A stretch of 42,193 bases of DNA from Flavobacteriales bacterium. GTDB taxonomy: Bacteria; Bacteroidota; Bacteroidia; Flavobacteriales_D; Crocinitomicaceae. Location: positions 1 through 42,193 of the forward strand of contig CANHHA010000023.1 in assembly GCA_947460825.1 (NCBI GenBank), in the 5' to 3' direction. Below the pieces are notes generated by a model, which was given only the letters and a program-made list of their open reading frames with translations, did not search any database and was not told the origin of the DNA. Both the position numbers and the translations under genes were made by a program. Below are positions 1 through 42,193 of this stretch, piece after piece. Position 1 is the stretch's first letter; every line of letters starts with the position of its first letter.

Positions 1-246
1 GATAACGATGTTTGGGAAATCGTTGGACTAGATGCGAAATTCCCATTGAACCAAGTGAAAATATTTAACCGATGGGGAGAACTGATATACACCAGTATTG
101 CTGGAAACTATGCATCCGAACCTTGGAATGGAAGCTTTAAAGGCGAACCACTGCCTGTTGGTAGCTATTATTACATCATTGAAAAGGCTACAGACGGTAG
201 TATTGAGCCTATAAACGGAACGCTTTCCATATTACGCGACCCATGA
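1..246 (+). CDS. C-terminal end of a T9SS type B surface protein (partial)
   Basis: The reading frame is open from base 1, so the gene starts before the window and only about 81 C-terminal residues are present. They form the end of the gliding-motility-associated C-terminal domain (CHU_C, T9SS type B sorting domain): DNDVWEI, then VKIFNRWGELIY, a PWNG motif and the GxYYYII strand, closing with TLSILRDP. In this family the domain directs export through the type IX secretion system to the cell surface. The TGA stop overlaps the ATG of the PorP/SprF gene (ATGA), so the two are translated together. In flavobacteria SprB-type proteins are commonly encoded next to the SprF-type protein needed for their delivery; that pairing is what the context suggests here. 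The adhesive part of the protein is not visible. Confidence 0.85.
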   Translation, partial: DNDVWEIVGLDAKFPLNQVKIFNRWGELIYTSIAGNYASEPWNGSFKGEPLPVGSYYYIIEKATDGSIEPINGTLSILRDP

Positions 247-1223
247 GACAGCTATACATGATACTTTTCTTAGGTTTTGGCTCATTGATGGCGCAACAAA
301 TGCCTCAATTTAGGCAAGTGAATAGCAGCCCTTCTCTGTACAATCCCGCAGGGATGGCCATGAATAAACAGGCAAGCATTTCGTTATTAGCCCGTTGGCA
401 AATGCTTGGATTTGGAAATGAACCGCGAACGATTGCTTGTTTCGGGCAAGCCATGATAAAGAAAAAAGTTAAAACGGTGTTTAATCCTGGAAGTAGGATT
501 CAATATCCAATTGAACCCTTGGAAAAGAAAAAAAAGCGTGTCTTTCAACAGTTTGTTGGTGGACAAGCAATTTCAGACAACTACGGCGCCTTTAAATACC
601 TCGAGGCAAATGGAAATTACGCCTTATGTCTTCCCTTAAATAATCAATGGAAACTAAGTGCGGGAATTCGTATTGGTGTAAGAAACAATGTGTTTTCACC
701 GAGTCAAGCCAGCGTGTTAAATTTATCGAATCCGCAACTTCCCTATGATGGTGGGGATGCTACGTATGACGGCTTTTTGGCGTCTGGCCTGCGGTCGATT
801 TCTCTCAGTAGTGGTTTTGGATTTACCTTATTTTCGAAAAAAATGTTTTTTGCCGGGGCCGTCCAACATGGCGGATTACTACATTCTCTTGGGGAACAAA
901 GTAGCTTTTTCGACCAACAATACCATTGGAACACCCAAATTGGATATACCATGAATATTGCCAATGGATTGGAGTTACAGCCAATCATTATTCTAAAACA
1001 AATGTATCAAGGTCCTATTTCTGTAGAAACGACGCTGATGACCACGATAAACTATATTTTTTGGGCGGGAATCAATTATCAATACAATGCCTCTGCAGGA
1101 ATCCTTGCAGGTATGGAGGTGTCTGACAACCTAAAAATAGGGTATGCATTTGATTTTTCAACCAACCGAATTAATCGATTCAGTAATGGCGGACACGAAA
1201 TTTATTTAAGTTATGGGTTTTAA
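243..1223 (+). CDS. PorP/SprF family type IX secretion system outer membrane protein
   Basis: A 326-residue protein with a signal peptide (about residues 1-18, ending MAQQ), followed by the family's hallmark N-terminal segment with SPSLYNPAGMA, then alternating aromatic/hydrophobic strands with glycine turns as expected for an outer membrane beta-barrel, ending in a C-terminal strand YLSYGF. Length is normal for PorP/SprF (about 300-340). SprF-like proteins form part of the surface complex of the type IX secretion system and are needed for delivery or attachment of type B partner proteins. The start ATG overlaps the stop of the preceding type B protein and the end overlaps the OmpA-family gene by 11 bases, so all are one operon. 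Partner specificity is inferred from position only. Confidence 0.88.
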   Translation: MRQLYMILFLGFGSLMAQQMPQFRQVNSSPSLYNPAGMAMNKQASISLLARWQMLGFGNEPRTIACFGQAMIKKKVKTVFNPGSRIQYPIEPLEKKKKRVFQQFVGGQAISDNYGAFKYLEANGNYALCLPLNNQWKLSAGIRIGVRNNVFSPSQASVLNLSNPQLPYDGGDATYDGFLASGLRSISLSSGFGFTLFSKKMFFAGAVQHGGLLHSLGEQSSFFDQQYHWNTQIGYTMNIANGLELQPIIILKQMYQGPISVETTLMTTINYIFWAGINYQYNASAGILAGMEVSDNLKIGYAFDFSTNRINRFSNGGHEIYLSYGF

Positions 1224-2841
1224 CCATTGGCTACTAACTTCTTGTTTCTTACTTGCACAGTTCGCTTGGGGACAAATTTATGAGTTCACTACCCCGACGC
1301 GATTAGGTACAACGATTAATACCTCCGCAGACGAAAGTAATCCGGTGATTTCCAGCAATGGGAACACCCTGTATTTTGTCCGAACCTTTGACCCTAAAAA
1401 CACAGGGGGAATTTACGATCAAGACATTTTGTATTGTAAGAAAACCATGGCTGGTTGGGGACCCACATTTTCCTTAAAAGCACTGAATAATAAACTAAAT
1501 AACGCCGTAATTGCGGAAACCGTAGAAGAATTAGACTCAACCCGCCAACGCTTGTATTTAATTAGCTCCTATGGCGTGGAACGAGATGTAGAAAAAGGAA
1601 TAACCATGGCCTCTCGAAGCATATTAGACACGCAATGGGTTATTCAAAAGAAATTACCTATCCCTGGCTTAAATATCGATGGGAAATATGTGTCATACAC
1701 TCTTTCAAAAGATCAACAAGTTGTCATTATATCGTATGAAGGTTCAGACTCTGAAGGTGAGGAAGATTTATATTATTCCTTAAAAGAAGCCGATGGTTGG
1801 TCAGAACCTGAACATCTTGGAGCTGCGGTGAATACACCTGGGTTTGAAATCTCACCTTTTTTATCGCTCGCCAACGACACCTTGTATTTTTCATCGAATG
1901 GCTTTAAAGGATATGGCGATGCAGATATCTATTACAGCGTTAGAAAAGGAAAATGGACCAACTGGTCGAAACCAGTAAACCTTGGTAAAACCATCAATAC
2001 CCCGTTTTTCGATGCATATTTTTCGATAACACAGAACTGTGCCTTATGGTCAAGCAATAGAGAGGGGAAAGATTTAGATATATGGACCGCATGGGCGATT
2101 GCACCGCCCGAATTAGTGATGACCGTGAATGAAATTAAACATGCCAGTGAATTTCAAGGTGCTGATGGAAAGATTGACATTGACGTTGTTTCTGGTGTGA
2201 AGCCCTATAAATTCCTATGGTCAAATGGCATGACCACAGCGGACATCAGTTCGCTTCGAAAAGGGGAATACAAGCTACAAATCACCGACTCTATTGGTCA
2301 AAAACTAAGTCAGGTATTTACCATCAATGAACCCGAAGCTACAGAACAGCATATTATTCGTTTTCCAAACATCCAATATGAATTCAACAAATGGACCTTT
2401 GTCAATGATTCTTTAATAAATACAAACGATTCCTTACGTCTCGTGGCCAAACTCCTAGAAGACTATCCAAACCTGATGATTGAACTCATTTCGCATACTG
2501 ATTCAAGAGGAGAAGAATCAAGAAATCTGATTTTATCTAAAAACCGTGCTAAAGCTTGTTATATTTCTCTAGTCAATGAATTTAAAATCGACCCAAGGAG
2601 AATTATTCCCGTAGGAAAAGGAGAGGCAGAGCCCACAAGTTGGTATGACCCTGAATTGCAACAAATGGTTTTACTGAGGGAAGAATATATCCAAACTAAG
2701 AAAAACAATGAGGATCTCTTTGAATACTTGCATCAATTAAATCGAAGAACAGAAGGTAAAGTATTGCGTCTTGATTTTAACCCAAACAATGCTCCTGAAG
2801 CCCCAAAGAGCTATTTAGAATTTCAAGCAATGCCAAAATAA
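1213..2841 (+). CDS. OmpA-family protein with PD40 propeller and SprB-like repeat
   Basis: A 542-residue protein. Residues 1-21 are a signal peptide ending FAWGQ. Residues about 30-290 hold WD40-like PD40 propeller repeats, seen as recurring NTLYFVR, DTLYFSSNGFKGYGDADIYYS and ALWSSNREGKDLDIW type motifs. Residues about 300-376 resemble one SprB/PKD-like repeat (GADGKIDIDVVSG...YKFLWSNG...GEYKLQITD). Residues about 380-517 are an OmpA peptidoglycan-binding domain with SHTDSRG, NLILSKNRAKA and NRRTEGKVL. Proteins of this build tie outer membrane complexes to peptidoglycan; PorE of the T9SS is a related example. It follows PorP/SprF with an 11-base overlap and is followed by a gene whose ATG overlaps its stop. 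A role in anchoring the T9SS or its cargo is inference from family and operon. Confidence 0.88.
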   Translation: MGFNHWLLTSCFLLAQFAWGQIYEFTTPTRLGTTINTSADESNPVISSNGNTLYFVRTFDPKNTGGIYDQDILYCKKTMAGWGPTFSLKALNNKLNNAVIAETVEELDSTRQRLYLISSYGVERDVEKGITMASRSILDTQWVIQKKLPIPGLNIDGKYVSYTLSKDQQVVIISYEGSDSEGEEDLYYSLKEADGWSEPEHLGAAVNTPGFEISPFLSLANDTLYFSSNGFKGYGDADIYYSVRKGKWTNWSKPVNLGKTINTPFFDAYFSITQNCALWSSNREGKDLDIWTAWAIAPPELVMTVNEIKHASEFQGADGKIDIDVVSGVKPYKFLWSNGMTTADISSLRKGEYKLQITDSIGQKLSQVFTINEPEATEQHIIRFPNIQYEFNKWTFVNDSLINTNDSLRLVAKLLEDYPNLMIELISHTDSRGEESRNLILSKNRAKACYISLVNEFKIDPRRIIPVGKGEAEPTSWYDPELQQMVLLREEYIQTKKNNEDLFEYLHQLNRRTEGKVLRLDFNPNNAPEAPKSYLEFQAMPK

Positions 2842-3458
2842 TGAACGTACTCTCCCATATTTTTCATTTAGGTGTTTTATTTTCCGCGTTCGCTTTCATT
2901 TGGTTTTGGCTACAGTTGCTTTTAATGATGTTTCTTCCTGAAGGAATTCGGATGCAACTTCGATATTTCATGCAATTGCTTCAATCGTTGTTTCTTGGGG
3001 TGCTCGTATTAAAATTTGTAGCTAAAGAAGAGGGTAGCTTAACGGTTAATAGCACGCTCGTTCTTTCTTTAATTACTTATTTCTTATATCTATTAAGGAA
3101 TCTTCGATCAGAGCGAAAGGCAATGCAGTTTCAACTGTATACGAACCTTTATAAAAAAGTGAAAATGAAAAATGAATGGGAATTGGCCGTAGCGCTAATC
3201 TCTATTTCCATAACCATCCTCTGGGTATTTTTCCCTGTTGCATTAGATAGCGTGGTTACTCAGTGGTTTTATGAACAAACGCACGATTTAATTCAGATAC
3301 CAATTATTGGAGGGATATTTAAAATTGCAGGATTCTTCTTTTTACTTGCTACCCTGATTCGTTTTTTAGCAGCCATTACGTGGATGCTTCGGGGACCGAA
3401 ATCAAAACTTCCTGAACGCGGCTCTGACGAATTCGACGATTTCGAAGAAATTAAATAG
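2841..3458 (+). CDS. Putative integral membrane protein, last gene of the SprF-OmpA operon
   Basis: A 205-residue protein I do not recognise. The ATG overlaps the TAA stop of the OmpA-family gene (taATGa), which fixes the start and indicates translational coupling. It has several hydrophobic stretches, at about residues 8-32, 42-58, 70-86, 112-132 and 150-178, a lysine/arginine-rich loop around residues 88-112, and an acidic cytoplasmic-looking tail (SDEFDDFEEIK). No catalytic motif is visible. Being coupled to PorP/SprF and an OmpA-family protein suggests a supporting role in the envelope, but nothing in the sequence shows which. Its end overlaps the convergent MarC gene by 8 bases. Confidence 0.7.
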   Translation: MNVLSHIFHLGVLFSAFAFIWFWLQLLLMMFLPEGIRMQLRYFMQLLQSLFLGVLVLKFVAKEEGSLTVNSTLVLSLITYFLYLLRNLRSERKAMQFQLYTNLYKKVKMKNEWELAVALISISITILWVFFPVALDSVVTQWFYEQTHDLIQIPIIGGIFKIAGFFFLLATLIRFLAAITWMLRGPKSKLPERGSDEFDDFEEIK

Positions 3459-4074
3459 ACGCGTAAAATAATGATCGTCCACTTGCTACGATCATCTGAA
3501 TACCAATCGAAAGCACTAACAATCCCATGATTTTGGACATCGTACGCAAGCCACTTTGGCCTAGATATTTAAGGATAAAAGGAGCGGAAGAAAGAATAAG
3601 ATAAATGCTCAAACAAACCATAAAAATGCCTGCAATAACGATTGCTTTTGCATCAAATGCCTCATGTTGTAGGGCTAGATTAATCAGTAAAGATATTGAA
3701 CCCGGACCAGCCAATAAAGGCATAGCTAACGGACTAAAAGAAATGTCTTCTTTCATGCGTGATTCATCTTCAATCGGGCCTTGGACATCACTTTTGTGTT
3801 GTGCATTGAGTAATTGAAAACCAGACCGAGAGATAATAATTCCCCCTGCAATTTTTAAGGCATGGATGGAAACACCGAAGAAATTCAACACGAATTCTCC
3901 AATTAAAAAGGAAATCAAACAAACCAAAAATACGTACAGCGAAGTTCTTCGAATGGTGCGAAACAAATGATCTTTTGGGAACCCATTGGTTAAGGAAATA
4001 AACACGGGCATTGCACTCAAGGGATTAATGAGTGAAAACAAGGAAACGAAGGTAGAAATAAAGAGAGAAGTCAT
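3451..4074 (-). CDS. MarC-family integral membrane protein (UPF0056)
   Basis: A 207-residue, six-helix inner membrane protein. The N-terminal helix LFSLINPLSAMPVFISLT carries the NP-x-P/MPVF motif typical of the MarC family, and a second copy-like segment, SPLAMPLLAGPGSISLLINL, carries the family's PLAxPLLAGPGSI motif. Length is the usual 200-210. The family is widespread; despite the name it is not reliably linked to multiple antibiotic resistance, and the transported substrate is unknown. It converges with the upstream operon, overlapping by 8 bases, with no obvious terminator between. A weak -7-like element (GACCTTTG) lies 10 bases before the ATG. Confidence 0.9.
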   Translation of the reverse strand: MTSLFISTFVSLFSLINPLSAMPVFISLTNGFPKDHLFRTIRRTSLYVFLVCLISFLIGEFVLNFFGVSIHALKIAGGIIISRSGFQLLNAQHKSDVQGPIEDESRMKEDISFSPLAMPLLAGPGSISLLINLALQHEAFDAKAIVIAGIFMVCLSIYLILSSAPFILKYLGQSGLRTMSKIMGLLVLSIGIQMIVASGRSLFYASI

Positions 4075-4084
4075 AAATTCGCTG

Positions 4085-4092
4085 CAAAGGTC
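4085..4092 (-). promoter_or_regulatory. Weak -7-like promoter element for the MarC gene
   Basis: On the minus strand this reads GACCTTTG, matching the Bacteroidota -7 consensus TAnnTTTG at all but the first base, 10 bases before the MarC ATG. The close spacing resembles that of better matches elsewhere in the window. No clear -33 TTTG was found. Confidence 0.3.
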
Positions 4093-4253
4093 GATATTCT
4101 ACATGGATAGCCGCCTCAAACAAATGTTAAGAAAATGTAATGTTTAGTTTCATTTCTTGTCCAGTTGAATGCAAAAGACAAAGTAATCGAATCGATTTAA
4201 AAGGATACTTGGATTTATTATTGTACATTTAACAATTACTAAGCTTAATTGAT

Positions 4254-5576
4254 ATGCGTGTACAGATGTTGGTGCTTTCGTTTTTTGTAATCCAACTGTG
4301 TTCCGCACAACTTGGTCCGATTGATTTTGAACCGGCCGGGTTTGGCGCCACATGGCAATGGACTACCTTTGAAAATGACTTCAATCCACCCTTAGAAATC
4401 ATAGCCAATCCTGATCCAAGCGGAATAAATACCTCCAACACGGTAGCACGATTTACAGCGAATGTAGCAGGCGCCCCATGGGCAGGAGTGGAAACGGTTC
4501 ATGGGCAGGGAATCGGGACTTTTAACCTTACCGCAGCAAATTGTGTGCTAAAAATCATGGTATACAAACCGGTAATCAGTCCAGTAGGCATTAAGTTTGC
4601 TACCCCAGCAGGAGCATCTACCGGTGAAATTTTAGTAAGCAATACCCTGATTAACCAATGGGAAGAACTCACCTTTGATTTTAGTGCGATTGTGAATGCC
4701 CCCTCATCGTCGGGAATCGATCAAATTATTGTCTTTCCTGACTTTACACAGCGCAGCGACAACCGAATTTGTTTATTTGATCACATTATATTTTCTAACC
4801 AAAACGGGGTCAACCCAATCCCAATGGGTCCTGCGCCTACCCCAACGTATCTTGAAGCCAATGTGATTTCGCTATTCAGTAACCCGTACCAAAATGTACC
4901 CGTTGATACCTGGATGGCTCCTTGGTCTGTAGCTCAAGTGAATGATTTGCAAATCGCCGGAAACGACACCAAACGATATGACGCGTTGAATTATGTCGGT
5001 GTTGAATTCCTTGCTAACAATCAATTAGATGTTACGTCTATGACCCACTTCCGCGTTGATTTTTGGTCACCCAACCTCAATACATTTAAGGTTAAACTCG
5101 TTGACTTTGGTCCGAATGGACAATATGCTGGCGGTGACGACAGCGAAAGCGAACTGAGTTTTTCCCTACCAACCGAAACGTGGCACACCTTAGAAATTCC
5201 CTTGAGTAGCTTCACCTCCCTTGCTGCCTTGGATCACTTATCTCAATTAGTGTTTTCCGGAACACCCAGCGGAGCCGGTACGGTATATATTGATAATGTA
5301 TTGTTTTTCAACAATGAAGGCGCAAGCATCCCCGAAGAACAAACACACGGTGTGCAAGCCTATCCGAATCCAAGTACAGACAAAACCACACTTGTTGCCC
5401 CCGGTTCACCAATGAATTCAATTCAAGTCTTCGGAATTGATGGCACCATGTTGATGGTAGATTCACCCAATTCAAATACCTATTCAATCGACCTTTCGAA
5501 GGTGCCAACAGGCATTTATTTAGTTCATATTTCTCTAGCAAACAGTACAGAAACCTTGCGCATCATCAAGGAATAA
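4254..5576 (+). CDS. Secreted T9SS type A protein with two carbohydrate-binding-like domains
   Basis: A 440-residue protein. Residues 1-18 form a signal peptide ending CSAQL. Residues about 22-185 look like a jelly-roll (galactose-binding-like) domain with IDFEPAGFGATW, NPDPSGINTSNTVARF and a closing ICLFDHIIFSN strand. Residues about 200-355 form a second such domain (HFRVDFWSPN, VKLVDFGPNG, WHTLEIPLSSF, GTVYIDNVLFFN). Residues about 365-440 are a T9SS type A sorting domain (YPNPSTDKT, GIYLVHIS, final TLRIIKE). Domains like these accompany glycoside hydrolases in flavobacteria, but no catalytic domain is present, so a binding or matrix role is more likely. The gene stands alone, preceded by 180 bases without other genes. 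An alternative ATG at 4266 would shorten the signal peptide; 4254 is preferred for its arginine. Confidence 0.78.
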   Translation: MRVQMLVLSFFVIQLCSAQLGPIDFEPAGFGATWQWTTFENDFNPPLEIIANPDPSGINTSNTVARFTANVAGAPWAGVETVHGQGIGTFNLTAANCVLKIMVYKPVISPVGIKFATPAGASTGEILVSNTLINQWEELTFDFSAIVNAPSSSGIDQIIVFPDFTQRSDNRICLFDHIIFSNQNGVNPIPMGPAPTPTYLEANVISLFSNPYQNVPVDTWMAPWSVAQVNDLQIAGNDTKRYDALNYVGVEFLANNQLDVTSMTHFRVDFWSPNLNTFKVKLVDFGPNGQYAGGDDSESELSFSLPTETWHTLEIPLSSFTSLAALDHLSQLVFSGTPSGAGTVYIDNVLFFNNEGASIPEEQTHGVQAYPNPSTDKTTLVAPGSPMNSIQVFGIDGTMLMVDSPNSNTYSIDLSKVPTGIYLVHISLANSTETLRIIKE

Positions 5577-5602
5577 TTCGTTTCTATTGAACCCATTTCG
5601 TT

Positions 5603-5621
5603 GCTAAGGGTATACCTAAGC
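5603..5621. promoter_or_regulatory. Imperfect inverted repeat upstream of the YwqK/MORN gene
   Basis: Arms GCTAAGG and CCTAAGC, seven bases each with a central A-A mismatch, are separated by five bases. It lies 10 bases upstream of the -7 element of the next gene, where an operator would fit, and 27 bases after the previous stop, where a weak terminator would fit. No T-run follows, so a terminator is less likely. Confidence 0.25.
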
Positions 5622-5630
5622 GTTTCACTG

Positions 5631-5638
5631 TATCTTTG
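5631..5638 (+). promoter_or_regulatory. -7 promoter element TATCTTTG for the YwqK/MORN gene
   Basis: A perfect match to the Bacteroidota -7 consensus TAnnTTTG, only nine bases before the ATG at 5648. Transcription would start within a few bases of the start codon. No well-spaced -33 TTTG is visible. Its position also argues against a TTG start at 5636, which would lie inside the element. Confidence 0.55.
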
Positions 5639-5647
5639 CATCGAATT

Positions 5648-7882
5648 ATGAAATGGTTTGGCCTTATTTTACTGTTTATAGTTGGATTTTCTGTCGCACA
5701 CGCACAAGAATGTGAATTCGACTATTACCCCAAAAAAGGAGGGCATTACTTGTTCTCTACCTACTACGAAAAAGACAATAAAACCCCGCGAACAGGTAAT
5801 TGTGAACATAACATAGGCGCTCAACGCTATACCAAACGAAGCTTTGACAATGGGCATATTACCATAGAAGAACTCAATTATTACAACGACGGCAAATTCA
5901 CGCCACATATTCGAACCCAATTGAATCACAGCACTAAAAAAGGTCAAGATCTTGGCTACAATAAGGTATATGACGAAAAAGGTAATTTAATCCATCATTT
6001 TCAATTTTACACGGACAAAACCGGCCGTCGATGCGAACGAGAAACGGAATACTTACCCACTGGAAAATTGCGTTTCATCCGTGAATATGCGTTCATTCGG
6101 CTCAGTGAAATTGATTCCTTTCATTTAAATGAACATCCGCCACACACCGTAGATGACTTCGGCTACACGAGCCTTCAAGTTCCTTTTGGTGTGCACCGAT
6201 GGTATAACGACCAAGGGCAGCTCATTCGAGAGGAACACTACGACCAACTCACCTTTTATCGGCAAGATGCAGAGCACCTGCTGCATGGAAAATTTACTGA
6301 ATTCCATGACAACGGCAAACTAAAAACACAAGGGCAATTCAAGGAAGGAAATCCAGATGGGTCTTGGAGTTATTTTCACTTCAATGGCCGAGTATATGAA
6401 CAAGGAATATACCGCAACAACATTAAAGACAGCCTGTGGCAACAATGGGATGACCAAGGAAAGTTGACGAAAGAATCACTGTATGACTATAACGCGGATA
6501 ATCCCTTCGCACCCGTTCGAGAAAAAGAATACAACGCCGCAGGTTTATTGGTAAGCTCGAAAGAAATCAATGCAGATAAACAAGCAATTTTACAAGAATG
6601 GTCACCCCAAGGGAACTTGATGCGCTATGTGCGATATAGCAATGGAATGCAGATGAATTGGAATAATGCGGATTATCGAGAGTTTGAAAAGAATTGGTAT
6701 GACAACGGTCAAGTGAAATTCATCCATAACAAGCGATCCGACACCTCGTATGTCAGCTACTTCAGGAATGGACAAATGGAACGTTTGAACATAGGAAGGT
6801 GGGATGGCATGATACGAAACGAACGAATAACGGAATGGAACATCCAAGGCACGCGCTTACTATACATTGAAATCACCCATGGGAATGGGAATAACTATCA
6901 AGACGTAAAACGGTATTATTCCAATGGGAATCTATCGCATAGGGAAATCAATAATAATAAAGAACACACTGACCTTAGGTATTCCTTTGACGGCAAAAAC
7001 TACGTAAAATCTCGCATGATCAACCAACAATTACAAGGTCGTTACGAGGAACGAGATACGCTAAACGGACAATTTTTGGTGGGCCACTACGATCAAGGAA
7101 TCCGTCACGGATTGTGGGAACTAAAAACAAAGGACAGTGTGATCCTTGAGAGACTTACCTATGAACATGGCTGTGTTCAAGTTCAAACCGCATGGGGATA
7201 TGCAACGGAAGATGAAAAACAACACTGGCAGCAACGGGCAAATTATTTAATTTACCACCAACGTGAAGCGCCGTGGGAATCCATGAAAAACTGTTTAGAA
7301 TACCGTGATTCGCTCGCCCATTGGTTACGCTTGCTGAATGAAACCTTAGAAAAACAAGGAGTAAGCACCGATTATGGGCAACTCGAATTTCAGGCACTTC
7401 ATTTTGAATTACCTCACGTATATTACCGAAACCTCATCGAAGATGGGATCAAAGAGTACCGTGCCTTGCAGCTCCTGCACCTCATCGACAGTTTGGGTTG
7501 GAAATGGAAAGCGATTCAGCTCAATAACGGAACTTACGTAGGAACGGTTGAATTCAAGGGCATTTTGAACCCTGCATTTCAATTGAAACTCTTGGGAGCG
7601 CACAGCCAATTTTTTTACCCAGTATTAACCTCGTCCGACGGTCGAAATGAACAAGGGTATCCACATACCTGGGGAACGCCACCACCCACATCGCTTCTTG
7701 TGAGATCAAACACGCCTTGTTATGCAACCGTGCAATACTCCGATAAGGGACGAAGCACACACGTTGTGGTGTATAGCAACGGCGCCGTAGAAATCCTTAA
7801 CCGAACGATATCCTGGGAGGCTTGGAAAAAACTACAAGAAGAACCATCGCCCTACGATCGGGATTTTTATTGGAGGGATTGA
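5648..7882 (+). CDS. Large exported YwqK/MORN-repeat protein
   Basis: A 744-residue protein beginning MKWFGLILLFIVGFSVAHAQ, a clear signal peptide; the in-frame TTG at 5636 is rejected because it lies in the promoter. Residues about 40-510 contain many MORN-variant repeats of the kind annotated as 'YwqK family antitoxin', recognisable by YxDNGxLxxxGxFxxGxxxGxW patterns such as HDNGKLKTQGQFKEG, NPDGSWSYFHFNG and WYDNGQVKFIH. The last 200 residues or so lack repeats and match nothing I recognise. The database label 'antitoxin' comes from one Bacillus protein and says little here; no toxin gene is adjacent. MORN-type repeats usually form extended beta sheets. Location is periplasm or outer membrane; function unknown. 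A second, shorter MORN-type gene lies at 12854-13432. Confidence 0.75.
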   Translation: MKWFGLILLFIVGFSVAHAQECEFDYYPKKGGHYLFSTYYEKDNKTPRTGNCEHNIGAQRYTKRSFDNGHITIEELNYYNDGKFTPHIRTQLNHSTKKGQDLGYNKVYDEKGNLIHHFQFYTDKTGRRCERETEYLPTGKLRFIREYAFIRLSEIDSFHLNEHPPHTVDDFGYTSLQVPFGVHRWYNDQGQLIREEHYDQLTFYRQDAEHLLHGKFTEFHDNGKLKTQGQFKEGNPDGSWSYFHFNGRVYEQGIYRNNIKDSLWQQWDDQGKLTKESLYDYNADNPFAPVREKEYNAAGLLVSSKEINADKQAILQEWSPQGNLMRYVRYSNGMQMNWNNADYREFEKNWYDNGQVKFIHNKRSDTSYVSYFRNGQMERLNIGRWDGMIRNERITEWNIQGTRLLYIEITHGNGNNYQDVKRYYSNGNLSHREINNNKEHTDLRYSFDGKNYVKSRMINQQLQGRYEERDTLNGQFLVGHYDQGIRHGLWELKTKDSVILERLTYEHGCVQVQTAWGYATEDEKQHWQQRANYLIYHQREAPWESMKNCLEYRDSLAHWLRLLNETLEKQGVSTDYGQLEFQALHFELPHVYYRNLIEDGIKEYRALQLLHLIDSLGWKWKAIQLNNGTYVGTVEFKGILNPAFQLKLLGAHSQFFYPVLTSSDGRNEQGYPHTWGTPPPTSLLVRSNTPCYATVQYSDKGRSTHVVVYSNGAVEILNRTISWEAWKKLQEEPSPYDRDFYWRD

Positions 7883-7966
7883 TTATTTTATTCAAGGTTA
7901 AAAAAGCAAATCACATTACAAGAGCCAATGAATTTGTTTTATTGGAGTTCCATTCATAAGATTATC

Positions 7967-7974
7967 TAAATTTA
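7967..7974 (+). promoter_or_regulatory. Possible -7 element for the thioredoxin-like gene
   Basis: TAAATTTA matches TAnnTTTG except in the last base. A TTG at 7942-7944, 22 bases upstream, is a plausible -33 element, and the ATG follows 17 bases downstream. The rest of the 108-base gap 7883-7990 shows nothing else. Confidence 0.3.
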
Positions 7975-7990
7975 TAAGAAATATAATGCC

Positions 7991-8800
7991 ATGATTTGTT
8001 TAAATATCCCACATCTTTTACAGCGTCTTGCGCTTGTTTTTTTACTTTTTGCGATGGGACAAGCCGTTGCGCAACCTGTATTGGATTCTGTAAAACGGGG
8101 TAATAATCCACTAAATGGGCTTACCAAAGCTGGTCCGGGGGATATAAAAGAAGGAACGCCATTAATGCTTGACCCAACCATTACTCCGGTATATACTGAT
8201 AGCCTCAAATTAATAAATGCTTCCGATTTTATGGGTTTTATGATGGCTGGAGAATATATACCAGAACCCTACATTGATGTAAACAAAGCAGTTAAAGCCA
8301 TCGTAATGCGAAAAGCAACGAAGGAGGAAAAGGAACGAATGCAGATCATGCAGCAAGAGATGTCGCTTGAAAAAAACACGCTTCTTGGAATGCCTGCGAG
8401 TGAATTCATTGTAAAGGATATAAAAGGTAAAAAGGTCCAACTTTCAGCCTTGAATGGAAAAATTGTTGTCTTGAATTTTTGGTTTATCGAATGTAAACCC
8501 TGTGTGATGGAAATACCTGATTTAAATGAACTTTATTCTTCGTATCGCAAAGAGGACGTAGTCTTTATCGCACTCGCCACCAATGAAAAGAAACAACTTA
8601 AATCCTTTCTAAAAAAAACAGCATTCAATTACCGCATCATTCCAGATAGTCAAGCGACCGCTGCCTTGTATAACATTAAGGGATTTCCAACCAGCCTTAT
8701 TATTGACCAACAGGGTATAATTCAATATGTATCCCTGGGCATTGGCCCCAATAATAAAGAACGATTGGCCGAAGAAATAAACAAGTTGATCATAAAGTAA
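7991..8800 (+). CDS. TlpA-like thiol:disulfide oxidoreductase
   Basis: A 269-residue exported protein. Residues 1-28 form a signal peptide (RLALVFLLFAMGQAVAQ). Residues about 30-130 have no recognised domain. Residues about 135-269 are a thioredoxin/AhpC-TSA-like fold of the TlpA/ResA group: LGMPASEFIVKDIKGK, then VVLNFWFIECKPC with the redox pair Cys-Lys-Pro-Cys at about residues 168-171, then the cis-proline strand GFPTSLIIDQQG. Such proteins reduce or exchange disulfides in the periplasm, for example in cytochrome c maturation. The substrate is not shown by the context. One base separates its stop from the convergent GNAT gene. The several secreted proteins with paired cysteines in this window are conceivable clients, but that is speculation. 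Confidence 0.88.
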   Translation: MICLNIPHLLQRLALVFLLFAMGQAVAQPVLDSVKRGNNPLNGLTKAGPGDIKEGTPLMLDPTITPVYTDSLKLINASDFMGFMMAGEYIPEPYIDVNKAVKAIVMRKATKEEKERMQIMQQEMSLEKNTLLGMPASEFIVKDIKGKKVQLSALNGKIVVLNFWFIECKPCVMEIPDLNELYSSYRKEDVVFIALATNEKKQLKSFLKKTAFNYRIIPDSQATAALYNIKGFPTSLIIDQQGIIQYVSLGIGPNNKERLAEEINKLIIK

Positions 8801-8801
8801 A

Positions 8802-9335
8802 TCACCTATTAATCCGATAAATTCCTACCGGTTCATTATTCATCCAGGTAGTACGCGAATCCAAGGTTAATCCATTTTTCTCGGCCACTCTAATAGACGC
8901 ATAATTCTCGACATCTATAATGGAAATTACGTGATCGGTTTGATTCGAATTAAATGCGAGGTCTATGAAACACTTTGCCGCTTCAGTAGCATACCCTTGC
9001 CCCCAATAGGCTGGAAAAATATGGTATCCCACTTCAATCTCCTTTTGACCATCAACCTCTTGGAGCAAAAGTCCACAACAGCCAATAAACTCACCTGTTA
9101 CTCGACGCACTAATTTTTGTAGTCCATATCGATGTGCTGCATAGCGATCTAATTGTTTCTGAATCATATGTTCGGCTACAGCCTCGTTCGTAGGCAAACC
9201 CAAAGACTCAATAAATAAAAATCGGATGGCTTCCGGATTCGCAAAGAATTCAGACCACCCGTGCACATCATCTAAAGTTAAAAACGCAGTTTGCAACCGT
9301 TCGGTTTGCAACTGATCGGGGTAATGGTAGGACAT
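8802..9335 (-). CDS. GNAT-family N-acetyltransferase (RimJ/RimL-like)
   Basis: A 177-residue cytoplasmic enzyme. It opens with LQTERLQTAFLTLDD, the usual 'TERL.LR' start of the Acetyltransf_3 group, and carries the acetyl-CoA-binding motif A as GYHIFPAYWGQGYATEA (Q-x-x-G-x-A), followed by the ENYASIRVAEKNGL motif typical of RimJ/RimL-like enzymes. Length is normal. The family moves an acetyl group from acetyl-CoA to an amine such as a ribosomal protein N-terminus or small molecule; the acceptor cannot be read from sequence. The start is taken as the ATG at 9335, because an upstream in-frame TTG at 9344 lies inside a perfect -7 promoter element. The fasciclin gene upstream ends in its own terminator, so this is a separate transcript. 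Confidence 0.88.
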   Translation of the reverse strand: MSYHYPDQLQTERLQTAFLTLDDVHGWSEFFANPEAIRFLFIESLGLPTNEAVAEHMIQKQLDRYAAHRYGLQKLVRRVTGEFIGCCGLLLQEVDGQKEIEVGYHIFPAYWGQGYATEAAKCFIDLAFNSNQTDHVISIIDVENYASIRVAEKNGLTLDSRTTWMNNEPVGIYRINR

Positions 9336-9341
9336 AGTTGG

Positions 9342-9349
9342 CAAAGATA
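9342..9349 (-). promoter_or_regulatory. -7 promoter element TATCTTTG for the GNAT gene
   Basis: Read on the minus strand this is a perfect TAnnTTTG element, with six bases between it and the ATG at 9335. A T-rich stretch ending TTTTTTG lies 16 bases upstream as a possible -33 region; it is the T-run of the fasciclin terminator. The mRNA would be nearly leaderless. Confidence 0.55.
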
Positions 9350-9366
9350 ATTAACTACAGACAACC

Positions 9367-9394
9367 AAAAAAGCCACCCCGAAGGATGGCTTTT
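9367..9394 (-). terminator. Rho-independent terminator of the fasciclin gene
   Basis: On the minus strand: AAAAGCCATCC, a TTCG loop, GGGTGGCTTTTTT. The stem is eight pairs (one G-T) extended by A-T pairs, closed by the very stable C-UUCG-G tetraloop and followed by six T residues. It starts 22 bases after the fasciclin stop and ends before the GNAT promoter. Confidence 0.9.
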
Positions 9395-9415
9395 CAATAT
9401 ACAATGTCTACGTTC

Positions 9416-10966
9416 TTAGAACTTCACTAAGGTTTGTACACTTTGATTTCCATGTTGTGAAATGGTAACAAGGTACGTTCCGTTGCTTAACCCATTCAAA
9501 TCTAACGACGTGTTGTTATTCACGCGTTGGTTAAGGAAGGTTTTTCCTGTTAAATCACTTACGATTACTTCTGCATTGTCTACTCCATTGATAGTCACCA
9601 ATCCATTGCTTGGATTTGGGAACAACCCAAAAGAGAATGCATTGTTTTCATCAATCCCTAAGTAAGACTCTAAAATCACTTTGTCTAATACATGCACAAC
9701 GCCGTTTTCAGCAAGTACATCGGCTGTGGTCACATTTGCATCGTTGATTTTCACACCACCTGTTAAAGAAACAATCACGTCAGAACCTTCAAGGGTTGCA
9801 ACCGGACCTGCAGTTAATTGACTTGACAATACAGTACCATCTACTACGTGGTATAATAAAATGTCAGCCAAATTTGGTAATGCTAGGATGCCATTCAAAT
9901 TCGTATTCAAGGCTGTTGCCAAATCTGTGAAAGCCTGATTAGTTGGAGCAAATACGGTATATTCAGAAAACGGATCGGACAACACTGGAAGCAATTCTGC
10001 AGTAACTACCGCAGTAACCAAGGTAGAAAAGCCATTATCAATCGCTACATCAGCAACAGTTTCGATCGGTAAAACTACCGCATCCAACACATGAACCACA
10101 CCATTATCAGACGTAATATCTAACGTGATAACTTGCGCTTGGTTAACAAATACATCGCCTGCTACGGTTGCCGTTAACTTCAAGGTATTTAAGTTACTTA
10201 AAGGCTGAACAAGTGCTCCGTTAGTAACAGCGGATGAAGGAACTTCCGTTCCAAGTACGTGATACAATAAAATATCTGACAATTGCGGAAGGGCTAATAA
10301 CCCCGCAACTGTAGTTCCTAAATCATCAGCCAAATCTTGAAACGCTGCATTATTCGGAGCGAATACAGTAAGGTTAGCTAAAGGATTGGTTAAAGAAGGT
10401 AATAATTCTTCTTGAACTACCGCAGTTACTAAGGTAGAAAATCCGTTATCAATCGCGATATCCGCTACGGTTTCTACCGGCAACAATACGCCATTAAGAA
10501 CATGAACTACGCCGTTCGCTGTGGTTAAATCAACGGTGGTAACTTGCGCTTGGTTGATATACACATTTCCAGCAGCAGTAGCCGTAATTTTCAGGGTATT
10601 TGTTGGGCTTAAGGGTTGAACAATTGCCCCGTTAGTAACTGCCGCAGAAGGAACAGTAGTTCCCAACACGTGATACAACAAGATATCATCTAAATTTGGT
10701 AAGGCTAGTAAACCAGGAATCGTAGTTCCAAGTGAAGTAGCTAAATTTAAAAACGCTTGGTCATCCGGTGCAAAAACCGTTAAGGTAGCACTTGGATTTT
10801 GTAAGGCACCTACTAAACCTTCTTGAATCAAGGCGGTTTCAAGGTAGGTGTGATTTGGACTTGGGGCAATTACATTGTCAAACACGTTGGTTTGCGCATA
10901 ATTTACAGCGCTTAGGATAATCCCAGCACTGAATAACGACAGGGCGTAAAAAGTAACCTTTTTCAT
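9416..10966 (-). CDS. Secreted fasciclin-domain protein with three FAS1 domains and T9SS type A tail
   Basis: A 516-residue protein. Signal peptide is residues 1-25 (ending NYAQ). Three FAS1 domains follow at about residues 28-165, 166-300 and 301-433; each shows the H1 box (LTVFAPDDQAF, LTVFAPNNAAF, YTVFAPTNQAF), the central LLYHV motif and the H2 box NGVVHVL. Domains two and three both begin ETVAD-A-IDNGFSTLVTAVV and are very alike, indicating internal duplication. Residues about 440-516 form a T9SS type A sorting domain (LFPNPSNGLVTI, GTYLVTIS, TLVKF). FAS1 domains mediate cell-cell or matrix adhesion, so this is probably a surface adhesin. It has its own promoter and a strong terminator. 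A decayed copy of its 5' end is found at 12553-12820. Confidence 0.93.
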   Translation of the reverse strand: MKKVTFYALSLFSAGIILSAVNYAQTNVFDNVIAPSPNHTYLETALIQEGLVGALQNPSATLTVFAPDDQAFLNLATSLGTTIPGLLALPNLDDILLYHVLGTTVPSAAVTNGAIVQPLSPTNTLKITATAAGNVYINQAQVTTVDLTTANGVVHVLNGVLLPVETVADIAIDNGFSTLVTAVVQEELLPSLTNPLANLTVFAPNNAAFQDLADDLGTTVAGLLALPQLSDILLYHVLGTEVPSSAVTNGALVQPLSNLNTLKLTATVAGDVFVNQAQVITLDITSDNGVVHVLDAVVLPIETVADVAIDNGFSTLVTAVVTAELLPVLSDPFSEYTVFAPTNQAFTDLATALNTNLNGILALPNLADILLYHVVDGTVLSSQLTAGPVATLEGSDVIVSLTGGVKINDANVTTADVLAENGVVHVLDKVILESYLGIDENNAFSFGLFPNPSNGLVTINGVDNAEVIVSDLTGKTFLNQRVNNNTSLDLNGLSNGTYLVTISQHGNQSVQTLVKF

Positions 10967-10996
10967 TTTGTTTAGTTTTTAATTAGAATGTTTAAA

Positions 10997-11004
10997 CAAA
11001 ACTA
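10997..11004 (-). promoter_or_regulatory. -7 promoter element TAGTTTTG for the fasciclin gene
   Basis: On the minus strand TAGTTTTG matches TAnnTTTG fully and lies 30 bases before the ATG, leaving an A-rich untranslated leader (TAAAAACTAAACAAA). The decayed copy near 12810 has lost this element. Confidence 0.5.
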
Positions 11005-11104
11005 TTCTAGTTTGGTTCATAAGAATTTAGAAAAATTTAATTCTACCTCTAAAACATCATTAATCAAAACATAGCACAACGAAATTATAATACATGGCCC
11101 CGGA

Positions 11105-11245
11105 CTCCCTTTGATATTTCACCACACGGCTCAAAGCCCCTTTAACATTACGATCTTTATGATGAAACCTCTTTTGCCAATCATCTGCCGAAATCGCCCT
11201 CGCATTCGTAGAAAAATGTAAAAGTAATTCTAACGTATACAACAG
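11105..11245 (-). pseudogene. Decayed relic of the 3' end of a MORN-type gene
   Basis: One minus-strand frame reads FFYECEGDFGR, a stretch with several stops, then GFEPCGE. The intact gene at 12854-13432 reads FFYAWYGDFDQC ... GFEPCDE with the same spacing, one codon longer (102 against 99 bases between motifs). Nucleotide similarity continues through the interval between them. This is a degraded second copy of that gene's C-terminal coding region. A 74-codon frame at 11060-11284 (starting MLGHKKD) spans the relic in another frame and is probably fortuitous, though it cannot be fully excluded as a small gene. Confidence 0.65.
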
Positions 11246-11296
11246 AGATTTTTCTTCAATTACATCTTTCTTATGCCCTAACATGGGGTTAATTAG

Positions 11297-11304
11297 TACC
11301 TTTA
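11297..11304 (+). promoter_or_regulatory. -7-like element TACCTTTA for the nuclease gene
   Basis: Seven of eight bases match TAnnTTTG, four bases before the ATG at 11309. No clear -33 element. The spacing equals that of the TonB receptor promoter (TACCTTTG, also four bases before the ATG). Confidence 0.35.
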
Positions 11305-11308
11305 CCCC

Positions 11309-12550
11309 ATGAGGTGGTTATTGATTTTTATGGGGTTTTGTACGTCGATGATTGCGCAAACCCAGCTCGAGCAAAAAGAAGCGGAGTTAAAAAATCTAAA
11401 AGTGAAAATAGCTGCGATTTCGGCGGATATTGAACTGCTTAAATTAATTCAGTGTATGGAATCACTAGAGGTTCCAGGTTTTCCGGTCGCAAAAAAAAGT
11501 CTGGAAATTGTTAAACATTCCGGCTACGCTATTGGGTTCGATTGCGAAAACAAGATGCCCGCTTGGACATTCCACGTCGTCACCCCCGACATTACCTTCG
11601 GAAATGTGTCGAGAACCAATGATTTTCGTCCCGATACTTCCCTGTCCTGCGGTTCTTCGGACGAACGAGATTATTTTACGCGAGAACGACGGAAAGACAG
11701 TACAGAAATTTTTAAAGGCTTTGGTTTTGACCGTGGACATTTAGTTCCCTCTGCAGATTTTAAGTGGTCACCCATTGGTTTGAGTGAAACGTATTTTTAC
11801 AGCAACATGACCCCCCAAAGACCACAATTCAATCGTGAGTCATGGGCAGAAATTGAAGGATTGGTTCGTAAAATCGTGGACACTGAGAAAAAAACATTGT
11901 ATGTACTTACCGCTCCGATCATAACAGAATCGTTAAAAACGGTTGAAAACTCGATTCATCAAGTTAAAATCCCAGACTGGCACTACAAGGTGGTTGCTGA
12001 TTTATCCATGGAATCCCCGCGGGGAATGGCATTTCTGATGCCCAACCGAAAATGTGAAAATCGTCCCAGCGCATATGTGGTAAGTATCGACAGCATAGAA
12101 AAATTGACAGGTTTAGATTTTTTTCCAAATTTATCGGACAGTATGGAACTTAAAATTGAATCACGAGCCGATTTCAATGATTGGAGAACACAAACGAATT
12201 CAAACGATGTAGAACCCTTGAACGCCCTTGAACTACCGAAAGGATTCTTCAATACCGAACAGGCCCTTTCTAAGGTAGGCTCAACGTGTACGATTGTGGG
12301 AAAGGTTGTGAGTGCAAAGTTTTCTGCAAAATCTGAAGCTACTTTTCTAAACTTAGACCAATCCTTTCCTAAGCAAATCTTTTCTGTGATGATTTGGAAG
12401 GATGGACGTAAAAACTTTAGTTATAAACCCGAGGTTGATCTCTTCGGAAAATACATAACGGTTAAGGGAAGGGTTGAACTAGATAAAAACGGAGTCCCCG
12501 GTATTACTGTAGAACGGGAAGAACAAATTCAGTTTTTGGAAGAAGAGTAA
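11309..12550 (+). CDS. Secreted DNA/RNA non-specific endonuclease with C-terminal OB-like domain
   Basis: A 413-residue exported protein. Residues 1-17 form a signal peptide (MGFCTSMIAQ). Residues about 18-50 are a short coiled coil (LEQKEAELKNLKVKIAAIS). Residues about 65-285 form the NUC1/EndoG-type nuclease domain: the catalytic motif FGFDRGHLVPSAD (DRGH, histidine as general base) near residues 141-153 and the metal-binding asparagine in YFYSNMTPQRPQFNR. Residues about 305-410 look like an OB fold (CTIVGKVVSAK, EATFLNLDQSFP, ITVKGRVELDKNG), a likely nucleic-acid or protein-binding add-on. It lacks a T9SS sorting tail. Roles may be nucleotide scavenging or digestion of extracellular DNA. 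The gene is on the opposite strand to its neighbours and lies between two gene relics. Confidence 0.92.
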   Translation: MRWLLIFMGFCTSMIAQTQLEQKEAELKNLKVKIAAISADIELLKLIQCMESLEVPGFPVAKKSLEIVKHSGYAIGFDCENKMPAWTFHVVTPDITFGNVSRTNDFRPDTSLSCGSSDERDYFTRERRKDSTEIFKGFGFDRGHLVPSADFKWSPIGLSETYFYSNMTPQRPQFNRESWAEIEGLVRKIVDTEKKTLYVLTAPIITESLKTVENSIHQVKIPDWHYKVVADLSMESPRGMAFLMPNRKCENRPSAYVVSIDSIEKLTGLDFFPNLSDSMELKIESRADFNDWRTQTNSNDVEPLNALELPKGFFNTEQALSKVGSTCTIVGKVVSAKFSAKSEATFLNLDQSFPKQIFSVMIWKDGRKNFSYKPEVDLFGKYITVKGRVELDKNGVPGITVEREEQIQFLEEE

Positions 12551-12552
12551 AC

Positions 12553-12820
12553 AAGTCGCCAAATTTAAAAAACGCTTGGTCATCCGGTGCAAAAACCGTT
12601 AAGGTAGCACTTGGATTTTGTAAGGTCCCTACTAAACCCTCTTGAATCAAGGCGGCTTCGAGTCACGTGTGATTTAGACTTAGGGCAATTACATTGTAAA
12701 ACACGTTGGTTTGCGCATAATTTACCGTGCTTAGGATAATCCCAGCACTGAATAACGACGGGGAGTAAAAAGTAACTTTTTTCATGTTGTTTAGTTTTTA
12801 ATTAGAATGTTTAAATAAAG
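12553..12820 (-). pseudogene. Decayed copy of the 5' end of the fasciclin gene
   Basis: About 265 bases are collinear with 10745-11000 (fasciclin promoter leader, signal peptide and the first 80 or so codons), with about twenty substitutions and one inserted A by eye. The copied ATG is at 12785-12783 and the frame reads MKKVTFYSPSLFSAGIILS, then runs into a TGA at 12665-12663 (codon 41). The extra A in the run near 12564-12570 shifts the frame further. The copy begins three bases after the nuclease stop and is cut off there, so no FAS1 domain remains. It accounts for the 303-base gap between the nuclease and the next gene. Confidence 0.92.
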
Positions 12821-12853
12821 TGTACTTAAATAAGTTCACAACATGATAAAAAC

Positions 12854-13432
12854 CTATTTATTGTTGTCTCCAGTCTCATCACACGGTTCAAATCCCTTTT
12901 CATAGGTATACGATCCATGATCAGCATTACCCTTTACCACGCATTGATCGAAATCTCCATACCAGGCATAAAAAAACGGCCCATGGAGTAACCCATGTGC
13001 GTAGGTACTCATCCGCTCTAACACTCCATTTCTATTATATGCACGCTGTTCCCCATGCTGTTTGCCATGTTCGAAATGCAATTGAAGTAGGGGTTCACCA
13101 CTTGGCCTAAATTCTTCCAAGTCTTGTAATAATCCTTCCTTGAATTTATAGCGTCCGATCACGTGATTACTAGAATCATAATCTTCTGCAACACCGGTGA
13201 ACAAGGATTGGTCAAGAAAGGCGAATTCCTTAATGGAATCTCCGAAACTAATCGGCGTATAGAAATACGAATTACCGCAGAAAAATCCCCGAACCAGCAT
13301 AGCGGCTTGGTTGGATTCGTTGTCGATGAAATAACCGGAACCACAAGAATTTCGCACGGACTCAATATGAACAGGTTGTGCGAACAACCCGATGGTCCAA
13401 ATTAGCGCTAAATAAAGATAAACTGCCTTCAT
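12854..13432 (-). CDS. Exported MORN/YwqK-type repeat protein
   Basis: A 192-residue protein with a signal peptide (residues 1-18, IWTIGLFAQ). Residues about 95-165 contain MORN-variant units: VIGRYKFKEGLLQDLEEF, HFEHGKQHGEQRAYNRNG and STYAHGLLHGPFFYAWYG. Four cysteines (two near residues 30-53, two in the tail) could form disulfides in the periplasm. It shares its repeat type with the 744-residue protein at 5648-7882 but not its C-terminal domain. Function unknown. A decayed copy of its 3' end lies at 11105-11245, left of the nuclease gene. Confidence 0.68.
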   Translation of the reverse strand: MKAVYLYLALIWTIGLFAQPVHIESVRNSCGSGYFIDNESNQAAMLVRGFFCGNSYFYTPISFGDSIKEFAFLDQSLFTGVAEDYDSSNHVIGRYKFKEGLLQDLEEFRPSGEPLLQLHFEHGKQHGEQRAYNRNGVLERMSTYAHGLLHGPFFYAWYGDFDQCVVKGNADHGSYTYEKGFEPCDETGDNNK

Positions 13433-13478
13433 GATTTCTCAACGAAATTTGCTGCTGTTGTTACAGCCATATTCATTA

Positions 13479-13931
13479 CTAATCTCTTTTTGGTAAACCG
13501 CAAATCGCTTCTTTTGTACCATATGCAATAATTACGATACGGTTTCCTATTCCCCCTTCAAATTCATCGATCGCAACAGACATTAATGCCGGATTCATTA
13601 AGGTTTCATGCAGGGGTGCATGTCTTCGAATGATGTTTTTTAATTGCATTTCCTTCCAGACTTCAGGCGTCCAATATTGAAATCCGTAAATCTCAATATG
13701 AAAAACGTTTATGTTGAAGGAATCGGAAACCGCCTTGAAGTCGACAGACTTATAATTGATCTTTATTTTTGCAATGTAAGCAGCCGCTGCGTCTAAGTCT
13801 GGATGAGGACGAACAATGTTTGGAGTACCAACCGTATCCAATGCGCGATAAATGTCTTGTTTAAAACAAGGAAGGTACTGTGCCATAACCCCATTAGAAA
13901 GAACAAGTAACATCAAGGCGATTGTTTTCAT
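13479..13931 (-). CDS. Small secreted protein, possibly CAP/SCP-like
   Basis: A 150-residue protein with signal peptide MKTIALMLLVLSNGVMAQ. The segment IIRRHAPLHETLMNPALMSVAIDEFEGG, then NRIVIIAYG, recalls the end of CAP/SCP domains (SPxHxxxLMNPxFxxxGVG...), and an alpha-helical N-terminal half would fit, but the usual catalytic histidine/glutamate motifs are not all visible. It lies 37 bases after the TonB receptor and 46 bases before the MORN-type gene on the same strand, so the three could be co-transcribed. Function unknown. Confidence 0.6.
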   Translation of the reverse strand: MKTIALMLLVLSNGVMAQYLPCFKQDIYRALDTVGTPNIVRPHPDLDAAAAYIAKIKINYKSVDFKAVSDSFNINVFHIEIYGFQYWTPEVWKEMQLKNIIRRHAPLHETLMNPALMSVAIDEFEGGIGNRIVIIAYGTKEAICGLPKRD

Positions 13932-13968
13932 GTTAACCTAACGACACATTGAACTTCGGTTACAGGAA

Positions 13969-16323
13969 CTAAAACTCCATTTTTACATTCAGCACGGGCA
14001 TGATCCCAAACATATAAACGGTGCGGACCTTTTGCAGTATCGGGTCGTAATAATAACGGTTGATGTTTTGTTGGTTCGTAACGTTCTGAATTTCCGTGGA
14101 AAAAACCAAGGAGCTCTTTGTGTAGTTGAAGCGAAGGGAAGCAGAAGCATCCGTTCGAAAATAGGCGGGTAACCTCGAAGCAAAAGGTTGTGCATCCAAC
14201 AACACTTCTTTTCCTTGCAATTTTGATTGCACTTCATCGATGGGAGTGTATCGATTACCTCCTCGGTAAATGATGCGCAAATTCAAAGCGAAACTGTTTT
14301 TGGCCGCCTTGCCAAAATTCCACTCGTATCCTAGCATCGCATTGAGCATTAGGTTGGCATTAAAACGAGTACTGCGCCATTCGACTTGCGGCTTACGGTA
14401 TTCTGATTGAAAAAAAGAAGCAGTTAGCATGTAAAAATAACGGTCAGTAAAGGAACGATCGAGGGTGAATTCTACGCCGTAATTCCTCCCCTCTCCCAAA
14501 TTGATAAAACGGTTTTGATTGACTCCCGTACCAGCGTTCAACAAACTCATTTCCTTGGTTTTTGCCGTATCCACCGGTACCTTAAAAAGGTACTGAAAAT
14601 AAACCTCCGATTTAAGTTTGAGTTTGTTATTGAAGGATAATTCATGGCCAAGAACTGCATGAGCAGCACGCGTTAGTGCGAGGTTTCTATTCGGTTGAGA
14701 AACCGCTCCATTGGCATCTTGCACTTGGCTTAAATACCACGAAACGGGCTCGCACCGGCTGTGCAACCCTGATGAGGCATTTACCGCATGCTTGGTGGAA
14801 AACCTGTAAGTCATGCCGAGGCGCGGTTCTATCGTTTGTTGCTTATTCAACAGCCAATAACTATGATGCAGTCCACCAACCCATTCAAGTCCCGAGCGTG
14901 GCCGCCACTTACATTGCACGTAGGTTTGTAACAAACCCGTATTTCCCGCATCGTCAACAAACGTTCCTAAAGCATTGGTGGAAAGGTCGAGTCCTTCCGC
15001 TTTAAGCTGGTAAAAAAGCTGGCTATAATATCCCCCAACCCGAAGGCTCGAGGAGGCCGAAAGTTTCCTGTGGTAATATACGTGGCTGCGCAACGCTTGA
15101 TATTTCAACCCTTCGCGGTACGTTAGTTGGGGTTGGTAGGTAGCATCCAACGAATCCATCCGATAGCGGTGTTCCTCCTTGGTCCAAGCAAGCACCGTTC
15201 GAAGGTAACCTTGGTCCTCTCCAATCTTTACAGTATGGGTTAAGCCCGACACCCCGATAAATTGGTAGGATTCGTCTTCGAAGCGATCGGAACGTTGAAC
15301 CCATTTCGAGGAATCTTTTTCCGCATAATCGCCGGCAGTGGACAGTCCCCCAATACCGAATAAGGTAAAATTTCCACAGCGTTTGGTAGGAAAATTCAGG
15401 TGATAGCTGAGGTCTTGAAACTGAGGAACCATCGCATTTTCCACCACGGGTAAGCCGATGGCGTTCAAAAAAATGAGGGTACTGTAACGGTAATTGATGA
15501 GGTATGAACTTCGGCTTTTCTTGGAAAATGGACCTTCTAAAGAACTTTGCAACCCTAGGATCCCCAACTGCACTGAAATTTCCTTTTTATCGCTGTTTCC
15601 TTTGCGAAATCGAATATCAAAAACACCTGAAAGTGCGTTACCGAATTCCGAGGGAAAAGCCCCTGAATAAAAACTTGAATTCGCCAAAACCTGTCCGCTT
15701 AAAATACTAATACCACCTCCGGAGCCTCCTTCGCCGTTGCTGAAATGGTTCGGATTGGGAATTTCAATGCCCTCCACCCGCCATAATATCCCCCTCGATG
15801 AATTACCACGCACCACAATTTCATTGCTCGCGTCGTTGGTTGCATTAACCCCGGCCAAAGACAAGGCCATCCGTGCGGGATCGTTGAAACTGGCAGCAAA
15901 GCGTTGTGTTTCTTCGGTGCTGAAGTTCTTCACACTGTTTACCGCGGCATCGTTGGTGCTCGACTTTTTCTGGACGCTTACCTCCGACATGGTTCTTCGA
16001 TCGGTTTTTTCCTGAAGTTCTAGGTTAAGTTCTAACTCTTTTCCGGAGGATAACAGCAGATTGCTCAGGTTTATGGTTTCATAGCCAAGGCATGAAACAA
16101 ACAGGTTGATTCTACCTACTGGAATCTGTTCGAATCGAAAATACCCTAATGAATCGGTTGTAGCATGCTTGACGCCATCATTGGACTCCACTTGCACTTT
16201 AACCCCGAAAAGCGGTTTATTCAATCCACTTTCTGTAATTCTTCCTTTTACGGTTTGGGTAAAGTTCTGAGCTAAAAAGGAAAAACTCAATACGCAACAA
16301 AAGAATACCCATGACCATCGCAT
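13969..16323 (-). CDS. TonB-dependent receptor with carboxypeptidase-regulatory-like domain
   Basis: A 784-residue outer membrane protein. The start is taken as the ATG at 16323, giving signal peptide MRWSWVFFCCVLSFSFLAQ; the upstream GTG at 16350 is rejected because a perfect -7 element lies between. Residues about 25-105 form the CarboxypepD_reg-like domain (VKGRITESGLNKPLFGVKV, GYFRFEQIPVG). Residues about 130-245 form the plug (MALSLAGVNATNDASNEIVVRGN, WRVEGIEIPNPNHF, ILSGQVLANSSFYSGAFPSEFG). The rest is a 22-strand-type barrel ending in phenylalanine (VLNVKMEF). No SusD-like partner is adjacent, so it is not a typical polysaccharide-utilisation SusC; the transported substrate is unknown. 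Confidence 0.92.
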   Translation of the reverse strand: MRWSWVFFCCVLSFSFLAQNFTQTVKGRITESGLNKPLFGVKVQVESNDGVKHATTDSLGYFRFEQIPVGRINLFVSCLGYETINLSNLLLSSGKELELNLELQEKTDRRTMSEVSVQKKSSTNDAAVNSVKNFSTEETQRFAASFNDPARMALSLAGVNATNDASNEIVVRGNSSRGILWRVEGIEIPNPNHFSNGEGGSGGGISILSGQVLANSSFYSGAFPSEFGNALSGVFDIRFRKGNSDKKEISVQLGILGLQSSLEGPFSKKSRSSYLINYRYSTLIFLNAIGLPVVENAMVPQFQDLSYHLNFPTKRCGNFTLFGIGGLSTAGDYAEKDSSKWVQRSDRFEDESYQFIGVSGLTHTVKIGEDQGYLRTVLAWTKEEHRYRMDSLDATYQPQLTYREGLKYQALRSHVYYHRKLSASSSLRVGGYYSQLFYQLKAEGLDLSTNALGTFVDDAGNTGLLQTYVQCKWRPRSGLEWVGGLHHSYWLLNKQQTIEPRLGMTYRFSTKHAVNASSGLHSRCEPVSWYLSQVQDANGAVSQPNRNLALTRAAHAVLGHELSFNNKLKLKSEVYFQYLFKVPVDTAKTKEMSLLNAGTGVNQNRFINLGEGRNYGVEFTLDRSFTDRYFYMLTASFFQSEYRKPQVEWRSTRFNANLMLNAMLGYEWNFGKAAKNSFALNLRIIYRGGNRYTPIDEVQSKLQGKEVLLDAQPFASRLPAYFRTDASASLRFNYTKSSLVFSTEIQNVTNQQNINRYYYDPILQKVRTVYMFGIMPVLNVKMEF

Positions 16324-16327
16324 GGTG

Positions 16328-16335
16328 CAAAGGTA
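16328..16335 (-). promoter_or_regulatory. -7 promoter element TACCTTTG for the TonB-dependent receptor
   Basis: A perfect TAnnTTTG on the minus strand, with only four bases (CACC) between it and the ATG at 16323. It decides the start codon against the GTG at 16350 and predicts a nearly leaderless mRNA. Confidence 0.55.
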
Positions 16336-16343
16336 CATTACCC

Positions 16344-16370
16344 AAAGCACGAAAAGAACCTTTGTGCTTT
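16344..16370. promoter_or_regulatory. Hairpin between the giant gene and the TonB receptor promoter
   Basis: Arms AAAGCAC and GTGCTTT (seven perfect pairs) flank a 13-base loop. It lies 75 bases after the giant gene's stop and just upstream of the receptor's -7 element. There is no T-run on the minus-strand exit side, so it is a poor intrinsic terminator; a binding site for a regulator of the receptor gene is equally possible. Confidence 0.35.
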
Positions 16371-16444
16371 ATTAAATCGTGAAGCGTGGTAAAAAGAAAA
16401 AGGGACAGCCGAGGCGTCAAAGCTCCTAATTGGATTGGAAACGG

Positions 16445-19400
16445 CTATCGGAGTAATACAATATGCCCACTCTTAATAATAAGCTCCTGGTTGATGTCTC
16501 TCGCAACAATTTTCCATGAGTATACCCCCACCGAACAATCTTGCCCTCGGTACTTACCATCCCAGGCCTTCGATAAATCAGTCGTTGTAAATACTTCCTC
16601 GCCCCAGCGATTGAACACACTTACCTCGATAGAATACATCGCCGATGCCACGGGGATCCAAGAATCATTCTCACCATCCGCATCTGGAGTAAATGCGTTG
16701 GGCACATAAAGCGTTGGAGATAAATTAAGCTGAATCACTTGATATGCCGTATCAGAACATCCGAAATTATTATATACAACTTGACTTATGGTGTATTCTC
16801 CCGCCTCACTCGAACCATAAGAATACTGTTCCAAGGTAATGCCAGAAACCGTACCGTTGCCCAAATAATACTCGCCCGTATTATAGTTCTGCGCCGTGTT
16901 TGTGATTTCAACAAAGGGGTCCTCTGTGTAAACAATGGATGGAAAAACCGTAAAGCCCGCTGTAGGTTGCTGATAAACGGTAATTAAGGCCTGATTTATT
17001 GTGGTATCCACACACCCAAACATATTCGTTGTTATTAACGTAACATCATATACCCCCGGTTCTGTATAGGTATGCGTTGGATTCAAGGATTGAACGGAGG
17101 TTCCATCTCCAAAATTCCAAAAATACAGATTGCCATTGGTGGAATTATTTGCAAATGAAACCGTTAGATCTTCACACCCTGCGGTTGTATCTGGTATAAA
17201 TTGGGAGTTAGGAATTGGATTTACAATGATGCTTTGGAAGGTCGTATCCCCACAACCAAATTGATTATACCCCATTAACACCAATAAATAATTTCCAGTT
17301 TGGGTATACGTGGCCGTAGGCTCAAATTGGTTCGAACCACTTCCGTTCCCAAAATCCCAATCATATACAATCGCTCCTTGACTATTATTCACCGGAGTAA
17401 CCAAGAAAGGCACGACGCAAGACGTTTTATCAGTAACGTCAAAATCAACCACAGGCACATCATGAACAACCACAGTAAAATTAGCGGTATCCGCACAACC
17501 GAAGGTATTCAACGCAATAACCTGCGGAGTATACGATCCGGGATTTGGATAATTATGCGCACTACTCGGTGCGATTCCAATACTTCCATCGTCATAATCC
17601 CAAAGCGCAGAAGTCGCGGTTCCAGAAAGTTCATTAAAGGAAACCGCTAAAGGCGCACATCCTTCGTAAACTAAGGTGTCATACGCTAATACAGGACTCG
17701 GAATAGAATAAACCAGTTGATAGGCAGTATCCGTGCAACCGTTTGCAGCAGAAGTACCGATCAAAGAAACCAAGAACGTGCCTCCGCTCGCATATACATG
17801 CCCCGGACTATATACATTAGAGCTAAGCCCATCTCCAAAACTCCATACCGTGTTCGAAAGCTGGGAAGAAATGTTGGTAAACTGAAATACTTGCCCCGTA
17901 CAAAGCGTGTCGTTAACAACAGTAAACGCAACCTGTGGCTTAGCAAGTACCGTAATGGTAATGGTGGAGGTATCAAAGGAACAGCCATTATCTACCACCA
18001 ATTGCGCAACAAAAGTTCCTGATGAAGTATACAAATGACTCGGACTTTGGGTATTTGAAACTTGTCCATTCCCAAAACTCCAAAAATAATTTAGGTTCCC
18101 ACCCTGCGAATAGTTCGTAAACTGGACGTTCAAGGGTGCGCACCCTACCGTTGGATTCGTGTTGAAGAAACTAGAGACGGTATTGGGGAAAACATGTATG
18201 GGAAAATAACTCGTATCCGATCCGCAGGCATTTATAGCAATTAATGCCACATTAAAAATGGTGTCATTTGGACCGTAAACAAAGGTATGGGTTGGACTTA
18301 CTTGCGTGCTAAATTGACCATCCCCAAAATTCCAGATATAATTAGTTGGACTCCCCAGGGATAAGTTTTGGAAACCAACAGGTAAAGGCGAACACCCCGT
18401 ATTTACGGTAGTAGCAAACGAAGCAATCGGTAATGGATGAACAAGAATCGTATCCAAAAAGTTAGTTGTTCCGCATAAATTTGTAACCGATAAAGAAATT
18501 ACATAATTAGTATCTTGTAATAATGGAGGCTGAAAAGTAAGCGCACCCGGATTTTGCGCACTTGAAAAAGGACCGTTTGCGGGGAATCCGAAATTCCAGA
18601 AATACGATGATATATTGTATCCGTTTGACGTGTTGTTAAAATTGACGTTTAAAGGTCCGCAGCCGTTGTTGGGCGATGGTATAAAAGACGCAGTTGGAGT
18701 TGTTACGATATGTATGTTGTTGGTGATTGAATCCATGCACCCCTGCGGCGACGTCGCCGTAAGTGTTACCGTATAATTTCCACCGGCAGGAAACTGATAA
18801 ATAGGATTGAATTGGGTGCTTGTTGCGCCATTACCAAAATTCCATAAATAACTGTTGGCGCCTTGGGAATTGTTAACAATACTTACCGTAGTATTGATGC
18901 ATTTTAAGGTGTCCATTGTGAACGACGGTATTGGTAATGGATTCACCGTTACTTGACGGGTCGCTGAATTAATACAACCTGTTACCGGATGAGTATAACT
19001 GTACGTTAACGTGTGAGGACCTGCTCCAGCAACCGCCGGACTAAACGTAGCTAATTGACCATTGGTAATGCCTGTACCCGACCAAGTTCCTCCAGCAGGA
19101 GAAAATCCTGTCAAGTTAAACGGCGGTGTTGTTATACAAGTATTTACCACAGGTCCAGGGGTGATTTGCGGCAATGGATTCACCGTTACTGGAATCGTAT
19201 CTTGAGTTCCTGGACATACTCCAAAAACAGGTGTAACCACGTAGTAGAAATTCTGTACAGCAAAAGTAGCATTGGTAATTTGCTGATTAATGTTGGCGCC
19301 GCTCCCCGCTTGTTGACCGCTGAGTTGCGCATTTGCGCTGACCGTCCAATTAAACAATGCGCCGGGCGAATTGCTTGCCAGTTGAACATTGACCGATTGA

Positions 19401-22400
19401 CCACTGCAAATAGTTACCGAATTTTGACTCGGTATAACGGTAGCCACCGGGTTAACAATAATGGTAGCAGATACCAATGCACCATCACAACCATTAGCGC
19501 TGGGAGTTATCTGATAGGTAACTTGGCTTGGATTCAGCGTATTATTGGAGAGCTGTTGAATAATTGGATTGGATATCCCGCTTCCAGCACCTTGAATCCC
19601 TGGTCCAGGGTTTACCGTGTACGCATAGGTGGTATTCAATACGTTAGAACTTAAAGCAATGTTGGTGCTTGTACCACTACAAATGGTGTTATTTGCCACA
19701 TTCGTAGTTAAGATTGGAGTTGGTTTTACCGTAATGGGGACATTTACGGCGGCACCAACACACCCATTCAACGACGGAGTAATCGAATATGTGATCACTT
19801 GATTACCTGTGGAGCTATTGGTGAGTAATTGAGCAATGGTATCATTAGACCCCGAAAACGCACCAATAATATTATTGTTTGCACTTACGGTCCATCCGTA
19901 CGTTATCCCCGGCATATTTCCACTTAATATCAAACTCGTACTTGTCCCACTACAAATGGATTGTGATCCCGGATTAACACTCGCCACCGGAATTGGATTT
20001 ACCGTAACCAATGCTTGCTCAGAATTTCCAACACACCCAAGCGCAGAGGGGGTAATGGTATAACTTACTGACCCGGCGGCATTTATTGTTGATGTAAGCG
20101 TCTGACTTAAGGTATACACCCCATTTACCGAAGTACCATTTCCATTGCTTGCACCGCTTACGTTGGTAGAGGCCTGAATCCAAGTTAAGGTGGTAGTCGC
20201 AACGTTTGAAGTACATAACACGCTTGCTGTAGTGCCCGAACAAAGGGTCAGAGCCTGCGGATTTAGCGTTAATACAGGTGTCGGATTTACGGTAACGGTG
20301 AAAGACATGTTTGATCCTGAACAACCGTTCAATGTTCCATTAACCGAAATCGTCCCTACAAATGCCCCCCCACTTACATTCACGGGTGCTTGCCAACCCG
20401 AAATGCTTCCTGAACCATTACCGATTAATCCAATGGTTTGATTAGAATTAGTCCATACAAATGAAGCTCCTGCAGGGGTTGATGTAAAGTTAATGGTTGG
20501 TATTGCCTGTCCTGGACACACCACAATGTTATTCACTTGAGTTACTGAAGGATTCGGATTTATGGAGATGGTAGCAGTCACCGGAGAACCAGTACAATTG
20601 TTCGCAGACGCAGTAACCGTGTATACGACCGTTCCTTGGGTGAGTAGGTTATTCAATAAGATTTGATTCAGACATGAGCCCGTTCCGTTTTGTGCCCCCG
20701 TTATTCCATTCGTAGCAAGTGCAGTCCACGTGAAATTCGCATTGGCTACAGGCGAGGTAAAACATATGCTCGCTGTATCGTTGGAACAAATGATTGGACT
20801 TGAAACAGTGGCCGTAACCTGCGGTAAAGGATTCACAGTAATGGAATAGGTTCCCCCAGTACCATTGCAGGCGATGTTGTTGTTGGTGTACGTTAAGGTG
20901 ACAAGATAACTCAAGACAACAGGAGCTGCAGTATTGTTGGTAAGTGTTTGTACAGGAATGGAATTTGTTCCAGAAGTTGCCATTCCAGATATCCCAGCAG
21001 GTTGATTCGCAGACCATGTATATGCAATGTTTCCTGGAATTCCTGCATTCAAATTAGATTGTAAACTAACCGCTACCGAATTACTTCCTGAGCAAAGCAC
21101 TTGTGGATTTTGTGAAAAACCGAGAACAGGAATCGGGTTCACCGTGATTGAGTAGGTAGCAGCTTGTCCCTGACAATTCCCTGCTTGCGTTGCTACATTC
21201 ACGGTATAAACTACGGTTAAGGGCCCTTGTGTATTATTCACCAAGGATTGCGCAGGAATGGTATTCACACCACTGGCTAATGCCCCCGTAATCCCCGCAG
21301 GAATATTAGCAGACCATGATATTTGTGCATTCGGAGTTGGGCTTAGAATATTAACTACCTGTGAGGTTGTACCAGAACAAAGGGTCTGATTCAATTGGCT
21401 AAATCCAACGGAAGCCACCGGATTTACCCATATGCTATAGGTTCCAGATTGACCAGGACATCCATTGTTTGGTCCCGGACCATTGGTGGTAATGGTGTAC
21501 GTAAGTTGTTGAATCTGGGCAGAATTATTGGAAAGCACCTGATTAATGGTGGACCCCGTTCCGTTCGTTGCGCCACCAATCAACGGATTAGAAGAAATGG
21601 TCCATGCGTAGGATGTATTCGCGACGTTTGATGTAAGCGAAGCGACCGCGGCTACTCCACTGCAAATCGTATCATTAGGCGGAGTAATGGTAAGTCCTGG
21701 ATTTGGAAACACGGTAATTTGACCGTTAGCAACTGGTCCGGCACACCCATTAATTACCGCGGAACTGGTGATTCCAATGACCGCTGAAGTATTTAAGTTG
21801 GACGTAATTGGCGCTGCGGCAATCGTATTTCCACCCTGTAGAGACATCCCTGACAGCCCGTTCGGAACTGATGCTGCCCAGGTGATGGAAGCCCCAACAA
21901 CATTGGAAGTTAAATTGACTAATTGGCTTGAAGCTCCCGAACAAAGAGATTGTGAGGGCACAGAATATTGCACGCTTGCCACAGGCTCAACCGTAATTGG
22001 TAAGGTGGTAGTTTGACTCGGACAAGAACTCCCCGGAGGTGCCGTTGCTGTTACGGTATAGGTAACTGTACCCTGCGTATTTCCTGAATTAATGAGGGTT
22101 TGTGAAATTTGAGGACCATTCACATTAACTGCACCTGTAATCCCTTGGGAGGCCGCAACCGTTGTAGTATACGTTAAGCCTGCGGTGTTGGAGGAAATGG
22201 TGATCTGTGCGTTAGCACCCGAACATAGGCTGCTATCAATGGCTACTACAGAAATTCCATTTTGTGGACTAACCGTTATGGTATAGGTAGATGAAATACC
22301 AGGGCACACTGCTCCACCACCCGTTGACGCCGTTGCGGTAAATGTTGCGGATAAATTGCCTTGCGTATTATTAAGTAAGGTGTAGGCAGGAATTTGAGTT

Positions 22401-25400
22401 GTACCAGACAAGGTATTAACGCCTTGTAAGCCCCCTGGAACTGATACGTTCCAGGCGATCGTTGCATTGTTGGTACTCGTGGTTAGATTGACCAAAGTGG
22501 TCGTAGTCCCCGAGCATATGGTTTGATTTCCTGTGGAGAAAATTACCGTTGGAGAAGGATTAACCGTAATGGTATAGTTTAAAGCTGCTCCTGAACAGCC
22601 GTTGGCCAATGGTGTAACCGAATACACCAACTGTAGCGGATTAGCTGTGGAATTAATTATGGTCATAGGACTTAAACTACCCGTACCACTTGCCGTAAAC
22701 CCACTCAGACCGGCCGGTGGTGTAATAGCTGTCCAAGTGAATGAGGTTCCTTGAACATCCGCTGTGAAGGCAGCTTGCGTTGTTGGAAGACCGCTACAAA
22801 CTGTTTGTACACCCGGATTGTTAAGCACAGGTATGGGATTCACATTAAACGTATAGGTCACCGAGGCACTAGGACATTGGTTCGTTGAAATGGCTGATAA
22901 GGTGTATTGTACCGATTGTTGCGTGGATACATTGTTTGAAAAGGTAATCGCTGGAATCGGATTATTACCTGAACCTACAGGATGCCCCGACAAGCCACCA
23001 CCTGCGGTCAAGAAATTCCAAGTGAGCGTCGACCCAGGAAGATTCGATGTTATATTTACCGATGCAGAAGGAGCACCTTCACACAGCGTTTGTTGCAAAG
23101 TAGCATTCGTAATCTGAGGGGTTGGGAATACAGTAACTACGATCGTGTCGTTAACCCCTGCACACGCATTCCCAATGGTCGGGGTAATGATAATTAACCC
23201 AACAATTGGGTTCACCGTATTATTTATCGGTGCATTCCAAGGAACTAAATTTCCCTGTCCAGAGGCTGGTATTCCAATATTCGTATTGGAATTGGTCCAC
23301 GTAAAGGATGCACCTGCAGGAATACTCTGAAATGCTGGAGGAGCAATGTTATTGCCCGGACAAATCGAAATATTGTTCAAACCTGTCATTTGAGCAACCG
23401 GGTTAACACTAATCGTTGTGGTGACCGCAGAGCCGCTACAGGTATTTGCCGTTGGTACGATGGAATAAGTAACCGTTCCTGTGTTGGAAGTTGCGTTAAG
23501 CAAGGTATTAGAAATAGTAGAACCAGAACTATTGGTGTTTCCTGTAATTCCCGCTGAAGCATTAGAAGTCCAAGCATAGGTTGTTCCCGCAACATTTGAC
23601 GATAAACTCAGCGTTACGCTCGATCCAGAACAAATCGTTGATGCAGGTGAAACCGTAGAGGTGACCGTTGGAATCGGATTGACTGTAATTGTGTACGTTG
23701 AGGCAGCTCCCTGACATCCACCGTTGGTGGTATTGGCCTGTGCAGAAATGGTCACGGTTTGAGGTGTATTCGTTCCTTGCGTTAAGGTAAATGATGGGAT
23801 GGTTGCACTTGAACCGCTGTTTGGATTCACTCCCGACACATTATTCGAAGCAGTAACAGTCCATGACCAGGTAACATTGGGAGTTGTACTTGTCATGTTA
23901 ATCGCCAAGGAGCTTTGACCACTGCAAATGCTTTGGCTAGGTCCTCCCGTAAACTGAAGCGCCGGGGCCGGCATCACCGTTATAGAGAGCGTATCGGGTT
24001 GTCCAGTACAACCTAATGCATTCGGAGTAATTAAATAATTTAATGTGTAAGGCTGACTTCCGGAATTGGATACAACAGCAGCTGTTAATTGACTAGACCC
24101 GGAAGGAGCAAGAAATCCTGTTACCGTATTTGGAATATTCACATTCAACAAAGACCACGTAAAACCTCCTCCGGCAACGTTGTTCTGATAACTGGACAAG
24201 GTTGTACTGGTACCCGAACAAATAACTTGATCCACAACATTCGAAACGGATGGATTAGGATTAATGTTGACCGTGTAAGTTACAGCAGTGCCCGCACAGT
24301 TGTTAGTACTGGTTGGAATGATCGAATAAGTTATGGTTTGTGCAGTATTTCCAGAATGAGCTACCGTCATCGGTGGTAGTGGATTGTTTCCATTACCCGC
24401 ATTAAAACCGCTCAAACTCGCTCCAGAAGCCAAGTAACTCCATGCAAAGCTTGTTCCGTTTAAGTTCGACGTGAAGGTAATTGGAGAAGTAGCAACACCT
24501 TCACATACCGTTTGATTCAACGGAGAATTAGTTACTGTCGGAGTTGGATAAACCGTAATGGAAAAACTGGTAGAAGTTCCAACACATCCGTTATAAGTTG
24601 GTGTAACCGTCACCGTAGCCGTAAGGTTGGCTAGCGTATTATTGGCAGGAGCATTCCATGAAGCAATACTTCCATTACCCGATCCAGGAATTCCGACTTG
24701 TTGGTTTGAATTCACCCAAGAGAAACTGGCAGGAGACGGAACTGATCCAAACGCAGCAGGACTCAACGCTTGCCCCGGACATGCCATTAAATTGGCCATT
24801 GGGTTCATAACGGCAACAGGATTTACGTAAACTGGAACATTAAGCACGGTTCCATTACATACACCAATTTGCGGAGTCACAGTATACGTAACTAATGCAA
24901 TGGATGAATTTGAGTTAGCTAAAGTCTGCTGAATCGCAGCAGATGGAGCGCCAGAAGGCGAAGCGCCCGTTACGCCATTGGGTGCAACAACGGTCCAAGT
25001 GTATTGCACCGCGGGTGTTACAGAACTCAAGGCTACGTTCAACTGCGTATTGCTACACAGCGTATCATTGCTTACAAAAGTTGCAAGGGCCGTTACCGTT
25101 GGGTTAACGGTAATCGTATACGTGTTCGGTACCCCTGGACAAACAGCATTTCCAGTGGTAGATGCGCTGGCGGAAATCGTAAATGATACCGGTTGGTTGG
25201 TATTATTGGTTAATCCTGTAAATGCAGGAATGATCGAATTATTTCCAGAAGTCGGCAGTACTACACCGAGTCCATTGGGTAATGGATTCTGAATGGCCCA
25301 ACTGTAAGTGGTATTTGCTGTTGCTGTTGAAATGGTGACTGCTTGTGAATTTGCATTATTACAAACGGTTTGATTCGGTATCGAAAAAGTAACCGCTGGA

Positions 25401-28400
25401 GCAGGATTCACCGTAATCGAATAGATTGCAGATGCGCCACTACAACCGTTCGCGGTTGGCGTTACGGTGTAGTTCAAGGTGTAAGGATTCGTGCCGGAAT
25501 TGGTAATCGTAGCCACTGGAATTTGACCACTTCCGTTGCTTGGATAGCCAGTCACCGTTGCAGGAACACCACCCGCACCTTGCAAGACATAGGTAAAGCT
25601 TCCACCCGCCACCGAGTTCGTAAATGCACTTACCCCTGTAGCCACTCCCCCACACACCGTTTGGTTTTGAGAAAGCGTCACCTGTGGAATAGGATTCACA
25701 GTAATGGTGTAAGTAATTGCTGGACCGCTACAACCGTTTCTTGTCGGCGTCACGGTATAGGTCACCGTTTGAACAGCATTCGAAGCGTTAGTGATCGACA
25801 TTACAGGTAAATTTCCACTGCCGGATGCCGTAAACCCAGTGACCGTTGCCGCACTTCCAAGGCCAGTCCAGGCATACGTCGTACCCGCCAAATTTGAAGT
25901 CCATGTTACCGCAGCAGAGTTCGCTCCTGAGCATAGGCTTTGAGATAAGTTGATGTTAGTTACCGTTGGTGTTGGGTTGATCGTTACCGTAAAGTTGTTC
26001 GCGGTTCCAACACATCCATTAAAGGTAGGCGTTACCGTAACCGTTCCCGTTATTGGTGCATTGGTGTTATTTGCAGGTGCCGTCCAAGGGGCAAGCTGAC
26101 CGTTTCCGGGACCAGCAATTCCTATTTGCGCGTTGCTAACCGTCCATGCAAAACTTGCACCGTTCGGCGTTGAAACAAACGCGGTCGGTGTAATGATAGC
26201 TTGTGGACAAACCGTTGGAGAGGTGAGCGCAGCAATAGTTGCCACCGGATGAACATAGGCCACTACTTGAATGGGTTGTCCCGGACAAGCTCCCGCGACA
26301 ACCGGAGTAATCGTATACGTAACATTTCCGTAATTCGTGGAGCTGTTGACTAAGGGTTGTTGTATACTGATCCCGGGATTTACCGAATTTGCACCACCTG
26401 AGGTGTTTAACCCATTCACAGCGGTCCATGTAAAGGACGTGTTTGGTGTATTGGATGTTAATGAAATATTGATGGTGCTATTACTGCATATGGTATCATT
26501 GCTTACAAAGGCAGCAACCGCAGTTGGTACTGGATTTACGGTAATGGTATAACTGGAGGGCGAGCCAGCACATTGTGAAGCACCACCTGTTGTTGCTACC
26601 GCAACCACGGTTAACACCAATGGAGTAATGGTATTGTTGGTTAAGTTTTGAAATACTGGAATGGTGGAAGTTCCCGAGGTTACATTGACATTTCCTAACC
26701 CTGCTGGCACTCCACCCGGAATAGTCCATGTAAAAGTTACCCCTGCAGTAGAACTACCCAGCGTTACTAAATTGGTGTTTTGCCCGGAACAAATCGATTG
26801 ATTTCCCGGTGAGAACGTAGTCACAGGAGCCGGATTCACAGTGATGGTATACGAACCTGTAGATCCACTACAACCGTTCGCTGTTGGCGCAATGGTGTAG
26901 GTTAAGGTATAGGGATTTGTTCCAGCGTTATTAATGGTTGCCACTGGAACTTGTCCGTTTCCATTCGTAGGGTATCCGGTAAGGGTAGCAGGAACCAATC
27001 CCGGGCTCTGCAGGGCATAAGTATAACTTCCTCCAGCAACGGAATTCGAAAACGAACTAAGCGCAGTAGCTACCCCACCACAAACCGTTTGATTTTGGGA
27101 GAGCGTAAGCTGGGGGATTGGATTTACGGTGATGGTATAGGTAATCGCTGGACCACTGCACCCATTTCTTGATGGCGTTACGGTATAGGTTACAGTTCCA
27201 ATGCTGTTGGAATTGTTGGTTAAGGTTAAAGCCGGTAGATTCCCATTCCCGGAAGGGGTAAACCCAGTAAGCGTTGCTGCACTTGCAACCGCGGTCCACG
27301 CATAGGTCGTACCCACCAAATTAGAAGTCCATGTTACAGCAGCTGTGTTAGCACCTGAACAAATGCTTTGAGTAAGGGCGTTATTCGTGACCGTTGGCGT
27401 TGGGTTGATCGTAACCGTAAAACTGTTCGCCGTTCCAACACAGCCATTGTACGTAGGGGTCACCGTTACAGTCCCTGTTATCGGTGCATTGGTGTTATTT
27501 GCAGGTGCCGTCCATGGAGCAATTTGACCGTTACCTGGACCCGCAATACCTATTTGCGCATTGCTCACCGTCCATGCAAAACTTGCGCCGTTGGGAGTCG
27601 AAACAAAAGCGGTCGGAGTAATTGTCGCTTGAGAACAAACGGTAGGTGATGTCAAGGCTGCTATCGTTGCAACGGGATTCACATAGGCTAATACTTGTAG
27701 GGGCGATCCAGCGCAGGCCGAGGCGCTTGGAGTAACCGTATACGTAACGTTTCCTACAGCGCTAGAACTGTTCGTAAGTGCCTGGTTAATGGTCGGTGAT
27801 GGTGCTGCTGAATTTTGACCTCCCGTAACCCCTGCCCCATTCGCTGCGGTCCAGATAAAAGTGGTACCTGCGGTGGTTGAACTCAAGGCAATGTTGATAT
27901 TCTGACCACTGCAAACCGTATCGTTGCTCACAAAAGTTGCGGCCGCAATCGGAGATGGATTTACCGTGATCGTGTAATTAGCCGTTGCCCCCGGACATTG
28001 AGCAGGGCCTGAGGTGGATGCTTGCGCTTGAAGCGTCACCGTAATTGGGGCCGCAGTATTATTGGTGAGGTTAGAATAAATAGGGATACTTGAAGTTCCA
28101 GATGTTGGGTTGAAATTACCCAAGCCTGCTGGAACCGCACCTTGAAGGCTCCAGGAAAAACTTACCGAAGGAGTCGCACTACTCAACGTAACGAGCGTAG
28201 TATTCTGTCCCGTACAAATAGTTTGATTCCCCTGGGAGAACGCAGTCACTGGAGCCGGATTTACGGTGATGGAATAAGTGCCCGTAGATCCACTGCAGTT
28301 GTTGGCCGTTGGAGTAACCGTGTAATTTAGGGTGTAAGGACTCGTGCCGCCGTTGTTAATTGTTGCAGCTGGAATCTGGCCGTTTCCATTGGTTGGATGA

Positions 28401-31400
28401 CCGGTCACAGTTGCCGGTGGAGGATTTTGAAGCGCATAGGCAAGGGTACCTCCGGCCACAGAATTGGAAATCGTAGACACTAAGGTCGTTTGTCCACCGC
28501 AAATGGTTTGATTGGCGGAGAGGGTTAGTACAGGGGTTGGATTGATGGTAATCGTATAGGTAAATGCAGGTCCAGGACAACCGTTTCGTGTAGGAATTAC
28601 CGTGTACGTTACCGTTTCGGGAGAATTACCGCTGTTGGTAATGGTCATGACCGGCAAATTACCGGTTCCTGGCGTTGTAAAACCGGTCAAGTTGGGTGAA
28701 CTTGCAACCCCTGTCCAGGAAAAGGTAGTTGCCCCCACACTTGCCGTAAACGTTACAGCAGCCGAAGCAACACCTGAACAACGCGTTTGTGTAGAGGGAG
28801 TATTAACAATAGAGGGCGTTGGATTGATTGTTATAACAAAACTCGCCGTGGTGCCCTGACAGTTATTAAACGTAGGAGTTACGGCAATGTTGGACGAAAC
28901 GGTGGTATTGGAATTATTCGCAGGAGCGGTCCAAGGACTCATTTGACCAGTTCCATTCGGTGGGGAACCAATCCCTGCAGGGTTACTGCTCACCCAACTG
29001 AAAGTTGCTCCGTTTGGATTGGAAACGAAGGCCGGCGGTGTAATGGTCGCACCCGGACATACCGTTATTGGACCGAACGGTCCCACCGTAGCCACAGGTT
29101 GCACCACCACTTGTGTTGTGACTGGCGAACCAGGACAACCATTCGATGATGGGATGAACGTGTAGGTTACGGTTTGAGGTGCATTGGTGTTATTCGTGAT
29201 GGCCGTCGTTAACGTAGCGCTATTGCTGCCCGGATTAAGGGTGCCGCTCGCTGTTCCTGTGACACCTGCGGGAAATGAAGCTGTCCAAGCAAACGAAGTT
29301 GGATTAATTGTTGAAGTTACGTTGATAACCGCATTGCTTCCGGAACAAATGGGTCCTACCGATTGCGGAGCGGTTGCTACCGGTAAGGGGTGAACAGTAA
29401 CGTTAATCGTAGCAACAGCTGCAGTACACGGCCCAGCAGGATCATTGGTAGTTAATGTAAGGGTTGCGGTTCCTGTAAAATTTGCAGGGGGCGTCCAACT
29501 TGAGGAGAGCGAATTAACATTAGAAAAAGTACCCCCAATGCTTGAAGACCATGAAGCACTGGAAGCAGCGCCGCCAATACTTCCGTTCAAAGACAAACTT
29601 CCATTCATACACACACCATTCGGATATACTCCAGCGCTCGCTGTTGCCAACGGATTAAAAACTATGGTTGTAGTGGTAGAAACAGTTTGACAGGGCGCTA
29701 GTGGCTGCCCAGAGGTTAAGGTTAAAATAATGTTGCCCGAATAGCCGATAGGAGGAGTATAAATCGCATTTAACGCACCTGTATTTGCACCACCCAAACC
29801 AGGTATGCTAAAACTCCCCCCTGCAACATTGGCGGTCCAATAACCGGTAACCACTCCTCCGGTAACGTTTCCGTTAAGTGGCACTGGGGTGTTCAAGCAA
29901 AACGGGCCATAAGACCCGGGAGTAACCACCACAGGATTGTTGACCACCACGGTTGACGCCACTGTTGTTGGTCCGCATTCATTGGTTGCGATAAGGTTGA
30001 ACGGAAAGGGACTACCAATAGAAGAAGGGTACGTTACACTTCCCGGATTCAGGGTGTTGGCGGTGGTAGGAGATGGGATACTCCCTGCAGGAATGGTGTT
30101 TCCAGGGTTAAAATTCCAAGCGTAAGTGTTCGGCGAAGTGCCATAACAGTTGTTCATGACAATGGTGGGAGAAATTGAACCGCCCGCACAAATGGGCCCT
30201 ACAGGGTTGATTGAAAATTGAGGAGGCCCTTTGATGGTAATTTGTTGTGAGAAGGTGGTTTGAGCACAAGAGGCTCCAAGCACCTGATTATTTAATCCAA
30301 GGGTTAATTGAATGGTGTAAACCCCAGGACCGTTGAAACTAAATGTGGGGTTGGCGAGCGCTGAGTTGGCGGGTTGTACCGACGGGCCTCCGTTAAAATT
30401 GCAATTCTGAGGATTGGTGGAAGTGACAGACCAACTGAATACATTCGTCAGGTTACAGCCTGGAGTGCTCGAAGTATTGTTCGGTGTAATGTTTACCGGC
30501 GCACAAGCCGTAGCTAGAGGCAAGGTGAAATTCGCTACGGTGGCAGCAACAACACAGATGTTATAAACCACGGAGTCCATTCCGCAATTATTCCCAAGAT
30601 GTAATACTACTTGATAATTTCCCGGAACGGTCCAAGTAACAGGAAGTGACGCAGAACCGTTATTCCAAGAAAAAAAGTCATAACCGTTAGGTAAATTGGG
30701 CAAAAAACCAGCAGGACTACCCATCGTACCAGAAGTGGTATACCCAGCATTAGGCAAAATTGTCCAATACCGTCCAAAAAGTGAATCGCAACCACCATTG
30801 CTAACATTTGTGCCATGATTGGCCACATCATTGAACGTTATCGGCTGGTTAACGCAAATTACGTTGGTGTTAGGATTTGCACTTATAACCGCATTCACAG
30901 AGCCCCCCGCAGCGATAGGTCCGATGGCAGCAAACGTCCCTTGAGGACTACAAGCATTGCTCGCCAATACCTGTATGGAAAAAGAGTTGTTGTAGGTCTG
31001 ATTCTGAATTGTGGTATTAACGCCGCACGAAGTTTGAGAAAAGACATGATTGATCGTTTGCGGATTGGGATTCAATCCGTTAAGGACGGTGGTAGCTGTT
31101 CCATCATTGTAAATGATTTGAAATACCGTACCGGGAGGTACAGGACCTTGGGTTCCCACTTGAAATGAATACGGATTTGGTAAGCACGATGACGAACCTG
31201 AACCGGTTAATGAAATAGTGGGGGCATTATTCCCTACATAAACCAAATAGTTTTGAATAAAAGTACAGCCTCCGGGAAATGTCACCTGATAGGCCATGTT
31301 AAAATAACCTTGAGTTGCGTATGTATGGCTAAAAGGCGGAGGGGATGATCCGTTTGCTGTAGCGTCGCCCCAAATTACACTGTAGGTCGTCCCTACAGGA

Positions 31401-31861
31401 TGTGAGGCTATCGTTGGATCCGCGAATGCAAAATTACCCGAATTGAAACCACATCGTCGAAAAATCGTCATTCCATTCAATGTTGAAGTGGAATAACCAG
31501 CGGCCGCGTTACTGGTTAAGGTGAGCGATGGGTTAAAGTTGTTTGCAACTACCGTAACATTAACCTGCGAAGTAACCCCGTTGCCCAAATTCAGGGTTGT
31601 GGTATGATTCCCCGGGTTGTTATAGGTGATATTATGCGGCCCAACTTGGTTGGAATTGTTGGGATTACCCCCCTGAAAAGTCCAATTGTAATTTGTTGAA
31701 GCATTGGTACCCGTGGAAGTATTGGTATATAACACCGTAGACCCCTGACAAACCGTTATTGTATTGTTGTTAGAAGCGGGTGACGTGGAGAAAGATGCGG
31801 CTTGTGCCAGCGCCAACAAGGGCATAAACAACAAAAAAACTAACGCCTTCAACGGATTCAT
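16445..31861 (-). CDS. Giant multidomain PKD-like surface protein with T9SS type B sorting domain (5138 aa)
   Basis: Signal peptide is residues 1-20 (LFMPLLALAQA). By eye about 54 immunoglobulin-like domains follow. Residues about 20-920 hold nine varied PKD and PKD-like domains. Residues 923-3293 hold 25 PKD-like domains arranged as five copies of a five-domain unit. Residues 3294 to about 4305 hold eleven more PKD-like domains. Residues about 4306-5050 hold nine classical PKD domains (WNFGDG, WSFGNG, WDYDDG motifs). Residues about 5051-5138 are the type B sorting domain (NAFTPDADGEND, VFNRWGEEVF, WDGKYRG, GHIVLLR). Most PKD-like domains have one cysteine in a CSG motif and one in an NGCxG motif, probably a disulfide. 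The build fits a long adhesin filament or gliding adhesin like SprB. No SprF gene is adjacent; the nearest is at 243-1223. A weak -7-like TAATTTCG lies 12 bases before the ATG. Confidence 0.95.
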   Translation of the reverse strand: MNPLKALVFLLFMPLLALAQAASFSTSPASNNNTITVCQGSTVLYTNTSTGTNASTNYNWTFQGGNPNNSNQVGPHNITYNNPGNHTTTLNLGNGVTSQVNVTVVANNFNPSLTLTSNAAAGYSTSTLNGMTIFRRCGFNSGNFAFADPTIASHPVGTTYSVIWGDATANGSSPPPFSHTYATQGYFNMAYQVTFPGGCTFIQNYLVYVGNNAPTISLTGSGSSSCLPNPYSFQVGTQGPVPPGTVFQIIYNDGTATTVLNGLNPNPQTINHVFSQTSCGVNTTIQNQTYNNSFSIQVLASNACSPQGTFAAIGPIAAGGSVNAVISANPNTNVICVNQPITFNDVANHGTNVSNGGCDSLFGRYWTILPNAGYTTSGTMGSPAGFLPNLPNGYDFFSWNNGSASLPVTWTVPGNYQVVLHLGNNCGMDSVVYNICVVAATVANFTLPLATACAPVNITPNNTSSTPGCNLTNVFSWSVTSTNPQNCNFNGGPSVQPANSALANPTFSFNGPGVYTIQLTLGLNNQVLGASCAQTTFSQQITIKGPPQFSINPVGPICAGGSISPTIVMNNCYGTSPNTYAWNFNPGNTIPAGSIPSPTTANTLNPGSVTYPSSIGSPFPFNLIATNECGPTTVASTVVVNNPVVVTPGSYGPFCLNTPVPLNGNVTGGVVTGYWTANVAGGSFSIPGLGGANTGALNAIYTPPIGYSGNIILTLTSGQPLAPCQTVSTTTTIVFNPLATASAGVYPNGVCMNGSLSLNGSIGGAASSASWSSSIGGTFSNVNSLSSSWTPPANFTGTATLTLTTNDPAGPCTAAVATINVTVHPLPVATAPQSVGPICSGSNAVINVTSTINPTSFAWTASFPAGVTGTASGTLNPGSNSATLTTAITNNTNAPQTVTYTFIPSSNGCPGSPVTTQVVVQPVATVGPFGPITVCPGATITPPAFVSNPNGATFSWVSSNPAGIGSPPNGTGQMSPWTAPANNSNTTVSSNIAVTPTFNNCQGTTASFVITINPTPSIVNTPSTQTRCSGVASAAVTFTASVGATTFSWTGVASSPNLTGFTTPGTGNLPVMTITNSGNSPETVTYTVIPTRNGCPGPAFTYTITINPTPVLTLSANQTICGGQTTLVSTISNSVAGGTLAYALQNPPPATVTGHPTNGNGQIPAATINNGGTSPYTLNYTVTPTANNCSGSTGTYSITVNPAPVTAFSQGNQTICTGQNTTLVTLSSATPSVSFSWSLQGAVPAGLGNFNPTSGTSSIPIYSNLTNNTAAPITVTLQAQASTSGPAQCPGATANYTITVNPSPIAAATFVSNDTVCSGQNINIALSSTTAGTTFIWTAANGAGVTGGQNSAAPSPTINQALTNSSSAVGNVTYTVTPSASACAGSPLQVLAYVNPVATIAALTSPTVCSQATITPTAFVSTPNGASFAWTVSNAQIGIAGPGNGQIAPWTAPANNTNAPITGTVTVTPTYNGCVGTANSFTVTINPTPTVTNNALTQSICSGANTAAVTWTSNLVGTTYAWTAVASAATLTGFTPSGNGNLPALTLTNNSNSIGTVTYTVTPSRNGCSGPAITYTITVNPIPQLTLSQNQTVCGGVATALSSFSNSVAGGSYTYALQSPGLVPATLTGYPTNGNGQVPVATINNAGTNPYTLTYTIAPTANGCSGSTGSYTITVNPAPVTTFSPGNQSICSGQNTNLVTLGSSTAGVTFTWTIPGGVPAGLGNVNVTSGTSTIPVFQNLTNNTITPLVLTVVAVATTGGASQCAGSPSSYTITVNPVPTAVAAFVSNDTICSNSTINISLTSNTPNTSFTWTAVNGLNTSGGANSVNPGISIQQPLVNSSTNYGNVTYTITPVVAGACPGQPIQVVAYVHPVATIAALTSPTVCPQAIITPTAFVSTPNGASFAWTVSNAQIGIAGPGNGQLAPWTAPANNTNAPITGTVTVTPTFNGCVGTANNFTVTINPTPTVTNINLSQSLCSGANSAAVTWTSNLAGTTYAWTGLGSAATVTGFTASGSGNLPVMSITNASNAVQTVTYTVTPTRNGCSGPAITYTITVNPIPQVTLSQNQTVCGGVATGVSAFTNSVAGGSFTYVLQGAGGVPATVTGYPSNGSGQIPVATITNSGTNPYTLNYTVTPTANGCSGASAIYSITVNPAPAVTFSIPNQTVCNNANSQAVTISTATANTTYSWAIQNPLPNGLGVVLPTSGNNSIIPAFTGLTNNTNQPVSFTISASASTTGNAVCPGVPNTYTITVNPTVTALATFVSNDTLCSNTQLNVALSSVTPAVQYTWTVVAPNGVTGASPSGAPSAAIQQTLANSNSSIALVTYTVTPQIGVCNGTVLNVPVYVNPVAVMNPMANLMACPGQALSPAAFGSVPSPASFSWVNSNQQVGIPGSGNGSIASWNAPANNTLANLTATVTVTPTYNGCVGTSTSFSITVYPTPTVTNSPLNQTVCEGVATSPITFTSNLNGTSFAWSYLASGASLSGFNAGNGNNPLPPMTVAHSGNTAQTITYSIIPTSTNNCAGTAVTYTVNINPNPSVSNVVDQVICSGTSTTLSSYQNNVAGGGFTWSLLNVNIPNTVTGFLAPSGSSQLTAAVVSNSGSQPYTLNYLITPNALGCTGQPDTLSITVMPAPALQFTGGPSQSICSGQSSLAINMTSTTPNVTWSWTVTASNNVSGVNPNSGSSATIPSFTLTQGTNTPQTVTISAQANTTNGGCQGAASTYTITVNPIPTVTSTVSPASTICSGSSVTLSLSSNVAGTTYAWTSNASAGITGNTNSSGSTISNTLLNATSNTGTVTYSIVPTANTCSGSAVTTTISVNPVAQMTGLNNISICPGNNIAPPAFQSIPAGASFTWTNSNTNIGIPASGQGNLVPWNAPINNTVNPIVGLIIITPTIGNACAGVNDTIVVTVFPTPQITNATLQQTLCEGAPSASVNITSNLPGSTLTWNFLTAGGGLSGHPVGSGNNPIPAITFSNNVSTQQSVQYTLSAISTNQCPSASVTYTFNVNPIPVLNNPGVQTVCSGLPTTQAAFTADVQGTSFTWTAITPPAGLSGFTASGTGSLSPMTIINSTANPLQLVYSVTPLANGCSGAALNYTITVNPSPTVIFSTGNQTICSGTTTTLVNLTTSTNNATIAWNVSVPGGLQGVNTLSGTTQIPAYTLLNNTQGNLSATFTATASTGGGAVCPGISSTYTITVSPQNGISVVAIDSSLCSGANAQITISSNTAGLTYTTTVAASQGITGAVNVNGPQISQTLINSGNTQGTVTYTVTATAPPGSSCPSQTTTLPITVEPVASVQYSVPSQSLCSGASSQLVNLTSNVVGASITWAASVPNGLSGMSLQGGNTIAAAPITSNLNTSAVIGITSSAVINGCAGPVANGQITVFPNPGLTITPPNDTICSGVAAVASLTSNVANTSYAWTISSNPLIGGATNGTGSTINQVLSNNSAQIQQLTYTITTNGPGPNNGCPGQSGTYSIWVNPVASVGFSQLNQTLCSGTTSQVVNILSPTPNAQISWSANIPAGITGALASGVNTIPAQSLVNNTQGPLTVVYTVNVATQAGNCQGQAATYSITVNPIPVLGFSQNPQVLCSGSNSVAVSLQSNLNAGIPGNIAYTWSANQPAGISGMATSGTNSIPVQTLTNNTAAPVVLSYLVTLTYTNNNIACNGTGGTYSITVNPLPQVTATVSSPIICSNDTASICFTSPVANANFTWTALATNGITGAQNGTGSCLNQILLNNLLTQGTVVYTVTASANNCTGSPVTATISINPNPSVTQVNNIVVCPGQAIPTINFTSTPAGASFVWTNSNQTIGLIGNGSGSISGWQAPVNVSGGAFVGTISVNGTLNGCSGSNMSFTVTVNPTPVLTLNPQALTLCSGTTASVLCTSNVATTTLTWIQASTNVSGASNGNGTSVNGVYTLSQTLTSTINAAGSVSYTITPSALGCVGNSEQALVTVNPIPVASVNPGSQSICSGTSTSLILSGNMPGITYGWTVSANNNIIGAFSGSNDTIAQLLTNSSTGNQVITYSITPSLNGCVGAAVNVPITVKPTPILTTNVANNTICSGTSTNIALSSNVLNTTYAYTVNPGPGIQGAGSGISNPIIQQLSNNTLNPSQVTYQITPSANGCDGALVSATIIVNPVATVIPSQNSVTICSGQSVNVQLASNSPGALFNWTVSANAQLSGQQAGSGANINQQITNATFAVQNFYYVVTPVFGVCPGTQDTIPVTVNPLPQITPGPVVNTCITTPPFNLTGFSPAGGTWSGTGITNGQLATFSPAVAGAGPHTLTYSYTHPVTGCINSATRQVTVNPLPIPSFTMDTLKCINTTVSIVNNSQGANSYLWNFGNGATSTQFNPIYQFPAGGNYTVTLTATSPQGCMDSITNNIHIVTTPTASFIPSPNNGCGPLNVNFNNTSNGYNISSYFWNFGFPANGPFSSAQNPGALTFQPPLLQDTNYVISLSVTNLCGTTNFLDTILVHPLPIASFATTVNTGCSPLPVGFQNLSLGSPTNYIWNFGDGQFSTQVSPTHTFVYGPNDTIFNVALIAINACGSDTSYFPIHVFPNTVSSFFNTNPTVGCAPLNVQFTNYSQGGNLNYFWSFGNGQVSNTQSPSHLYTSSGTFVAQLVVDNGCSFDTSTITITVLAKPQVAFTVVNDTLCTGQVFQFTNISSQLSNTVWSFGDGLSSNVYSPGHVYASGGTFLVSLIGTSAANGCTDTAYQLVYSIPSPVLAYDTLVYEGCAPLAVSFNELSGTATSALWDYDDGSIGIAPSSAHNYPNPGSYTPQVIALNTFGCADTANFTVVVHDVPVVDFDVTDKTSCVVPFLVTPVNNSQGAIVYDWDFGNGSGSNQFEPTATYTQTGNYLLVLMGYNQFGCGDTTFQSIIVNPIPNSQFIPDTTAGCEDLTVSFANNSTNGNLYFWNFGDGTSVQSLNPTHTYTEPGVYDVTLITTNMFGCVDTTINQALITVYQQPTAGFTVFPSIVYTEDPFVEITNTAQNYNTGEYYLGNGTVSGITLEQYSYGSSEAGEYTISQVVYNNFGCSDTAYQVIQLNLSPTLYVPNAFTPDADGENDSWIPVASAMYSIEVSVFNRWGEEVFTTTDLSKAWDGKYRGQDCSVGVYSWKIVARDINQELIIKSGHIVLLR
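21983..29095 (-). repeat. Five tandem 1.42-kb super-repeats inside the giant gene
   Basis: Units, in reading direction: 29095-27674 (1422 bases), 27673-26246 (1428), 26245-24818 (1428), 24817-23399 (1419) and 23398-21983 (1416), i.e. 474, 476, 476, 473 and 472 codons. Each unit holds five PKD-like domains in the same order: one opening VATIAALTSPTVC or similar with an APANN motif, one opening TPTVTN...CSG, one with NQTVCGG and NSVAGG or a variant, one with GNQSICSG, and one opening with variants of AAFVSNDTIC. All boundaries keep the frame. The first three domains of units two and three are the most alike. Confidence 0.9.
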
Positions 31862-31904
31862 AGATTAGGTAAGCGAAATTACGAATAATAACTATAAAAA
31901 AGCC

Positions 31905-32108
31905 TTAATCTCGCGGAATCTTAACGGGCATTTGCGTACACGGTTGCTTGAAGTTTTTATTGGAAACGTGAATATCATATGGTCTTAATGTCTCCCCTTG
32001 GAAATACGCGGTTTGTTTTGAATTATAGAAGTTTTCATGGGGATATATTTTTTCAAAAATAAGGGCCAACCGGATTGAAAATTCGTTTACATATGTTAGC
32101 ACGCCCAA
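31905..32108 (-). pseudogene. In-frame continuation of the 32109-32738 gene beyond its TGA
   Basis: Directly after the TGA of the upstream gene the same frame stays open for 67 codons to a TAA at 31905, with protein-like composition (LALIFEKIYPHENFY, LRPYDIHVSN, QPCTQMPVKIPRD). No ATG start or promoter of its own is seen; the first codon after the stop is TTG. The simplest reading is that an original 277-residue product was cut by a nonsense mutation, or that the TGA is a sequence error. Only 43 bases separate it from the giant gene's ATG. Confidence 0.45.
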
Positions 32109-32738
32109 TCAAGGACACATGGCATTATAATCAATGACCGCCTCCTCAAATGTACACGTTTGATACTTAGGGTTTTCGAAGTACTCCTTTTTGTATGGCT
32201 CGCACGCAAACATGTACTTCCGAATAGACTTCAAGGATTTTATTGCTTTTAATCCATCCACCTCATATACGGTACCATCGGGCATGGTTACGTGACGCAT
32301 GTACATCCCTTCTCGGGTTTCTTTCATTACGCCTTGGGAATTATATGATCCATCAAAATTTTCCTTTAGACGATAGCTCGTGGTAACGTCATCAAACACA
32401 TCCACCCGAATTTTTCCATGAACTAATCGTTTTCCGTACCTGTAATACCCATTAGGTTTATCGAGTTGAAGCGGCATGCGCAAATACATTGCACCGTCTT
32501 GACACAGTATTTTTATGAGTGGGATTTCATCTTTTTTTAATCGAATAACTTCGTTGGAAATCGTAACATATTCTAAATCAATCATTTTTCCTTGCGCATT
32601 GGTATTGAAAAAATTAATGCTACTGCAAGGAACTGAATCGTTGTCGGTAATAAAGTAATTTTGTGCGAAACACCCCGTATTAACAAAAAACACTATTCCG
32701 ATAAGGGTAGCGGATAGGTTAAATGGCATTGACTTCAT
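32109..32738 (-). CDS. Secreted protein of unknown function, probably truncated
   Basis: A 209-residue protein with a signal peptide (LSATLIGIVFFVNTGCFAQN). I do not recognise a family. The body is mixed alpha/beta with a repeated YxxKENFDGSYNSQGVMKETREG-like polar centre, a TMPDGTVYEVDGL segment and a lysine-rich end. It stops at a TGA (32111-32109) after NAMCP, while the frame continues open for 67 more codons, so the present product may be shortened. An ATG at 32729 (MPFN) is an alternative start. No promoter match was found upstream. It lies on the same strand directly upstream of the giant gene. Confidence 0.6.
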   Translation of the reverse strand: MKSMPFNLSATLIGIVFFVNTGCFAQNYFITDNDSVPCSSINFFNTNAQGKMIDLEYVTISNEVIRLKKDEIPLIKILCQDGAMYLRMPLQLDKPNGYYRYGKRLVHGKIRVDVFDDVTTSYRLKENFDGSYNSQGVMKETREGMYMRHVTMPDGTVYEVDGLKAIKSLKSIRKYMFACEPYKKEYFENPKYQTCTFEEAVIDYNAMCP

Positions 32739-32844
32739 TTTTTGTTGATGATTTTAAGAGAATCACCAGCATTCTTAGATTGATTGCCGACTATGATTCT
32801 TCAATTTATGCCACAAAAACACCCAAAATTATACGAGATACGAG

Positions 32845-33276
32845 TTAGCCTTGTGATTGTATCGTTGATCCAACATCTTTCAATCGCTCCGGAGTTAGCA
32901 CCCAAATCACGTGAAAAATTGCTGCGCCAATGAAGGTCCAGAGGACGTCGTTCCAGTCGAAATGTAATTTCTTTGAGGACGTTTGAATGAATTCCCATGC
33001 AATTAGCCCGCATAGCGAAATGAGGTTTGCGGTAACATAGTTTTTCTGGTTTAACCATTTGCTCGAAGTCTTCAATTGCATGATAAACACGACAAACAAG
33101 GCGGGTATTCCAATCGCAGGAAAGAAATTGGGTGCAATTCCCAAGAGATAACTAATAATAGCGCTCTCACCCGAATAGTGGGGCCGGATATAATATGATA
33201 CCGCTTGAAAACAGAGGAAGCACAGGGCAAAAATACTGAACCAGTAGTAGGTGGTTTTGGTGTTGGTTTTTGTCAT
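32845..33276 (-). CDS. VanZ-like integral membrane protein
   Basis: A 143-residue protein with four hydrophobic segments at about residues 10-28, 38-68, 78-96 and 108-128. The third and fourth contain the pattern IAWEFIQ, then FDWNDVLWTFIGAAIF, like the VanZ family signature (E near the end of one helix, D-x-x-D/N-x-x-x-N/T-x-x-G before the next). Most VanZ-like proteins have no known function and do not imply teicoplanin resistance. The start ATG at 33276 is the only good one. No operon partner is evident; the next gene downstream begins 107 bases away. Confidence 0.68.
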   Translation of the reverse strand: MTKTNTKTTYYWFSIFALCFLCFQAVSYYIRPHYSGESAIISYLLGIAPNFFPAIGIPALFVVFIMQLKTSSKWLNQKNYVTANLISLCGLIAWEFIQTSSKKLHFDWNDVLWTFIGAAIFHVIWVLTPERLKDVGSTIQSQG

Positions 33277-33352
33277 ATTATTGGATTACTTATCATCTAA
33301 CCCAATTCCAAAACCTAACAGCGCAGGCACTAAGGCAATTGATTTATCCTTT

Positions 33353-33393
33353 AAATACATCCACACCGATGGTTTACCCATACACGTTGCCAT
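33353..33393 (-). repeat. 41-base direct repeat, left of the M13 peptidase gene
   Basis: Matches 35591-35631 in the same orientation at 35 of 41 positions by eye. On the minus strand the frame equivalent to the right copy reads NGNVYG, a stop, then TIGVDVFKG. It lies in the 172-base gap 33277-33448. A 35-codon frame at 33393-33286 (starting MATCMGKPS) overlaps it in another frame and is not convincing. Confidence 0.7.
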
Positions 33394-33448
33394 ATTGATT
33401 AACTACAAAAAAAATTACTCCTGGGTTTGATTATTGATTTGAATTTGA

Positions 33449-35467
33449 TTACCAAATCTTAACCCTTTTTTCTGGAGCTAAATAAAGCGAATCCGTTGCT
33501 TTTACGTTGAATGCTTCATAGAATTCTGGGATGTTTCTAACCACACCATTAATTCTAAATTTAGCAGGTGAATGTGGGTCAGATGCTACTTGACTTCTCA
33601 ACGCTTCTTCACGAGATTTATCTAACCAAACTTGTCCCCAACCAAGAAATACTCTTTGAATGCCGGTATAACCGTCCATTTTAGGAGCCTCTTTTCCGTT
33701 CAGTGACATTTTGTAAGCTTTAATAGCTATGCTTAATCCGCCTAAGTCCCCAATATTTTCGCCAAGCGTATAACTTCCACTAAGGTTTAGATCTGGAAAT
33801 GCTTTAAAACTGTTGTATTGGTCAACAAGAGCTTTTGTTTTTGTTTGAAATGCTTTTAAATCTTGTGGCGTCCACCAATTTCTCATTACGCCGTCACCAT
33901 CAAACGTACTTCCTTGATCGTCAAATCCGTGTCCGATTTCGTGACCAATTACGGCACCAATTCCACCATAATTTACAGCATCTTCTGCGGCTAAATTAAA
34001 GAAAGGCGGTTGAAGAATTGCCGCTGGAAAAACAATTTCGTTAAGCGTTGGATTGTAATAAGCATTCACTGTTTGTGGTGTCATTCCCCATTCCGCTCTA
34101 TCCACAGGTTTCCCTAATTTGTTTAACATCCGGTTGTATTCAAATTCGGTAGCTCTTGTTACGTTTCCGAACAAATCATTTTTAACTACTTTTAATGCAG
34201 AGTAATCTCTCCATTTGTCTGGGTAACCAATTTTAATCATGAATTTATCAACCTTAGCAAGTGCTTCTTTTTTAGTGTCAGCGCTCATCCAATCCAATTC
34301 TTTGATGCTTGCTGCGTAGGCTTTAAGTAGATTTTTCACCATAGCCGTCATACGTTTTTTAGCCTCTGGTGTAAAGTGTTTTTTTACATATACTTTACCA
34401 ACAATTTCACCCAAACTTCCATTCACAGCACTAACAGCTCTTTTCCAATCTTCTTCTTGTTGTTCTGTTCCGTTCAATGTCTTTCCATAGAATTCGAAGT
34501 CCTGTTTGTCTAAAGCGGAATTTAAGTAACCCGCAGTGTGGTTTATCAAACCCCATTTTAAATACGTTTTCCAAGTATCAATAGGTGTGTTTTTGATGAT
34601 ATTATTTAAACTTTTTGTGTAAGCTACTTGAGCAATCACAATATTTTTTTCGTTAGCAACCCCTGCTTTTTTTAACATCGCTGTCCAATCAAAATCTGGC
34701 ATTAACGATTTTAAATCGGTTAACGCATATTTGTTGTAAAGCGCTGCTGTGTTACGAGTATCCTCTTTTTTCATGTGGTAGGTTGCCAACGTAGTTTCTA
34801 AGGCCATAACGTTAGCCGCACTTTCAGCACCATTGGGTAATCCAACTAATTGCCACATTTTTTCGATATGCGCCACATATTTCTTACGAATGTCAGACAT
34901 TTTCGCATCATTCTGAAGGTAGTATTCTCTTTCAGGCAGTCCTAAACCACCTTGCCAAGTCATTAAGGTATATTTTTTGGGATCTTTAAAATCTTCGGTA
35001 ACAGCAACTGAAAAAGGAATTGATACGCCAGTTCTATTGGCTTTACCAAAATAAGTTGCTAAATCGGTATAATTTGCGATTGCATCAATGGCTTTTAATT
35101 CCGATTGAATAGGAGTAACTCCTTTAGCATCTCGGTTTTTACGATTAGTATATGAGCTATAAAAATCTCCGATTTTTTGCTCGTCTGAACCTTCATTAAA
35201 GCGTCCTTTTGAAGCTTCTTCAATGATGGCTTTAACGTCTTTTTGCGATTTGTCATACAACATATCAAATGCACCATATGATGCTTTATCTGCAGGAATT
35301 TTGTTGTTTTTAGCCCAAGTTCCATTAACGAAACGGTCGAAGTTATCGCCTGGTTTTACCGAGGTGTCCATATTCTTTTTGGTAATACCCGATACCAATT
35401 CTTCTTTATTGCTGCAAGATGCTAAAAGCACGGTTACTGCAAGAAGTGAAATGTTGATGGTTTTCAT
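33449..35467 (-). CDS. M13-family (neprilysin-like) zinc metallopeptidase lipoprotein
   Basis: A 672-residue enzyme of normal family length. Residues 1-19 carry a lipoprotein signal with lipobox VLLASC, so it is lipid-anchored. The N-terminal M13 domain starts with VKPGDNFDRFVNGTWAKNNKIP. The catalytic part has NAYYNPTLNEIVFPAAILQPPFF, the zinc motif HEIGH in GAVIGHEIGHGFDDQGS (about residues 500-516), the third zinc ligand in GENIGDLGGL, and the CxxW-like end with a final KRVKIW (in this group the usual C-terminal CxxW is replaced). It cleaves peptides up to moderate size, probably in nutrition or envelope peptide turnover. The gene is bracketed by 41-base direct repeats and is more A+T-rich than the giant gene beside it. 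Confidence 0.95.
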   Translation of the reverse strand: MKTINISLLAVTVLLASCSNKEELVSGITKKNMDTSVKPGDNFDRFVNGTWAKNNKIPADKASYGAFDMLYDKSQKDVKAIIEEASKGRFNEGSDEQKIGDFYSSYTNRKNRDAKGVTPIQSELKAIDAIANYTDLATYFGKANRTGVSIPFSVAVTEDFKDPKKYTLMTWQGGLGLPEREYYLQNDAKMSDIRKKYVAHIEKMWQLVGLPNGAESAANVMALETTLATYHMKKEDTRNTAALYNKYALTDLKSLMPDFDWTAMLKKAGVANEKNIVIAQVAYTKSLNNIIKNTPIDTWKTYLKWGLINHTAGYLNSALDKQDFEFYGKTLNGTEQQEEDWKRAVSAVNGSLGEIVGKVYVKKHFTPEAKKRMTAMVKNLLKAYAASIKELDWMSADTKKEALAKVDKFMIKIGYPDKWRDYSALKVVKNDLFGNVTRATEFEYNRMLNKLGKPVDRAEWGMTPQTVNAYYNPTLNEIVFPAAILQPPFFNLAAEDAVNYGGIGAVIGHEIGHGFDDQGSTFDGDGVMRNWWTPQDLKAFQTKTKALVDQYNSFKAFPDLNLSGSYTLGENIGDLGGLSIAIKAYKMSLNGKEAPKMDGYTGIQRVFLGWGQVWLDKSREEALRSQVASDPHSPAKFRINGVVRNIPEFYEAFNVKATDSLYLAPEKRVKIW

Positions 35468-35590
35468 ATTAGCTTGTTTTAATTTTTAATAAAAAGGTTG
35501 CATCCAGTTTCATTTTTTCCGTCTATTGTATAATTTTCTGTATACAAAGATTGTTATTTGTTTTGTTGTTTAAATCATTTAATGGAATTT

Positions 35591-35631
35591 AAAAACATCC
35601 ACACCAATTGCATACCCATACACCTTGCCAT
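35591..35631 (-). repeat. 41-base direct repeat, right of the M13 peptidase gene
   Basis: Partner of 33353-33393. On the minus strand it sits in a coding-like fragment reading KIRLYKDANGKVYG then YAIGVDVFKFH and a stop, with stops upstream, i.e. the likely last remnant of a gene. The remainder of the 246-base gap 35468-35713 holds the A+T-rich leader of the peptidase gene and a near-match -7 element (AATCTTTG, 35552-35545). Confidence 0.7.
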
Positions 35632-35713
35632 TGGCATCTTTGTAAAGTCGGATTTTACACCAAAGAAACTACCTCTACACGTGGCAGTGTTGTCAAAAAT
35701 TGCTTTTTTCTGT

Positions 35714-36430
35714 CTACATCCTCTTGTAAACCCCTCTTGGAATGAGCTTTAAAAGCATAGCAATCAAACGCCATCTTTTTGTGACGTAAACCACCTTCTT
35801 TTTTCGGATGATGGCTTTATACATCTGATTGACAGATTTTTCGAGAGGCATTACCCAAAACAATCCTTCGCCTTTCGCCATTTTTGTATCCACAAGACCT
35901 GGACGAATATCCGTTATAAAAATGGGTGTTTTAAGTTTTGCAGCTTTTTGTCGTAATCCCTCCGTGTAATTTATTTGATAAGCTTTTGATGCATTATAAG
36001 CAGGAGCTTGACGGCTGCCACGAATTCCTCCAATGGAACTTATTACCACCAAATGACCAGATTGCTGTTTTTCAAAATAGTTGAAGGTCCAATCTGCAAT
36101 GGACGTAAACCCCACTATGTTGGTATCTATGGTTTGTTTTTCGATTTCAAAATTTAACGCTTCGTTTATTTCTCCTATTCCTGATGATATGATTAGTAAA
36201 TCCAAACCACCTAACTCATTAGTCAATTCTTCCAACTGTTGAATGGATGAAGCGGTATCGGTTACGTCTAAAACTTTAGTCAAATAAGCATCGGGATTTT
36301 CATCTTTCAATTCAAGAAGCAAATCCTTTCGACGACCTGTTATACCAACTTTGCAATTGTTTGCTGCAAATAGTTCTGCAAGTCCTTTTCCTATTCCGGA
36401 AGTTGAACCAATAATGATGACCTTTTTCAT
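35714..36430 (-). CDS. Short-chain dehydrogenase/reductase (SDR)
   Basis: A 238-residue cytoplasmic oxidoreductase of classical SDR length. The NAD(P)-binding motif is GSTSGIGKG at residues 8-16; GRRKDLL after the second strand favours NADPH. The usual NNAG motif is replaced by SSGIG. The catalytic set is Ser in VVISSIGG and Tyr/Lys in YNASK. The substrate is unknown. Its ATG lies three bases after the stop of the AraC-type regulator on the same strand, so the two are one operon and the regulator probably controls it. C-terminal residues KRWRLIAMLLKLIP may bind membrane. Confidence 0.92.
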   Translation of the reverse strand: MKKVIIIGSTSGIGKGLAELFAANNCKVGITGRRKDLLLELKDENPDAYLTKVLDVTDTASSIQQLEELTNELGGLDLLIISSGIGEINEALNFEIEKQTIDTNIVGFTSIADWTFNYFEKQQSGHLVVISSIGGIRGSRQAPAYNASKAYQINYTEGLRQKAAKLKTPIFITDIRPGLVDTKMAKGEGLFWVMPLEKSVNQMYKAIIRKKKVVYVTKRWRLIAMLLKLIPRGVYKRM

Positions 36431-36433
36431 GAA

Positions 36434-37291
36434 TTACAAAATAACTTTTCGAATTGCACCAGGTGTTACACCAAATTGCATTTTGAAAGCCTTTGAAAAT
36501 GTAGGGGTGTCTGCAAAACCATAGCGCAGGGCTGTAAAAAGAATTTCTTCGCCACTCAATAAGTCTAATTTGGCCAGCTCCAGCCGTTTGCGTTTTTGAT
36601 ACTGATAAGGCGAAATGCCAAAAGCGGCTTTAAATACCCGAATGAAATGGTATTTCGAAATACCGGTTACAAGCGCCATGTTTTCTAAAGACAAATTTTC
36701 AGTGATGCGCTCATCGATAAGAAGTTTAGCCTGAAGAATAGCTCTAAAAACCTCCTCATTCGTTACCTTCTTTTTGAAATCGAGGTTAGACAAATGGTCA
36801 AACACAAAACGTTGATCGGTAATTATGGATTCTGCAAGACTGTAAAACAGCTCATTCTTTTGTAAATCGTTGGTAAATGTCCCCGTTTTTATCTTTTGAT
36901 TGATTTCATTCAATGAATACCCCAAACTGGTATTCTTCACGTTATACCGGTTGACAAAAAACTGATCTGAAAGTAAAAACTCTTTCAATTCCGAACCATT
37001 CACATCATGAAATTCAGCTACTTCAGAAATGATTTCAGATGAAATATCAATACAAAGTCCTTGAACCATTTGAGCGTGATCAATTCGTACAATGGACCTG
37101 GTAAATTCATTCCCAATGATATACTCACCGGCATTCACTTTGTATTTTTTGTCGTTTGCGTAATATATTTCTTCACCCGATGCAACATATTTTATACCTA
37201 ACCCATTGAATGAGCATTCCGTCTCCAGCTTCTTGAAGTTCGAAAAGCGAATGGCGTTTTTTTCGATATCGGTGTAGATGGTGTGGTTCAT
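36434..37291 (-). CDS. AraC-family transcriptional regulator
   Basis: A 285-residue regulator. Residues about 1-170 are a cupin-like sensing domain. Residues about 185-283 are the two-HTH AraC domain: LSLENMALVTGISKYHFIR is the first helix-turn-helix, and GFADTPTFSKAFKMQFGVTP is the signature region. It is transcribed ahead of the SDR gene with three bases between them, so it likely regulates its own operon in response to a small molecule handled by the SDR. No inverted-repeat operator is evident in the 87-base upstream gap; a weak TAAATTCG -7-like element lies about 11 bases before the ATG. Confidence 0.92.
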   Translation of the reverse strand: MNHTIYTDIEKNAIRFSNFKKLETECSFNGLGIKYVASGEEIYYANDKKYKVNAGEYIIGNEFTRSIVRIDHAQMVQGLCIDISSEIISEVAEFHDVNGSELKEFLLSDQFFVNRYNVKNTSLGYSLNEINQKIKTGTFTNDLQKNELFYSLAESIITDQRFVFDHLSNLDFKKKVTNEEVFRAILQAKLLIDERITENLSLENMALVTGISKYHFIRVFKAAFGISPYQYQKRKRLELAKLDLLSGEEILFTALRYGFADTPTFSKAFKMQFGVTPGAIRKVIL

Positions 37292-37354
37292 TAAAGGAGC
37301 AGCGAATTTACTATCATCGGGTAAAATTAAATAAAATGAACACCTAGGCTAATC

Positions 37355-37626
37355 CTAATTCGGGAAGTCTGACAGAAATCACCTTACTAAATGCAAAAAG
37401 CCATGACCAATTGTACCTGTTTCTGTTGTGAATTTATAGGTATAAACCCCATCCGCAAGCTCCTTTCCAGACGTATCTTTTCCATCCCAATTGTTTTGGT
37501 AATTAGCTGAAGAATAAACGAGATTCCCCCAGCGGTTTAGAATAATTACCTCGGTGTTTTTGGGTAAATTTTCAATTTCAAAAACATCATTGGCTCCATC
37601 CGAATTTGGGGTGATTACATTTGGGA
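37355..37626 (-). repeat. Type B sorting-domain DNA cassette, copy 1
   Basis: Includes the last 80 or so codons of its gene plus about 24 bases after the stop. Nearly identical to 38943-39191 across the whole sorting domain, and to 41175-41405 across the last two thirds and the downstream bases (both share CTAATTCGGGAAGTCTGACA after the coding end). Confidence 0.85.
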
Positions 37627-38938
37627 ATTCAAAATTTGGCTGGGGCAACGGTAGTACATTTACAACAACGGTATCACTACCAGTGCATCCATCTGTATCC
37701 GTTCCATTTACGATATAAGTCGTATTTTGGGAAGGATGAGCTGTCGGATCTGGACAATCAAAACAAGTTAAACTTGATGATGGATTCCAAGTGTAGGAAA
37801 CTCCTCCCGTCGCATTTAATTGAACGGAATCACCGACATTTATAGTTGATATTTCTGGGTTAGCGTCAATTGTCGCGGCATTGCTATTTGCTAAAATGAT
37901 TGTGGTATCAATAGGACAGCCGACTGCACTATTTATTGTGATATTATAAGATCCTGGAGCAAGCTCACAAATACTGTCCACAATCATTACAGTAGGAAAA
38001 GGCCAATCGTAAAAATACGTTCCGGCAGGGGATGGATCAAAATATATACATCCGTTGTTATTGCCACAAGTAGGCTGAATAACCGTTGCGTTTAATTGGT
38101 ATGATACCGTTTCGGTGATAGTAACTGTTTGTGTTGTTGAATTTCCACATTCATTTGTAATGGTGCACGTATAATTTCCAGCGGTTAAACCACTAGCTGT
38201 TGCGTTTGAACCACCGCTAGGCGCCCAAGCATAGGTAAACGTTGTCCCACCCGAAGCTACAACTGTTGCAGATCCATCTGAACCACCGTTACAAGTAACA
38301 TTGATTTGACTTGATGCGGCTGTTACTGCAGGACAGGGATTATTATTAGGAGGAAGAATACAGCAGTTTCCACCGGCTGAAATAGTAAGCGTTTCGTTTA
38401 CCCAACAATTATATTGAGTTTGGTGATAAAGCAGCGTTCCTGAAGTCGCATTAAGAAAGTAATAGACAACCTCATCTGGAGTATTTCCTCCTCCAGCATT
38501 GATGGTCGTATCGCAAAGACCTGCAACTCCAATAACACCGCCTCCCCATGGGCCAGAACCGTTTCCATGAGCTGGTGTATAACCTACAGGTGGTGGATTC
38601 ATCGGGGGACTAATGGTTACAATTCCTGCAGGCACTCCAGTAACAGAAGTTGAAAAATTACCAAGTCCACAATTATTATTGTTCTGATTAGAATTCATAC
38701 CAGCATAAATAACTTGGGTGATATTGCCTACAAATAGTCCAGTGAAATTTACAAGAATGGGCTCGTAGGTGCATATCCCCACCTTAAGATTGGGAATATT
38801 TTGGTCCACATTTATTGTTAAAATACCCCCATCGTAATTGGAATAAATCACTAAATTGCCAGTGGGATCACAGACATTTTGTGAAAAAGTTAGATTTAAT
38901 TGAAAAAAAAGTATTGATGTAAAAATTAATTTTTTCAT
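37379..38938 (-). CDS. Secreted T9SS type B protein with SprB-like repeat
   Basis: A 519-residue protein. The ATG at 38938 is chosen (MKKLIFTSILFFQLNLTFSQ signal peptide) rather than the GTG at 38947, which overlaps the previous gene. Residues about 20-205 form a cysteine-containing domain I do not recognise. Residues about 205-275 are a SprB-type repeat (VTCNGGSDGSATVVASGG, YAWAPSGG, GLTAGNYTCTITN). Residues about 285-355 look like a second such unit. Residues about 356-425 are PKD-like (YTWNPSSSLTCFDCPDPTA). Residues about 435-519 are the type B sorting domain ([35 protein letters not shown]). It follows the 38944-40641 gene with five bases between stop and ATG, so they form an operon. Confidence 0.9.
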   Translation of the reverse strand: MKKLIFTSILFFQLNLTFSQNVCDPTGNLVIYSNYDGGILTINVDQNIPNLKVGICTYEPILVNFTGLFVGNITQVIYAGMNSNQNNNNCGLGNFSTSVTGVPAGIVTISPPMNPPPVGYTPAHGNGSGPWGGGVIGVAGLCDTTINAGGGNTPDEVVYYFLNATSGTLLYHQTQYNCWVNETLTISAGGNCCILPPNNNPCPAVTAASSQINVTCNGGSDGSATVVASGGTTFTYAWAPSGGSNATASGLTAGNYTCTITNECGNSTTQTVTITETVSYQLNATVIQPTCGNNNGCIYFDPSPAGTYFYDWPFPTVMIVDSICELAPGSYNITINSAVGCPIDTTIILANSNAATIDANPEISTINVGDSVQLNATGGVSYTWNPSSSLTCFDCPDPTAHPSQNTTYIVNGTDTDGCTGSDTVVVNVLPLPQPNFEFPNVITPNSDGANDVFEIENLPKNTEVIILNRWGNLVYSSANYQNNWDGKDTSGKELADGVYTYKFTTETGTIGHGFLHLVR

Positions 38939-38942
38939 GGAA

Positions 38943-39191
38943 TTCACCGCACTAAATGCACAAAGCCATGACCAATTTCCCCTGTTTCCGTTGTGAATTT
39001 ATAGGTATAAACCCCATCCGCAAGCTCCTTACCAGACGTATCTTTTCCATCCCAATTGTTTTGGTAATTTGCTGAAGAATAAACGAGATTCCCCCAGCGG
39101 TTTAGAATAATTACCTCGGTGTTTTCGGGTAAATTTTCAATTTCAAAAACATCATTGGCTCCATCCGAATTTGGGGTGATTACATTTGGGA
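38943..39191 (-). repeat. Type B sorting-domain DNA cassette, copy 2
   Basis: The 3' part of the 38944-40641 gene. Nearly identical to copy 1 (37355-37626) up to and including the [16 protein letters not shown] region, then the two genes become unrelated. Confidence 0.85.
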
Positions 39192-40641
39192 TTACCAAAG
39201 GGTAGTTTGGAATGGGTGGAGGCGGATCCTGAGGACAGTCAACCACCGAGAGAGTAAGCGCTAGGGTGTCGGTATAACATTGAAATTCCACCAGCGCTGA
39301 AACCGTATAGGTTCCGACATTAGAAAATGAATGGCTTGGTACGGACATCGTTGACGTATTGCTTCCCCCGGAATTTGGATCACCAAAGTTCCAACTCACT
39401 TGATTTATGGATAAGCCTGTATTAATGGAAAAACTGGTCGTGCTTTGCCAACAAGAATCGGGGAGCATGGTGATCGGAGGACTTGAAAAATTGCGTTCGG
39501 GTACCCGAGCCGGGAGTCCAAGCAATACAAGTCCATTGGTTGTAAGCGCATTGCTTGTGTAATCACAAAACGTACTGTTGGGTGCATTAATTACATCCAA
39601 CACATTGCTGCCTCCAATCGCCACGTATAATTTTCCATCAAGACCTTCCTCTATTTGAAAGGTTGGATTTGCAGGTGTGGCTATCAAGGTATGCGACGTG
39701 GCAATAGAAAGCGAATCATACGCCGTTAGCTTGAGTTGATACACTGAAATGTTATTGGTATAATAAAACATGCTTCCGTCGGGTGAAAAACTACACCCAT
39801 ATTTTCGGATAGGGGACGCTGGCGTGTTGTCTGTAACTTCAACCGTGATGGGATTCAATAAGTTACCGCTTGCCGCATCAAAGGAATAAAAGTCGATGAA
39901 TTTACTGTCGTCAATCGGCATAGCGATTCTATCTCCTGCATGGTTAGCTTTCATAGAACCGTAAAAAGGCATGCGAGGGTCAAAATTAGAATTCGCACCT
40001 AAGAGTTCTGTTCCAACATTACTTATCACTGGAATTGGATCTACTCCACAGCCGTCCACTTTGTACGCCAAAAACTGCTTGCTTTCACGTTTGTGCACAA
40101 TCACCCAATATCCACGAATCGCCTCGCTGCGCACGACGGTCATCTTTTCCGTCAGAAAATCCGTTAAAAAGACGTTTTTTTGGAGGGGGTCAACGTCTCC
40201 CAATCCATTGTTTTGGTTCATATCTACCACCGTATAACGCAATCCATTATCCAACTGCGGAATGTCGTATTCCAAATCGTCTAAGGTAAACAAGTAATAT
40301 TTCGAATCGTCTTCCGGAAAAGGAACGATTAATGGCCCTTGCGTACTGGACAAATAAGCGCCGCCAAATAGATTCAACCCATTCGGCATCACCGTGTGGT
40401 TGGCGTCCCAAACGCTCTGTCCATCTGAATAAAAGAGCAATTGACCCGTGACCTCATTCGATACAGTGGCGCATTGTTCATTACTATAAATTGCCGATGC
40501 ACCATTTCCTACGGGAACCCCTCCCGAAAAATCCACCCAACAATTATAACCAAATGTCCAATGGGAATTTTGAAGTTGAGCTTGTGCCTGAACCAAAAAC
40601 AAGGTAAAAAAGCTTAAAAAAAGTATCCGTTGAAATACCAT
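38944..40641 (-). CDS. Secreted T9SS type B protein with propeller-like body and PKD domain
   Basis: A 565-residue protein. Residues 1-21 form a signal peptide ([11 protein letters not shown]). Residues about 22-390 resemble a family common in Bacteroidota, opening with [17 protein letters not shown] and holding propeller-like units ([64 protein letters not shown]). Residues about 395-475 form a PKD domain ([14 protein letters not shown]). Residues about 480-565 are the type B sorting domain. It is a paralogue of the partial gene at 41199-42193, over the propeller end, PKD and sorting domain. The stop is five bases before the next ATG. A perfect -7 element lies eight bases before its own ATG. 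Ligand unknown. Confidence 0.92.
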
Positions 40642-40649
40642 CTCGGATA

Positions 40650-40657
40650 CAAAATTA
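40650..40657 (-). promoter_or_regulatory. -7 promoter element TAATTTTG for the 38944-40641 operon
   Basis: A perfect TAnnTTTG on the minus strand, eight bases before the ATG at 40641. No clear -33 motif in the A+T-rich sequence upstream. The 151-base gap 40642-40792 also serves the divergent small membrane protein gene, for which no promoter match was found. Confidence 0.5.
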
Positions 40658-40792
40658 CATACTTAAATTTAAAATTATTACTCCTTTTGTTTAGTTTCTT
40701 TGCTTATTGAATATTCAACTGCCAGGAAATATAATTGAAAACAAATCCGATCTTTAGCTGTTTCATTCAGAACGTAATGAATTATTAAATCG

Positions 40793-41119
40793 ATGCTCAC
40801 CCTCTCCCTTCTTTTAAACATCCTTATTCTTATACCCATTTGCTATTTAATGCTGACCAATAATCTTAGAATGGTCGAAACATTGGGTGAATTCAATCCT
40901 GCAAGAGGAATTCTTTTAGCGATTTACATGACGATACTTATCGCATCTATTGGTTTATTGATTTTTACCGACACCAAATTTTCAATTGCACTTTTACTAA
41001 TGCAAATCGTGTATAAACTCCTTACACCATTTACGGTCAAAACACTGAAACACCCGTTTGTAATTAGTAATGTGTTGATTGCGCTTGTGCATCTTGTGAC
41101 GGTGTATTCGCTCAGTTAA
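40793..41119 (+). CDS. Small integral membrane protein of unknown function
   Basis: A 108-residue protein with four hydrophobic helices, at about residues 2-20, 40-57, 63-80 and 88-107, and few charged residues. No motif is recognised. It stands alone on the plus strand between a divergent and a convergent type B gene, the latter a paralogue of the former, so it may have been captured when that family duplicated. The 79 bases after it hold only an A+T-rich weak inverted repeat. Confidence 0.62.
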   Translation: MLTLSLLLNILILIPICYLMLTNNLRMVETLGEFNPARGILLAIYMTILIASIGLLIFTDTKFSIALLLMQIVYKLLTPFTVKTLKHPFVISNVLIALVHLVTVYSLS

Positions 41120-41174
41120 TAGAATTGTCGCCAAGCAAAATCCTAAAACTTTTTGTTTTATTAAACTCTAAAAA

Positions 41175-41405
41175 CTAATTCGGGAAGTCTGACAGAAATC
41201 ACCTTACTAAATGCAAAAAGCCATGACCAATTGTCCCTGTTCCCGTTGTGAATTTATAGGTATAAACCCCATCAGCAAGCTCCTTTCCGGAAGTATCTTT
41301 TCCGTCCCAATTGTTTTGGTAATTTGTTGAAGAATAAACGAGATTCCCCCAGCGGTTTAGAATAATTACCTCGGTGTTTTCTGGTAAATTTTGGATTTCA
41401 AAAAG
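41175..41405 (-). repeat. Type B sorting-domain DNA cassette, copy 3
   Basis: Matches copy 1 from about 24 bases downstream of the stop through [10 protein letters not shown] and NTEVIILN; further upstream the codons for NIFTPNSDGINDLFEI differ from copies 1 and 2. Confidence 0.85.
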
Positions 41406-42193
41406 GTCGTTGATGCCGTCACTATTCGGTGTAAAGATATTGGGGAATTCAAATGGTAGAATCGGTATTATGGTATCTGAGCAATCAACCACAGTTATAT
41501 TCTGAGTAACGGTTTCTGTATAGCAATCAAATTCAACAATAGCAGTAATTTGATAGGTTCCTATTTCAGAAAATTGATGGCTTGGATTTAAAGACATTGA
41601 GACATTATTTGCTCCTGAAGTTGGATCACCAAAATTCCAATTTATTTGATTTATCGGTGATGCTGTTGTAATTGAAAATGAAATATAACCCTGAAAACAC
41701 GAATCAGGAAGAAATGTAACGGTTGAACTAGCCGAAAATCCCCCAAGTGGAACTTGAGGCGGCAAACCGAGTTGACATGTTGCAGGACTGAAACTGACAG
41801 CATTGATTACATAAGCACAACCGAGCCCCAATGTATTAGGATTTGAGATTTCATCGAGCCTTCCAGCATTTCCTATGGCAACGTACAATTTATTGTTTGG
41901 AGCTTGTTCGATTTGTAAACAGGGATAACCATTGGGTTCAAGAATTGGAGAATAGATCAAGGTAATTGAAGAGGCTATGGCCGCTGAAGTGTAGGTGCTT
42001 AAATTTAATTGATAAACCGAATTGATATTTGTGTAATAAAATTTTGAACCATCGGGAGAAAAACAAGCGCCATACTTTCTGAGAAAAGGTGGATTTGAAT
42101 CATCCGTAACATTGACCGTTAGTGGGTTACTTACAACTCCCGTTGTCTTGTTGAAATCGAAAAACTCAATGCGGTCACTCCAATCTATAGGCA
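41199..42193 (-). CDS. Secreted T9SS type B protein, 5' end beyond the window (partial)
   Basis: The frame is open from the right edge of the window, so about 330 C-terminal residues are present and the start is missing. The visible part begins PIDWSDRIEFFDFNKTTG, then propeller units (FLRKYGACFSPDGSKFYYTN, NNKLYVAIGN), a PKD domain (INWNFGDPTSGANN) and the type B sorting domain ([35 protein letters not shown]). It is a clear paralogue of the 38944-40641 protein in the same domain order. A TTG near 41960 could be mistaken for a start but lies inside the conserved propeller, so it is not used. Confidence 0.92.
   Translation of the reverse strand, partial: PIDWSDRIEFFDFNKTTGVVSNPLTVNVTDDSNPPFLRKYGACFSPDGSKFYYTNINSVYQLNLSTYTSAAIASSITLIYSPILEPNGYPCLQIEQAPNNKLYVAIGNAGRLDEISNPNTLGLGCAYVINAVSFSPATCQLGLPPQVPLGGFSASSTVTFLPDSCFQGYISFSITTASPINQINWNFGDPTSGANNVSMSLNPSHQFSEIGTYQITAIVEFDCYTETVTQNITVVDCSDTIIPILPFEFPNIFTPNSDGINDLFEIQNLPENTEVIILNRWGNLVYSSTNYQNNWDGKDTSGKELADGVYTYKFTTGTGTIGHGFLHLVR

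Follow-up and report, generated by a model that had tools for sequence, protein, structure and literature searches.

In-register recombination between five-domain blocks as the probable source of length change in a giant, likely type IX-exported protein of a Flavobacteriales bacterium

The window, which here denotes the whole stretch of 42,193 nt that was analysed (Flavobacteriales bacterium, assembly GCA_947460825.1, contig CANHHA010000023.1), carries a giant gene whose product contains a long array of PKD-like domains of five distinguishable types, designated a to e, raising the question of which unit was duplicated and what sets the length of the protein. We favour, with a probability of roughly 0.8, a giant protein that is a likely cargo of the type IX secretion system (T9SS), in which five a-b-c-d-e blocks form a stalk whose length is altered in steps of about 472 residues by in-register recombination.

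Organisation of the giant gene

A first-pass annotation had described five consecutive units of 472-476 codons with the same five domain types in the same order, and our domain alignment bears this out, with unit lengths of 474, 476, 476, 473 and 472 AA residues (Table 1). Our five unit starts (29110, 27688, 26260, 24832 and 23413, with the array end at 21998) lie 15 nt upstream of those given there, through border choice only. The count of 25 PKD-like domains is correct for the array and too low for the protein, which by our alignment contains 36 domains of such kind, one e-like domain preceding the array and ten following it.

Table 1 Features of the giant gene in the window.
Feature	Positions	Strand	Remarks
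Giant gene	16445..31861	(-)	5138 aa; ATG start, no internal stops
N-terminal region, aa 1-820	29402..31861	(-)	signal-peptide-like start (putative export signal, from sequence); all-beta by prediction; mosaic across species
Domain e0, e-like, aa 821-917	29111..29401	(-)	in phase ahead of unit 1
Unit 1, a1-e1, aa 918-1391, 474 aa	27689..29110	(-)	own domain alignment
Unit 2, a2-e2, aa 1392-1867, 476 aa	26261..27688	(-)	own domain alignment
Unit 3, a3-e3, aa 1868-2343, 476 aa	24833..26260	(-)	own domain alignment
Unit 4, a4-e4, aa 2344-2816, 473 aa	23414..24832	(-)	own domain alignment
Unit 5, a5-e5, aa 2817-3288, 472 aa	21998..23413	(-)	own domain alignment
x1-x10, ten more domains of the same kind, aa 3289-4224	19190..21997	(-)	types in order d e d d e a e e e e; do not follow the five-domain period
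C-terminal Ig-like and PKD/PKD_4 domains	16706..19189	(-)	7 PKD_4 stretches
CHU_C / Bac_Flav_CTERM T9SS type B sorting domain	16460..16705	(-)	PF13585 and TIGR04131

Structural modelling of the N-terminal region gave an all-beta prediction (pLDDT 80.5); most of the 50 PDB rows listed for it are chains of Ig-like or other beta domains, and none of these rows names a lectin. PKD_5 (PF19406) matches 30 of the 36 domains; 27 exceed the curated cut-off, but not one of the five a-type domains does. The family describes domains one by one rather than the block. We rejected the idea that the genome holds the array a second time, as PKD_5 gave only one match outside the window (C34). Exactly two cysteine residues are present in each of the 470 domains compared.

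The five-domain block as the unit of duplication

Compared with itself by autocorrelation, the protein shows a peak at lag 476 and further ones at the multiples 949/952 and 1425, confirming the expected period, on which TRF was silent because the longest period it covers is 500 nt. Domains at the same position of different units share a mean identity of 49.1% (50 pairs), compared to 30.2% for other positions within the same unit (50 pairs) and 30.6% for pairs sharing neither (200 pairs). The best match of 24 of the 25 array domains is of the same type, the exception being e4 (best match b2, 46%). A tree of these 25 domains recovers types a, d and e as clades with support and b as a weak one (69/66), while c does not form a clade because c5 is unplaced; mapping labels on this tree requires four changes for position, the minimum possible, and 20 for unit, demonstrating that domains cluster by position rather than by unit. 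None of 500 shuffles of the 36 domains reached the observed lag-5 signal (z 10.1). Across the 470 domains compared, identity at lag 5 averages 52.0% with a maximum of 99% (370 pairs), whereas lags 1-4 and 6-9 average 29-30%, which, together with the domain tree, rules out single-domain tandem duplication with later convergence. The earlier proposal that the block is the unit of duplication is thus upheld, both by the structure in the window and by a set of 20 orthologous arrays, among which only whole blocks vary in number.

It is possible, though at somewhat less than even odds, that the block has been kept as a structural or functional module, in which each type needs particular neighbours and selection removes any broken order. 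The presence of type-diagnostic residues (eight in a, four in b, three in c, two in d and one in e) is compatible with this reading, as is the finding that types are still recognisable in orthologues whose units are just 40-60% identical to those of the window. A preference for five is also hinted at by the lag-5 period, with another type order, in L094 and the Flavobacterium proteins L097 and P0030 and, more weakly, in L115 and L116. On the other hand, in-register recombination would maintain the order with no need of a module, and DNA similarity by itself would keep the register; x1-x10 of the same protein present similar domains in another order (x3-x6, downstream of the array, being d-d-e-a); and other giant proteins of such kind show best lags of 1, 2, 3 or 9. 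The survey behind this comparison covered 41 domain runs, gathered non-randomly with queries from the window protein and with its 19 listed orthologues excluded. A strong lag-5 period was observed in L094, L097 and P0030 (0-1 of 500 shuffles) and in L115 (3 of 500), and also in the paralogues and L091/L092, which have the a-b-c-d-e order; it was weak or not significant in L116, L096, P0033, L093 and P0032 (30, 161, 250, 327 and 384 of 500 shuffles, respectively), and P0031 and L098 have a best lag other than 5.

Block number and traces of recombination in relatives

A homologue search scored 1105 candidates, and array typing was carried out on 47 proteins, comprising 46 matches and the query. 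Twenty of these contain the array, with four blocks in ten, five in six and six in four proteins, and never a fractional block; six are paralogue proteins, in which one or two complete blocks precede an a-b-c-d series, and the remaining 21 are without a full block. All counts derive from assemblies, many of them metagenomic. Six complete orthologues taken from genomes, partly overlapping with the protein list, have four blocks each. At least six changes in block number are required on the C-terminal tree and likewise on the N-terminal tree. These two orthologue trees conflict, and exchange between lineages, rather than new formation, may therefore be behind some of the block moves. In the rpoB tree, the window is nested among four-block species with the five-block G004 outside, a placement under which the window lineage may have either gained or lost a block.

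The variable blocks among close relatives lie on the N-terminal side of the array. It is highly improbable that the array was amplified long ago and then froze, its five blocks being inherited without further exchange. Units 4 and 5 are indeed clean orthologues in 12 close relatives (P0002-P0010 and P0012-P0014), and the units of the window and G004 correspond one to one (92, 84, 84, 88 and 91% AA identity for u1 to u5, the fifth over 156 AA only). However, block number differs, for example, between the window (five) and P0010 and P0005 (four), although their C-terminal 1000 AA residues are just 0.03 changes per column apart, and units of G004 and G079 carry signs of later exchange. In G004, u2 and u3 are near-identical over domains a-c only (dS 0.19, 0.13 and 0.06), whereas domains d and e display dS values of 2.6 and 2.5; in G079, u1-u3 are partly homogenised (dS 0.34-0.67 for b and c).

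In-register recombination is further indicated by the junctions. Unit 1 of G001 is chimeric, consisting of domain a of window block 1 (81-94% nt identity) joined to b-e of block 2 (78-97%), and its units 2-4 correspond to window u3-u5 (92, 93 and 96% AA identity). The switch point in P0002, P0005 and P0012 is located inside the common ITINPTP linker. Exact DNA matches of at least 20 nt in eight arrays were all in register, i.e. of the same type and at the same place (53 of 53), with two arrays accounting for 49 (35 in G079 and 14 in G004) and the window and G001 for two each; at a threshold of 15 nt, 76 of 83 were in register, five joining other types and two lying elsewhere. The chimeric first block of four-block alleles and the conversion-like a-c tract of G004 are thus direct traces in support of the suggestion of the first-pass annotation that recombination at the block period sets length. 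Recombination between most window units is not recent, because they share only 41-68% AA identity with one another; domains a2 and a3 are 93% identical.

There is a very slim chance that block numbers reflect repeats collapsed or duplicated during assembly. Metagenome assemblies make up many of the sources, in G004 and G007 the contig with the array stops within the repeat, and exact repeats of 133 nt and 68 AA are found in the G004 gene and P0019, respectively. Yet the longest exact repeat is 32 nt in the window gene and 17-28 nt in G001, G061, G066 and G082; the counts of four, five and six blocks recur across many records; and the four-block alleles of close relatives miss a specific sequence, namely b-e of window unit 1 and a of unit 2, not a random copy.

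This b-e segment of unit 1 resembles units of a paralogous giant gene, and its c-e part was placed among the paralogue units (98/95 support). However, AU tests gave only p = 0.042 for the paralogue units as one clade and 0.0415 for all other units as one clade, the groups having been named after the tree was seen. The paralogous gene is a lead for the possible origin of unit 1 b-e.

Predicted export, stalk architecture and known systems

The C-terminal sorting domain was recognised by PF13585 (52.3 bits, cut-off 27) and TIGR04131 (44.8 bits, cut-off 35), and SprA of the T9SS machinery is present in the same genome (2340 bits), suggesting that the protein is likely to be exported by the T9SS and, judging from sequence, exposed on the surface; we infer, in line with the earlier description, that it may act as an adhesin. 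SprB repeats (PF13573) gave no listed match in the giant protein at E 0.001, though in the genome, where 150 of 207 candidates were scored, they yielded 133 matches. A six-domain model was predicted as a chain of beta domains (pLDDT 90.5, pTM 0.52).

The best match in both sequence and fold, and the nearest solved relative, is GhpA of Aureispira sp. CCB-QB1 (PDB 9flp, 9flw and 9fly), likewise a giant bacterial protein of similar Ig-like domains, described as T9SS-secreted and with heptameric assembly as a mark of its hook. The window protein could be a comparable grappling hook, a T9SS-secreted multimer that would catch prey or flagella and whose hook length would depend on the number of blocks, but we consider this unlikely; identity with GhpA is about 20%, and the match is one of similarity within a domain family, not of orthology. 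A search of the same genome for the T6SS sheath protein VipB (PF05943) gave no match, with a control positive in E. coli only (1 of 14), so that a divergent T6SS may escape it.

For the favoured stalk, homologous recombination in register likely adds, removes and overwrites whole blocks. DNA pairing would be possible at the five-domain period alone, because differing types share just about 30% of residues, and a period to which pairing is confined would perpetuate itself. Ig-like domains are about 4 nm long. Each block would then be a rod segment about 20 nm long, its five Ig-like domains each pinned by a disulphide, and block number would thereby set the stand-off of the N-terminal part from the cell. 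As a side effect, neighbours would remain dissimilar, sharing no more than 42% identity, even where whole blocks are almost the same, and the misfolding expected of identical neighbours would be avoided. Such a guard is consistent with the data, although identity at lag 1 (29.5% mean, 42.4% maximum, 450 pairs) equals that at lags 2-4, so that direct neighbours show no sign of additional divergence. A bolder and rather doubtful extension is that the block has evolved as an exchange cassette, with neighbours too unlike to misfold and blocks alike enough to recombine, that blocks (at least unit 1 b-e) move between the two giant genes of the genus, and that five domains are a physical unit, perhaps one turn of a twisted rod. 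This last element starts from the recurrence of a five-domain period, with its types ordered differently, in other giant proteins of Bacteroidota; if true, the tip would keep its rotational orientation whenever a block is added.

Bacterial surface proteins that vary in length through highly similar tandem repeats were known before, and the giant protein is a variant of these known variable-length proteins. In PMC8201768, Periscope Proteins (SasG, Rib and Sgo_0707) are described as varying between homologues in the number of tandem folded repeats, for which intragenic recombination is proposed. The repeats are highly identical, adjacent SHIRT domains for instance at 82-100%, and what is repeated is a single domain or an E-G5 pair. 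Such proteins form elongated rods that hold an N-terminal functional domain away from the surface. Repeat number varies among homologues here too (four, five or six blocks, at a predicted surface location). Unlike in those proteins, adjacent repeats lack high identity (29.5% mean, 42.4% maximum), each unit comprises five distinct domains with neighbours about 30% identical and window blocks 41-68% identical, and the secretion route is another one. In the giant protein, what changes in number is a set of five unlike domains whose order is kept across species, and junctions and conversion-like tracts record the recombination responsible. The literature searched yielded no account of five-domain super-repeats in giant T9SS proteins, which is not proof of absence in print. 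The four-, five- and six-block arrays, some with nearly the same C-terminus, provide a natural experiment on the effect of stalk length, and they also bear on how large repetitive proteins escape misfolding between neighbours. Duplication units of several domains, seven in nebulin and a peak at five in cadherin repeats, are quoted by Bjorklund 2006 (PMC1553488), where, as here, such a unit appears as a peak in the autocorrelation of domain distance; the examples quoted are eukaryotic and of one sequence each, whereas the present arrays are bacterial, with junctions and tracts compared between species.

Domain layout of the giant protein

Self-comparison of the giant protein gave a similarity peak at 476 aa, with further signal at multiples of that lag. 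When divided at the conserved [I/V]x[V/I]xP-like border, the protein resolved into 36 domains of one kind, namely an e-like domain (e0), five units of five types (a1-e1 to a5-e5) and ten further domains (x1-x10). Pfam PKD_5 matched 30 of these 36, 27 of them above the family cut-off, which none of the five a-type domains passed. The first-pass annotation had counted 25 PKD-like domains; this number holds inside the array, but eleven more of the same kind flank it, and its block layout stood while its unit starts lie 15 nt from those of our border split.

Mean identity was 49.1% for domain pairs in the same position (50 pairs), compared to 30.2% for pairs in the same unit (50) and 30.6% for the remaining pairs (200), and the lag-5 signal (domains five places apart) was reached by none of 500 domain-order shuffles. 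Together with the 476-aa peak, these results confirm that a five-domain block is repeated five times. The tree built from the 25 array domains has supported clades for types a, d and e and a weak one for b; type c forms none owing to the unplaced c5. Position labels needed 4 changes on this tree vs 20 for unit labels; the domains thus group by position, in keeping with the earlier proposal that the block was the unit of duplication.

Features of the giant gene and its surroundings in the window
Feature	Position	Strand	Remarks
Giant gene	nt 16445-31861	-	encodes 5138 aa
N-terminal 820 aa of giant protein	nt 29402-31861	-	alleles shared with different species, mosaic
Five-unit array a1-e1 to a5-e5	aa 918-3288; nt 29110-21998	-	from domain border split
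793-aa gene	nt 13969-16350	-	CarboxypepD_reg domain; directly downstream of giant gene
Three adjoining genes	nt 37379-42191	-	CHU_C sorting domains, two also PKD_4
PorP/SprF gene, then OmpA/PD40 gene	nt 243-2841	+	OmpA/PD40 gene with weak SprB repeat

Block number among relatives

A search with unit 3 gave matches in 40 of 60 genomes and one with the N-terminus in 72 of 86 genus genomes (the window's own included in both), of which 11, own included, align over the greater part of the query with identities of ≥57%. Arrays of relatives were typed with type-specific HMMs. Exactly four blocks are present in the complete orthologous arrays of G001, G066, G061, G096, G082 and G079; the contig of G004 stops early in a fifth block, after four whole ones, and the arrays of G098, G075, G087 and G007 are truncated. 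Searching proteins with query residues 1-820 (1105 candidates scored, 46 hits) yielded a set of 47 with the query, whose counts are not independent of the genome counts, some entries probably being identical genes (e.g. protein P0012 and G061, both on contigs of length 52358). The array is present in 20 of the 47, with four (10), five (6) or six (4) blocks; six are paralogues in which one or two blocks precede a-b-c-d, and the other 21 lack a complete block. Lengths of the 20 array proteins track block number (4666-4682, 5138-5162 and 5607-5626 aa), and no partial block was found in these 20 arrays, setting aside the constant e- or b-like domain preceding them. In these assemblies, unit number therefore varies by whole blocks.

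At least six block-number changes are needed on the tree of the C-terminal 1000 aa, and likewise at least six on that of the N-terminal flank. The two trees of orthologues conflict, suggesting that some of these changes may be inter-lineage exchanges. The window's N-terminal flank is nearer G004 (76-88% nt) than G001 (67-75%) in eight of nine comparison windows starting at columns 80-400, and the reverse holds for starts at columns 480-840.

Exchange within the array and the extra block

Units 1-5 of the window pair one-to-one with units 1-5 of G004 (92, 84, 84, 88 and 91% aa identity, the fifth over 156 aa), and its units 3-5 are partners of G001 units 2-4 (92, 93 and 96% aa). Unit 1 of G001 is chimeric, with domain a resembling window unit 1 and b-e resembling unit 2; protein P0002 shows the same switch, located in an ITINPTP linker, where P0005 and P0012 also switch, with b nearer unit 3 and c mixed. 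Given this chimeric first block of the four-block alleles, the four- and five-block alleles of close relatives differ by one block removed or inserted in register.

Domains a, b and c of G004 units 2 and 3 have dS values of 0.19, 0.13 and 0.06, vs 2.6 and 2.5 for d and e, a conversion-like tract ending near a domain border. Units 1-3 of G079 are partially homogenised. In P0013 and P0014, the N-terminal flank and domains a-b of unit 1 resemble those of the P0011 type, the stretch running from c of unit 1 to e of unit 5 is window-like and the C-terminal 1000 aa falls outside the window's clade; these proteins would be multiple mosaics, unless the two near-identical metagenome records are misassembled. 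Across the eight arrays with available DNA, all 53 exact DNA matches of ≥20 nt (35 in G079, 14 in G004, two in the window, two in G001 and none in the remaining arrays) join the same place in domains of the same type, as do 76 of 83 at ≥15 nt. The longest exact repeat of the window gene is 32 nt, making assembly collapse unlikely; the risk is higher for the longer repeats of G004 (133 nt) and P0019 (68 aa). The suggestion that recombination at the block period sets adhesin length is supported, as regards in-register recombination, by the whole-block differences and these exchange tracks.

In the rpoB tree, the window pairs with G061, and G001/G007 and G082 join these two in one clade that excludes G004; G001, G061 and G082 have four blocks, the window and G004 five. 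Either an ancestral five-block state was followed by one or possibly several losses at the same junction, or the window's lineage acquired its five-block stretch from a different one. For the additional sequence (unit 1 c-e tested), the nearest units are those of a second, paralogous giant gene present in several genus genomes; this would fit a transfer between the two giant genes, but the test result is marginal (p = 0.042, groups named afterwards).

Proposed mechanism and genomic setting

Starting from the observed exchange and whole-block differences, we propose that whole blocks are likely gained, lost or overwritten via in-register exchange, and that the block period would be self-perpetuating because different types are probably too unlike in DNA to pair. 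Identity between adjacent domains never exceeds 42.4% (450 pairs), while domains of one type five places apart are up to 99% identical. According to PMC8201768, neighbouring domains of large multidomain proteins are usually less than 50% identical, Periscope Proteins with their highly similar repeats being an exception. A multi-domain block would escape the conflict between similar repeats and dissimilar neighbours. Identity at lag 1 is no lower than at lags 2-4, and neighbour dissimilarity is therefore a consequence and not a proven cause.

The lag-5 period recurs, with the types in a different order, in L094 from an uncultured Bacteroidetes (74% identity vs a shuffle mean of 51%) and in Flavobacterium segetis (L097/P0030), and more weakly in L115 and L116. 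Best lags in other giant proteins are 1, 2, 3 or 9, and a structural cause for the five-domain period is possible on this small, query-biased sample. A nine-domain period of the same domain kind was seen in giant proteins of the genus (L029, L030, L031, L033 and L034; best lag 9, 0-1 of 500 shuffles).

Eukaryotes are known to have duplication units of several domains, such as the seven domains of nebulin, and cadherin repeats peak at five (PMC1553488). Periscope Proteins are bacterial surface proteins already known to vary in length, as the giant protein does. In the literature searched, we found no description of the combination seen here, in which a T9SS-type giant protein changes length by blocks of five domain types and the recombination junctions can be read.

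The 793-aa gene also has an OMP_b-brl_3 match below cut-off. On contig C41 of G007, a 410-aa transporter-like ORF (L028 4470-5702, named by eye) takes its place between the giant gene and a 150-aa gene; this downstream spot is therefore variable. T9SS type B cargo, as the giant protein is predicted to be, is often partnered by PorP/SprF proteins. Elsewhere in the window's genome, SprB-repeat-rich frames of 3885 and 1718 aa lie on G000:C24 and G000:C44, respectively.
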